Shown: piece after piece, positions 1 to 35,378 of the stretch
Layout of the letters: each line of letters starts with the position of its first letter
Position numbering within the stretch: the first letter of the stretch is position 1
From: Flavobacteriales bacterium
GTDB lineage: Bacteria > Bacteroidota > Bacteroidia > Flavobacteriales_F > PHOS-HE28
Length of the DNA: 35,378 bases
Assembly: GCA_017987115.1 (NCBI GenBank)
Contig: JAGNUG010000031.1
Coordinates: forward strand, 1 to 35,378
Direction: 5' to 3'
Made by a program: the position numbers and the translations under genes
The notes under the pieces: model-generated
Seen by the model: only the letters and a program-made list of their open reading frames with translations
The model's database searches: none
Told to the model about the DNA's origin: nothing

Positions 1-1
1 C

Positions 2-160
2 AACATACGGTCTGAAACCCCGGTTGGCCAACATGATGGTGGGTATAGGAATACCGTTGTCCCTTATTACGTTGATGGGGTGGTATTGGTTGATCTCAAA
101 TTCCTGAAACGCCCGCTCAAAACGACGGGAGCTCTAATTCCTGATCCCCACGATTATTGA
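2..160 (+). CDS. Unidentified protein, C-terminal 52 residues (partial)
   Basis: An open frame enters from the left edge and ends at a TGA at 158-160. The visible tail is hydrophobic then basic and ends IPDPHDY. I do not recognise the family. It would converge on the pyruvate kinase gene, with 214 bases between the two stops. The opposite strand is also open over 1-133, but it has an in-frame stop at 134-136 and no good start codon, so the plus strand is the better guess. Too little of the gene is present for a functional call. Confidence 0.3.
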   Translation, partial: NIRSETPVGQHDGGYRNTVVPYYVDGVVLVDLKFLKRPLKTTGALIPDPHDY

Positions 161-374
161 GTAGGTTACGCTTGGCCTTTGGGATGTTGGGAGTCTTGGA
201 ATGAAATTCCGATCATTCATTCCCGAAGAGGGAGCTTCTCTAAGCCAGATGATAGCAAACAGAAAATCCACAGGAATCAGAAATAGATCCGGATCGAACA
301 TAAAATGAAGATCAAAACCTCCCGAATAAAGATCGCGACGAAACCCCAAATTGGAGGTAATAAGGAATTCAACC
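161..374. other. Intergenic stretch between convergent genes
   Basis: This lies between the stop of the partial left-edge gene and the stop of pyk. I see no strong inverted repeat with a T-run and no RNA gene. A 71-codon minus-strand frame here starts with TTG and has no family-like features, so I treat it as chance. Confidence 0.4.
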
Positions 375-1796
375 TTACACCTCGCTCAACTTGATCATGT
401 TCGCCATGCCTTGTTCGGCAATTGGCATACTCGCTACGTTGACGATAAGGTCGCCTTTAGCAACGTGTTTCTTACTGCGAAGGATGTGTTTGATATCAGC
501 AATGGTGTGGTCGGTGCTCACGGTCTTATCGTAATACTCAGCACGAACCCCCCATACAAGATTGAGCATATTCAGGATCTTTTTGTTGCTGGTGAAGGCA
601 TAGATATGTGCCTTAGGGCGCATGCTGCTGATCTTGAATGCTGTGTAACCGCTATGGGTCATGGTAACGATCGCCTTGATGTCGATACCCGCTGCCATGC
701 GCACACTGGCTTTACAGATCGCATCGGTCACCATGCGTTCATTCTGCTCCAATTTAGGTTCCGGCACATTGTACATGATATCACTGGTCTCCATCTCTAC
801 CAGGATCTTGTTCATGGCTTTTACTACTTCAACCGGGAACTTACCAACGCTTGTTTCGGCACTGAGCATAACGGCATCCGCATGATCAAGAACAGCATTG
901 GCCACGTCGTTCACTTCAGCTCGTGTAGGTGTAATGCTGGTGATCATGCTCTCCATCATCTGTGTGGCTACGATCACAGGGCGGTGCTTCTTCAAGCAAC
1001 GTGCAATAATATCCTTTTGCACCAACGGTACTTTCTCCATCGGAATTTCAACACCCAGGTCTCCACGCGCCACCATCAGTGCATCGGCTTCTTCAATGAT
1101 CCCATCGATCTCCGCAAGTGCTTCGGGTTTTTCGATCTTGGCCACAACACGTGCGTGTTTTTCTCGACTGCGGATAATGTTCTTTAGTTCCACAATGTCG
1201 TTCGCATTACGAACAAAACTGAGTCCGATCCAGTCCACATCGTGATCAAGCGCGAATTCCAGATCCTCCATGTCCTTTTCGGTAAGGCAGGGCAAACTGA
1301 TCTTCGTATTCGGCAGGTTCAATCCTTTGTTTGCGCTCAATGTTCCACCATGGAGCACTTTAGTGGTCACATTCTTTTTGCCATCGGTCGCGGTCACCTC
1401 CAATCGCAATTTGCCATCATCCAATAGCACGATCTCACCCACTTTTATATCCTGCGGAAATTGAGAATAGCCTGTGCTCACGATCCCTGGACGCCCTTTG
1501 ATCTGCTCGTTGGTAATGATCAGCTCGCTACCATCCTTAAGGTCTATTGGGCCATTCTCCATATCGCCCACGCGCATTTTGGGTCCTTGTAGATCAGCGA
1601 GTATCGCGGTCGTATGCCCCAATTCTTCGTTCAATCCGCGAATGGTCGCGATCAACTTCACATAGAATTCATAGTTGCCATGACTGAAGTTCAAGCGGCA
1701 CACGTCCATACCGCTCAGCATCATTTCACGCAGCACTTCTTTGGCTGCCGATGCAGGTCCTATTGTGGCAACGATCTTGGTTTTCGGGTCGTTCAT
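375..1796 (-). CDS. pyk: Pyruvate kinase
   Basis: Last step of glycolysis: phosphoenolpyruvate plus ADP gives pyruvate plus ATP, in the cytoplasm. The full-length protein has 473 residues. The N-terminal TKIVATIGPAS and GMDVCRLNFSHG segments are typical. The barrel carries VVAKIEKPEA with the proton-transfer Lys220 and metal ligand Glu222, then ARGDLGVEIP with Asp246. ATQMMESM, TRAEVNDVANAV and DAVMLSAETSVGKFP follow, and then a C-terminal allosteric-type domain from about residue 340. The ADLQGPKMRVG stretch has Lys73 where potassium-dependent enzymes have Glu (rabbit Glu117), which suggests a K+-independent enzyme. The gene starts 9 bases after the IPExxxVDY gene and is probably cotranscribed from the promoter near 2261. 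Start: ATG at 1796. Confidence 0.97.
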   Translation of the reverse strand: MNDPKTKIVATIGPASAAKEVLREMMLSGMDVCRLNFSHGNYEFYVKLIATIRGLNEELGHTTAILADLQGPKMRVGDMENGPIDLKDGSELIITNEQIKGRPGIVSTGYSQFPQDIKVGEIVLLDDGKLRLEVTATDGKKNVTTKVLHGGTLSANKGLNLPNTKISLPCLTEKDMEDLEFALDHDVDWIGLSFVRNANDIVELKNIIRSREKHARVVAKIEKPEALAEIDGIIEEADALMVARGDLGVEIPMEKVPLVQKDIIARCLKKHRPVIVATQMMESMITSITPTRAEVNDVANAVLDHADAVMLSAETSVGKFPVEVVKAMNKILVEMETSDIMYNVPEPKLEQNERMVTDAICKASVRMAAGIDIKAIVTMTHSGYTAFKISSMRPKAHIYAFTSNKKILNMLNLVWGVRAEYYDKTVSTDHTIADIKHILRSKKHVAKGDLIVNVASMPIAEQGMANMIKLSEV

Positions 1797-1805
1797 AGAG
1801 TCTTT

Positions 1806-2225
1806 TTACCGCAATAATCTATGACCATTGCGCAATTGGTCAAATGGTAGGTTGAAAGCAGCGAGAACGAATTCAGATGCGCGTATCCGATCCATTAGAT
1901 CAGGCACGTCTTCCGCAACGTCATTGTCCACTACCAGAAAATAGTCAGCGTTCTTTTGGTCGGCGATCAGTACTCCCTGTTCGCCATGATTGTTTATCAA
2001 TGTATAACCTCCTCGATCCGGATGAACTACGTGATCGAACACGCCGAAATGTGCTTCGTGGCCACCCACCATATCGATAATATCATCTCTTCGGCGGGTC
2101 AGCTCCAACTCCATTGCATTGTTCATGGCCCAGCACAACCTATAATCGTGCTCATGGCAGCTGATCCCGATGACCGTTACTTCCGGATCGGGTTCAACAT
2201 CGAGCTTAATTTTGACTTTGGCCAT
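1806..2225 (-). CDS. IPExxxVDY family protein
   Basis: A 139-residue protein of unknown function. The family is named for a motif near QKNADYF, here residues 89-95, where Bacteroidota members read roughly IPExxxVDY. The N-terminal half has the expected HDYRLCWAMNNAMELEL stretch (residues 26-42), and the middle has GYTLINNHGEQGVLIADQ. From memory, members of this family lie between rnc and pyk in many Bacteroidota, which is the position seen here. No catalytic residues, signal peptide or membrane segment are visible, so it is presumably cytoplasmic. It is the first gene after a promoter-like box at 2261-2268, with pyk 9 bases downstream. Confidence 0.85.
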   Translation of the reverse strand: MAKVKIKLDVEPDPEVTVIGISCHEHDYRLCWAMNNAMELELTRRRDDIIDMVGGHEAHFGVFDHVVHPDRGGYTLINNHGEQGVLIADQKNADYFLVVDNDVAEDVPDLMDRIRASEFVLAAFNLPFDQLRNGHRLLR

Positions 2226-2260
2226 TCGCTTGGGGCGGACTCTTTAAAGTGAATCGAGTT

Positions 2261-2268
2261 CAAAGGTA
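2261..2268 (-). promoter_or_regulatory. Minus-7 box for IPExxxVDY-pyk
   Basis: Read on the minus strand this is TACCTTTG, a full match to the Bacteroidota minus-7 consensus TAnnTTTG. It lies 35 bases upstream of the ATG at 2225. No TTG is seen at the expected minus-33 spacing, so the promoter may be weak or regulated. Confidence 0.55.
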
Positions 2269-2369
2269 GTCGTGACATAGCTTGAACCCGGAGCAAGGTG
2301 AAGGTTTTGTTGCCAAGCTGAAAAGGGCAACAACAGCAAGTTCTGGTCGGTCACTTACAAAGAACTCTC

Positions 2370-3239
2370 CTATGCTCCATCACCGGAAGGGTCTCGCTTC
2401 GGCCTACGATTCGTCGGCCCCGGTCGTCTACGTGGCTTGGGTTCGGTGCTGAATTCCTTGGAACCATTTGGTGCGATAGGTTCATTGACCTTAATAGGCC
2501 TTGGCGCACGTGGCTTTCGCGACCGCATACTTGAAAAAGCATCCTGTGCTGCTTCCTGCTCCGCGCTCTTTTTGCTGATCCCTCTACCTGTGCCTTTCAA
2601 CTTCCCTTCAATATGCACCTCAGCGACGTATTGTTTACCGCGCCCTTTTCCACCTTCTTCTTTTATTATGAACTCCACTCGTTTGCGCCGCTTTTGGCCC
2701 CATTCCAACAATCGGCTTTTGCCGTCACGGTCCTCTTTTTCAAGTTCCTTCAGGTCGAAGTGGACATGGATCAACTTTACGACCACTTTACGCGTTCGCT
2801 CATATCCGCGATCCAGGAACATGGCACCGATCAGCGCTTCCATTGCATTGCCGGGCACCGAAGATTCTTGGGATCGGGCAACATTGCTTTCCATCACCCG
2901 TTCGATCTGGGTATGTTGGGCCAATAGGTTCAATTGACTACGGCTTACGAGCTTACTCCGCATTCGCGTAAGGAAACCTTCGCCTTTTTCCGGGTACGTA
3001 TTAAAGAGCAATTCGCCGATAATGGAATCCAGGATCGCATCGCCCAAGAATTCAAGTCGTTCGTTATCCGGAAGGTCGGGTCTGTTTTCGGTAACGGCGC
3101 TTACATGGCGCAAAGCTTGACGGTAGAGCGGCAGATCACCTGGCGTTAGGCCTAATGTGGACCTGCACCATGCACGCACACGACGCTCTTCTGCATTTCG
3201 TGCTCGGCTGAAAAGGCTGCGGAACAAAACGTGGGTCAA
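2370..3239 (-). CDS. rnc: Ribonuclease III
   Basis: Cleaves double-stranded RNA in rRNA and mRNA processing. The 289-residue protein has the RNase III signature NERLEFLGDAILDSI (residues 59-73; catalytic-site Glu63 and Asp67). The second acidic patch is NAMEALIGAMFLD with Glu134; Asn131 stands where the E. coli enzyme has Asp114, a variation I recall from other Bacteroidota. A double-stranded RNA-binding domain spans about 172-240 (GKGRGKQYVAEVHI, KSAEQEAAQDA). A Pro/Arg-rich basic tail of about 50 residues follows and is longer than usual. The start is taken as TTG at 3239, which overlaps the fabF stop by 4 bases; the N-terminus then fits the family length. Translation is probably coupled to fabF in the acpP-fabF-rnc operon. 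Confidence 0.95.
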   Translation of the reverse strand: MTHVLFRSLFSRARNAEERRVRAWCRSTLGLTPGDLPLYRQALRHVSAVTENRPDLPDNERLEFLGDAILDSIIGELLFNTYPEKGEGFLTRMRSKLVSRSQLNLLAQHTQIERVMESNVARSQESSVPGNAMEALIGAMFLDRGYERTRKVVVKLIHVHFDLKELEKEDRDGKSRLLEWGQKRRKRVEFIIKEEGGKGRGKQYVAEVHIEGKLKGTGRGISKKSAEQEAAQDAFSSMRSRKPRAPRPIKVNEPIAPNGSKEFSTEPKPRRRPGPTNRRPKRDPSGDGA

Positions 3240-4486
3240 TGGTACTTACGGAAGATCACTGAGGTATTATGTCCTCCAAAACCGAAGGTATTGCTCAGTG
3301 CCACGTTCACTGTTCTCTTCTCCGCTCTATTGAATGTAAAATTCAACTTAGCATCCAGATCAGGGTCATCAGTGAAATGATTGATCGTTGGAGGAACAAT
3401 ATCATTCTTTACCGCCATGATCGCCGCAACACCCTCAACAGCTCCAGCACCTCCAAGCAAGTGACCTGTCATACTCTTCGTTGAGCTGATGTTCAGTTTG
3501 TAGGCATGCTCTCCGAATAAACGTTGGATCGCTTTTATTTCTTGTGGATCGCCGATCGGCGTGCTTGTTCCGTGCGTGTTGATGTAGTCGATATCCGTTG
3601 AAGCAATTCCTGCATCGCGCATGGCGTGCTTCATACACAATTCGGCACCAAGGCCATCGGGGTGTGGAGCCGTAATGTGGTAAGCATCACTGCTCATGCC
3701 ACCACCTATCACTTCCGCATAGATGGTAGCCCCGCGTGCTTTGGCATGTTCCAGATCTTCAAGGATGATCGCTGCGCCGCCTTCGCCTAATACGAATCCG
3801 TCCCGATCCATATCATATGGACGTGAAGCGGTTCCCGGGTCATCATTACGGGTGCTCATAGCATGCAATGCATTGAAACCACCTACACCAGCCTCATATA
3901 CTGCCGCTTCACTACCACCCGTTACTACGGCTACACAGGTGCCAAGTCGGATGTAGTTGAACGCATCGATCATTGCATTGTTACTACTAGCGCAAGCACT
4001 AGCCGTAACATAGCTCGGTCCGTATAAAACGTGGCGCATACTGATCAACCCAGCAGCACTATCCGCTATCATCTTTGGAATGAAGAACGGATTGAAGCGC
4101 GGTGTTCCATCACCCTGCCCAAAACCAATGCACTCGTCCTGGAAGGTTTTCAAGCCACCGATCCCGCTGCCCCAGATCACTCCAATTAGTTCGCGGTCCA
4201 CCTTATCAAGGTCCAAACCGCTATCCTTCATTGCCTCATCCGCGCAAACGACGGCGAATTGACTGTACGGGTCCATTTTACGCGCTTCTTTCCTGTCCAT
4301 GAAATCCTCGGGATTGAACCCTTTGACCTCACAGGCGAATCGCGTTTTGAATTTAGCTGGATCGAAGCGAGTTATAGGCGCAGCTCCGCTACGGCCGCTC
4401 ACCAAGCCCTCCCAGTACTCCTTTAGGGTGTTCCCGAGTGGAGTGAGCGCACCCAGACCAGTGACTACCACGCGTCTGAGCTCCAT
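3236..4486 (-). CDS. fabF: 3-oxoacyl-[acyl-carrier-protein] synthase II
   Basis: Condensing enzyme of type II fatty acid synthesis: it joins malonyl-ACP to the growing acyl-ACP. The 416-residue protein has the nucleophile Cys165 in TASACASSN, His305 in NTHGTSTPIGD, Lys337 in STKSMTGHLLGGAGAVE, and His342 in the same motif. The C-terminal NTFGFGGHN is also present, and the length is normal for FabF. It lies 12 bases downstream of acpP, whose product is its substrate carrier, and overlaps rnc by 4 bases. This is the usual Bacteroidota arrangement. Start: ATG at 4486 (MELRRVVVTGLG). Confidence 0.97.
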   Translation of the reverse strand: MELRRVVVTGLGALTPLGNTLKEYWEGLVSGRSGAAPITRFDPAKFKTRFACEVKGFNPEDFMDRKEARKMDPYSQFAVVCADEAMKDSGLDLDKVDRELIGVIWGSGIGGLKTFQDECIGFGQGDGTPRFNPFFIPKMIADSAAGLISMRHVLYGPSYVTASACASSNNAMIDAFNYIRLGTCVAVVTGGSEAAVYEAGVGGFNALHAMSTRNDDPGTASRPYDMDRDGFVLGEGGAAIILEDLEHAKARGATIYAEVIGGGMSSDAYHITAPHPDGLGAELCMKHAMRDAGIASTDIDYINTHGTSTPIGDPQEIKAIQRLFGEHAYKLNISSTKSMTGHLLGGAGAVEGVAAIMAVKNDIVPPTINHFTDDPDLDAKLNFTFNRAEKRTVNVALSNTFGFGGHNTSVIFRKYH

Positions 4487-4498
4487 GCTTTAATAAGT

Positions 4499-4735
4499 TT
4501 ACTTGGCGTTCTTTTCCACGTAATCCACAGCCTGACCCACAGTCTGGATCTTTTCTGCTTGATCATCCGGGATAGCAATATTGAACTCTTTCTCGAACTC
4601 CATAATGAGCTCTACAGTATCAAGGCTATCCGCGCCAAGGTCGTTGGTGAAGCTAGCTTCGTGCGTTACCTCGGCCTGGTCTACTCCGAGCTTATCCACG
4701 ATAATAGCGATGACCCTTGACTTAATATCCGACAT
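4499..4735 (-). CDS. acpP: Acyl carrier protein
   Basis: Carries fatty acyl chains on a phosphopantetheine arm. The 78-residue acidic protein has the attachment site Ser37 in [10 protein letters not shown], followed by the [12 protein letters not shown] helix typical of ACP. A longer frame runs 19 codons upstream, but the ATG at 4735 (MSDIKSRV) gives the normal family N-terminus. It is preceded by an AACAACAAGAAC run and no Shine-Dalgarno sequence, as is usual in Bacteroidota. First gene of the acpP-fabF-rnc operon. Confidence 0.97.
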
Positions 4736-4764
4736 GTTCTTGTTGTTGTTTGTTGAACAGGGTG

Positions 4765-4772
4765 CAAAGGAA
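4765..4772 (-). promoter_or_regulatory. Possible minus-7 box for acpP
   Basis: On the minus strand this reads TTCCTTTG, one mismatch from TAnnTTTG, and lies 29 bases upstream of the acpP ATG. No clear minus-33 TTG is seen. The assignment rests on position and partial consensus only. Confidence 0.4.
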
Positions 4773-4800
4773 AGCATTTTCGACATGCGCACGCACGATC

Positions 4801-5472
4801 TTATTTGAATGGTACCAACACATGATCCAACCCCTTGCGCTTCAGGTCGGGAACTTGACAGTTTTTTGCCGGAAACCCGATCGGGATCAGCAAAAATGGT
4901 CGCTCATTCGATGGGCGGTCCAGGATCCCCGCTAAAAAATTCATTGGGCTGGGCGTATGGGTCAGCGTGGCCAATCCAGCATTGTGCGCAGCCGCCAAAA
5001 GCATACCGGTAGCAATTCCAACACTTTCGGTAGCATAATAGTTCTGGTGCTTCTTACCATCCGCATCTATTTCATAAGCACGTTTGAATACCACGATAAG
5101 CCAAGGAGCGATATCCAAGAACGGTTTATTCCAATCGGTAGCGAATGGCTTCAGGTCCTCAAGCCACTCCTCGGACATACGGCTCCCATAATTGATCTTT
5201 TCCTCTTCTTCTGCGGCTTCGCGGATCTTATGCTTAAGGGCCGGGTTTCCCACCACGCAAAAAGTCCATGGTTGTTTATGGGCCCCACTTGGTGCTGTGT
5301 TCGCAGTGCGCACCACCTCTGCGATCACATCGAACGGAACCGGTTCGTCACTGAAGTAACGAATGGTACGCCTACGGTCCATAAGGCCATGGAATTGCCT
5401 TGCACGATCCAACATTTCAGTAGGACCATATCGCACAAAATCGAGTGGTATGTGGGGCGCATTGTCTTCCAT
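4801..5472 (-). CDS. Nitroreductase-fold flavoprotein, iodotyrosine deiodinase-like
   Basis: A 223-residue FMN enzyme of the nitroreductase superfamily. [14 protein letters not shown] (33-46) and [12 protein letters not shown] (58-69) are FMN-binding segments. What sets it apart is the iodotyrosine deiodinase (IYD) substrate lid: Glu91, Tyr95 and Lys116 fall at the same spacings as Glu157, Tyr161 and Lys182 of the human enzyme, inside [12 protein letters not shown] and [21 protein letters not shown] removes halogen from halotyrosines by reduction, and bacterial homologues are known. There is no signal peptide or membrane anchor, so it should be cytosolic. It sits between acpP (65 bases) and the divergent purN (57 bases), a place where a housekeeping cluster is otherwise expected to be continuous. 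Family call is firm; the substrate is inferred. Confidence 0.85.
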
Positions 5473-5529
5473 GATGGGATGAAGTTCGGGAGGAATTCAT
5501 GGATCACGCTAAAACCTCACCTTTGCGCT

Positions 5530-6129
5530 ATGTTCCGTGTGGCGATATTGGCTTCTGGCAGTGGCACCAATGCCCAGCGCCTCATCGAATACTTCAAGAC
5601 GAGCGACATCGTTGAAGTTAAGTTGGTCGGCTGCGACAAACCGCACGCTGGCGTGTTACGAAGAGCTTGGGATCTGGGTATTCCGAGTTATTTGTTCAAT
5701 GGCGCTTTGCTGAACGATGGCACCGTTCTGAACGAACTACAAGGGCAACGAATTGACCTGATCATACTTGCAGGATTCTTGCGATTGATCCCAAAAGAAA
5801 TAGTAGCTGCATTTCCGGATCGCATAGTGAACATACACCCTTCGCTATTGCCCGAATATGGTGGTAAGGGCATGTACGGCGAACACGTACATCGCGCTGT
5901 GATCGCATCGGGTGAAGAAGAAAGTGGGATCACCATCCACTTGGTGAATGAGCAGTATGATCAGGGTAAGCACTTATTACAGATACGCTGCTCTGTATTG
6001 CCTTCTGATACCCCGGAAACATTAGCGGAGCGCATACACCGGTTAGAACATGAGCATTATCCCAAAATCGTAGCAGGGTATTTGGAGCAGGTTGAGAAAG
6101 CGCTCGTTGGCCAAGGTCCCAAGGCATGA
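5530..6129 (+). CDS. purN: Phosphoribosylglycinamide formyltransferase
   Basis: Third step of purine synthesis: transfers a formyl group from 10-formyltetrahydrofolate to GAR. The 199-residue protein opens with the phosphate-binding FRVAILASGSGTN. It carries the catalytic Asn101 and His103 in NIHPSLLPEYGGKGMYG and Asp144 in NEQYDQG, matching E. coli Asn106/His108/Asp144. A much longer frame exists upstream, but it is antisense to the flavoprotein gene; the ATG at 5530 gives the normal family N-terminus. A CACCTTTG box at 5518-5525 ends only 4 bases before the ATG, so the transcript may be leaderless. Confidence 0.96.
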   Translation: MFRVAILASGSGTNAQRLIEYFKTSDIVEVKLVGCDKPHAGVLRRAWDLGIPSYLFNGALLNDGTVLNELQGQRIDLIILAGFLRLIPKEIVAAFPDRIVNIHPSLLPEYGGKGMYGEHVHRAVIASGEEESGITIHLVNEQYDQGKHLLQIRCSVLPSDTPETLAERIHRLEHEHYPKIVAGYLEQVEKALVGQGPKA

Positions 6130-6169
6130 TCACATCCAATGAACTTCTAACACGAACGAATATTAAGGA

Positions 6170-6787
6170 ATGCACTACTTCGACCTCAAACAGATCGGGA
6201 AAGCCTTTCTGATCCTTTTCGCTGTGATCGACATAGTTGGTGGGATACCCCTGATCCTTGATGTGCGCCAAAAAGCGGGAAAGATCTACCCTGCGCGTGC
6301 CACGCTAGTAAGTATGGGGATCATGATCGTGTTCCTTTATCTAGGTGAAACCATTCTTTCCATACTTGGCATCGACGTGCGTTCCTTTGCAGTCGCTGGA
6401 GCGCTGATCCTTTTCTTCATTGCTTTGGAAATGGTGCTCGGCCTAAAGCTGTTCAAAGAAGACCTTTCTGCACCGGGGCTCACTGATGCTTCTTCTGATA
6501 ACAAGGTTTACAGCATAGTGCCTTTAGCATTTCCTGTTATTGCTGGTGCAGGCACTATCACGACCGTACTATCTCTTCGCGCTGAGTTCGATCGGCCGAA
6601 CATTCTCGTTGCGATAATCCTGAACATGATCCCTGTCGTATTGGTGCTCTTGCTCACTTCACGTATCGAACGGTTATTGGGCAGAGTTGGGCTGATCGTG
6701 ATCCGCAAGGCCTTTGGGATCATTCTGCTTGCCATAGCGGTAAAACTATTTGCAGGTAACATTACCTTCCTATTCCCTACTACCTAA
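6170..6787 (+). CDS. MarC family integral membrane protein
   Basis: A 205-residue polytopic membrane protein with about six hydrophobic segments and the MarC/UPF0056 marks: FAVIDIVGGIPLIL (residues 18-31) near the first helix, and LAFPVIAGAGTITTVLSL (about 119-136) in the second half. The two halves look like an internal repeat with a Pro-Gly motif, as in the family. Its role is unsettled; the old link to multiple antibiotic resistance in E. coli was not supported. It follows purN by 40 bases and precedes rnhA by 26, so the three may be cotranscribed. Start: ATG at 6170. Confidence 0.9.
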   Translation: MHYFDLKQIGKAFLILFAVIDIVGGIPLILDVRQKAGKIYPARATLVSMGIMIVFLYLGETILSILGIDVRSFAVAGALILFFIALEMVLGLKLFKEDLSAPGLTDASSDNKVYSIVPLAFPVIAGAGTITTVLSLRAEFDRPNILVAIILNMIPVVLVLLLTSRIERLLGRVGLIVIRKAFGIILLAIAVKLFAGNITFLFPTT

Positions 6788-6813
6788 GAACGAAAAGGCA
6801 CCCGAGCAATTAA

Positions 6814-7296
6814 ATGAAAGTCACGATCCATACGGATGGCGCCGCAAGCGGCAATCCAGGTCCGGGTGGCTATGGTGCAGTATTGGAAAGTGGGAAATAC
6901 CGCAAGGAGCTATGGGGCGGATTTCGGCTTACTACCAACAACCGAATGGAATTATTGGCTGTGATCGTTGCGTTGGAAGCATTGAAGAACCCAGGAACGG
7001 AGGTATTGGTCGTAAGCGATAGTAAGTACGTGGTTGATGCTGTGGAGCAAGGTTGGTTACTTGGGTGGGAAAAGAAAGGGTTCGCCAAGAAGAAGAACCC
7101 GGATCTGTGGAAACGTTTTTTGAAAGTCTATCGCCAACACAGCGTAAAGTTTGAATGGATCAAAGGCCATAACGGTCATCCATTGAATGAGTTGTGTGAC
7201 CAATTGGCCGTGGCCGCTTCCCAGCAGAAGAAGCTCGAGGCCGATGAAGGGTATGAAGAGTCCATTGCTGGCGGTCAGCTATTCGACGGTGGTTGA
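6814..7296 (+). CDS. rnhA: Ribonuclease HI
   Basis: Degrades the RNA strand of RNA-DNA hybrids. The 160-residue protein has all four catalytic acids: Asp8 in [14 protein letters not shown], Glu46 in NNRMELLAV, Asp69 in [10 protein letters not shown], and Asp129 in NELCDQLA. His119 in IKGHNGHP is also present. It includes the basic handle region [19 protein letters not shown] (81-99) used for hybrid binding, as in E. coli. There is no extra N-terminal hybrid-binding domain. The last 20 residues are an acidic and glycine-rich tail. Confidence 0.96.
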
Positions 7297-7364
7297 ACCC
7301 AGAAATTGTTATTGACTTTTTGCTAGGGCCCAATTTCAGTACAAATGCCATTGCATTTACTGTG

Positions 7365-7396
7365 TTGAGCGAATCGTACACCTGAACCTATCTTCG
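7365..7396 (+). promoter_or_regulatory. Promoter candidate for the biotinyl protein gene
   Basis: TTG at 7365-7367, then 21 bases, then TATCTTCG at 7389-7396, one mismatch from TAnnTTTG. The ATG at 7403 lies only 6 bases beyond, so the transcript would have almost no leader. Confidence 0.45.
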
Positions 7397-7402
7397 CAAC
7401 CC

Positions 7403-7912
7403 ATGGCCAAACTATATGCAACCATAAACAGTGCCGAAGGTCCACTGGAACTTGAACGGAAAACCCTTTCAGCCCCATGGTCGTTTGCCGGAGAGGGGGC
7501 GCCCGATCTTGTAAAGACGGGCCCAAGCAGTTACAGTTTAGTTCACAATGGTCGCAGTTACCGCGTTCTGGTCTTAAAGGAAGATCGCGAGAACAATACC
7601 GTAAGGTTGCGCATTGGAAGTGGCACGTACACCGTTCAATTGCAGGACGAACAGAGCCGTATGATGCACACCTTGGGTTTCGACAAGGCGGAAAAAAAAG
7701 TACGCGAGATCAAAGCTCCTATGCCGGGCTTGGTATTGAACATTATGGTAAAGCCTGGGGACGTTGTAAAAAAGAATGACCCTGTGCTTGTTCTGGAGGC
7801 CATGAAAATGGAGAACATGATCAAAGCCCCTGGCGATTCCATCGTTTCATCCATCCATGCCGAACAAGGCAAGGCTGTTGAGAAAGGGCAGATCCTAGTA
7901 AGTTTTGAATGA
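7403..7912 (+). CDS. Biotinyl-domain carrier protein of an acyl-CoA or pyruvate-type carboxylase
   Basis: A 169-residue protein ending in a biotinyl/lipoyl domain. KAPMPGLVLNIMVKPGDVV (104-122) leads to VLEAMKMENMI, where Lys135 is the biotin attachment site, and the domain closes with AEQGKAVEKGQILVSFE. The first 100 residues are small beta-rich segments of the kind found in Bacteroidota biotin carrier subunits related to propionyl-CoA carboxylase. No carboxylase or carboxyltransferase gene is next to it in this window, so its partner must be elsewhere. A stand-alone carrier is most likely, but the partner enzyme is not identifiable here. Confidence 0.88.
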   Translation: MAKLYATINSAEGPLELERKTLSAPWSFAGEGAPDLVKTGPSSYSLVHNGRSYRVLVLKEDRENNTVRLRIGSGTYTVQLQDEQSRMMHTLGFDKAEKKVREIKAPMPGLVLNIMVKPGDVVKKNDPVLVLEAMKMENMIKAPGDSIVSSIHAEQGKAVEKGQILVSFE

Positions 7913-7962
7913 ATAGCGCCAAATGAATTGACGGTTCTCAATTCATTCTGTGATGCGATCGT

Positions 7963-7970
7963 TATCTTTA
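7963..7970 (+). promoter_or_regulatory. Minus-7 box candidate for the superoxide dismutase gene
   Basis: TATCTTTA, one mismatch from TAnnTTTG, ends 4 bases before the ATG at 7975, suggesting a leaderless message. No TTG is seen at the expected minus-33 distance. Confidence 0.4.
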
Positions 7971-7974
7971 CGGA

Positions 7975-8730
7975 ATGGACCGCAAACAATTTCTTTCTCG
8001 CTCCTTGAAAGCAACGGTTGGCACCTTGGTTGCCGGACCCTTGCTAGCCTCTTCTTCCGGATGCAATTCGCCAGAGTCAACTGAAAGTGGGTCGAGTCCT
8101 TCGAACGGAACACCGGAAGCTTCAAATGCACCGGTTGTGCTTTCACAACTTGCCTTACCTTATGCTTACAATGCATTGGAACCCGCGATCGATGCCGTGA
8201 CCATGGAGATCCACTACACCAAGCACCATGCAGGATATGTAAAGAAGGGGAATGCCGCCATTGAGGAGGGCAATGTCAAAGCCGTGAATGAAATGGAGCT
8301 TATGGCCACGATCGGTCAATATGGTGCGGGTATCCGGAACAATGTTGGTGGCACATGGAATCATAACATGTTCTGGGATGTAATGGCACCTGCTACAGGA
8401 GCTGAACCAATGGGCAAAGTGCTCGATGCGATCACTGCTGGTTTCGACTCCATGGATACTTTCAAAGCCGCGTTCACCGAAGCCAGCATGAAACGGTTCG
8501 GAAGTGGTTGGGCTTGGCTGGTTGAGCGCAATGGTAAATTGGAGATCGGTAGTACACCGAACCAAGACAACCCCCTAATGGATGTCAGCGAATTCAAAGG
8601 CAAGCCACTCCTTTGTTTGGATGTTTGGGAGCACGCCTACTATCTGCATTATCAGAACAAACGCAACGAATACGTCGAGAATTGGTGGAGCGTCGTGAAT
8701 TGGGATGCGGTCGCGCAACGGATGATGTGA
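7975..8730 (+). CDS. Exported Mn-type superoxide dismutase
   Basis: Converts superoxide to oxygen and hydrogen peroxide. The 251-residue protein has a Mn/Fe SOD domain from about residue 56. The four metal ligands are His80 (MEIHYTKHH), His130 (WNHNMFW), Asp216 and His220 (CLDVWEHAYY). Gly125-Gly126 before the second ligand and Gln197 in STPNQDNPLM favour the manganese type. It differs from cytosolic SODs in its first 55 residues: an RKQFL-containing export signal, a hydrophobic run, then SSGCNSPE with Cys30 as a possible lipidation site, and a Ser/Thr/Pro-rich spacer. The pattern could be a Tat-like lipoprotein signal, though the lipobox is imperfect. It probably acts in the periplasm or at a membrane. 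It ends 5 bases from the convergent lipoprotein gene. Confidence 0.92.
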   Translation: MDRKQFLSRSLKATVGTLVAGPLLASSSGCNSPESTESGSSPSNGTPEASNAPVVLSQLALPYAYNALEPAIDAVTMEIHYTKHHAGYVKKGNAAIEEGNVKAVNEMELMATIGQYGAGIRNNVGGTWNHNMFWDVMAPATGAEPMGKVLDAITAGFDSMDTFKAAFTEASMKRFGSGWAWLVERNGKLEIGSTPNQDNPLMDVSEFKGKPLLCLDVWEHAYYLHYQNKRNEYVENWWSVVNWDAVAQRMM

Positions 8731-8735
8731 ACGCC

Positions 8736-9269
8736 CTATTTCAATTTCTTGCACCGCGTGGCCAATGCATCGTTCTTGATGATGGTGGACAGTTCCGCGG
8801 CGATATCCGTAAAGCGTGTCCGTGGCCCACAGGTGTATAATTCTAACAAGGGATCCTTATCGGTGATCATACCCATAAGTTCTTCTATGGAAGGCGCTTT
8901 GTCCAATGCTGCATAAGCCGCATGGTCCATGTTCAAGAAAGCGACATTCAGACCGATCCCACGATTATCCAGCAAGTATCCCTTACCCAGCTCGGTAGGT
9001 ATTGGTGGCCCACTTTCCGCACGTAGATCACTCGGTGCAGGATAGGAAACAATGGTGCTTCCATCCACTGATAACAGAACAGGGACATGGTCCGTATGAT
9101 CGTCCTTCGTCCTATACACCAGAACTTGGGGTCCGGTATCCGCCATTTCCGGCATTTCGGTCAGCTCGTTACTTTCAGATGATGTGGCAGCATCCGTGCT
9201 GTTGATCTGCTTCTGGCCGCAACACGCACATGCAAGGACCAGGATCGCACTGAACAGATGGACCCTCAT
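8736..9269 (-). CDS. Predicted lipoprotein of unknown function
   Basis: A 177-residue protein starting with a short signal and VLAC lipobox (Cys14 the likely lipidated residue), then a Ser/Thr/Glu-rich spacer to about residue 45. The main domain has VLVYRTKDDHTDHVPVLLS, IVSYPAPSDLR, GYLLDNRGIGLNVAFL and SIEELMGMITDKDPLLELY. I recall similar uncharacterised proteins in Bacteroidota, but I know of no function. Its ATG overlaps the TGA of the C10 protease gene as ATGA at 9266-9269, so translation should be coupled. C10 proteases in Bacteroides often have adjacent inhibitor genes, so a protease-partner role is possible but unproven. Confidence 0.75.
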   Translation of the reverse strand: MRVHLFSAILVLACACCGQKQINSTDAATSSESNELTEMPEMADTGPQVLVYRTKDDHTDHVPVLLSVDGSTIVSYPAPSDLRAESGPPIPTELGKGYLLDNRGIGLNVAFLNMDHAAYAALDKAPSIEELMGMITDKDPLLELYTCGPRTRFTDIAAELSTIIKNDALATRCKKLK

Positions 9270-11869
9270 CGTGCGATCACGATGCGTTCGTTCCGTACAC
9301 CTTTATCCGTGATCATCCGCAACATATAGGCCCCCTCTGCATACGCACTTAGGTCCAGTGTAACTCGGGTCCCGGCCAACACATTCCGGTTCGGTCTGGC
9401 TGTTACTTGCCCATTCAGTCCGATCAATTCAACCTGCTCAAGCGAACCGTTGAACTCAGAAAGATCGATCTGGAAAATGTCCTGTACAGGATTAGGGAAC
9501 AACCGGATCCCTGTGGTTCCAATGCTCCCTTCCACGCCGACCGATGCACCCCGTTGAATGTTCATTTGCAGCAGATATGTTCCCACCTGCCCAGCGAAAT
9601 AAGGCGCAACGTGAAAGTAGACCGTACCACCGCCATTCACTACGATCGGCCCATTCGAAATATCATCGAATGCGGGTGACCAAGTCGTACCATCCGTGGA
9701 ATAGGACCACAGACAATCTACAGTGTATGTATTGCCGTTCCCGCTGTTATATTCGTCATGGACACGTGCGTCGATCGCGTAGTTATTGCCGCCTGGCAGA
9801 ACGATCGCGTAGAAATCCTGGTCCGTTCCAGTGTGCAGAGTTGAACCTGTTGTACTCACCGCCGCCGTGTTGCCGCTGAAGTTGACGGGTAATGCAGCAG
9901 CTTGACCGACCGCATTGTTCACCTCGTATTGATCGGGTTGTTCGGATGCCGCGGTAACCGTAACGAACACCGGGTTCGAGAAATAGCTTGACCCTGTTAG
10001 GTACCAGCCGGTATTGTTCGGATTGTGTTGCGCAGCGATCAAATAAGTGCCGGGACCGACCGTAACAGGCGCGGGACCGAATGTGAGATAGGGAGCTAAA
10101 TAGGAATAACCGCTTGGCAAGCCTTGGCTCTCATTCAGTACACCGATATCCTGTGCCCAAGAGCCATCCAGGTTGTACATGGCCACACCATACTGACCTA
10201 TGAACGTGCTGAATCCATCGTTCTGGATGTTCAGGTTCACGGAAACCTGCCCCCCTTGTGTCAGCGAAGTACCGGGACTAAGCACCATCGCAGTCGCCAT
10301 TTCCATTTCGCTTGGGTTGATCACCGTCACTTGCGGAAAATTCTGGTAACTCCCACTGTTCGCTGCCACCGCCCATTCGCCACCTGTGGGTTTATAGTAA
10401 ATGCCGATGTAATAGGTGCCCGGAACCATGCTGAACAGGCCCGTGGTGGAAAAGACCAGGTCATTGGTGTAGACGTTGCCCGGATCCAAGGTGTAGCCGG
10501 AAAGGGTCTCTACAAAACCGTAGAAATTATTGTCCGCATCGAACACCGCAGCGCCGTATTCGCCACTGAACGCATTGGTGCCCGTGTTTGCAATGTTCGT
10601 GGAAACACTGAAGGCCTGGCCGTAATAGAGCGGATTGGCCGAGATGTTCACGAAGTTGTACAATTCCATGGTGTTGGTGTTGCCACCACCTCCGCCACCG
10701 CCCGTTCCCGGCGTTATGCCCAAGATCGCTACCTGGCCGCTATTGTAGCCACCGCTGCCGCCGCCGGTGCCTGTGGAACCAGGGTTCAACGCTCCCACTT
10801 GGAAATAACCATTCACTTGCCCGCCCCAACCCCAGTTGAAGTGGAACATGTTATTATCATCATACCCATCACACACGAACGCATGCCCACCACCAGAGCC
10901 AAAGCCACCATAGAAGATCGGCTTGCTGGCATCAAGGTCACTGCGCAACATATTGATCCAGGTCTGCTCCGTGTAGTTGTCCCGGAACTCCCCATGCAAG
11001 CTGCTGTTGTAACCGAAATAGGTCTCAAAGGCGAACTCAGCACAGTTCTGTGTTGGACTTTGTGCAGAGACCACATACGCATTGCTCACCTGCGGGCTGT
11101 ACTGCATATTCACGCTGACCCCGCAATGGAACATGAGCGTGGCCACCGCATTATTCGGGCCCGATACCACATTGGGCATGCTTCCCCATTCGTAGGTGGT
11201 GCTTGCGAAATTTGCCGAAAGTGTGCCGTAGTTGGGCGCGTTGTAGCTGTGGAAACCAACCCCGGCAGTAGGGCTGTTATGGTATTTCATGATCTGGGCC
11301 ATGGCCGTGGCCACACACCCTGTTACCGAACCACCAGGACATAGAGCGTTCACATTCGGCTGCTGGTCCCACAACGTTTGCATCAATGGGTTCACGGCAC
11401 GTTCCGGCACATCAGAAGGAAGCGCGTCATGAAGGATCCGGTCCCATGCAGCAATTACCTCACTTACTGGTTCCAGTCCTGCTTGGATGGCATCGCGTAG
11501 TTGGATCGAGTAGCCATCGAACCATTTCGAGATCTGCACGGGCAACTGTCCTGTTGGGAAGGTGGATTCCGTGGAATATGCAAGGATGGGTAGTACCGCA
11601 TCATCCCCCGCAACCACTACGTAACCTTGATCGGCGGCATTGTATACTCGATAAAGGGTTGATCCGCTCTCGACCTTTTCGATCACTAATTCCAGCGTCT
11701 CACTTCGAACATCCGGCAACTGCGTGTTCAGGAAACGATAGGCCACTGTGCGGGCTACCTCCTCTTGCACCTGTGCCGCTTGTAGTCCTGTGCTGAATGC
11801 AAGCGCGAGGATCAGCGCCGGGATCGAAATAACTGAAGAACGAACGTGGGAGTATCCTTTGGGATTCAT
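9266..11869 (-). CDS. C10 family cysteine peptidase with T9SS sorting domain
   Basis: A secreted streptopain (SpeB)-like protease of 867 residues. A signal peptide ends near residue 31. A propeptide-like inhibitory region follows to about 155 (YRVYNAADQGYVVVAGDD). The catalytic domain, about 160-388, has Cys185 in SVTGCVATAMAQIMKYH, His329 in GGGHAFVCDGYDD, and Asn345-Trp346 in FHFNWGWGG. A glycine-only linker (about 389-397) leads to two related beta-sandwich repeats of the CARDB type (about 400-650) and a PPC-like domain (about 655-785, YEVNNAVGQA, DQDFYAIVLPGG). A type A sorting domain closes the protein (LFPNPVQDIF, then GAYMLRMITD). It should be exported by Sec, cross the outer membrane by T9SS and be cell-attached or released. 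A good promoter lies at 11905-11935. Confidence 0.93.
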   Translation of the reverse strand: MNPKGYSHVRSSVISIPALILALAFSTGLQAAQVQEEVARTVAYRFLNTQLPDVRSETLELVIEKVESGSTLYRVYNAADQGYVVVAGDDAVLPILAYSTESTFPTGQLPVQISKWFDGYSIQLRDAIQAGLEPVSEVIAAWDRILHDALPSDVPERAVNPLMQTLWDQQPNVNALCPGGSVTGCVATAMAQIMKYHNSPTAGVGFHSYNAPNYGTLSANFASTTYEWGSMPNVVSGPNNAVATLMFHCGVSVNMQYSPQVSNAYVVSAQSPTQNCAEFAFETYFGYNSSLHGEFRDNYTEQTWINMLRSDLDASKPIFYGGFGSGGGHAFVCDGYDDNNMFHFNWGWGGQVNGYFQVGALNPGSTGTGGGSGGYNSGQVAILGITPGTGGGGGGGNTNTMELYNFVNISANPLYYGQAFSVSTNIANTGTNAFSGEYGAAVFDADNNFYGFVETLSGYTLDPGNVYTNDLVFSTTGLFSMVPGTYYIGIYYKPTGGEWAVAANSGSYQNFPQVTVINPSEMEMATAMVLSPGTSLTQGGQVSVNLNIQNDGFSTFIGQYGVAMYNLDGSWAQDIGVLNESQGLPSGYSYLAPYLTFGPAPVTVGPGTYLIAAQHNPNNTGWYLTGSSYFSNPVFVTVTAASEQPDQYEVNNAVGQAAALPVNFSGNTAAVSTTGSTLHTGTDQDFYAIVLPGGNNYAIDARVHDEYNSGNGNTYTVDCLWSYSTDGTTWSPAFDDISNGPIVVNGGGTVYFHVAPYFAGQVGTYLLQMNIQRGASVGVEGSIGTTGIRLFPNPVQDIFQIDLSEFNGSLEQVELIGLNGQVTARPNRNVLAGTRVTLDLSAYAEGAYMLRMITDKGVRNERIVIAR

Positions 11870-11904
11870 TTAAATAGGGATTGATAGTAGAGTTCGGAAC
11901 AGAG

Positions 11905-11935
11905 CAAAGCTATTACAATGTTGAACCGAGTACAA
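11905..11935 (-). promoter_or_regulatory. Promoter of the C10 peptidase-lipoprotein operon
   Basis: On the minus strand TTG (11933-11935), 20 bases, then TAGCTTTG (11905-11912): a full match to the Bacteroidota sigma-A pattern. It lies 35 bases upstream of the ATG at 11869, giving a leader of roughly 28 bases. Confidence 0.7.
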
Positions 11936-11992
11936 TACCAAATTCGGGGGATACCCGCCAATGCGGAATCTCAGTGCCACATGACACCGCTC

Positions 11993-12922
11993 TTAATCGG
12001 CCACTAACTCAATGTCGAAATCGACCAATTCCACGAATTGACGAATGCGATCATCGATATCCTCACGGGATAATTCGGTCAAGCGTTCGATGCCGAATTT
12101 CTCGCACGTAAAGCTGGCCATGGCACTACCCACGATAATGGCGCGCTTCAAGTTATCGAAGCTATGGTCTTTGGTGTGGGCCAAGTAACCGATGAACCCT
12201 CCGGCAAACGTATCGCCTGCTCCAGTAGGGTCAATGATGTCTTCGAGCGGTAATGCAGGGGCGAAGAACACCCTGTCACCACCGAACAGCAATGCCCCGT
12301 GCTCCCCTTTCTTCACAACAAGGAACTTGGGACCCATTGCCATGATCTTTGCAGCAGCTTTTACCAAGCTATGCTCGCCGCTCAATTGGCGCGCCTCGGC
12401 ATCATTGATCGTGAGAATATCCACCCGGGCGATCACCTCCTTCAGCTTATCCATGGCGATATCCATCCAGAAGTTCATGGTATCCATGACCACCATGGCT
12501 GGCCGCTCATCCATTTGGTCCAACACCTTACCCTGCACGGTCGGGTCGAGGTTTCCGAGCATTACGTACGAGGCTTTTTTGTATGCTGCTGGCAATATCG
12601 GATCCAGCTCGGTCAACACGTTCAAACGCGTTTCAAGCGTATCACGGTTATTCATATCGTAGTGATACTTACCACTCCAGAAGAAGCTTTCTTTACCCTT
12701 GAGCACCTCCAAACCACTCAGGTCAACCCCGCGTTTGCGCAGATCCTGCATAACCGCCTCAGGAAAGTCATCTCCAACAACACTTACAAGGCCCATTTTC
12801 TCCAAGAAGACCGAAGCCGCCAGTGAGATATATGTGGCAGCGCCACCAACGGTTTTTTCAGCAACGCCGAAAGGGGTTTCAATGCGATCAAAAGCAACCG
12901 TACCTACAGTGATAAGTTCCAT
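11993..12922 (-). CDS. PfkB family carbohydrate kinase
   Basis: A ribokinase-superfamily kinase of 309 residues that phosphorylates a sugar or nucleoside with ATP. It opens with LITVGTVAFDRIETP and the GGAATYISLAA substrate-loop motif (27-37). It carries the anion-hole and catalytic-base motif DPTGAGDTFAGGFIGYL with Asp237. DTMNFWMD (147-154) and LTINDAEARQLSG (170-182) are typical of a Bacteroidota subgroup annotated only as sugar kinase. No transporter or other sugar gene is beside it, so the substrate is open. It starts 115 bases downstream of the tRNA-Asn gene on the same strand. Confidence 0.9.
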   Translation of the reverse strand: MELITVGTVAFDRIETPFGVAEKTVGGAATYISLAASVFLEKMGLVSVVGDDFPEAVMQDLRKRGVDLSGLEVLKGKESFFWSGKYHYDMNNRDTLETRLNVLTELDPILPAAYKKASYVMLGNLDPTVQGKVLDQMDERPAMVVMDTMNFWMDIAMDKLKEVIARVDILTINDAEARQLSGEHSLVKAAAKIMAMGPKFLVVKKGEHGALLFGGDRVFFAPALPLEDIIDPTGAGDTFAGGFIGYLAHTKDHSFDNLKRAIIVGSAMASFTCEKFGIERLTELSREDIDDRIRQFVELVDFDIELVAD

Positions 12923-13037
12923 GGTGGTCTAAGTTTTCCAAATTGGGTCGATGCGACTATGAACAACCATTCCTTTTGAGCAGTGTTCGAACATCCCATA
13001 CAAAACAATGAAGACCGCGACGTGCGGCCTCCAAATG

Positions 13038-13111
13038 CTCCCCGGGCTGGACTTGAACCAGCGACCCCATGATTAACAGTCATGTGCTCTAACCAGCTGA
13101 GCTACCAGGGA
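13038..13111 (-). tRNA. tRNA-Asn(GUU)
   Basis: A complete 74-nt cloverleaf. The 7-bp acceptor stem pairs TCCCTGG with CCGGGGA (one G-T pair), the D-arm is GCTCAGCTGGTTAGAGC, and the anticodon stem CATGA/TCATG encloses the loop CTGTTAA. The anticodon GTT is at 13075-13077. The T-arm is GCTGGTTCAAGTCCAGC, the discriminator base is G, and CCA is not encoded. Its promoter lies just upstream at 13134-13163. Confidence 0.97.
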
Positions 13112-13352
13112 AGGTTTCCCGATTAAGGGACGGCAAAAGTAGGACGATCGGTGGATATGGCAATACGTTGATCAATATTTAGGGTTGACCACACGCTATC
13201 GGCACTCTCATATTAGTCCTGTAAACCAGGACCAGCAAGTTCGGCTTGTCTCTTCAGTGATCAAGGAATTTCGAAAATCTCAGCCGGATAAACCCGTATG
13301 GGACAACTAATACACGCTACTGCACCGTCACTAACGCATAAACACCTCCAAC
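13112..13352. other. Intergenic region between tRNA-Asn and the 12-PKD gene
   Basis: It contains the tRNA promoter on the minus strand. I find no full TAnnTTTG match facing the PKD gene and no further gene. Confidence 0.4.
13134..13163 (-). promoter_or_regulatory. Promoter of tRNA-Asn
   Basis: On the minus strand TTG (13161-13163), 19 bases, TACTTTTG (13134-13141): a full Bacteroidota sigma-A promoter. Transcription would start near 13127, about 16 bases before the tRNA 5' end. Confidence 0.7.
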
Positions 13353-16300
13353 ATGCGTCCACTCTTTCTATTCATCAGTATTGCCCTGTTCTTAACATGC
13401 AAGGCCCAGCCTTGTAGCGATGTAGAGGCCTGTATGGTGGTTAACCAGAACAATGACGGGTCGTTCTTTTTCGAGAATTGTTCAACACCTACGGCAAACT
13501 CACAATTCGTGTGGAGTTTTGGTGATGGCACTTCCGAGAATGGCGAAGTCGTGGATCATTACTATGCACAACCCGGCAGTTATACCGTTTGCCTGACCAT
13601 GTATTGGCAGAACTGCGTGGATAGTACGTGTACCACCATCGTGGTTGACGGTGCCAACCCGTGTGATGACCTGAATGCCGAGTTCTTTTACTCCGGAGGT
13701 ATACAGGGGGTGAATTTCGGACACCCGAACGTAGAATTGGACTGGTCATATCTCTGGAACTTCGGGGATGGAACAACGGGTTATGGCCCGAGTCCCTACC
13801 ACACCTATCCTGGGCCCGGCACCTACGAAACATGTCTTACCGTTTGGACCTGGGACCCTGTTGCCCAGGACACATGCTTCGCGGATCATTGTGAATTGAT
13901 CGTGATCGATGGTAGCCCATGCGACCTATTCCAAGCTTGTTACGTTCCAACACAAACTGGTGCCACAAGTGTCTTCTTCAACAATTGTACCCCGAACGAA
14001 CCAGGAACGGTCTTCACTTGGCTGTTCGGAGACGGGACGACCAGCAATGACATTGCACCGACACACACTTACGCGAACGCTGGAAATTATGAAGTCTGTT
14101 TGGTTGCAGAATGGCAGAATTGTTTTGATAGCACGTGCACGTACATCGCAGTAGGTAGTGACCCTTGCGCAAACCTGAGTGCCAACTTTAGTGCGAGCAC
14201 AACACCCAGCGGAACAATCTTCTCCAACGGTACAACGGGAACCGGTTTCCAAAGCATCTGGTCTTGGACATTTGGAGATGGAGACACCAGCGACGACCCA
14301 CAACCCATTCACACTTATGCTGAGCCCGGAATCTATTACACCTGTTTAACGGTTAACAGCCAATACGAATATGAAGGGCAGGTCATCACATGTGTAGACT
14401 CTGTCTGTATTGATGTCACGATCGAAGAACTTGGAGCTTGTGACGATGTGGAGGCCTGCATTTTGGCCAACGATTATGGTAACGGTACATTCCTATTCGA
14501 GAATTGCTCCACACCGATCGCTAACTCACAATTCGAATGGGACTTTGGTGATGGCACTTCTGATAATGGCATGATCGCGGACCATATTTATTCGCAAGCA
14601 GGTAGCTATACCGTTTGCCTGACCATGTATTGGCAGAATTGTGTGGATAGTACGTGTACCAACATCATAGTAGAAGGTGCGAACCCGTGTGATGACCTGA
14701 ATGCCGAGTTCTTTTACTCCGGAGGTACACAGGGAGTGAATTTCGGACACCCGAACGTAGAATTGGACTGGACGTATCTCTGGAACTTCGGAGACGGAAC
14801 AACGGGTTATGGCCCGAGCCCCTACCACACTTATCCTGGGCCTGGCACCTACGAAACATGCCTTACCGTTTGGACATGGGATCCCATTGCCCAGGACACC
14901 TGCTTCGCCGATCATTGTGAATTGATCGTGATCGGCGGCGGCCCATGTGAATTCCTGCAGGCTTGTCACATTCCAACACAAACCAGCGCCACTAGTGTGT
15001 TCTTCAATAATTGCACTCCTAACGAACCGGGAACGGTCTTCACTTGGCTCTTCGGGGACGGGTCGACCAGTAACGACATTGCACCAACGCACACCTACGC
15101 GAACGAAGGTGCTTATGAAGTTTGTTTAGTTGCCGAATGGCAGAATTGTTTCGACAGCACATGCACGTACATAACTGTTGGGCAAGGCAACCCATGTGAT
15201 GACTTCGCGGTATACCTCGCATGGAACCAAGGTGGGAACGACACCTATTTTTTCAACGCAACTTCGAACCAGCCCAACGTTACTTACACGTGGATATTCG
15301 ATGATGGAACCCCTGATGCAACTGGCCAGAACGTGCAACACATATTTACCGACCCTGGTACCTATTGGGTCTGTGTTGTAGGGATGTACTTCAATGAAGT
15401 TTCTCAAGAAACATGCATTGTTGAAGACTGCTTTTCATTGGTCGTGGGAGGTGGAAGCCCATGCGACGAGCTTGACGCCAACTTCAGTTACTCTGGTGGT
15501 GCCTCAGGTATGAACTTCGCGAATGCCGTGATCAATAGCACATGGACCTATTTCTGGGACTTCGGGGACGGCACAACGGATTATGGCCCAAACCCCTACC
15601 ACACCTACCCAGCACCGGGTACTTACCAAACTTGCCTGACCGTATGGACATGGGACCCTGTGAATCAGGACACGTGTTTTGCTGACCATTGTGAAACGGT
15701 CATTGCTAGCGGCATCGGTGATCCCTGTGAAAACCTGAATGCCGAATTCGTATCCACGACCACACCGAACGGCACGTTCTTCAGTAACGCAACAACTGGC
15801 GCTGGGCTACAGACCACGTGGTTTTGGGAGTTCGGCGATGGCAGCACCAGCAACGACGCGCAGCCGAACCATATGTACACGGCCGGCACCTATACCGTTT
15901 GCCTTACGGCGACCAGCATCTATGAACAACCCGGCGGCAATTTGGTAACCTGTTCCGATTCAACATGTCACACACTGGTGATCCAAGGCGGGGACCCGTG
16001 CGATTTCTTGATCGCTTGTTTCGAACCGACCCAGACCAGCTCCAATGTCGTGTTCTTCAACAACTGCACACCGAACGAACAGGGCACCGTATACACTTGG
16101 TTCTTTGGAGATGGCACCGAAAGCAATGATGCATCACCGGTGCATACTTTCCCCGCTGGAGCAGGTGCATATTCGGTCTGCTTGATCGCGGAGTGGCAGA
16201 ATTGTGTAGACAGTATCTGTACGACCATCACCGTAGGGAACACCATGGGCTGCGATAGTTTTGCGACCTGGTTCGATGTGACGTACGGGAACGTACATGT

Positions 16301-16766
16301 ATTCTTCGAGGCACAAACATCCCAAAGCGTGGATGGATACGTTTGGGATTTCGGCGATGGAACAGAAGGATACAATAGCGAAGAGATCCATTTTTTCGAA
16401 CCACCGGGACCATACACTGTTTGCCTAAGCACGTATTACTGGAATCAGAATACACAGGACACATGCTGGTCCACTTCCTGCCAAACGGTTGAGCCTTTCG
16501 GTCCGAACGGCATCACCGACCTGAACGCTGAGGATCTATTCAGCATCTATCCGCAACCCGCTACGGATGTCATCACCATCGATGGCGCAACACCCATGAA
16601 AGATGCGACAGTGGAGTTGTTCAGCATGGATGGTCGTCTGGAACACCAAGAACGGATCACGGCACTGCCCCATCAATTGAATATTTCTGAATTAAAACCT
16701 GCGGTCCATCTAATGCAGATCCAGTTGGATGGTGTTCGGTACAATTATCGCATCGTGATCCAATAG
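13353..16766 (+). CDS. Secreted protein with 12 PKD domains and a T9SS sorting domain
   Basis: A large 1137-residue cell-surface protein. A signal peptide ends near residue 19. Twelve PKD beta-sandwich modules of 82-91 residues follow directly, starting near residues 21, 104, 190, 272, 363, 446, 532, 615, 704, 792, 883 and 967. Each has a W-x-FGDGT-like core and a YTVCLT-like strand. Every module begins with Cys and holds further Cys pairs (for example NCVDSTC), so disulfides probably stiffen the rod. The modules fall into classes in the order A B C D A B C E B D C F. A type A sorting domain (1054-1137; YPQPATDVITI) ends the protein. There is no catalytic domain, so adhesin or structural filament is the likeliest role. 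It may be cotranscribed with the next gene, 37 bases on. Confidence 0.93.
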   Translation: MRPLFLFISIALFLTCKAQPCSDVEACMVVNQNNDGSFFFENCSTPTANSQFVWSFGDGTSENGEVVDHYYAQPGSYTVCLTMYWQNCVDSTCTTIVVDGANPCDDLNAEFFYSGGIQGVNFGHPNVELDWSYLWNFGDGTTGYGPSPYHTYPGPGTYETCLTVWTWDPVAQDTCFADHCELIVIDGSPCDLFQACYVPTQTGATSVFFNNCTPNEPGTVFTWLFGDGTTSNDIAPTHTYANAGNYEVCLVAEWQNCFDSTCTYIAVGSDPCANLSANFSASTTPSGTIFSNGTTGTGFQSIWSWTFGDGDTSDDPQPIHTYAEPGIYYTCLTVNSQYEYEGQVITCVDSVCIDVTIEELGACDDVEACILANDYGNGTFLFENCSTPIANSQFEWDFGDGTSDNGMIADHIYSQAGSYTVCLTMYWQNCVDSTCTNIIVEGANPCDDLNAEFFYSGGTQGVNFGHPNVELDWTYLWNFGDGTTGYGPSPYHTYPGPGTYETCLTVWTWDPIAQDTCFADHCELIVIGGGPCEFLQACHIPTQTSATSVFFNNCTPNEPGTVFTWLFGDGSTSNDIAPTHTYANEGAYEVCLVAEWQNCFDSTCTYITVGQGNPCDDFAVYLAWNQGGNDTYFFNATSNQPNVTYTWIFDDGTPDATGQNVQHIFTDPGTYWVCVVGMYFNEVSQETCIVEDCFSLVVGGGSPCDELDANFSYSGGASGMNFANAVINSTWTYFWDFGDGTTDYGPNPYHTYPAPGTYQTCLTVWTWDPVNQDTCFADHCETVIASGIGDPCENLNAEFVSTTTPNGTFFSNATTGAGLQTTWFWEFGDGSTSNDAQPNHMYTAGTYTVCLTATSIYEQPGGNLVTCSDSTCHTLVIQGGDPCDFLIACFEPTQTSSNVVFFNNCTPNEQGTVYTWFFGDGTESNDASPVHTFPAGAGAYSVCLIAEWQNCVDSICTTITVGNTMGCDSFATWFDVTYGNVHVFFEAQTSQSVDGYVWDFGDGTEGYNSEEIHFFEPPGPYTVCLSTYYWNQNTQDTCWSTSCQTVEPFGPNGITDLNAEDLFSIYPQPATDVITIDGATPMKDATVELFSMDGRLEHQERITALPHQLNISELKPAVHLMQIQLDGVRYNYRIVIQ
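13413..14165 (+). repeat. PKD A-B-C block, copy 1
   Basis: Encodes PKD modules 1-3. It aligns in frame with 14439-15194 at a constant offset of 1026 bases (342 codons). Conservation is highest in module B, where I count roughly nine of ten bases identical and most changes silent. Confidence 0.85.
14439..15194 (+). repeat. PKD A-B-C block, copy 2
   Basis: Encodes PKD modules 5-7, the partner of 13413-14165. Module 4 (class D) separates the two blocks, so the duplicated unit was probably A-B-C-D or included its edge. Single B, D and C modules recur later (modules 9, 10, 11) in more diverged form. Confidence 0.85.
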
Positions 16767-16803
16767 GGTCTTCTCTTTTCGTAAAAGTCCCGAACTTGGC
16801 GGT

Positions 16804-17910
16804 ATGTACCGTGCAGGTTTGGGGCTTTTACTTTTCTGGTGTTCGGTGTTCAGCGTGGCAGCCACGGAATACATCGTTCCGGTCGGGGTTGATGTGGGCG
16901 AATACTTCGAAACACTACCGGCTGATGTGACCTACATCTCGTTCTCTGCGAGTTCATCTTACAGAAGTTCTGGAGATATCGTATTGCCAGATGTACAGCT
17001 CTGTGTGGTCGATGGCAAAGGAGCATCACTTGCGTTAGGTCCGAATTCGAACGGCTTCACCCGGCAGGTCCTGAACCAGAATATGGTTGACAAAAAATTG
17101 ACCTCCCGTTATGTGATCCGCGACTTTTCTGAGATCAAGGGCGGTAAGAAAGCAATCGATCTGCAAGCAACATTGGGCAGCATCGTGAGCAATTGCCGGC
17201 TCCATGACCAGACCGAGATCGCAGTTGATCTGCGCTTTTGTTTAATGGCCCGGATCGAGAATGTATTGGTCACCAACCCGCGTGCGGAAGGGATCGTAAT
17301 TCGCACTGGCGATTGGCCCGGTGCTTCCGCAACAAACAGTCAGAGCAACAGCACGGTACTTTCTCAATGCCGCGTGTACTGTAGCAACACCACTACGAAC
17401 GCGTACAGCGTGCTTAATTGTGGAGGTGTTCGAATGGTCGATTGCATCTCAGAGGGCGGAGAAGCCGATCGTGACCTATTACTTTCTGCAGAAATGCACA
17501 ATGATCAAGAGCGGTTCGGGTCCAACCCAACGATGAAGTCCTTCACCATAGAGAACTTTCATGTGGAACACAATGTGCGCAAGGAGAGCATACTCGTAAA
17601 TATGACTCCGCAAGCATCCGTAAACCTGATCAATATTTATTGGAACAGTGCCTCAACAGCGCCAGTGATCCGCTACATGCGCGGCCAATTGAACCTATCC
17701 GACATTGGTTGGTGGACCGATAACCACCGCATCGTTTCACGCGTTAGTGCACCGCGCATCAATGCAACACGCTGCCACAGCAAATTAAGACTTGATGTTA
17801 AAGCCTCGGCCACTGCAACGCGATCCGGTAGTTTCGAGCTGGTCGATCCGATAGGGGAGAAAAAAACACTGGATACCCGCTACATCCGGGTCTCAGCACC
17901 ATCCCGCTGA
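16804..17910 (+). CDS. Secreted protein, predicted parallel beta-helix
   Basis: A 368-residue protein with a signal peptide (cleavage near AAT-EY, residue 21). The body is made of short beta-strand turns typical of right-handed parallel beta-helices: TSRYVIRDFSEIKGG, GSIVSNCRLHDQTEIAV, ARIENVLVTNPRAEGIVI, STVLSQCRVYCSNT, SVLNCGGVRMVDCIS, KSFTIENFHVEHN, ASVNLINIYWNSAS. Such folds occur in polysaccharide lyases and binding proteins, but I see no recognisable catalytic residue set. There is no T9SS sorting domain, so it is probably periplasmic or released. It follows the 12-PKD gene by 37 bases and ends before a bidirectional terminator shared with ssb copy 1. Function unknown. Confidence 0.7.
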   Translation: MYRAGLGLLLFWCSVFSVAATEYIVPVGVDVGEYFETLPADVTYISFSASSSYRSSGDIVLPDVQLCVVDGKGASLALGPNSNGFTRQVLNQNMVDKKLTSRYVIRDFSEIKGGKKAIDLQATLGSIVSNCRLHDQTEIAVDLRFCLMARIENVLVTNPRAEGIVIRTGDWPGASATNSQSNSTVLSQCRVYCSNTTTNAYSVLNCGGVRMVDCISEGGEADRDLLLSAEMHNDQERFGSNPTMKSFTIENFHVEHNVRKESILVNMTPQASVNLINIYWNSASTAPVIRYMRGQLNLSDIGWWTDNHRIVSRVSAPRINATRCHSKLRLDVKASATATRSGSFELVDPIGEKKTLDTRYIRVSAPSR

Positions 17911-17946
17911 CATGTTCCGACCATAGTACTGAAAACGGAGTGTTGA

Positions 17947-17984
17947 AACAAGAACGGCCCCAGTTTCCTGGAGCCGTTCTCGTT
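17947..17984. terminator. Bidirectional hairpin after the beta-helix gene and ssb copy 1
   Basis: AACAAGAACGGCCCC pairs imperfectly with GAGCCGTTCTCGTT around a short internal CCAG/CTGG stem. It lies between the two convergent stop codons and matches the perfect hairpin at 24876-24913. Confidence 0.7.
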
Positions 17985-17999
17985 CAAGTTGGTTATGTG

Positions 18000-18350
18000 T
18001 TACGCCGCAACATCAGCACGTTGTGGAAGCAATTGGAAATCGCTCAGCACCACTTCGGTGATGTAGCGCTTGCTACCGTCTTTGGTTTCGTAGCTGCGGT
18101 GTACCAAACGCCCTTCCAATGCAACGGGTGAACCTTTACGAAGAATGCGGGCCACGGCATCCGCAGTACTTCCCCATGCAACAACCGTGTGCCATTGTGT
18201 ATCGGTAACGCGTTCACCTTGTGCATTGCGGTAGCTATCGTTCGTGGCCAATGAGAGGCGAGCCACCTTACGGCCTTCTGCTACTTCGCGTACTTCAGGG
18301 TCAAAACCAAGGTTGCCAATAAGGTGTACTCTGTTCTTTAGCGTGTTCAT
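18000..18350 (-). CDS. ssb: Short single-stranded DNA-binding protein, copy 1
   Basis: A 116-residue OB-fold protein that binds single-stranded DNA. It opens with LKNRVHLIGNLGFDPEVRE and has VARLSLATNDSYRN, DTQWHTVVAWG (the SSB signature Trp region), GSPVALEGRLVHRSYE and RYITEVVLSDFQLLP. It stops right after the OB fold, ending QRADVAA. The acidic DDDIPF-like tip that recruits repair and replication partners in normal SSBs is absent, so it is probably an accessory SSB. Nearly identical to the gene at 24931-25281. Start: ATG at 18350. Confidence 0.95.
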   Translation of the reverse strand: MNTLKNRVHLIGNLGFDPEVREVAEGRKVARLSLATNDSYRNAQGERVTDTQWHTVVAWGSTADAVARILRKGSPVALEGRLVHRSYETKDGSKRYITEVVLSDFQLLPQRADVAA

Positions 18351-18450
18351 GGGAATTGGGTTTTAGTGTTTTGTTTTCGTTACACCGAGGGATTGTTCCC
18401 AACGGCGATGCAAACATTCACCGGTGCCCATTCCTTAATCGGTTAATACC

Positions 18451-18497
18451 CGTATGTAGTCGTTCATAGCCGTTTGCTGTCGGTTGCTGTACGGTAG
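18451..18497 (-). promoter_or_regulatory. Helically phased CGT repeats upstream of ssb copy 1
   Basis: On the plus strand CG-started units recur at 18451, 18461, 18471, 18481 and 18492 (CGTAT, CGTTC, CGTTT, CGGTT, CGGTA); read toward ssb each unit ends in an AAACG-like block. The array begins 101 bases upstream of the ATG. One 10-bp turn between units suggests a protein binding one face of DNA. Confidence 0.5.
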
Positions 18498-18660
18498 TTT
18501 TTGGTACTGATGACACTGGTTTAATTCGATCCTACCTTACATTTCATCGGGCGCCCCAACTATCCGTAGGTTGATCGATATAGGGCGTTGTTAACCAATT
18601 CCGCTGGCAAACACTCTCGTCTCCCTCTACCACCCAAAGCAAAACCCAACCCAAGCAACC

Positions 18661-18668
18661 TACTTTTG
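18661..18668 (+). promoter_or_regulatory. Minus-7 box for the SBBP-repeat gene
   Basis: TACTTTTG fully matches TAnnTTTG and lies 37 bases before the ATG at 18706. No minus-33 TTG is found at the usual spacing. Confidence 0.5.
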
Positions 18669-18705
18669 GCGGGCGCTTTTCAGAGCCACGTTCGCTAACG
18701 TCCCC

Positions 18706-21528
18706 ATGAAACCGATCTTTCTAGCACTACTCGCCTGTAGCTCCTTTGCAGGCTTTTCGCAGACCACAACAACACCGCAACGGACGAATGAAGTTCGGTT
18801 CGAAGAAAACCGGGGTCAAGTAAAGGATCAGAACTGGCAGCCACGGGAAGATGTTTTGTTCTCCGGTTCAACGCAGGGGATCAACTTCCACATTCGTGCG
18901 AATGGGATCAGCTACCAATTGTCGCGTTTGGAACAAAAGCCATTGGTCGCTGATGCTTCTCAACAACCGCATGGTATTGCGAGCAAAAAGCATGACGAAT
19001 TACCGGCCGCTACTACGATCACAAGCCACCGGATCGACATTGATTGGGTCGCATCTGAACGTGATCCTGCGATCAAACCCAATGGTGAACTTCCCAGCTA
19101 CACCAATTATTACAACATACCCGAGCACACGGCACCTGCGTTACTGGTAAAGTCATACAGTGCTGTAAACTTTAGTAACATATGGCCGGGTGTAGACCTG
19201 GAATACCACGCGCGCAATGGCGTTCTGGAAAGCGATTGGACGGTACACGACCCAGCGGATCATACGAAGATAAAGTTCACGGTCAGTGGTGCTGATCTGC
19301 GTGTAGATGAAGCGGGTTACTTGGTCCTTAACACACCATTGGGCAGCATCCGTGAAGGACAACTGATCGCTACTCAAAACGGCGAAGCGCGCAACGTGCA
19401 ATGGGTCGTATTCGGGAATACCGTCTCCATCAGCGCAACAGGGTTAGATGCGAACGTGCCTTTGATCATTGATCCGCCGACCCGACTTTGGGGTACGTAC
19501 TTAGGAGGCACGGGCGATGAGTTTCCTTGGTCATCAGAAAATGATGGAACCGGTGGTCTTTACGTTGCAGGGGTAACATCTTCCAGCGCGAACATCGCCA
19601 CAACAGGCGCTCACCAAGTAACGTATGCGGGACAATACGACGCATTCCTTAGCCGCTTCGGAGCCAACGGCATGCCGATGTGGAGCACCTACTACGGCGG
19701 CAATGAAGATGATTTCGGTCGCGACTGTTCGGTATCGCCAATGAACGGAGATGTATACCTCTCTGGGGCAACTCTGTCGGGGTTCGGTATTGCTACTCCG
19801 GGTGCTCACCAAGAAAACCCGTGTGGTACGTTGGATGCGTTCTTGGTAAAGTTCAACGCCACTGGGCTTCGCTCGTGGGGCACTTACTACTGTGGTACCG
19901 ACATAGAAGAAGGCAATGCCTGCTCCGTAGATCAGTTCGGGAATGTCTACATGGCCGGTTGGACCCTCTCGGTAGATTCAATTGCCACACCGGGATCCTT
20001 TCAACCTGTGCACGCAAGCCCGAATGCAATGGATGCGTTCTTGGTAAAATTCGATACTTCCGGCACGCGCCAGTGGGGCACTTATGTTGGCGGCTTGAAC
20101 GAAGACCGGGCCTACGACTGCAAGGTCGATGGACTAGGATCGGTCTATCTCTCCGGCAGGACCCAGGGGCTTCCCGTAGGCGCTACAACGGGGGGCCACC
20201 AGCCTTTTTTTGGTGGGTTCGTTGATGCGTTCTTGCAGAAGTACGACAGCAATGGAAACCTGACCTGGGGCACCTACTATGGGGGTCCCGACCTGGATAC
20301 CTGGGGCTTTTGCGCCGTAGATGATGACCATGTGTATTTGGCAGGCACCACTTTATCGGATACCGGGATCGCAACGCCCGGTGCGTACCAGACCATTGCT
20401 ACATCTCCCGGGAATTTCGACGATGATGCGTTCCTGATCCAATTCGAACACACTGGAGAGCGCAACTGGGGCACCTACCTCGGGGGTATGGCAGGCGATG
20501 CCTTGAACGGAGTGGCAACGGACGGCAATGGAAGTGTTCTCATTACAGGATGGTCCCGTTCTACTAGTGGCATGGCAAGCAGCGGTAGTTATGATACCAT
20601 CCATGAAGGTGTGGAAGACGGCTTTCTAGCCAAGTTCACCAGCACGGGAGCACTTCACTGGAGTACTTACTATGGAGGCCCGGGAAATGACGTAGGCAAA
20701 GGTTGCGTTGCGATGGGCGGTGATGTTGTTTACATGATCGGCTACACCTATTCAAGTACACAGATCGCATCTCCTGGCGCGCACGATACCACTTTTGATG
20801 GCGGTCAGGGTGATGGCTTCATCATAAAGTTCGATGGCTGCAACCGCGACCCGATCGACCTATTACCGAACAGTGCCGCCAACTGCGGTCTTGATAGCGT
20901 ATTGCTTACAGTAAACGATGGTTTTGAATGCAGATGGAATCCTTCAGAGGGACTTTCCGAAAGTTTCGGCAATTCCGTAATTGCCACACCAAGTGTATCA
21001 ACCACCTTCTACGCACGGCATATCGACGCCAATGGTTGCGCTTCTGTGGACAGTGTATTGATCACCGTAACCAACATCGACACAACGGTCATTGTATCCG
21101 GAGCAATGCTAACAACGGCGCAGCAAGGCGCAACCTACCAGTGGTTCAATTGCGATAGTTTGATGGCGCTCCCAGGTGAAACCAATGCGGTCTATGACGT
21201 AACGATCAACGGCTCTTACGCTGTGGCGCTACAACTGAACGGATGCACAGATACCAGTGCGTGTGTACTGATCACGAATGCTGGTTTGATCGAGAATGCA
21301 GCAGCCAATTTGTATAGCATCGCTCCAAACCCGACCACAGGTGCACTCACCGTTTATGCCCCATCAGTACACGACTACCGCGTTCAACTGTTCGACGTAA
21401 CCGGCAGCCTTGTTTATTCCAACCGTTTCGTAACCGACCGCCCAACCTTTTCCATAGAGCACCTACCCGCTGGTGTGTATTGGTTGCGGATAAATGGGGA
21501 GCGTGGTTTGAAGGTGGTTAAGATGTGA
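18706..21528 (+). CDS. SBBP-repeat beta-propeller protein with T9SS sorting domain
   Basis: A secreted protein of 940 residues. The signal peptide ends near residue 19 (GFSQ). Residues about 28-255 match the N-terminal domain common in Bacteroidota SBBP proteins (RFEENRGQVKDQNW, INFHIRANGISYQL, YSAVNFSNIWPGVDLEY). Seven or eight SBBP repeats follow from about 261 to 711, each like WGTYYGG...GNVYMAGWT...IATPGAHQ...DAFLVKF, expected to close a beta-propeller. About 715-860 is an Ig-like region with paired Cys. The last 75 residues form a type A sorting domain (IAPNPTTGALTVYAP, then GVYWLRINGE). Probably exposed on the cell surface; ligand unknown. It lies between the two ssb direct repeats. Confidence 0.92.
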   Translation: MKPIFLALLACSSFAGFSQTTTTPQRTNEVRFEENRGQVKDQNWQPREDVLFSGSTQGINFHIRANGISYQLSRLEQKPLVADASQQPHGIASKKHDELPAATTITSHRIDIDWVASERDPAIKPNGELPSYTNYYNIPEHTAPALLVKSYSAVNFSNIWPGVDLEYHARNGVLESDWTVHDPADHTKIKFTVSGADLRVDEAGYLVLNTPLGSIREGQLIATQNGEARNVQWVVFGNTVSISATGLDANVPLIIDPPTRLWGTYLGGTGDEFPWSSENDGTGGLYVAGVTSSSANIATTGAHQVTYAGQYDAFLSRFGANGMPMWSTYYGGNEDDFGRDCSVSPMNGDVYLSGATLSGFGIATPGAHQENPCGTLDAFLVKFNATGLRSWGTYYCGTDIEEGNACSVDQFGNVYMAGWTLSVDSIATPGSFQPVHASPNAMDAFLVKFDTSGTRQWGTYVGGLNEDRAYDCKVDGLGSVYLSGRTQGLPVGATTGGHQPFFGGFVDAFLQKYDSNGNLTWGTYYGGPDLDTWGFCAVDDDHVYLAGTTLSDTGIATPGAYQTIATSPGNFDDDAFLIQFEHTGERNWGTYLGGMAGDALNGVATDGNGSVLITGWSRSTSGMASSGSYDTIHEGVEDGFLAKFTSTGALHWSTYYGGPGNDVGKGCVAMGGDVVYMIGYTYSSTQIASPGAHDTTFDGGQGDGFIIKFDGCNRDPIDLLPNSAANCGLDSVLLTVNDGFECRWNPSEGLSESFGNSVIATPSVSTTFYARHIDANGCASVDSVLITVTNIDTTVIVSGAMLTTAQQGATYQWFNCDSLMALPGETNAVYDVTINGSYAVALQLNGCTDTSACVLITNAGLIENAAANLYSIAPNPTTGALTVYAPSVHDYRVQLFDVTGSLVYSNRFVTDRPTFSIEHLPAGVYWLRINGERGLKVVKM

Positions 21529-21652
21529 TAATGGGGCAAGTCAAGTGTCCAACTGCAAGTATCAACTTCAGTATCAATTGGCTATTTTCGCTCTGTTGCG
21601 CATTCTTATTCCGCAAAACAAGCGCCGATCGTGACGACAAGATTCAACACCA

Positions 21653-22618
21653 ATGACAACGATCTCAACAAGGCGACATCCGATTAAATTTTATACTCTG
21701 TTGATCGTTAGCGTCCTGGTCTTATGTGTAATGGCGACCGGTTTATTGATCAAAAGCATAGACACTCTGCAAAAGGAGCAAATTGAAACGAAAGCCTACT
21801 TCTTTTCCTTTTTCTGCCTATTGATTTACTGCTTTGCGTTCGCATCGGTATATTTCTATTGGAGGAATTCTCCCCATGTTTCTATCAACGACCAGACAAT
21901 AAAAATTGGCAATCAGGTTTATTCTCTGAATGACATAAAGGGCATTGCGCTAACAGGCAAAGTGCCCTTCCCTTATTTTGTCAACTTTCCAATGGAGGGT
22001 ATGGCTCTGCTCTTAAATAATGGATCTGAACGATTTCTATACGATGATATGTATTCGAACCTTCACCAAGTGAAGTCAATGCTAGAACAAGTTATTGTGA
22101 ACGAGCAGGAATACAACTCCGTCTTCTTGGATCATAAAGGCCGGAATGGTGTTCGTTTGGAACTTGAAGAAACCTTTAAAGGCATTCAACTTATTAACTT
22201 TAGGGGAATATTGCTTTGGGGGGCAATCAGCTTTTTGGCAATTAAGCTATTCGTAAGTGCGCAAATTCCTTCCGTGGCGGGATTGATCATTATAGGTCTG
22301 ATGGCAGCGTTGTTTTTCGTGTCGTTTTCGTGGGAGATGCATTATTTCGGTCTTTCAAAAGACTACCTGATCGTTAGAAACCATAATTTTATTTGGAAGT
22401 CAATCGTCTATGGCCTGTCCGAAATAAAAGAAGTCGTTTTTGAGACCGATAGGAACAGGCCGAATTGCATGAGAGTGATAACAAAAGACTTTAGGAATAA
22501 ACTATATCCTGCAGGTACATTACGAGATAAAACCTGGCATAGGCTTAAGAGTCGTTTAGAAGCAAAGGGCGTGACGGTGAGGAATGAATGTATAGCGGAA
22601 ACGGTGATTGATAAGTAA
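21653..22618 (+). CDS. Membrane protein with two PH-like halves
   Basis: A 321-residue protein I cannot assign to a named family. It has four transmembrane helices in two pairs (about 12-33 and 46-68; about 187-205 and 208-229). Each pair is followed by a soluble beta-rich segment that looks alike: first NDQTIKIGNQVYSLNDIKGI then MYSNLHQVKSMLEQV, second SKDYLIVRNHNFIWKSIVYG, LSEIKEVVF then TWHRLKSRLEAKGV. This resembles bacterial PH-like domains attached to membrane hairpins. The gene is visibly richer in A and T than its neighbours, and its flanks of 124 and 210 bases hold nothing recognisable, which suggests transfer. Start: ATG at 21653. Confidence 0.7.
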   Translation: MTTISTRRHPIKFYTLLIVSVLVLCVMATGLLIKSIDTLQKEQIETKAYFFSFFCLLIYCFAFASVYFYWRNSPHVSINDQTIKIGNQVYSLNDIKGIALTGKVPFPYFVNFPMEGMALLLNNGSERFLYDDMYSNLHQVKSMLEQVIVNEQEYNSVFLDHKGRNGVRLELEETFKGIQLINFRGILLWGAISFLAIKLFVSAQIPSVAGLIIIGLMAALFFVSFSWEMHYFGLSKDYLIVRNHNFIWKSIVYGLSEIKEVVFETDRNRPNCMRVITKDFRNKLYPAGTLRDKTWHRLKSRLEAKGVTVRNECIAETVIDK

Positions 22619-22828
22619 CGGCTTTCGACTTCTATTTACCTTCCGCCAAGCCCAGCACCATTGGCTAGCGAACCCACCCAGACAAGCACTGACGCTTCAC
22701 CTACAATACCCCATTGGCTTAAATTCCTTCATCCCAAAACTTGTGAAGTCGCTGTTAATGAATGCCTCTGCAAATACGGCTGACCTAGATTCGTGAGCAT
22801 ACTTGTTTAGCACAAATAGTCTCTCCGC

Positions 22829-24844
22829 ATGAACCTCTCCACCTTCCAATCCGCTGCTCTTTTCACCCTGGCTTTTCTATGGGCATTGCCCGGTTACAGC
22901 CAAGTAAAACGCGCAAGCAACGCGCAATTCATCGCGGAGTTGGATAAGAAAGTACCCGCGTATTTGGAAGAATTCATTGTACCCGGAGCCGCTATTGCGA
23001 TCATCCAAAATGGTAAGGTGATCCTGCAAAAAGGCTATGGGATTGCTAATGTGGAGAAGCAGCTCAAGGTGACCGACAGAACGGGTTTCAACATTGCTTC
23101 CATCTCAAAAACGATTTCGGCTTGGGGTGTAATGAAATTGGTAGAACAAGGCAAGTTGGAACTGGATGCACCTGCTGATACATACTTGACGCGATGGCAT
23201 CTGCCGGGATCCGAATTCGATGCGAACGGGGTTACCATCCGTAGGTTATTGAGTCACACTGCTGGGCTATCGTTGCACGGTTATCCGGGTTGGGCGCCAA
23301 CGGACACATTGCCCACTATCGAGGAATCTCTATCGGGCAAGACCAATGGTGCCGGCGAGGTGAAACTGATCATGGAACCGGGAACACGGTGGAAGTATTC
23401 CGGAGGTGGTTACACCATGCTGCAATTGATCATTGAAGGGGTAACTGGTAAGTCGTTCGCGGCGTACATGCGATCGGCCATTCTGGATCCGCTTGGCATG
23501 ACGAATAGCGGTTTCGATATCAACGAAACGATCATGAACGCCTCTTCGTTGGAACACAATAGTTATGGTGAAGTGATCCCGTTCGAACTCTTTACCGCAC
23601 AAGCTGCAGCGGGTTTTCATACCACCATTGAGGACCTCGCGAAATTCGCCTTGGCCAGTTTGAAAGTAACCGGAAAGCAAAGCTCAGTCTTGCAAGCAAG
23701 CACCATCGATAGCATGATGACCGCCGCCCCGGCGTCCGATGGGCGCTATGGTTTGGGATATAGTATTGAAGAGATCGGCGGGAGCAAAACTGTACTGGTT
23801 GGTCACGGTGGTGCCAATGATGGGTGGCATAGCATCCTGCAACTGGACCCACGAACACGCGATGGTTTCATCATGATCACCAACGGCGAAACGGGCCATG
23901 CGGTCTACATGCAGGCATGCGCTGATTGGCTCCAATGGAACTACGGCATAAACGAAGAGCGGATGCGTCGGAAGCCGATCATTCCACTTATGGTAAGGAA
24001 GTATAAAGAGGGTGGGATCGACGCTACGGTATCGGCGTATCAAGAAGCCAAAGCCACGGCTCCAAAAGCATACAATTTCAATGAGGCGGATGTTAACCTC
24101 TTTGCCTATCAGCTCATGTGGGACGATAAACTCGATGATGCTCTGGCGATCTTCAAACTCAATGTGGAAGAAAACCCGTACGCCTTTAATCCATTTGACA
24201 GCTATGGGGAAGCGTTGCTCGTTAAGGGAGATACGGCAGGTGCAATAAAGAATTATACGCGATCAATGGATCTGAATCCACTAAATGACAATGGTCGCGC
24301 AGTACTTGAAAAACTAGGTGTTCACGTTCCTCCGTATGTAGAACCGATCAGCATCCTAGACGCCCCTGATGGATGGGCCAGCGAGATCATTCCGTTCCCC
24401 ATAAACTTCGCACCGACCATTGACCTGAAGGGATTTGAAGAATTGAGCTTCGCACCGAATTGGCGCGATTCCACCAGCCAGAATTTGTGGACGCTCATGT
24501 ATGTCTGGTACGTAGAACCCAGCGGCGACCTCACCGATGAACAACTGGCGCACTACTTGGAAGCATACTATGATGGGCTGATGGATGTGGAATACGCTAC
24601 CGATCATGGCGCTGAAAAAACACGCTGCACGATCAAGAACACACCGGAAGGAAAACGCGCAGAGATCCGCGTCTTCGACAACTTCGTCAAGAAAAAGATG
24701 ATGCTCTTGAACATGAAGATCGAACAAGGACATTGCGCAGAGACCGACAAGCAACTGATCCAATTCCGGATATCACCCAAGCGGTTTGATGATCAGATCT
24801 GGGATAAGTTTGATGCTGTGAGGGTGAAGGTGAAGTGTGGGTAG
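22829..24844 (+). CDS. Secreted serine hydrolase (class C beta-lactamase fold) with TPR and extra C-terminal domain
   Basis: A 671-residue protein. The signal peptide ends near GYSQ (25). The beta-lactamase/DD-peptidase domain, about 30-375, has the nucleophile motif SISK (Ser91, Lys94), the YSG motif (Tyr190) and HGG (His326) in place of KTG, as in class C-like esterases and peptidases. Residues about 410-480 hold TPR-like helices (LDDALAIFKLNVEENPYAF, GDTAGAIKNYTRSMDLNP). From about 500 to the end is a domain I do not recognise, with two late Cys residues. These proteins act outside the cytoplasm on peptides or esters; the substrate is unknown. It ends 86 bases from the convergent ssb copy 2. 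Confidence 0.9.
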   Translation: MNLSTFQSAALFTLAFLWALPGYSQVKRASNAQFIAELDKKVPAYLEEFIVPGAAIAIIQNGKVILQKGYGIANVEKQLKVTDRTGFNIASISKTISAWGVMKLVEQGKLELDAPADTYLTRWHLPGSEFDANGVTIRRLLSHTAGLSLHGYPGWAPTDTLPTIEESLSGKTNGAGEVKLIMEPGTRWKYSGGGYTMLQLIIEGVTGKSFAAYMRSAILDPLGMTNSGFDINETIMNASSLEHNSYGEVIPFELFTAQAAAGFHTTIEDLAKFALASLKVTGKQSSVLQASTIDSMMTAAPASDGRYGLGYSIEEIGGSKTVLVGHGGANDGWHSILQLDPRTRDGFIMITNGETGHAVYMQACADWLQWNYGINEERMRRKPIIPLMVRKYKEGGIDATVSAYQEAKATAPKAYNFNEADVNLFAYQLMWDDKLDDALAIFKLNVEENPYAFNPFDSYGEALLVKGDTAGAIKNYTRSMDLNPLNDNGRAVLEKLGVHVPPYVEPISILDAPDGWASEIIPFPINFAPTIDLKGFEELSFAPNWRDSTSQNLWTLMYVWYVEPSGDLTDEQLAHYLEAYYDGLMDVEYATDHGAEKTRCTIKNTPEGKRAEIRVFDNFVKKKMMLLNMKIEQGHCAETDKQLIQFRISPKRFDDQIWDKFDAVRVKVKCG

Positions 24845-24875
24845 CGACGGCTGTTTACAACATGGTTGTTCCCAA

Positions 24876-24913
24876 AACAAGAACGGCCCCAGTTTCCCGG
24901 GGCCGTTCTTGTT
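24876..24913. terminator. Bidirectional terminator after the serine hydrolase and ssb copy 2
   Basis: A perfect 15-bp stem, AACAAGAACGGCCCC with GGGGCCGTTCTTGTT, around an 8-base loop. It lies between convergent stops and is T-rich on the exit side in both directions. Confidence 0.85.
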
Positions 24914-24930
24914 GAGATAAATGTTATGTC

Positions 24931-25281
24931 CTAAGCGGCAACCTCTGAACGCTGTGGAAGCAATTGAAAATCGCTCAGTACCACTTCAGTGATGTAGCGC
25001 TTGCTACCGTCTTTGGTTTCGTAGCTGCGGTGTACCAAACGCCCTTCCAATGCAACGGGTGAACCTTTACGAAGAATGCGGGCCACGGCATCCGCAGTAC
25101 TTCCCCATGCAACCACGGTGTGCCATTGTGTGTCAGTAACGCGCTCACCCTGTGCATTGCGGTAGCTGTCGTTCGTGGCCAATGAGAGGCGAGCCACCTT
25201 ACGACCTTCTGCTACTTCGCGTACTTCAGGGTCAAATCCAAGGTTACCGATCAAGTGTACTCTGTTCTTTAGCGTGTTCAT
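24931..25281 (-). CDS. ssb: Short single-stranded DNA-binding protein, copy 2
   Basis: A 116-residue protein identical to copy 1 except near the C-terminus, QRSEVAA instead of QRADVAA. Most other base differences are silent, so the pair arose by recent duplication or is kept alike by gene conversion. As in copy 1, the protein ends after the OB fold with no acidic tip. It shares the terminator at 24876-24913 with the convergent serine hydrolase gene. Start: ATG at 25281. Confidence 0.95.
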   Translation of the reverse strand: MNTLKNRVHLIGNLGFDPEVREVAEGRKVARLSLATNDSYRNAQGERVTDTQWHTVVAWGSTADAVARILRKGSPVALEGRLVHRSYETKDGSKRYITEVVLSDFQLLPQRSEVAA

Positions 25282-25633
25282 GGGAATTGGGTTTTAGTGT
25301 TTTGTTTTCGTTACACCGAGGGACTATCCCAACGGCGATGCAAACATTCACCGGTGCGCATTCCTTAATCGGTTAATACCCGTATGTAGTCGTTCATAGC
25401 CGTGTGCTGTCGGTTGCTTTGCGGGAATTGGAATGGTGTCGATGCTGTGATCTGATCGATTGCTCGTTACTTACAATTGTTAGGGCGAAGGGCATTTCCG
25501 CTGAATTGATTTTCTGGCATGTTTTATAGACACTAGTTATCATTACGTCCTCTCGTATTGCTCTCGCCTCCACTCCGTCCCGATCCCCGTATCTTAGCAT
25601 AACCCACCATAGGCAGCATTTGCACCAGCATCT
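25282..25633. other. Divergent intergenic region of ssb copy 2 and the ECF sigma gene
   Basis: No gene is visible. Bases up to 25418 repeat the ssb copy 1 upstream region (partial minus-7 box at 25341-25348, phased repeats from 25381). The unique part contains TATCTTAG near 25592, a two-thirds match to the minus-7 consensus facing the sigma gene. Confidence 0.55.
25381..25425 (-). promoter_or_regulatory. Helically phased CGT repeats upstream of ssb copy 2
   Basis: CG-started units at 25381, 25391, 25401, 25411 and 25422, beginning 100 bases upstream of the ATG. The third unit differs from copy 1 by one base. Confidence 0.5.
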
Positions 25634-26227
25634 GTGTCTAGAAGGTTGAAAGGCCATTCACTTTTGCCAGAATTGACCGAACCGGAACTGATCCAAGGTT
25701 GCTTGGACGGAGACCGTCGCTGCCAGGAAGACCTGTATGCGCGGTACTCACGGCGTATGTACGCAGTGTGCTTGCGCTATGCCCGTCATGAGCTGGAGGC
25801 GCAGGACCTTATGCAGGAAGGATTCATCCGGGTATTCGAAAAACTTAGCAGTTTCCGATTGCAGGGGTCGCTGGAGGGGTGGGTGCGCAGGATCATGGTA
25901 CACACATCGATAAACCACTATCGCAAAAAAGCGTTCCAGAACGAGAAATTCGGTCTGGAGCATTTGCCAGAGGGCCAAGTAGACTCATTGGCCGTGGATC
26001 GCCTAGGCGAACGGGAGCTCATGGCGTTGATAGCGGCCTTACCCGATGGATATCGACACGTTTTCAATCTCTACGCGATAGAGGGATACGATCATAAAGA
26101 GATCGCGGAAATGCTGGGATGTGGGGAGAGCACATCGCGCAGCCAATTAAGTAAGGCCCGGAAGTATCTCCAGGACCGAATAGAACAAAAAGAAAATTAC
26201 ACCCATGCGGGAAATGCATCCCATTGA
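25634..26227 (+). CDS. ECF-type RNA polymerase sigma factor
   Basis: A 197-residue sigma-70 family protein of the extracytoplasmic-function type, with only regions 2 and 4. Region 2 (about 30-105) has DLYARYSRRMYAVCLRYA, AQDLMQEGFIRVFEKL and the DNA-melting WVRRIMVHTSINHYRKK. Region 4 (about 130-185) has LIAALPDGYRHVFNLYAIEG, then the helix-turn-helix HKEIAEMLGCGESTSRSQLSKARKYL in two parts. The start is uncertain: GTG at 25634 is used, and an in-frame TTG follows shortly. Its 3' end overlaps the next gene by 14-23 bases, so the two should be translated together. By context it is controlled by that membrane protein. Confidence 0.93.
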   Translation: MSRRLKGHSLLPELTEPELIQGCLDGDRRCQEDLYARYSRRMYAVCLRYARHELEAQDLMQEGFIRVFEKLSSFRLQGSLEGWVRRIMVHTSINHYRKKAFQNEKFGLEHLPEGQVDSLAVDRLGERELMALIAALPDGYRHVFNLYAIEGYDHKEIAEMLGCGESTSRSQLSKARKYLQDRIEQKENYTHAGNASH

Positions 26228-27827
26228 CGAACGATTCAAGGCGCTGTACGACGCAGAAGCCACGCCTCCGGAAGAAGTGCGCGCTGCCATCGGGCACCGT
26301 TTAGGCTGGAACAAAAGCGTAGGGAACGGGGTTTCGTTCCCGTCTACGTTTTTGTTGCTGGTAGGTGTGGCCGGAGCAGCATTGGCCTGGTATCATTGGA
26401 GCGATACCACGACCACACGACAAGAATTTGCCGCTGTGCAGGAACAGCAAATGCCCATCACGGCTGAACCGGCCGCCTCGTCCTCTGAAAGTGCGACGGA
26501 TCAGGCTACTTTTACTGCAGAAGCAGGGGTTGTTGAACAGGCAACGTTGGTACCTGAAAACCAAGAAGGGTCGATCACAAAGAACACTGAAGCGGTAAAC
26601 ACTGCAAAAAGCAACACAGCATCTCGACCGACCGCTGTCTCCGCCAATACGAAAAACCCAGCGTTGGCAACGCCTGGTCATAAGCAAAGCACGGTATCAG
26701 CAGGGTCTGGCGAGCAGGCAAGGTCTGGACCGGTTGTTCAGAAAAAAGAAGGTTCAACCCTGGCCTCCAAGAAACAAGGAACGGATCGCGGAAGTATTGC
26801 ATCTGAAGGAGTTGAACCGGGGTCACCGGCGATCAACGATGGGCAATCACGCAACACTGGAACTATTGCCGACAATTCCGATGATGAAAAAGCAAGTAAT
26901 GCGGTAGCAAAGGCCAACGAACTAGATGAACCGGCATTTACTGTAGGACATTCTGGCACTGAAGCCTGGGTCGGTCCTGCTGTGAACATTAACCGATTGG
27001 ATACGCGCTTTGCATTGATCGATACGGAAGCGTCGGCAAAACAGCCGTTCACCGCACAACGTGTCGCCGATTATGTAGTTCCCCATGGAAATTGGTGGGT
27101 GAGCATTTATGGCGGATTGAGTTCCGTCAAAGGCAAATGGTCGGGTGCGGATGCAGAGGCACTTGATCGATCGGAAGACTGGAAAAGCGGTTGGCAAGCT
27201 GGTGCATTGGTAGGTAGAACTTGGCGTTCCGGCTTTGGCGTTGGCATAGGAGCCGGCGTTGCTCGAATTCACAGCACATTCTCGGACGAACGTTCTTCTG
27301 TTTCAGGAGAAGCCGCCGACCTGGATACGGCATGGACCACGTCGAACTATCCTGGGACAGAAATTGTGATATCCACCTGGTCCATCGACACCACCTTTGC
27401 GCCGATCGTTGGACCACAGGAACGTAGGTCGGCCAATAATCAGTACACGGCAATTCAGGTCCCGCTTTCACTGTGGTGGCATAAGGACATTAGGCGTTGG
27501 AAAGTTGGTGCAACGGCAGGTGTCATGGGCTGGATCCCGATGAAAAGACAGGGCTTGACATTAGTACGACCAACCACGGATGCTGAACCTGCACCAACTG
27601 CACTTTCAAGCCCGGAAACCGAACCACGGTACGGAATGCAGTTACATGGAAATGCAGGTTTAAGCTTGGGCTTTATGTTTTGTGAGCAACTGACCCTCCT
27701 TGCCGAACCAATGATCAGTGCGCCGTTGTACAGAGGGAATGAAAACACGTCCCTCTCGCTTTCACGGCCCACTATACAATTAAGGCTTCAATATGATATC
27801 CATTCGCACATACAACGTTCAAAATAA
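26205..27827 (+). CDS. Predicted dual-membrane anti-sigma factor with outer-membrane barrel
   Basis: A 540-residue protein with an unusual layout. Residues 1-43 are a short cytoplasmic segment (IDERFKALYDAEATPPEEVRAA in two parts around PPEEV) like the N-termini of Bacteroidota anti-sigma-like proteins. One helix at about 46-63 (FLLLVGVAGAALAWYHW) should lie in the inner membrane. About 65-285 is low-complexity Ser/Thr/Glu/Lys-rich linker without predicted folds, long enough to cross the periplasm. About 290-540 is beta-rich with aromatic strand ends (WWVSIYGGLSSVKGKW, GFGVGIGAGVARIHS, LRLQYDIHSH), like a PorT-type outer-membrane barrel. This matches the dual-membrane-spanning (Dma) anti-sigma factors reported from Bacteroides. 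Start ATG 26205 or 26214. Confidence 0.75.
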   Translation: MREMHPIDERFKALYDAEATPPEEVRAAIGHRLGWNKSVGNGVSFPSTFLLLVGVAGAALAWYHWSDTTTTRQEFAAVQEQQMPITAEPAASSSESATDQATFTAEAGVVEQATLVPENQEGSITKNTEAVNTAKSNTASRPTAVSANTKNPALATPGHKQSTVSAGSGEQARSGPVVQKKEGSTLASKKQGTDRGSIASEGVEPGSPAINDGQSRNTGTIADNSDDEKASNAVAKANELDEPAFTVGHSGTEAWVGPAVNINRLDTRFALIDTEASAKQPFTAQRVADYVVPHGNWWVSIYGGLSSVKGKWSGADAEALDRSEDWKSGWQAGALVGRTWRSGFGVGIGAGVARIHSTFSDERSSVSGEAADLDTAWTTSNYPGTEIVISTWSIDTTFAPIVGPQERRSANNQYTAIQVPLSLWWHKDIRRWKVGATAGVMGWIPMKRQGLTLVRPTTDAEPAPTALSSPETEPRYGMQLHGNAGLSLGFMFCEQLTLLAEPMISAPLYRGNENTSLSLSRPTIQLRLQYDIHSHIQRSK

Positions 27828-28929
27828 GAGCCTTACGGCTGTTCTATCGCTATTGCTTCAAGGCGGCATAGTGAGTGCGCAGCCGTATTGTGACATTCTG
27901 CTTCGACCAGCGTTCGATGTTTCGTTCAACGGCAATGTGATCACGTGCTCGAACCTATCGACACCGCTTACTGCGGGAACTACGGAGCTGTGGAGTTATG
28001 GTGATGCAACCGTTTCCGACAGTTATGCTTATCATGAATACACCACTCTTGGCGTTTACCCTGTATGTCTAACACTGAGTACACAGGATGGCGCTTGCAG
28101 CTCCACCTATTGCAGGGATGTTGTTGTTCCGGAGAATGATTGTAACGGCTCTTGGAATTCAACCTTTTCCAGTAGCCAAACAGGTACCAACACATTGACC
28201 CTTACGGATATTTCCACTTCCGGCACCCCTGATTCCCGCCAATGGGGCTTTGGAGACCTTTCGGCGGTCTCCACCGATGAATCTCCTTCGCATACCTGGC
28301 TGCTACCTGGTTCACACCTCGTACACCTTACGCGTAGGCTGGGTGAGTGCGTTGTTACGGACGCACATTGGGTTACCGTAGATGGCAACGCAAGCACATG
28401 TGGGCAAGATCTGTTCGTGAATTTTACCAGTGAGGAAATGGGAGGTCAAGTGGTTTTTCAATCCGAGTTGACTTCTTTGGCATCCATTCCTGTGATCGCG
28501 TTGTGGAGCTACGGAGATGGTCTGTCCGATACCACATTCGCGAGCACACATACATACGCTGAGCCCGGTGAATATCAAACTTGCTTGTTCGTTGGTGCCA
28601 CCAACCTCAGTTCGTTCGACACCTGTTTTGCGTTCGTTTGCCGGACCATTACCGTAGGGGCTTCGCTAGTGGGGGTCACCGAAACCGAACAACATTCACT
28701 GAATGTTTGGCCCGTGCCGTTCCAGAATGAACTGCACCTGTCCGCACCTTGGCTTTCCGGTACGTGCATTGCCCGACTAACCGACGCAACGGGCAGGGAG
28801 ATCCACCGTTCGCAACAACATGTCACGGAACGCATGGACCTTAACCTGCCCGATCTGCGCAGCGGGGCCTATGTGTTGGAGGTCAACTCAGTCCTGGGAA
28901 GCAAGCGTACCCTTCTTATTCGTGATTGA
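27793..28929 (+). CDS. PKD-domain surface protein with T9SS sorting domain, third gene of the sigma operon
   Basis: A 378-residue secreted protein. A signal peptide ends near VSAQ (30). Three PKD-like modules follow at about 33-113 (TELWSYGDATVS), 116-198 (SRQWGFGDLSAV) and 203-294 (IALWSYGDGLSD), with Cys at module starts and ends as in the 12-PKD protein. A type A sorting domain spans about 303-378 (VWPVPFQNELHLS, then GAYVLEVNSV). The ATG at 27793 lies 35 bases inside the barrel gene, so translation is coupled. This puts a T9SS cargo under the same operon as the sigma/anti-sigma pair. It overlaps the 3' end of the opposing ssb3 gene by 42 bases. Confidence 0.88.
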   Translation: MISIRTYNVQNKSLTAVLSLLLQGGIVSAQPYCDILLRPAFDVSFNGNVITCSNLSTPLTAGTTELWSYGDATVSDSYAYHEYTTLGVYPVCLTLSTQDGACSSTYCRDVVVPENDCNGSWNSTFSSSQTGTNTLTLTDISTSGTPDSRQWGFGDLSAVSTDESPSHTWLLPGSHLVHLTRRLGECVVTDAHWVTVDGNASTCGQDLFVNFTSEEMGGQVVFQSELTSLASIPVIALWSYGDGLSDTTFASTHTYAEPGEYQTCLFVGATNLSSFDTCFAFVCRTITVGASLVGVTETEQHSLNVWPVPFQNELHLSAPWLSGTCIARLTDATGREIHRSQQHVTERMDLNLPDLRSGAYVLEVNSVLGSKRTLLIRD

Positions 28930-29289
28930 AGCATCGTCGTCCCAACCTTTTCCGGTAGTGCTCGCCAGCAAATGGAATTCACTGAGCGCCACTTCCGTGC
29001 TGTAGCGTTTTTCACCCGAAGCGGTTTCCCAACAGCGGTGGACCAATCGCCCTTCAATGACAAGACCGCTTCCCTTACGGGTCAATTCAGCCAAGCGCTC
29101 GGCTTGTTTGCCCCATGCAGTTATCGGGTGCCACTGGGTATTATCCTTCCACTCACCGTCAGCACCCTTATAGCGTTCGTTCGTTGCCAAGTTGATACGC
29201 ACCATGTGTTGGCCTTTACCCATCTCTTTTAGTTCAGGATCACTGCCTAGGTTACCGATCAGCTGTACTTTGTTCTTCATCGTTGCCAT
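28888..29289 (-). CDS. ssb: Short single-stranded DNA-binding protein, third paralogue
   Basis: A 133-residue SSB, clearly diverged from copies 1 and 2. It shares KNKVQLIGNLGSDPELKEM, INLATNERYK, NTQWHPITAWG, LVIEGRLVHRCWE and RYSTEVALSEFHLL with them. The tail after the OB fold (about 107-133) contains GWDDDASITNKKG and ends ASQD; the DDD is internal, so the usual terminal acidic-hydrophobic tip is missing. The ATG at 29289 (MATMKNKV) lines up with the MNTLKNRV start of the others; ATGs at 29292 and 29280 are alternatives. Its last 42 bases overlap the 3' end of the PKD gene on the opposite strand. Confidence 0.92.
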   Translation of the reverse strand: MATMKNKVQLIGNLGSDPELKEMGKGQHMVRINLATNERYKGADGEWKDNTQWHPITAWGKQAERLAELTRKGSGLVIEGRLVHRCWETASGEKRYSTEVALSEFHLLASTTGKGWDDDASITNKKGTLASQD

Positions 29290-29388
29290 CATTCGTGGTT
29301 TGTTTTAAGACCGGGGGATTTGTTTTCCGATCCGACGGCAAAGCAGGGACCGTTCGATCCAATGATCCGGTCAGTAAGCATTTACAGG

Positions 29389-29425
29389 CGTTTACAACCG
29401 TTTGTTTTACGATTTTGCACGTTTG
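29389..29425 (-). promoter_or_regulatory. Helically phased CGTTT repeats upstream of ssb3
   Basis: Units CGTTTACAAC, CGTTTGTTTTA, CGATTTTGCA and CGTTTGGACT start at 29389, 29399, 29410 and 29420 on the plus strand, beginning 100 bases upstream of the ssb3 ATG. The gene and spacer have diverged from ssb copies 1 and 2, yet the unit, period and distance are kept. Confidence 0.5.
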
Positions 29426-29493
29426 GACTCCATGTGCACAAAGGATCCGCTAAATTGCCGCTGGAGAACCAAAAGCCCTTTCAGCGTTTAACT

Positions 29494-29524
29494 TTGCTTA
29501 CCTTATATCAGAGCAATATTTTTG
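29494..29524 (+). promoter_or_regulatory. Promoter of the universal stress protein gene
   Basis: TTG (29494-29496), 20 bases, TATTTTTG (29517-29524): full match to the Bacteroidota sigma-A consensus. It ends 22 bases before the ATG at 29547. Confidence 0.75.
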
Positions 29525-29546
29525 CGCAACCCCTATCGACCAGAAC

Positions 29547-30386
29547 ATGATCCCTAAGAAGAACAAGATCCTAATTCCAACCGATTTTACACCTGTTTCC
29601 GACGTTGCGCTGAACCATGCGCTTAATCTAGCAAAGCACAATGGCGCTGAGTTGTATTTGTTGCATGTCGTAGACAAGAAGGAAGAGGTCGATATTGCAA
29701 GGGCTAAGCTTGAAAAAGAACAAGCAAAGGCAAAGGCACTCAATGGAGCAATTGCTACCCATAAGGTCGTACGCGTAGGTTCCATTTACAAGGATATCGG
29801 TGATGCAGCAGCAGAGATCAATGCAAACCTGATCGTAATGGGCACCCACGGAATGCGCGGAGTACTTATGTTCACTGGCAGTCGGATCTTAAGGATCATC
29901 ACCTCTTCGGAAGTTCCATTCATCGTAGTTCAGGACCGGGAGATCAAAGAGAGCGGTTATGATTCGATCGTTGTGCCATTGGACCTACACAAAGAGACCC
30001 GCCAAAAATTGACGATCGTGGCTGATATGGCCCGAACTTTCGGAAGCAAGGTACATTTGATCGTACCCAAGGAAGATGATGAATTCCTGCACAAGGAATT
30101 GGCGAATAACATCAAGTTCGCCAACCAGTATTTGGATGAACGTGGCATAGAACACGATGCTACTATTAGCGAAGAGGACAGCACCGATTTCGTAAAGGCC
30201 GTAGTAAAACACGCTTTGGCCGTTGATGCAGATCTGATCACCATCATGAACCTTTCAAAGGGGAACATCTTTGGTGCTCTTGGACTTCCGTACGAACAGG
30301 AGATCCTTACGAACAAGGCGCATATTCCGGTAATGTGCATGAATCCTCGTGAGACCGGTACCAATTCCGGCTGGTCATTCCAATAA
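29547..30386 (+). CDS. Universal stress protein with two UspA domains
   Basis: A 279-residue cytoplasmic stress protein made of two Usp folds in tandem. The first (about 1-140) has KNKILIPTDFTPVSDVALNHA, ELYLLHVVD, and NLIVMGTHGMRGVLMFTGSR, the last being a near-canonical ATP-binding G-x2-G...GS motif. The second (about 147-270) has YDSIVVPLDLHKE and ADLITIMNLSKGN but lacks the glycine motif, so it probably does not bind ATP. Two-domain Usps of this kind are common in Bacteroidota and tied to starvation or stress; the exact ligand and partner are unknown. It is monocistronic, with its own good promoter, and converges with the phosphatase gene 33 bases away. Confidence 0.9.
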   Translation: MIPKKNKILIPTDFTPVSDVALNHALNLAKHNGAELYLLHVVDKKEEVDIARAKLEKEQAKAKALNGAIATHKVVRVGSIYKDIGDAAAEINANLIVMGTHGMRGVLMFTGSRILRIITSSEVPFIVVQDREIKESGYDSIVVPLDLHKETRQKLTIVADMARTFGSKVHLIVPKEDDEFLHKELANNIKFANQYLDERGIEHDATISEEDSTDFVKAVVKHALAVDADLITIMNLSKGNIFGALGLPYEQEILTNKAHIPVMCMNPRETGTNSGWSFQ

Positions 30387-30419
30387 GCCCAGGCAAAGCT
30401 TTCTTCCAGTGCGGCCTAC

Positions 30420-32207
30420 TTAAGCGCGCATTCCGATCACGAGTATGTCATCAACCTGTTCGTGGTTGCCACGCCATCCCATGAAGGCATCCTGCAATTG
30501 ATCGCGCTGCAAATGTGTAGGCTCTTTGGCAATGCTCACCAAGAGCTCGCGGAACCTGCGGTACAGGAACTTCTTTCCCTTCTCCCCTCCGAACTGATCG
30601 GCATAACCATCTGAAAAGATGTAGACCATGTCGCCTTCCATAAGCGTGATACGGTGATCCGTGAACTGGGTACCGTCCAGATCATAACTACCGATCGCAT
30701 TTTTGTCAGGTGTGAACTGAAGCACTTCATTATCGCGAACCAAGTATAGCGGACAGTTGGCCCCGGCGTATTCCAGGATCCGTTTTTCCGGATCGAAGCT
30801 ACAAAGCGCCATGTCCATTCCATCCCGGACCACGTATTCCTCCCGATCCTTGTGCAATGCTTCATAAGCAATGCGGTTCAGGTCGCGCAACATTTCCGAT
30901 GGGCGGGCACGGGCCTTATCCTTTACCGCTTGATTCAACCCGTTGTGGCCGATCAAGCTCATGAATGCTCCCGGGACCCCGTGGCCTGTGCAGTCAACAG
31001 CTGCGAACACGACCCGATCAGCAACCTTTTCGAACCAGTAGAAATCGCCACTGACGATATCCTTGGGCCTGTAGTACACGAATGAATCAGGCAGGAGCTC
31101 CTTGATGCGCCTTTCAGGAGGAAGGATCGACTCCTGCAAGCGTTTAGCATACTTGATGCTGTCCGTTACATTAATGTAGAGTTCTTCGACTTTCTTGCTT
31201 TGTTTCTCAACCTCCTCTTTCTGACGCATAACTTCCTCGGTACGCTCCAACACCTTCATTTCCAACACGCGTTCACGTTGGCCGAGCTCATCACGCATTT
31301 TCAACAATGCGTGGCCTAACATATCATCCTCGCTCAGGGGTTCAAAGGTGGCCTCAAAATCACCCGCGGCAACGGCGTGCGAGAAATCGGTGGTCCTTTT
31401 AAGCCCTTCGACCAATGAGGTTAGCGCAGTGCTCATATCGCCGATTTCGTCATTCGTTGTTCGCACCTTGGTCCCAGGGAAAACACCCCTGCCCAAACTG
31501 AGCAATACGGTGCGCAACCGCTGCACCGGAGAAACGATCCCACGGATTATGATCACCGCTATCAGAACGCCAATGACCACAAGGGCGATCCCCATATAAA
31601 GCACGTAGAATTTCAACGAGTCGAAACTTCGGATCATACCACCACCGAGCTCTTTGCGCTTTCCTTCCTGCATCAACAGGAGTCCATCCAGTTTATCCAG
31701 AACACGTTTCGCTTGTTGATCCAGCGGTCCACCCTCCTCGGCCATGTCATTACGCTGCAAGTGAATGAACGGGTCGCTATAACTTTCCAACGAGGGTAAT
31801 AGCTCTTTGATCTGTTCATGCAGATCGAAGAGTCCATGCATCTCGGTCGTGATCTGGTTCATTGCAGCCACCTCGTCCTTGTCCCAGCTGGCCATAAGGG
31901 TGTCAACACGATCCAGGAGCTGTGGAAGGTCCTGCTCGGTGATCTTTACCAATGCGGTCTTTTCCGGTGCATCCGCGCGACTTTCCAGCAAAGCCCAATG
32001 CTTGATCAGCATTTGGGAGTTCACAGTCATATTGCGCAAGCGCACAAGGGCATCTACTGAAGGTGAATACACTTGATTGATCTGATCATTGATGGTTCGT
32101 GATCGCCCCAGAGTGCGGTTCGTAAGCATCACCACGATCAATGCGAAGAAAATGAACATGCCGAAGCCCATTCCGATCTTCCCGCCGATGGTCATTCGCA
32201 CTGACAT
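30420..32207 (-). CDS. HAMP-linked SpoIIE-type protein phosphatase
   Basis: A 595-residue membrane signalling protein. Helix 1 spans about 11-28 and helix 2 about 201-222. Between them is a roughly 170-residue periplasmic, mostly helical sensor like four-helix-bundle chemoreceptor domains. A HAMP linker (about 222-275, SPVQRLRTVLLSLGRG, DEIGDMSTALTSLVEGLK) and a coiled coil (about 310-345) follow. The PP2C-like phosphatase domain runs about 360-595 with DIVSGDFYW (Asp388), AAVDCTGHGVPGAFMS (Asp405), FSDGYADQFGG (Asp533) and QVDDILVIG (Asp586, Asp587), all metal-binding acids. It should dephosphorylate a Ser/Thr-phosphorylated regulator such as an anti-anti-sigma protein; none is encoded here. 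Last gene of an operon with the TPR and YfiR-like genes, 6 bases after the TPR gene. Confidence 0.92.
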   Translation of the reverse strand: MSVRMTIGGKIGMGFGMFIFFALIVVMLTNRTLGRSRTINDQINQVYSPSVDALVRLRNMTVNSQMLIKHWALLESRADAPEKTALVKITEQDLPQLLDRVDTLMASWDKDEVAAMNQITTEMHGLFDLHEQIKELLPSLESYSDPFIHLQRNDMAEEGGPLDQQAKRVLDKLDGLLLMQEGKRKELGGGMIRSFDSLKFYVLYMGIALVVIGVLIAVIIIRGIVSPVQRLRTVLLSLGRGVFPGTKVRTTNDEIGDMSTALTSLVEGLKRTTDFSHAVAAGDFEATFEPLSEDDMLGHALLKMRDELGQRERVLEMKVLERTEEVMRQKEEVEKQSKKVEELYINVTDSIKYAKRLQESILPPERRIKELLPDSFVYYRPKDIVSGDFYWFEKVADRVVFAAVDCTGHGVPGAFMSLIGHNGLNQAVKDKARARPSEMLRDLNRIAYEALHKDREEYVVRDGMDMALCSFDPEKRILEYAGANCPLYLVRDNEVLQFTPDKNAIGSYDLDGTQFTDHRITLMEGDMVYIFSDGYADQFGGEKGKKFLYRRFRELLVSIAKEPTHLQRDQLQDAFMGWRGNHEQVDDILVIGMRA

Positions 32208-32213
32208 CAGGCC

Positions 32214-33110
32214 CTAATCTTCGAATCCCTCAGGTGGCAGCTCTTCGAACAATCGCCGGAATTTATCGGCATCGGCTTGTTCCTGTAAGCTATAATAGAT
32301 CCCTTCCAAGCCCATCAGCGTTTCGCGCCGCTTCGGGTTCAGGTCATGCGCCTTCAGCATATATGGCAATGCCGCTTGAAAGAATTCTTTCGCTGCGAGC
32401 TGAACCTCCAGGATCGTTGGAATTTCATCGTCTGCGGTGATCGCACGGATATTGAATACTCCACGATTGAAATAAAGCGTGGCCAGGTTATAGTTCGCCC
32501 CGTAATTCTCCGGGTCCATAGCCAATACCTCCATGTATGTATCAACGGCCTTCTGGAATCGGTCCAGCTGATCGCGGTCTTTGATGAACTGCTTCGTGTA
32601 CACCGTGCCCAGCGCGTTCTTGAATTCGATCTCACGAGATAATATCGGCGCCTTAGGGTCCATGCGCAATACAGCGCTGCGATATTTTTCGAACAAATTC
32701 GCGGCATTTTCCGCCTCCAGATCATTCAGTGCACGGGCTGCATCGTTGAAATAAGTACGCGCCAAGAATTCATACGCTTGCTTGGCATTCTCAGTGTATG
32801 TACCAATATCGTCCAAGGAAACACATGTGAACAGGCTGCCTATGGCTTCATCGCGCAGTATATCTGCTTCAGCTCCCACACCAGCATCCTTATAGAGGTC
32901 TTTATACACAAAGCCGCGGAGCAACCAGGCTTCTGGGTTCGTTCTGTGTTTGGGGCTATTCACCACATCGTCCACAAATGAACGAGCACCGGGAAGGTCG
33001 CCGCTTTGGTATTTCTGTAACGCATCCACCAAAGAATCCGCTTGGGCATGAACGAACACGCCGCTCAAAAGCAGAAATAGTGTTAAGGTTATGCGTGCTA
33101 CCCGGTTCAT
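32214..33110 (-). CDS. Periplasmic TPR-repeat protein
   Basis: A 298-residue protein with a signal peptide (cleavage near HAQA, residue 24). The rest is helical with TPR-like pairs: LVDALQKYQSGDLPGARSFV, AWLLRGFVYKDLYKD, FQKAVDTYMEVLAMDPENYG, NYNLATLYFNRGVFNI, and AAKEFFQAALPYMLKAHDLNP. Such repeats act as protein-binding scaffolds. There is no lipobox and no sorting domain, so the periplasm is most likely. Its ATG overlaps the stop of the YfiR-like gene (ATGA, 33107-33110), and the phosphatase gene follows after 6 bases. A role in linking the YfiR-like protein to the sensor is inferred from context only. Confidence 0.8.
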   Translation of the reverse strand: MNRVARITLTLFLLLSGVFVHAQADSLVDALQKYQSGDLPGARSFVDDVVNSPKHRTNPEAWLLRGFVYKDLYKDAGVGAEADILRDEAIGSLFTCVSLDDIGTYTENAKQAYEFLARTYFNDAARALNDLEAENAANLFEKYRSAVLRMDPKAPILSREIEFKNALGTVYTKQFIKDRDQLDRFQKAVDTYMEVLAMDPENYGANYNLATLYFNRGVFNIRAITADDEIPTILEVQLAAKEFFQAALPYMLKAHDLNPKRRETLMGLEGIYYSLQEQADADKFRRLFEELPPEGFED

Positions 33111-33652
33111 TCTTCAACACGTTGAGCCAAGTTCTTCAAAGTTGAGCCAACCACGAGTCCATGCTTATGTGCATTGATCAAGCTTAGTTCATATTTCAGC
33201 AAGTTATCCACTTTCACGAAGTTGATCACTGAACCATCATCAAGAGCGCCAGCATATTCAGTGACCACCATGGTCGGCTTATTGGCCAAGCGCTTGTAGA
33301 TATCGGGCAACAAAGCCAGGTTATCTCTACTTACAAAAAGGATGTGGCACCGTTCGATATCAGGCGAGTTCGGTAACTTCCTGACCTCAATGGGTTGCTT
33401 ACCGATCGTGCGCGTAGAATATTGTTTGATCAGTTCCTGATATAGATTATTGCCACCAATAACGCCAATGATGAAATTACCATTGCGCATCTCCCCCTCT
33501 TTCCACTCCACTAACTTTGCGATATTGTACACATAGTTGGCCTGAAGGATAGCCGTCGTATCCTTGTCCGCATCCCGCTGCTGTTGTGGCACCGTAGCGC
33601 ACACCAGAAAAGGAAGAACCAGAATAATACGAACTATGCGACCCACTGTCAT
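33107..33652 (-). CDS. YfiR family periplasmic protein
   Basis: About 181 residues from the chosen ATG at 33652 (MTVGRIVRIILVLPFLVCATV gives a good signal peptide with its basic start); a longer version begins at 33688. The mature part fits the YfiR family (DUF4154): LQANYVYNIAKLVEWKEGE, NFIIGVIGGNNLYQEL, IEVRKLPNSPDIERCHILFVS, then VVTEYAGALDDGSVINFVKVDN. In Pseudomonas, YfiR is a periplasmic inhibitor of the membrane diguanylate cyclase YfiN. Here it heads an operon with a TPR protein and a HAMP phosphatase, so it may control that sensor instead. It runs divergently from the M28 peptidase gene. Confidence 0.85.
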   Translation of the reverse strand: MTVGRIVRIILVLPFLVCATVPQQQRDADKDTTAILQANYVYNIAKLVEWKEGEMRNGNFIIGVIGGNNLYQELIKQYSTRTIGKQPIEVRKLPNSPDIERCHILFVSRDNLALLPDIYKRLANKPTMVVTEYAGALDDGSVINFVKVDNLLKYELSLINAHKHGLVVGSTLKNLAQRVEE

Positions 33653-33749
33653 GAAGCGAATTGTAGTCTTGGGGCACCTCTTAGCCATTCTCGTGCCGAT
33701 CCGTTCCTACAAGCGGCAAAGTACCGTTGCCCATGGGTTGCGTTGGCTT

Positions 33750-35177
33750 ATGTTATGGATCATCTGTCAACATTCTACTGTTGACTTGGCTGCTCAGAAA
33801 ATAGACCTTGGCTATTTCGACCTGAAAGTTCAGCAAGAAGCCCAAGGATACCAATGGTTGCGTTGGAGTACAGGTGCTATAGGGCATCGCCTTACCGGAA
33901 GCCCTCAGGGTGTGTTGGCCGAACAAACCGCTGATAGTTTATTCCGCCTAAGCGGACTTGAAACGGTTTCACTCTTCCCTTTCACGGCTCAGGCATGGGG
34001 TCGTGACCGGGTTGCCCTGGAAATGAACGATGGCGAGGGCGTATTGCATCTTTCTGCTGTAGCGCTGGCAAACACACCTCTGGATGCTTCCATTGAAGCC
34101 CAAGTAGTGGATATCGGCAACGGCCTGGAATCAGATATTGCATCGGTGAACGGATCACTCAAAGGCAAGATCGTTCTTGTGAACCTTGGCCTGTTAAATG
34201 CGAACGAAGGTGCCAAGAACCTGCATCGAAGCGAAAAAGTGGCGTTGGCCATGCAACAAGGTGCAACGGGCGTGGTCTTTGTCAATCAGGTAGAAGGTCA
34301 CATTCTATTGACCGGGTCGGCCTCCATCGATGGGAATTTGATACCGATACCGGCCGCGTGCATTGCCACGGAAGACGGGATCCTCATACGGGAACAACTC
34401 GCACAAGGCAAGAGCTACACAGCGAAATTGTCCATGAAGAATACCAGCGCCATGGTGACGGCGAACAACGTGATAGCAGAGATCAAGGGCACAACACATC
34501 CAAACGAGGTGATCATTGTAGGCGGTCATTTGGATTGCTGGGACCTGGCCACCGGTGCAACGGACAATGGCCTTGGCTCATACTCAATACTTGATCTTGC
34601 ACGGGCCATGCGATCAATGCCCTTCCTACCGGAACGCACCGTTCGTTTCGTATTGTTCATGGGAGAAGAACAAGGTTTATTGGGTTCACGGGCTCTGGTA
34701 AAACACTACCAGGAAACCGGGGAGTTGGACAACATCAAATGCATGATCAACTTGGACATGAGCGGTCATCCGCAAGGGTTTGGCGTTGCTGGGCCAGAAG
34801 GTTGGAGCACCGCGGTTGCTAACCTATTGCCGGCCATGCATAAAATGGATAGTGCGGCCTTCGAAGGAAAAATGAGCGAAGAAGTATGGCTTCACAGTGA
34901 CCACCAACCCTTTCTCATGGCCGGTGTTCCGGTTCTTTATCCATTAAGCGACCTCGGCAAACATATTTATGGGTGCTACCACAGTAGTTGCGATGATATC
35001 CACTTGGTGGACCCACAAGCCATGGTGAACAACGTGCGCTTTACTGGTGCGCTGGTCTATGGATTGGCAGCCACTAAAGAGCTGCCACCACATTTTGCAA
35101 ATGACCAATTACGCGAGCGACTGATCAAGGCAGGATTGGAAACCTCGTTGCGTTTGGGTGGAGATTGGCCGTTCTGA
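33750..35177 (+). CDS. Secreted M28 family zinc aminopeptidase
   Basis: A two-zinc exopeptidase of about 475 residues, resembling carboxypeptidase Q-type M28 enzymes. Zinc ligands by codon position: His at 34527 (GGHLDCWDL), Asp at 34563 (GATDNGLGS), Glu pair at 34665-34670 (MGEEQGLLGS), Asp at 34755 (INLDMSGH) and His at 34980 (CYHSSCDD). A PA-like insert precedes the catalytic part (LKGKIVLVNLG, GATGVVFVNQ). The start is uncertain: ATG 33750, TTG 33738, or ATG 33651, which abuts the start of the divergent YfiR gene. The 33738 or 33750 start leaves room for promoters and a signal ending DLAAQ. No sorting domain, so probably periplasmic. Confidence 0.9.
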   Translation: MLWIICQHSTVDLAAQKIDLGYFDLKVQQEAQGYQWLRWSTGAIGHRLTGSPQGVLAEQTADSLFRLSGLETVSLFPFTAQAWGRDRVALEMNDGEGVLHLSAVALANTPLDASIEAQVVDIGNGLESDIASVNGSLKGKIVLVNLGLLNANEGAKNLHRSEKVALAMQQGATGVVFVNQVEGHILLTGSASIDGNLIPIPAACIATEDGILIREQLAQGKSYTAKLSMKNTSAMVTANNVIAEIKGTTHPNEVIIVGGHLDCWDLATGATDNGLGSYSILDLARAMRSMPFLPERTVRFVLFMGEEQGLLGSRALVKHYQETGELDNIKCMINLDMSGHPQGFGVAGPEGWSTAVANLLPAMHKMDSAAFEGKMSEEVWLHSDHQPFLMAGVPVLYPLSDLGKHIYGCYHSSCDDIHLVDPQAMVNNVRFTGALVYGLAATKELPPHFANDQLRERLIKAGLETSLRLGGDWPF

Positions 35178-35199
35178 AAGACATTGCGACCATTTCGGA

Positions 35200-35378
35200 C
35201 TAGTGCAATATGATCCGTTCTGTTAGTGAGCCCTTATCGCTATCCATTTGGAAAATATACCAGCAACGAGGCCATGCACTTACATCAATTGTGGCACGTT
35301 CCGTGGACCGTTCGCTCCAAACCGTACGTCCTGTTAGGTCTAAAATGCGGACTGATCCGTTATTGCCTTGGCTGATCG
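35200..35378 (-). CDS. C-terminal end of a T9SS cargo protein (partial)
   Basis: About 59 codons of a minus-strand gene that continues beyond the right edge, ending with TAG at 35200-35202. The reading includes SVRILDLTGRTVWSE and ends GSLTERIILH, the layout of a T9SS type A sorting domain (beta-strands of an Ig-like fold, basic residue near the end). GRTVWS matches the usual GR-x-V strand; the expected G-x-Y-x-L strand reads RCWYIFQM. The upstream domains are outside the window, so what the protein does is unknown. It converges on the M28 peptidase gene, 22 bases away. Confidence 0.75.
   Translation of the reverse strand, partial: ISQGNNGSVRILDLTGRTVWSERSTERATIDVSAWPRCWYIFQMDSDKGSLTERIILH

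Follow-up and report, generated by a model that had tools for sequence, protein, structure and literature searches.

A ladder of ten-base-pair units upstream of accessory ssb genes, and a treble-clef protein associated with it, point to an unrecognised genetic switch in Bacteroidota

Tandem repeats of 10–11 bp are typical of the operators of OmpR/PhoB-type regulators, and the half-sites of known LytTR operators occur in pairs about 21 bp apart. Among single-strand binding proteins (SSBs), gp32 of phage T4 is autoregulated, and SsbB of Bacillus, which has no acidic tail, belongs to a protein type controlled elsewhere by ComK or ComX. The portion of one account that was available describes SsbB as a second, non-essential SSB and such second SSBs as present in most naturally competent bacteria (PMC3527212). 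The Bacteroidota SSBs considered here resemble SsbB of B. subtilis and other competent bacteria in being second, short, tailless SSBs under their own control, but their putative array operator and candidate regulator are unrelated to the control of SsbB. In the open-access literature that we searched we found no description of the array and no named control of accessory SSBs in Bacteroidota, and the accessible part of a Riemerella transposon screen names no ssb (PMC8459023).

The DNA analysed (the window) is a 35,378-nucleotide contig (C131) from the 3.73 Mb, 202-contig assembly of a Flavobacteriales bacterium, whose named relatives are for the most part metagenome assemblies of the same order. 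Four SSB genes were found in this genome, the canonical gene on another contig and three accessory genes in the window (Table 1), and the SSB OB-fold was recognised in the accessory proteins (PF00436, E 3.7e-31 and 1.8e-30). A sequence-only reading of the window had described units one helical turn apart upstream of the three ssb genes, and every one of them was located. In gene orientation the unit approximates YAAACGNY. One further conserved unit on the gene-proximal side, CCGATTA or CCGGATC, had been missed in that first description. The same reading had taken the first two copies for duplicates and ssb3 for a diverged gene, in agreement with the identities given in Table 1. The distal edge of the array is also the end of the duplicated ssb block, and a short inverted repeat was observed at the other end. 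From the ends of the block, it is as if array, ssb and terminator had moved as a cassette. An ECF sigma gene adjoins ssb2; as the neighbours of ssb1 and ssb3 differ, it was set aside as a source of control.

Table 1. Positions of the ssb genes, arrays, promoter boxes and nearby features in the window.
Feature	Position	Strand	Remarks
Large secreted-looking protein	13353-16766		Long near-identical repeats, PKD-like by eye
Duplicated block, copy 1 (ssb1 and array)	17946-18494		92.6% identical to copy 2 over 551 columns
Short inverted repeat	17947-17984		End of duplicated block away from array
Accessory ssb1, 116 aa	18000-18350	-	
-7-like box AATGTTTG of ssb1	18411-18418	-	TTTG 18411-18414, 28 bp below CCG
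Array 1	18440-18497	-	Upstream of ssb1; CGT at 18451, 18461, 18471, CGG at 18481; last unit CCG 18440-18442; R2 match 18407-18491, E 2.6e-16
Duplicated block, copy 2 (ssb2 and array)	24875-25424		Pairs with copy 1
Accessory ssb2, 116 aa	24931-25281	-	98% identical to ssb1
-7-like box AATGTTTG of ssb2	25341-25348	-	TTTG 25341-25344
Array 2	25370-25425	-	Upstream of ssb2; unit series of array 1 repeated, starting at 25381; last unit CCG 25370-25372; R2 match 25337-25419, E 2.7e-15
ECF sigma gene	25634		Adjoins ssb2
Shorter relative of the 13353-16766 repeat protein	27793-28929		
Accessory ssb3, 134 aa	28888-29292	-	54% protein identity to ssb1
-7-like box CTGCTTTG of ssb3	29339-29346	-	TTTG 29339-29342
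Array 3	29368-29425	-	Upstream of ssb3; CGTTT/CGATT at 29389, 29399, 29410, 29420 (steps 10, 11, 10); last unit CCG 29368-29370; R2 match 29336-29414, E 2.6e-13

Shuffled sequence rarely equalled the rhythm of these stretches: in order-1 Markov resamplings of the three intergenic stretches (500 each), the observed lag-10 self-similarity was reached by 0 of 500, 1.2% and 1.4%. When both strands of the window were scored with a weight matrix made from 11 loci, all from outside the genus, the three ssb sites ranked first, second and third, with scores of 41.0, 35.3 and -6.9. The best of 50 resampled windows reached -15.0 and the next window site -12.7, and because of these values the ssb3 site, taken alone, stood only moderately above background with this matrix. 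That next site (21630–21715, plus strand) was discarded, as it overlaps an ORF start and shows no array by eye. A search of the whole genome with the model R2 (see below) up to E 1 returned no arrays besides the three in the window, and a search of positions 17,900–29,700 against Rfam up to E 1 gave no match, on which we rejected an RNA element.

Units were expected upstream of orthologous ssb genes in relatives, and they were found there. In 45 genomes of the genus searched with ssb1, most had at least one accessory ssb besides the canonical gene, often about 4 kb apart, and the motif was present in 69 of 79 distinct upstream stretches, a count from which three too-short stretches (L028 twice, L074) and sequence duplicates had been dropped. 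Seven of the ten stretches without it precede the downstream member of two ssb genes in tandem; of the others, the array lies beyond the scanned stretch in L044 and is degenerate in L025 and L042. Where two ssb genes stand in tandem the second had no array before it, and neither had the canonical ssb of the window's own genome. A sequence-only model, R1, made from 45 arrays (alignment A1, which took 45 of 55 listed), matched 69 sites at E<1e-4 across the 45 genomes, and when coordinates were compared every site proved to lie immediately upstream of an accessory ssb. One R1 match, in G035, had no partner in the ssb1 search, the ssb there being cut by the contig end.

The distance of 100–101 bases from array to ATG, which the sequence-only reading had regarded as common to the three genes, does not hold as a constant. 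At ssb3 the count is 97 from the first ATG and 100 from the second, and in the genus the distance from CCG to ATG runs from 68 to 105, and that from TTTG to ATG from 40 to 77, so ATG distance was rejected as a conserved feature. The fixed distance is that from the CCG of the last unit to a downstream TTTG, which was 28 bp in 67 of 69 genus arrays (29 in two), in 10 of 10 measured loci outside the genus and in 29 of the 29 best loci of the phylum. In the part of the F. johnsoniae study that was available, the sigma-A consensus is TTTG/TANNTTTG, with the -7 element TANNTTTG at -12 to -5 and a -33 element that is itself weak (PMC6847099). The F. psychrophilum promoters agree with the -7 placement, in the accessible part of a paper in which ssb goes unmentioned (PMC9723704). 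Compared with TANNTTTG, the array promoters have TTTG in a fixed position and often AA or CA in the TA part. If TTTG is placed at -8 to -5, the CCG of the last unit comes to lie at about -36 to -34, with the other units further upstream in steps of 10. The absence of a -33 TTG from the three promoters, which had been pointed out earlier, was borne out, and the last array unit sits in its place. A sigma-54 or ECF promoter was rejected by eye on the grounds of spacing.

The array has the appearance of an activator operator because its last unit covers the -33 place, and an activator is our best reading of it, with that unit replacing the -33 element. The same overlap could serve repression, as protein bound there could block the polymerase. 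The array would then be a repressor or autoregulatory site at which SSB itself, or the treble-clef protein introduced below, keeps the promoter shut until single-stranded DNA or another signal appears, for which the autoregulation of T4 gp32 is a precedent. However, the polymerase footprint leaves most of the array uncovered on the upstream side, the missing -33 element and weak -7 box fit activation better, and we know of no double-strand sequence specificity in SSB. We consider repression improbable and infer activation.

Outside the genus, a scan of contigs gave ssb relatives from Aquimarina, Flavobacterium, Tenacibaculum, Pedobacter, Chitinophagaceae and others. The model R2 (alignment A2, 24 of 30 listed stretches) identified the array at E<1e-5 in 12 of 18 non-genus ssb loci, nine of which had been used to build R2 and three of which (L151, L153 and L149) were independent. 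The loci without it were L137–L140, L146 and L150, the last of these cut. Among them, L137, L140 and L146 are mobile-element-like regions that carry a different class of accessory ssb, with no array and adjoining radC-like genes; L146 also has a treble-clef/recombinase pair immediately upstream.

We then have the phylum-wide set of 392 Bacteroidota genomes, each at least 90% complete and the window's own genome included, in which R2 matched 90 genomes at E<=0.01 and 79, again including our own, at E<=1e-3. At the 29 best loci outside the window, ssb was directly downstream in 28 and the remaining locus was cut. The approximate consensus units at phylum level are, in order, TTTACAAACG, NTTACAAACA, NTTACAACCG, AAAGTAAATA, NTTANNAACCG and AATAA; these are non-identical, and the array therefore looks like a composite operator of fixed order. 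The matches away from ssb that we examined (L187, L188, L189, L191 and L195–L211) were mostly weak or due to chance. Nine of them, in other classes, had E 0.004–0.008, and two of these nine (L201 and L204) precede an apparent ribosomal protein gene; the matches before a helicase-like gene (L188, E 0.0035) and a MarR-like gene (L189, E 0.0074) may be either genuine or accidental. The weak matches from the R2 search that returned the window arrays lay in or near unrelated genes. A competence regulon was rejected, as nothing rose above noise besides ssb and recombinase/treble-clef genes.

Short, degenerate units and the duplication of copies 1 and 2 might have suggested chance, or recent copying of a single ssb upstream region. 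The recurrence in genus and phylum, the fixed 28 bp and the first three ranks with the outside matrix speak against this, and we regard it as ruled out for practical purposes. The earlier proposal of an operator of accessory ssb genes under selection held with respect to conservation, to near-restriction to accessory ssb and to a rigid offset, the latter now counted to TTTG. That the array is such an operator is strongly supported by these comparisons.

Some array matches had no ssb beside them and lay between a tyrosine recombinase gene and a divergent gene for a small treble-clef protein, through which this protein of 115–140 aa was found. A profile made from three treble-clef proteins (A3) matched 86 of the same 392 genomes. 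The protein was present in 79 of the 79 genomes with an array and in 7 of the 313 others, leaving 306 with neither (E<=1e-3; plain counts in which kinship is ignored). With the looser array cut-off of E<=0.01, 80 genomes had both, 10 the array only and 6 the protein only. The array-only genomes were G414 and nine of other classes, all at E 0.004–0.008. Among genomes with the protein and no array match, G170 has a weak array before ssb (E 0.0024), and by eye ssb is preceded by units like those of the array in G081, G174, G278, G085 and G089, with R2 also matching those of G081 and G278 in a small search; in G116 the treble-clef match was itself partial. Genomes with both and with neither coexist within three genera (g2, g17, g19) and two families (f3, f11), and joint gain or loss must therefore have recurred. 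Twelve extra ssb genes examined in genomes without the protein had no arrays. Within the genus, 43 of 45 genomes have the protein, and a strict one-to-one link is weakened by G001 and G010, in which it occurs with no accessory ssb or array found.

The two are also physically linked. In the 71 genomes with protein and array on one contig, they lie within 5 kb in 55, divergent in 54 of these, and within 1 kb in 31; in 19 they are divergent within 100 bp, with the array between the genes. In the window's own genome the treble-clef gene is on a different contig (G000:C17:42844-43188, minus strand). Unlinked treble-clef genes have no preceding array, and the protein is therefore not generally autoregulated. 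In two Flavobacterium loci (L145 and L292) the treble-clef gene follows a gene for an acetyltransferase-like protein of about 510 aa that is divergent from ssb, and from this gene order the array may serve the acetyltransferase-like operon too.

Second treble-clef copies beside tyrosine recombinases have in some cases an array and no ssb, and it is therefore the array, not ssb, to which the protein is tied. When 14 further treble-clef genes were examined in context, ten had an integrase-like gene in divergent orientation beside them; nine of these integrase-like genes were confirmed as Phage_integrase, and the tenth (L306) repeats L305. The same pair was found on both of the two Bacteroidota plasmids examined, out of five with a match. 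Divergent tyrosine recombinase/treble-clef pairs were seen at L305–L309, L311, L312, L314, L315, L317, L195, L197, L198, L371 and L372, on chromosomes and plasmids and often with phased repeats between the genes; L305 and L306 are two identical copies in one genome, and the L197 recombinase is integron-integrase/XerA-like by NCBIfam. The rhythm in the recombinase intergenics was not uniform, as fewer than 5% of resamplings reached the observed self-similarity at lag 11 in 4 of 10 stretches and at lag 10 in 2 of 10. On three viral contigs (L375, L377 and L376, with arrays at 1435, 436 and 180), rows of TACAAACG units are flanked by inverted ends TTATCCG...CGGATAA, and a similar row precedes an apparent replication operon in L374. 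The viral rows may be promoters that phages have taken from their hosts, or else iterons.

From this company one could read the array as a recombination or replication site, attachment-like or made of iterons, of mobile elements with a tyrosine recombinase, which would be why it lies near ssb. Arrays that adjoin recombinase genes, the inverted ends on viral contigs, the duplicated block that stops at the array and a weak fold likeness of the treble-clef protein to the iteron binders RctB and RepE are all in keeping with this. At ssb, however, the fixed distance of 28 bp to TTTG is the geometry of a promoter, and in the genus the ssb arrays are mostly without a nearby recombinase and keep their synteny. 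A mobile-element site is, in our estimation, very improbable.

The treble-clef protein itself was modelled from nine sequences (pLDDT 89) with a zinc-finger start, a helix at residues 23–58 and a beta-rich end. With the whole model as query, Foldseek gave no match at E<=0.001. Modelled alone, the C-terminal part reached a best pLDDT of 91, with four of five models poor, and its top matches were mostly winged-helix domains, all with Z under 5 (maximum 4.8). RctB (Z 4.7, rmsd 4.0 over 74) and RepE (Z 2.8–2.9) bind rows of repeats with a winged-helix domain, but there is no replication origin at the ssb arrays and Z scores of this size also occur between unrelated folds. The N-terminal part resembles YacG (Z 3.8, rmsd 5.0 over 44). 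No Pfam or NCBIfam entry named the protein above cut-off. The N-terminal 35 residues of nine of nine members match DUF2116 (PF09889, a probable treble clef) below cut-off (20.4 bits for member 1 vs the curated 26.8), but the Pfam model does not extend over the C-terminal two thirds. DUF2116 is also the name under which one plasmid relative is annotated, and we did not find this family in the open literature searched. In PHROGs the zinc-finger part alone was matched, and weakly, and no relatives were found in the phage collection. The protein is probably DNA-binding.

On this evidence, the treble-clef protein is our best candidate for the array binder, and we lean towards it. We hold with similar, somewhat better than even, confidence that its binding to the array activates the tailless SSBs. 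The five to six units of about 10 bp would present one face of the helix, with the last unit (CCG with an A/T-rich end) at about -36 to -34 replacing the -33 element and the rest reaching up to about -90. The regulator, predicted to start with a treble-clef zinc finger, continue in a long helix and end in a winged-helix-like domain, would bind side by side on the units and aid RNA polymerase at a weak -7 box, so that a short SSB without the partner-binding tail would be switched on, possibly in response to some signal. In the window's own genome, the regulator would be encoded off the window and act in trans.

It is less likely, although it merits consideration, that another regulator, for example of the LytTR/AlgR or OmpR/PhoB type, acts on the activator operator and that the treble-clef protein, inherited together with the accessory SSB as its partner, acts on DNA or SSB rather than at the promoter. 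The treble-clef protein and accessory ssb are tightly linked too, and the reversed unit CGTTTRT resembles LytTR/AlgR half-sites, part of which it fits. The array, however, steps by 10 bp and not by about 21: lag 10, not 21, was found at the window sites, and the phylum consensus steps by 10. Tandem 10–11-bp repeats would suit OmpR/PhoB-type regulators, and the boxes of PhoB, OmpR and SARP proteins are likewise head-to-tail units, spaced by roughly a helical turn, that adjoin or overlap the -35/-33 position, but the array has five to six non-identical units in fixed order at 28 bp from TTTG. Arrays beside treble-clef and recombinase genes without ssb also argue against another regulator, no linked response regulator came to notice in the surroundings that were read, and we consider this reading unlikely.

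The predicted targets of the treble-clef protein are short SSBs, and the acidic C-terminal tip is absent in 103 of 105 of those downstream of arrays (an approximate scan, quoted for the array class alone, as the no-array class includes accessory ssb genes with a start called too far upstream). By analogy with SsbB, this is a hint, but nothing beyond a hint, of a role in DNA uptake or repair; the physiological link to uptake or damage that had been offered with the first description is a guess.

Together, the array ladder and the treble-clef protein associated with it point to an unrecognised genetic switch. An operator, a target gene and a candidate regulator are in hand as a named protein, a precise predicted binding site and a readable target, which makes the conditions that need a second SSB (uptake, damage, mobile DNA) directly testable. 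More tentatively, there may be a Bacteroidota module in which a treble-clef/winged-helix family reads 10–11-bp ladders and controls tailless SSBs and tyrosine recombinases, perhaps also phage genes, on chromosomes and plasmids, tying the handling of single-stranded DNA to DNA acquisition or damage. If this were true, the module would fill the niche held elsewhere by ComK/ComX or LexA.

Follow-up and report, generated by a model that had tools for sequence, protein, structure and literature searches.

A Dma-type two-membrane anti-sigma operon most likely linked to type IX secretion cargo expression in a Flavobacteriales bacterium

Comparison with Described Systems

Dual-membrane-spanning anti-sigma (Dma) factors, described in Bacteroides, are a recent discovery, and Bacteroides, to our knowledge, is without a type IX secretion system (T9SS). 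Dma proteins are organized in four parts, namely an N-terminal anti-sigma segment, one transmembrane helix, a long disordered tether, and a C-terminal barrel (PMC13088901), and an ECF sigma factor gene adjoins. An initial reading of the present locus from sequence alone (hereafter the sequence-only reading) likened the middle protein of a three-gene operon to these factors, and the match to the published description proved to be part for part; the likeness is one of architecture and of the ECF sigma neighbor, the Dma partner being an ECF21-group sigma factor. The same reading regarded the secreted PKD protein in the operon as the new element; having a third gene is not by itself novel, as the dma2 operon, whose expression rises when dma2 is deleted, already has one (encoding a DUF4943 protein; PMC13088901). 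The difference lies in the product, here a predicted T9SS type A cargo protein, and in the outputs, which for Dma2 are its own operon region and polysaccharide-utilization loci, whereas the predicted regulon here consists of T9SS type A cargo.

Two further systems connect ECF sigma factors with T9SS. In the PorXY-SigP/PorA system of Porphyromonas gingivalis (PMC7712824), T9SS genes are under an ECF sigma factor whose control receives input from a surface CTD protein, much as is proposed here; however, SigP depends on a two-component system for its activation and its targets are machinery genes, whereas here a two-membrane anti-sigma factor is encoded with the sigma factor and the predicted targets are cargo. 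In Flavobacterium psychrophilum, the genes behind the SM6 ECF promoters (PMC9723704) include machinery (gldN, porU), while those downstream of the sites described below are mostly T9SS type A cargo, with a GGCAGC box upstream. What is new here is a conserved, predicted ECF-type promoter shared by the sigma operon and many T9SS type A cargo genes.

Organization and Conservation of the Operon

The three open reading frames noted in the sequence-only reading were all found in the window (the whole 35,378-nt stretch of DNA analyzed), on the forward strand. They encode an ECF sigma factor (nt. 25664–26227; Pfam match, with orthologues genus-wide), a 540-a.a. Dma-type two-membrane anti-sigma factor (nt. 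26205–27827; assigned from the sigma-gene overlap, an AlphaFold2 model, and congeneric orthologues), and a predicted secreted protein with three PKD domains and a putative C-terminal T9SS type A sorting domain (nt. 27793–28929; Pfam, AlphaFold2, and gene order). The sigma product matches Sigma70_r2 (1.1e-16) and Sigma70_r4_2 (5.1e-16), both above the Pfam cut-off, as well as TIGR02937 (95.7 bits), and comprises regions 2 and 4 only, as in ECF sigma factors. Its orthologues are 53–80% identical across the genus. While the open frame begins at a GTG (nt. 25634), the start common to congeners is a TTG (nt. 25664; LPELTEPELIQGC), and we have assigned the latter as the probable translation start, the GTG having been ruled out because it runs into the conserved −10 box of the promoter predicted there.

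Overlaps of 14–35 bases between the genes had been proposed, and this was borne out. The sigma and anti-sigma genes overlap by 23 nt from the ATG at nt. 26205, or by 14 nt from an inner ATG preceding the HPID motif, and the anti-sigma and PKD genes overlap by 35 nt. Of 33 congener loci, 30 likewise have a first overlap of 23 or 26 nt, which supports the start at nt. 26205. Conservation of the trio in relatives, which the sequence-only reading had set as a check on itself, was seen in 33 of 34 congeners (two loci being cut by contig ends), and a cultured relative, Acidiluteibacter ferrifornacis S-15, also carries the three genes.

Predicted Architecture of the Two-Membrane Anti-Sigma Factor

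The 540-a.a. protein displayed no Pfam family above the cut-off, its best trace being OMP_b-brl_2 (E = 0.04, residues 295–375). An AlphaFold2 model, built from a 32-row family alignment, agreed with the layout already suggested (a cytoplasmic segment, one inner-membrane helix, a disordered linker of ~220 residues, and a barrel). The cytoplasmic anti-sigma segment (residues 1–35, nt. 26205–26309), recognized from conservation and the model, carries an HPID..F..L...E..PP motif, in which D8, F11, L14, P21, and P22 are invariant in the 32 sequences, and is modeled with two helices (residues 6–16 and 23–33); we infer that this segment binds the sigma factor. The inner-membrane helix follows (residues 46–66, nt. 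26340–26402), seen as a helix in the model and matched by a hydrophobic segment in the same position in relatives, and then the periplasmic tether (residues 67–290, ~220 residues, nt. 26403–27074), assigned as disordered from its low pLDDT (<50 over most of residues 67–288) and, in congeners, rich in A, P, S, T, and G with few aromatics.

The outer-membrane beta-barrel, expected by the sequence-only reading within residues 290–540, was confidently modeled at residues 296–532 (nt. 27090–27800) with eight strands and a pLDDT >90 over most of its length, and carries a long hairpin (residues 344–429) that is probably extracellular. Foldseek matches to the barrel were outer-membrane barrels, namely OmpA, OmpW, Ail, and OmpT, with the OmpA transmembrane domain among them (TMt 0.64–0.68).

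OMP_b-brl_2 and similar barrel families are widespread, and in some lineages the barrel is a separate gene, both of which would suit a plain outer-membrane protein whose N-terminus happens to be unusual, rather than a two-membrane protein. The split operons of Mucilaginibacter and Pedobacter (loci L247–L299) share a related sigma factor, a similar anti-sigma N-terminus, and a barrel-like outer-membrane protein next in order, but there the barrel is a separate ~270-a.a. gene, unfused to the anti-sigma factor. We consider this alternative very improbable for the 540-a.a. protein, as ~45 residues with the five invariant positions precede the helix and the gene overlaps the ECF sigma gene throughout the genus.

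The PKD Protein and Type IX Secretion

In congeners, too, the PKD gene directly follows that of the anti-sigma factor. Its product matches PKD_4 (1.3e-18) and PKD in Pfam, and the N-terminus, read by eye, is hydrophobic and ends in VSAQ, a possible Sec signal peptide. AlphaFold2 returned three PKD-type domains and a separate C-terminal beta-sandwich (mean pLDDT 84.9). The latter corresponds to the putative T9SS type A sorting domain (residues 305–369, nt. 28705–28899), matched to Por_Secre_tail (PF18962) at E = 2.1e-4 and 22 bits, under the 27-bit Pfam cut-off, in a C-terminal position. The genome to which the window belongs encodes GldL (E = 7.4e-71) and at least 150 Por_Secre_tail matches, and across genomes such genes number from 116 to at least 150. 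Two paralogous anti-sigma factors in the same genome have a T9SS type B domain at their C-terminus, and their genes are followed by ones for type B cargo; no anti-sigma factor with a T9SS sorting domain was found in the open-access literature searched.

A Conserved Predicted Promoter and Its Putative Regulon

A predicted ECF-type autoregulatory promoter, GGCAGCA-N16-TGTCTA (nt. 25612–25640, forward strand), lies upstream of the sigma gene and is the only such site in the window. In the congeners examined, RGCAGC followed by YGTC at a near-constant offset occurs upstream of this gene, and GGCAGCR-N16/17-YGTCTW precedes it genus-wide. The region upstream of the sigma gene also holds a TAnnTT-like box, along with further conserved elements. 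A phased CGTT-rich element, found before many sigma operons, was considered as a regulator site and set aside; its copy in the window lies in a duplicated ssb upstream region.

Genome scans of five congeners with the strict pattern yielded 45 sites at N16, compared to an average of 2.95 for each of the 20 remaining spacings. Por_Secre_tail was present in 41 of the 68 proteins encoded behind sites and in 3 of 23 for a reversed-pattern control, the regulon genes having been read mostly from genomes picked for many sites. Certain gene families have a site before them in more than one genome, and in the genome of the window three sites precede orthologues of these recurrent genes. That genome has only three strict sites, one apparently spurious, and four credible sites in total including that of the operon itself, two of which needed a relaxed pattern. 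Given the N16 peak and the enrichment of T9SS type A proteins behind the sites, T9SS cargo genes, that of the PKD protein in its own operon among them, most likely form the regulon of this sigma factor. Sites number 0 to 12 per genome, far below the number of cargo genes, so most cargo lies outside this regulon. As the promoter signal of the switch recurs before many genes whose products are exported to the surface, the display of proteins there is probably under its control.

The GGCAGC sites could instead belong to another regulator or form a conserved leader element, with an incidental link to the sigma factor. The assignment of sites to this sigma factor draws on autoregulation alone, and the TAnnTT-like box and further conserved elements share the region; however, the fixed 16-nt spacing, the resemblance of the YGTCTW box to ECF promoters, and the retention of the site at the sigma gene genus-wide, together with the absence of the GGCAGC promoter from three paralogous sigma loci, make this alternative unlikely.

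Barrel–PKD Co-Variation and the Possible Signal

Distances in the barrel and the PKD protein co-vary (rho 0.84; partial 0.82 given the sigma protein, which is a poor stand-in for the species tree). Since sigma proved a weak control, comparisons between domains of equal size were added, and at equal column number the barrel and PKD protein gave a rho of 0.67, compared to 0.47 between the PKD protein and its own sorting domain. The PKD protein may contact the barrel.

The barrel may nonetheless sense another cue, such as outer-membrane stress, a glycan, a lipid, or phage, with the PKD protein merely one regulated output. In Saprospiraceae/Chitinophagales relatives, the product of the third gene resembles a lipoprotein and is not T9SS cargo, Dma1 and Dma2 of B. 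thetaiotaomicron affect vesicles and polysaccharide-utilization loci (PMC13088901), and T9SS expression in P. gingivalis is tied to SigP via a two-component system (PMC7712824). Against this, the barrel and PKD protein co-vary more tightly than do domains of one protein, and T9SS cargo holds the third-gene position in other lineages too (of 25 comparable operons from outside the genus, 12 encode a T9SS type A protein there). We regard such a cue as quite possible, though short of probable.

The barrel might also read T9SS status, where a build-up of cargo or unexported PKD protein alters the barrel and thereby frees or retains sigma, so that cargo expression is under feedback control. The predicted regulon of T9SS type A cargo and the cargo gene in the operon itself speak for this, as do the two paralogous anti-sigma factors ending in a type B domain ahead of type B cargo genes, and in P. 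gingivalis the CTD protein PorA acts in the pathway ahead of SigP (PMC7712824). No sites were seen before T9SS machinery genes among the downstream proteins read, which counts against it, and we hold this reading to be possible but somewhat doubtful.

The PKD protein had been proposed as ligand, output, or both. Because its operon is probably auto-regulated, the protein counts as an output; as a ligand, it is favored by the co-variation alone. Likewise, we would replace the direct line once drawn from T9SS export to transcription by a two-membrane switch with T9SS cargo as its outputs, and sensing by the barrel of the PKD protein or of T9SS export is put forward as inference. More tentatively still, the two-membrane anti-sigma factor may sense the arrival of its T9SS-exported partner at the surface and adjust the T9SS cargo regulon with no two-component system, while sister systems would use a sorting domain fused to the anti-sigma factor.

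Proposed Mechanism and Implications

Taken as a whole, the operon is most likely a Dma-type circuit linked to T9SS cargo expression, and we consider a Dma-type transmembrane switch with a T9SS type A cargo regulon its best explanation, and a probable one. The cytoplasmic segment of the 540-a.a. protein would hold the ECF sigma factor at the inner membrane, with the disordered tether predicted to cross the periplasm to the small outer-membrane barrel and its long hairpin. A change at the barrel would presumably be relayed through the tether and lead to release of the sigma factor. The freed sigma factor would then transcribe its own operon and T9SS type A genes from GGCAGCR-N16/17-YGTCTW promoters. 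The PKD protein, a predicted T9SS type A cargo, would most likely sit beside the barrel at the surface and may serve as a ligand, cap, or feedback reporter.

The trio bears on two questions, namely which signals Dma proteins receive and by what means Bacteroidota bring the expression of their many T9SS cargo proteins into line with export. Given that it provides a conserved promoter, a candidate ligand, and a list of targets, both questions become testable in one operon. Should the anti-sigma factor indeed sense its exported partner, type IX secretion would be subject to direct feedback from the surface to the promoter, with no two-component system involved.

Gene organization and protein architecture

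The sequence-only reading had described an overlapping trio of ECF sigma factor, anti-sigma factor and PKD genes, and open-frame reading together with Pfam confirmed all three on one strand. The first (open frame 25634–26227) matches an ECF sigma factor above the Pfam cut-off, the second (26205–27827, 540 a.a) matches no family above the cut-off, and the third (27793–28929, 378 a.a) carries PKD domains and a T9SS type A sorting domain (Por_Secre_tail) that scores below threshold. The assembly containing the window spans 3.7 Mb in 202 contigs (96% complete), and the named close matches of the sigma factor are metagenome-assembled genomes labelled Flavobacteriales or Bacteroidetes.

An AlphaFold2 model of the middle protein, built from a 32-row family alignment, starts with two short helices at the N-terminus; a helix follows at residues 46–66, then a long region modelled with very low confidence (residues 67–288), and finally a beta-barrel of eight main strands (residues 296–532; pLDDT above 90 over most of the barrel), with outer-membrane barrels as the best Foldseek matches. 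Two of the strands (344–381 and 388–429) far exceed membrane-spanning length and form a long projecting hairpin, which would presumably point outward. The N-terminus bears a motif that is near-invariant across the genus (HPID..F..L..AE..PP), and a looser version (LF..L...E..P....W..I) starts anti-sigma genes in other Bacteroidota. The third protein was modelled as three PKD-like domains followed by a C-terminal sandwich.

Direct repeats of 94% identity in the window (18001–18300 with 24932–25231, and 18397–18499 with 25327–25429) correspond to a duplicated ssb gene and its upstream region. Because a further ssb-family gene (28888–29292, reverse strand) overlaps the PKD gene at its end, ssb genes lie on both sides of the trio. 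A CGTT-rich phased element, GTAGTCGTTCATAGCCGTKTGCTGTCGGTTGC, occurs at 25386–25417 and 18456–18487, and several congeners have similar sequence ahead of their sigma operon; the element is perhaps part of the ssb promoter. The window also encodes two large type A (T9SS-A) proteins (13353–16766 and 18706–21528), one with 12 PKD stretches and one with DUF7948.

Conservation and related operons

A protein search covered 57 other genomes; it recovered the middle protein from 32 of the 34 congeners but from none of the 23 genomes of other families of the class. The order sigma factor, anti-sigma factor, PKD protein was kept in every locus with enough contig, including that of G028, a congener overlooked by the protein search. 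The expectation that the trio is conserved in relatives was thus borne out in 33/34 congeners (in G029 and G034 the contig stops within the locus), the sole congener without it being G030 (82% complete). In 30 of the 33 loci, the overlap between the sigma and anti-sigma genes measures 23 or 26 nt. Identity to the window's proteins is 53–80% for the slowly evolving sigma factor and 19–42% for the fast-evolving middle and third proteins. Several congeners (loci L039, L040, L042, L047, L054 and L058) have a further PKD protein gene after the trio, some encoding over 1000 a.a, and G001 apparently holds two trio copies on separate contigs (L033 and L035).

The sigma alignment, scanned against genome contigs, recovered 80 loci. 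In those outside the genus, the gene after the sigma gene mostly begins with a related N-terminus and a transmembrane segment, with OMP_b-brl_2 matches in 21 and CHU_C (T9SS type B domain) matches in 4 of the 65 proteins scanned. Among 25 operons hand-picked for a long, fused-barrel type of anti-sigma factor and an intact gene behind it, this following gene encodes Por_Secre_tail in 12, including Acidiluteibacter ferrifornacis. Loci of the Saprospiraceae type have a lipoprotein-like gene in this place. As the T9SS cargo proteins in third place belong to more than one family, the association with cargo recurs in more than one form. In Mucilaginibacter and Pedobacter (L247–L299), a short anti-sigma factor with a transmembrane helix is followed by a separate ~270 a.a outer-membrane barrel gene, and this split version is a natural fusion/fission pair for barrel and anti-sigma factor.

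Predicted promoter and regulon

In congeners, RGCAGC followed by YGTC at a near-constant offset lies 5′ of the sigma gene, ~68–78 nt ahead of its first conserved codon. The predicted ECF-type pattern GGCAGCR-N16/17-YGTCTW was clearly commoner than its reversed control across 35 congeneric genomes. When spacers of N7 to N27 were allowed in five genomes, 45 sites fell at N16 and the other spacings averaged 2.95 (largest 7), the peak that a promoter, rather than a chance word pair, would show.

The genes directly behind the sites mostly resemble those for secreted proteins. With sigma genes left out and a threshold of E 0.01 or better, Por_Secre_tail was found in 41/68 proteins behind sites versus 3/23 behind the reversed pattern (Fisher p = 7e-5), most downstream loci coming from genomes picked for having many sites. 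Control genes with sorting-domain-like ends hold the reversed pattern deep inside the reading frame. Congeners each have at least about 116–150 Por_Secre_tail genes, which we estimate at roughly 5% of genes, assuming ~3,000 per genome. Across several genomes the sites recur before the same gene families, the largest with 14 members and the others with 5, 5, 3, 3 and 2. Sites on contigs C13, C192 and C200 of the window's own genome front relatives of these recurrent-family genes, 46–54% identical at best. The strict form of the pattern yields only three sites in that genome in all. The site is absent at three paralogous sigma genes of this genome.

Sister sigma loci

These three related sigma loci lie on contigs C166, C89 and C122. 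C166 encodes the genome's second tether-and-barrel anti-sigma factor (L080:5358–7127, reverse strand), and T9SS-A sorting-domain matches lie directly 5′ of its sigma gene. On C89 (L078:5744–6823) and C122 (L079:7101–8357), both reverse strand, the anti-sigma-like protein encoded beside an ECF sigma gene instead ends in CHU_C (E = 2.5e-7 and 9.8e-10, respectively); one of the two also has two PKD stretches, and large type B cargo genes follow both. Four similar anti-sigma factors were noted outside the genus. With either a barrel or a sorting-domain-like end at these loci, the anti-sigma factors of this lineage are repeatedly tied to T9SS, which supports, and does not prove, the idea that export is sensed.

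Proposed mechanism and comparison with known systems

Dual-membrane-spanning anti-sigma (Dma) proteins of Bacteroides are defined by the same four parts as the middle protein and adjoin ECF21 sigma genes; Dma2 belongs to an operon of three genes, and loss of Dma2 strongly induces the other two (PMC13088901). The middle protein is Dma-like in architecture, and the trio is most likely a Dma-type switch. The N-terminal segment would hold the sigma factor and the tether would couple it to the barrel, such that a change at the barrel would release the sigma factor, which would then transcribe its own operon along with a group of T9SS-A cargo genes. GldL is encoded in the genome, showing that T9SS is present.

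The sequence-only reading had proposed the PKD protein as ligand of the barrel, output, or both. Autoregulation of the operon would make it an output, and it is possibly a ligand. Across 22 loci, pairwise barrel distances correlate with those of the PKD domains at 0.84 (0.82 as a partial correlation given sigma), and at 0.67 when column numbers are equal, versus 0.47 for PKD domains with their own sorting domain and 0.58 for the barrel with its own N-terminus. This co-variation is only suggestive of a ligand role. The interpretation given in that reading is supported in part and is extended by the predicted regulon.

ECF control of T9SS is described for Porphyromonas gingivalis, with SigP and the upstream CTD protein PorA (PMC7712824), and is indicated by SM6 promoters in Flavobacterium psychrophilum (PMC9723704). 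In the passages of these reports consulted, the targets are mainly machinery genes, unlike the cargo regulon predicted here, and no two-membrane anti-sigma factor is described. In the open-access literature searched, no report connecting Dma proteins with T9SS cargo was found. The CHU_C-ending anti-sigma systems of C89 and C122 are perhaps more surprising than the trio, which is itself most likely a Dma-type system with a predicted, and testable, regulon of T9SS-A cargo.
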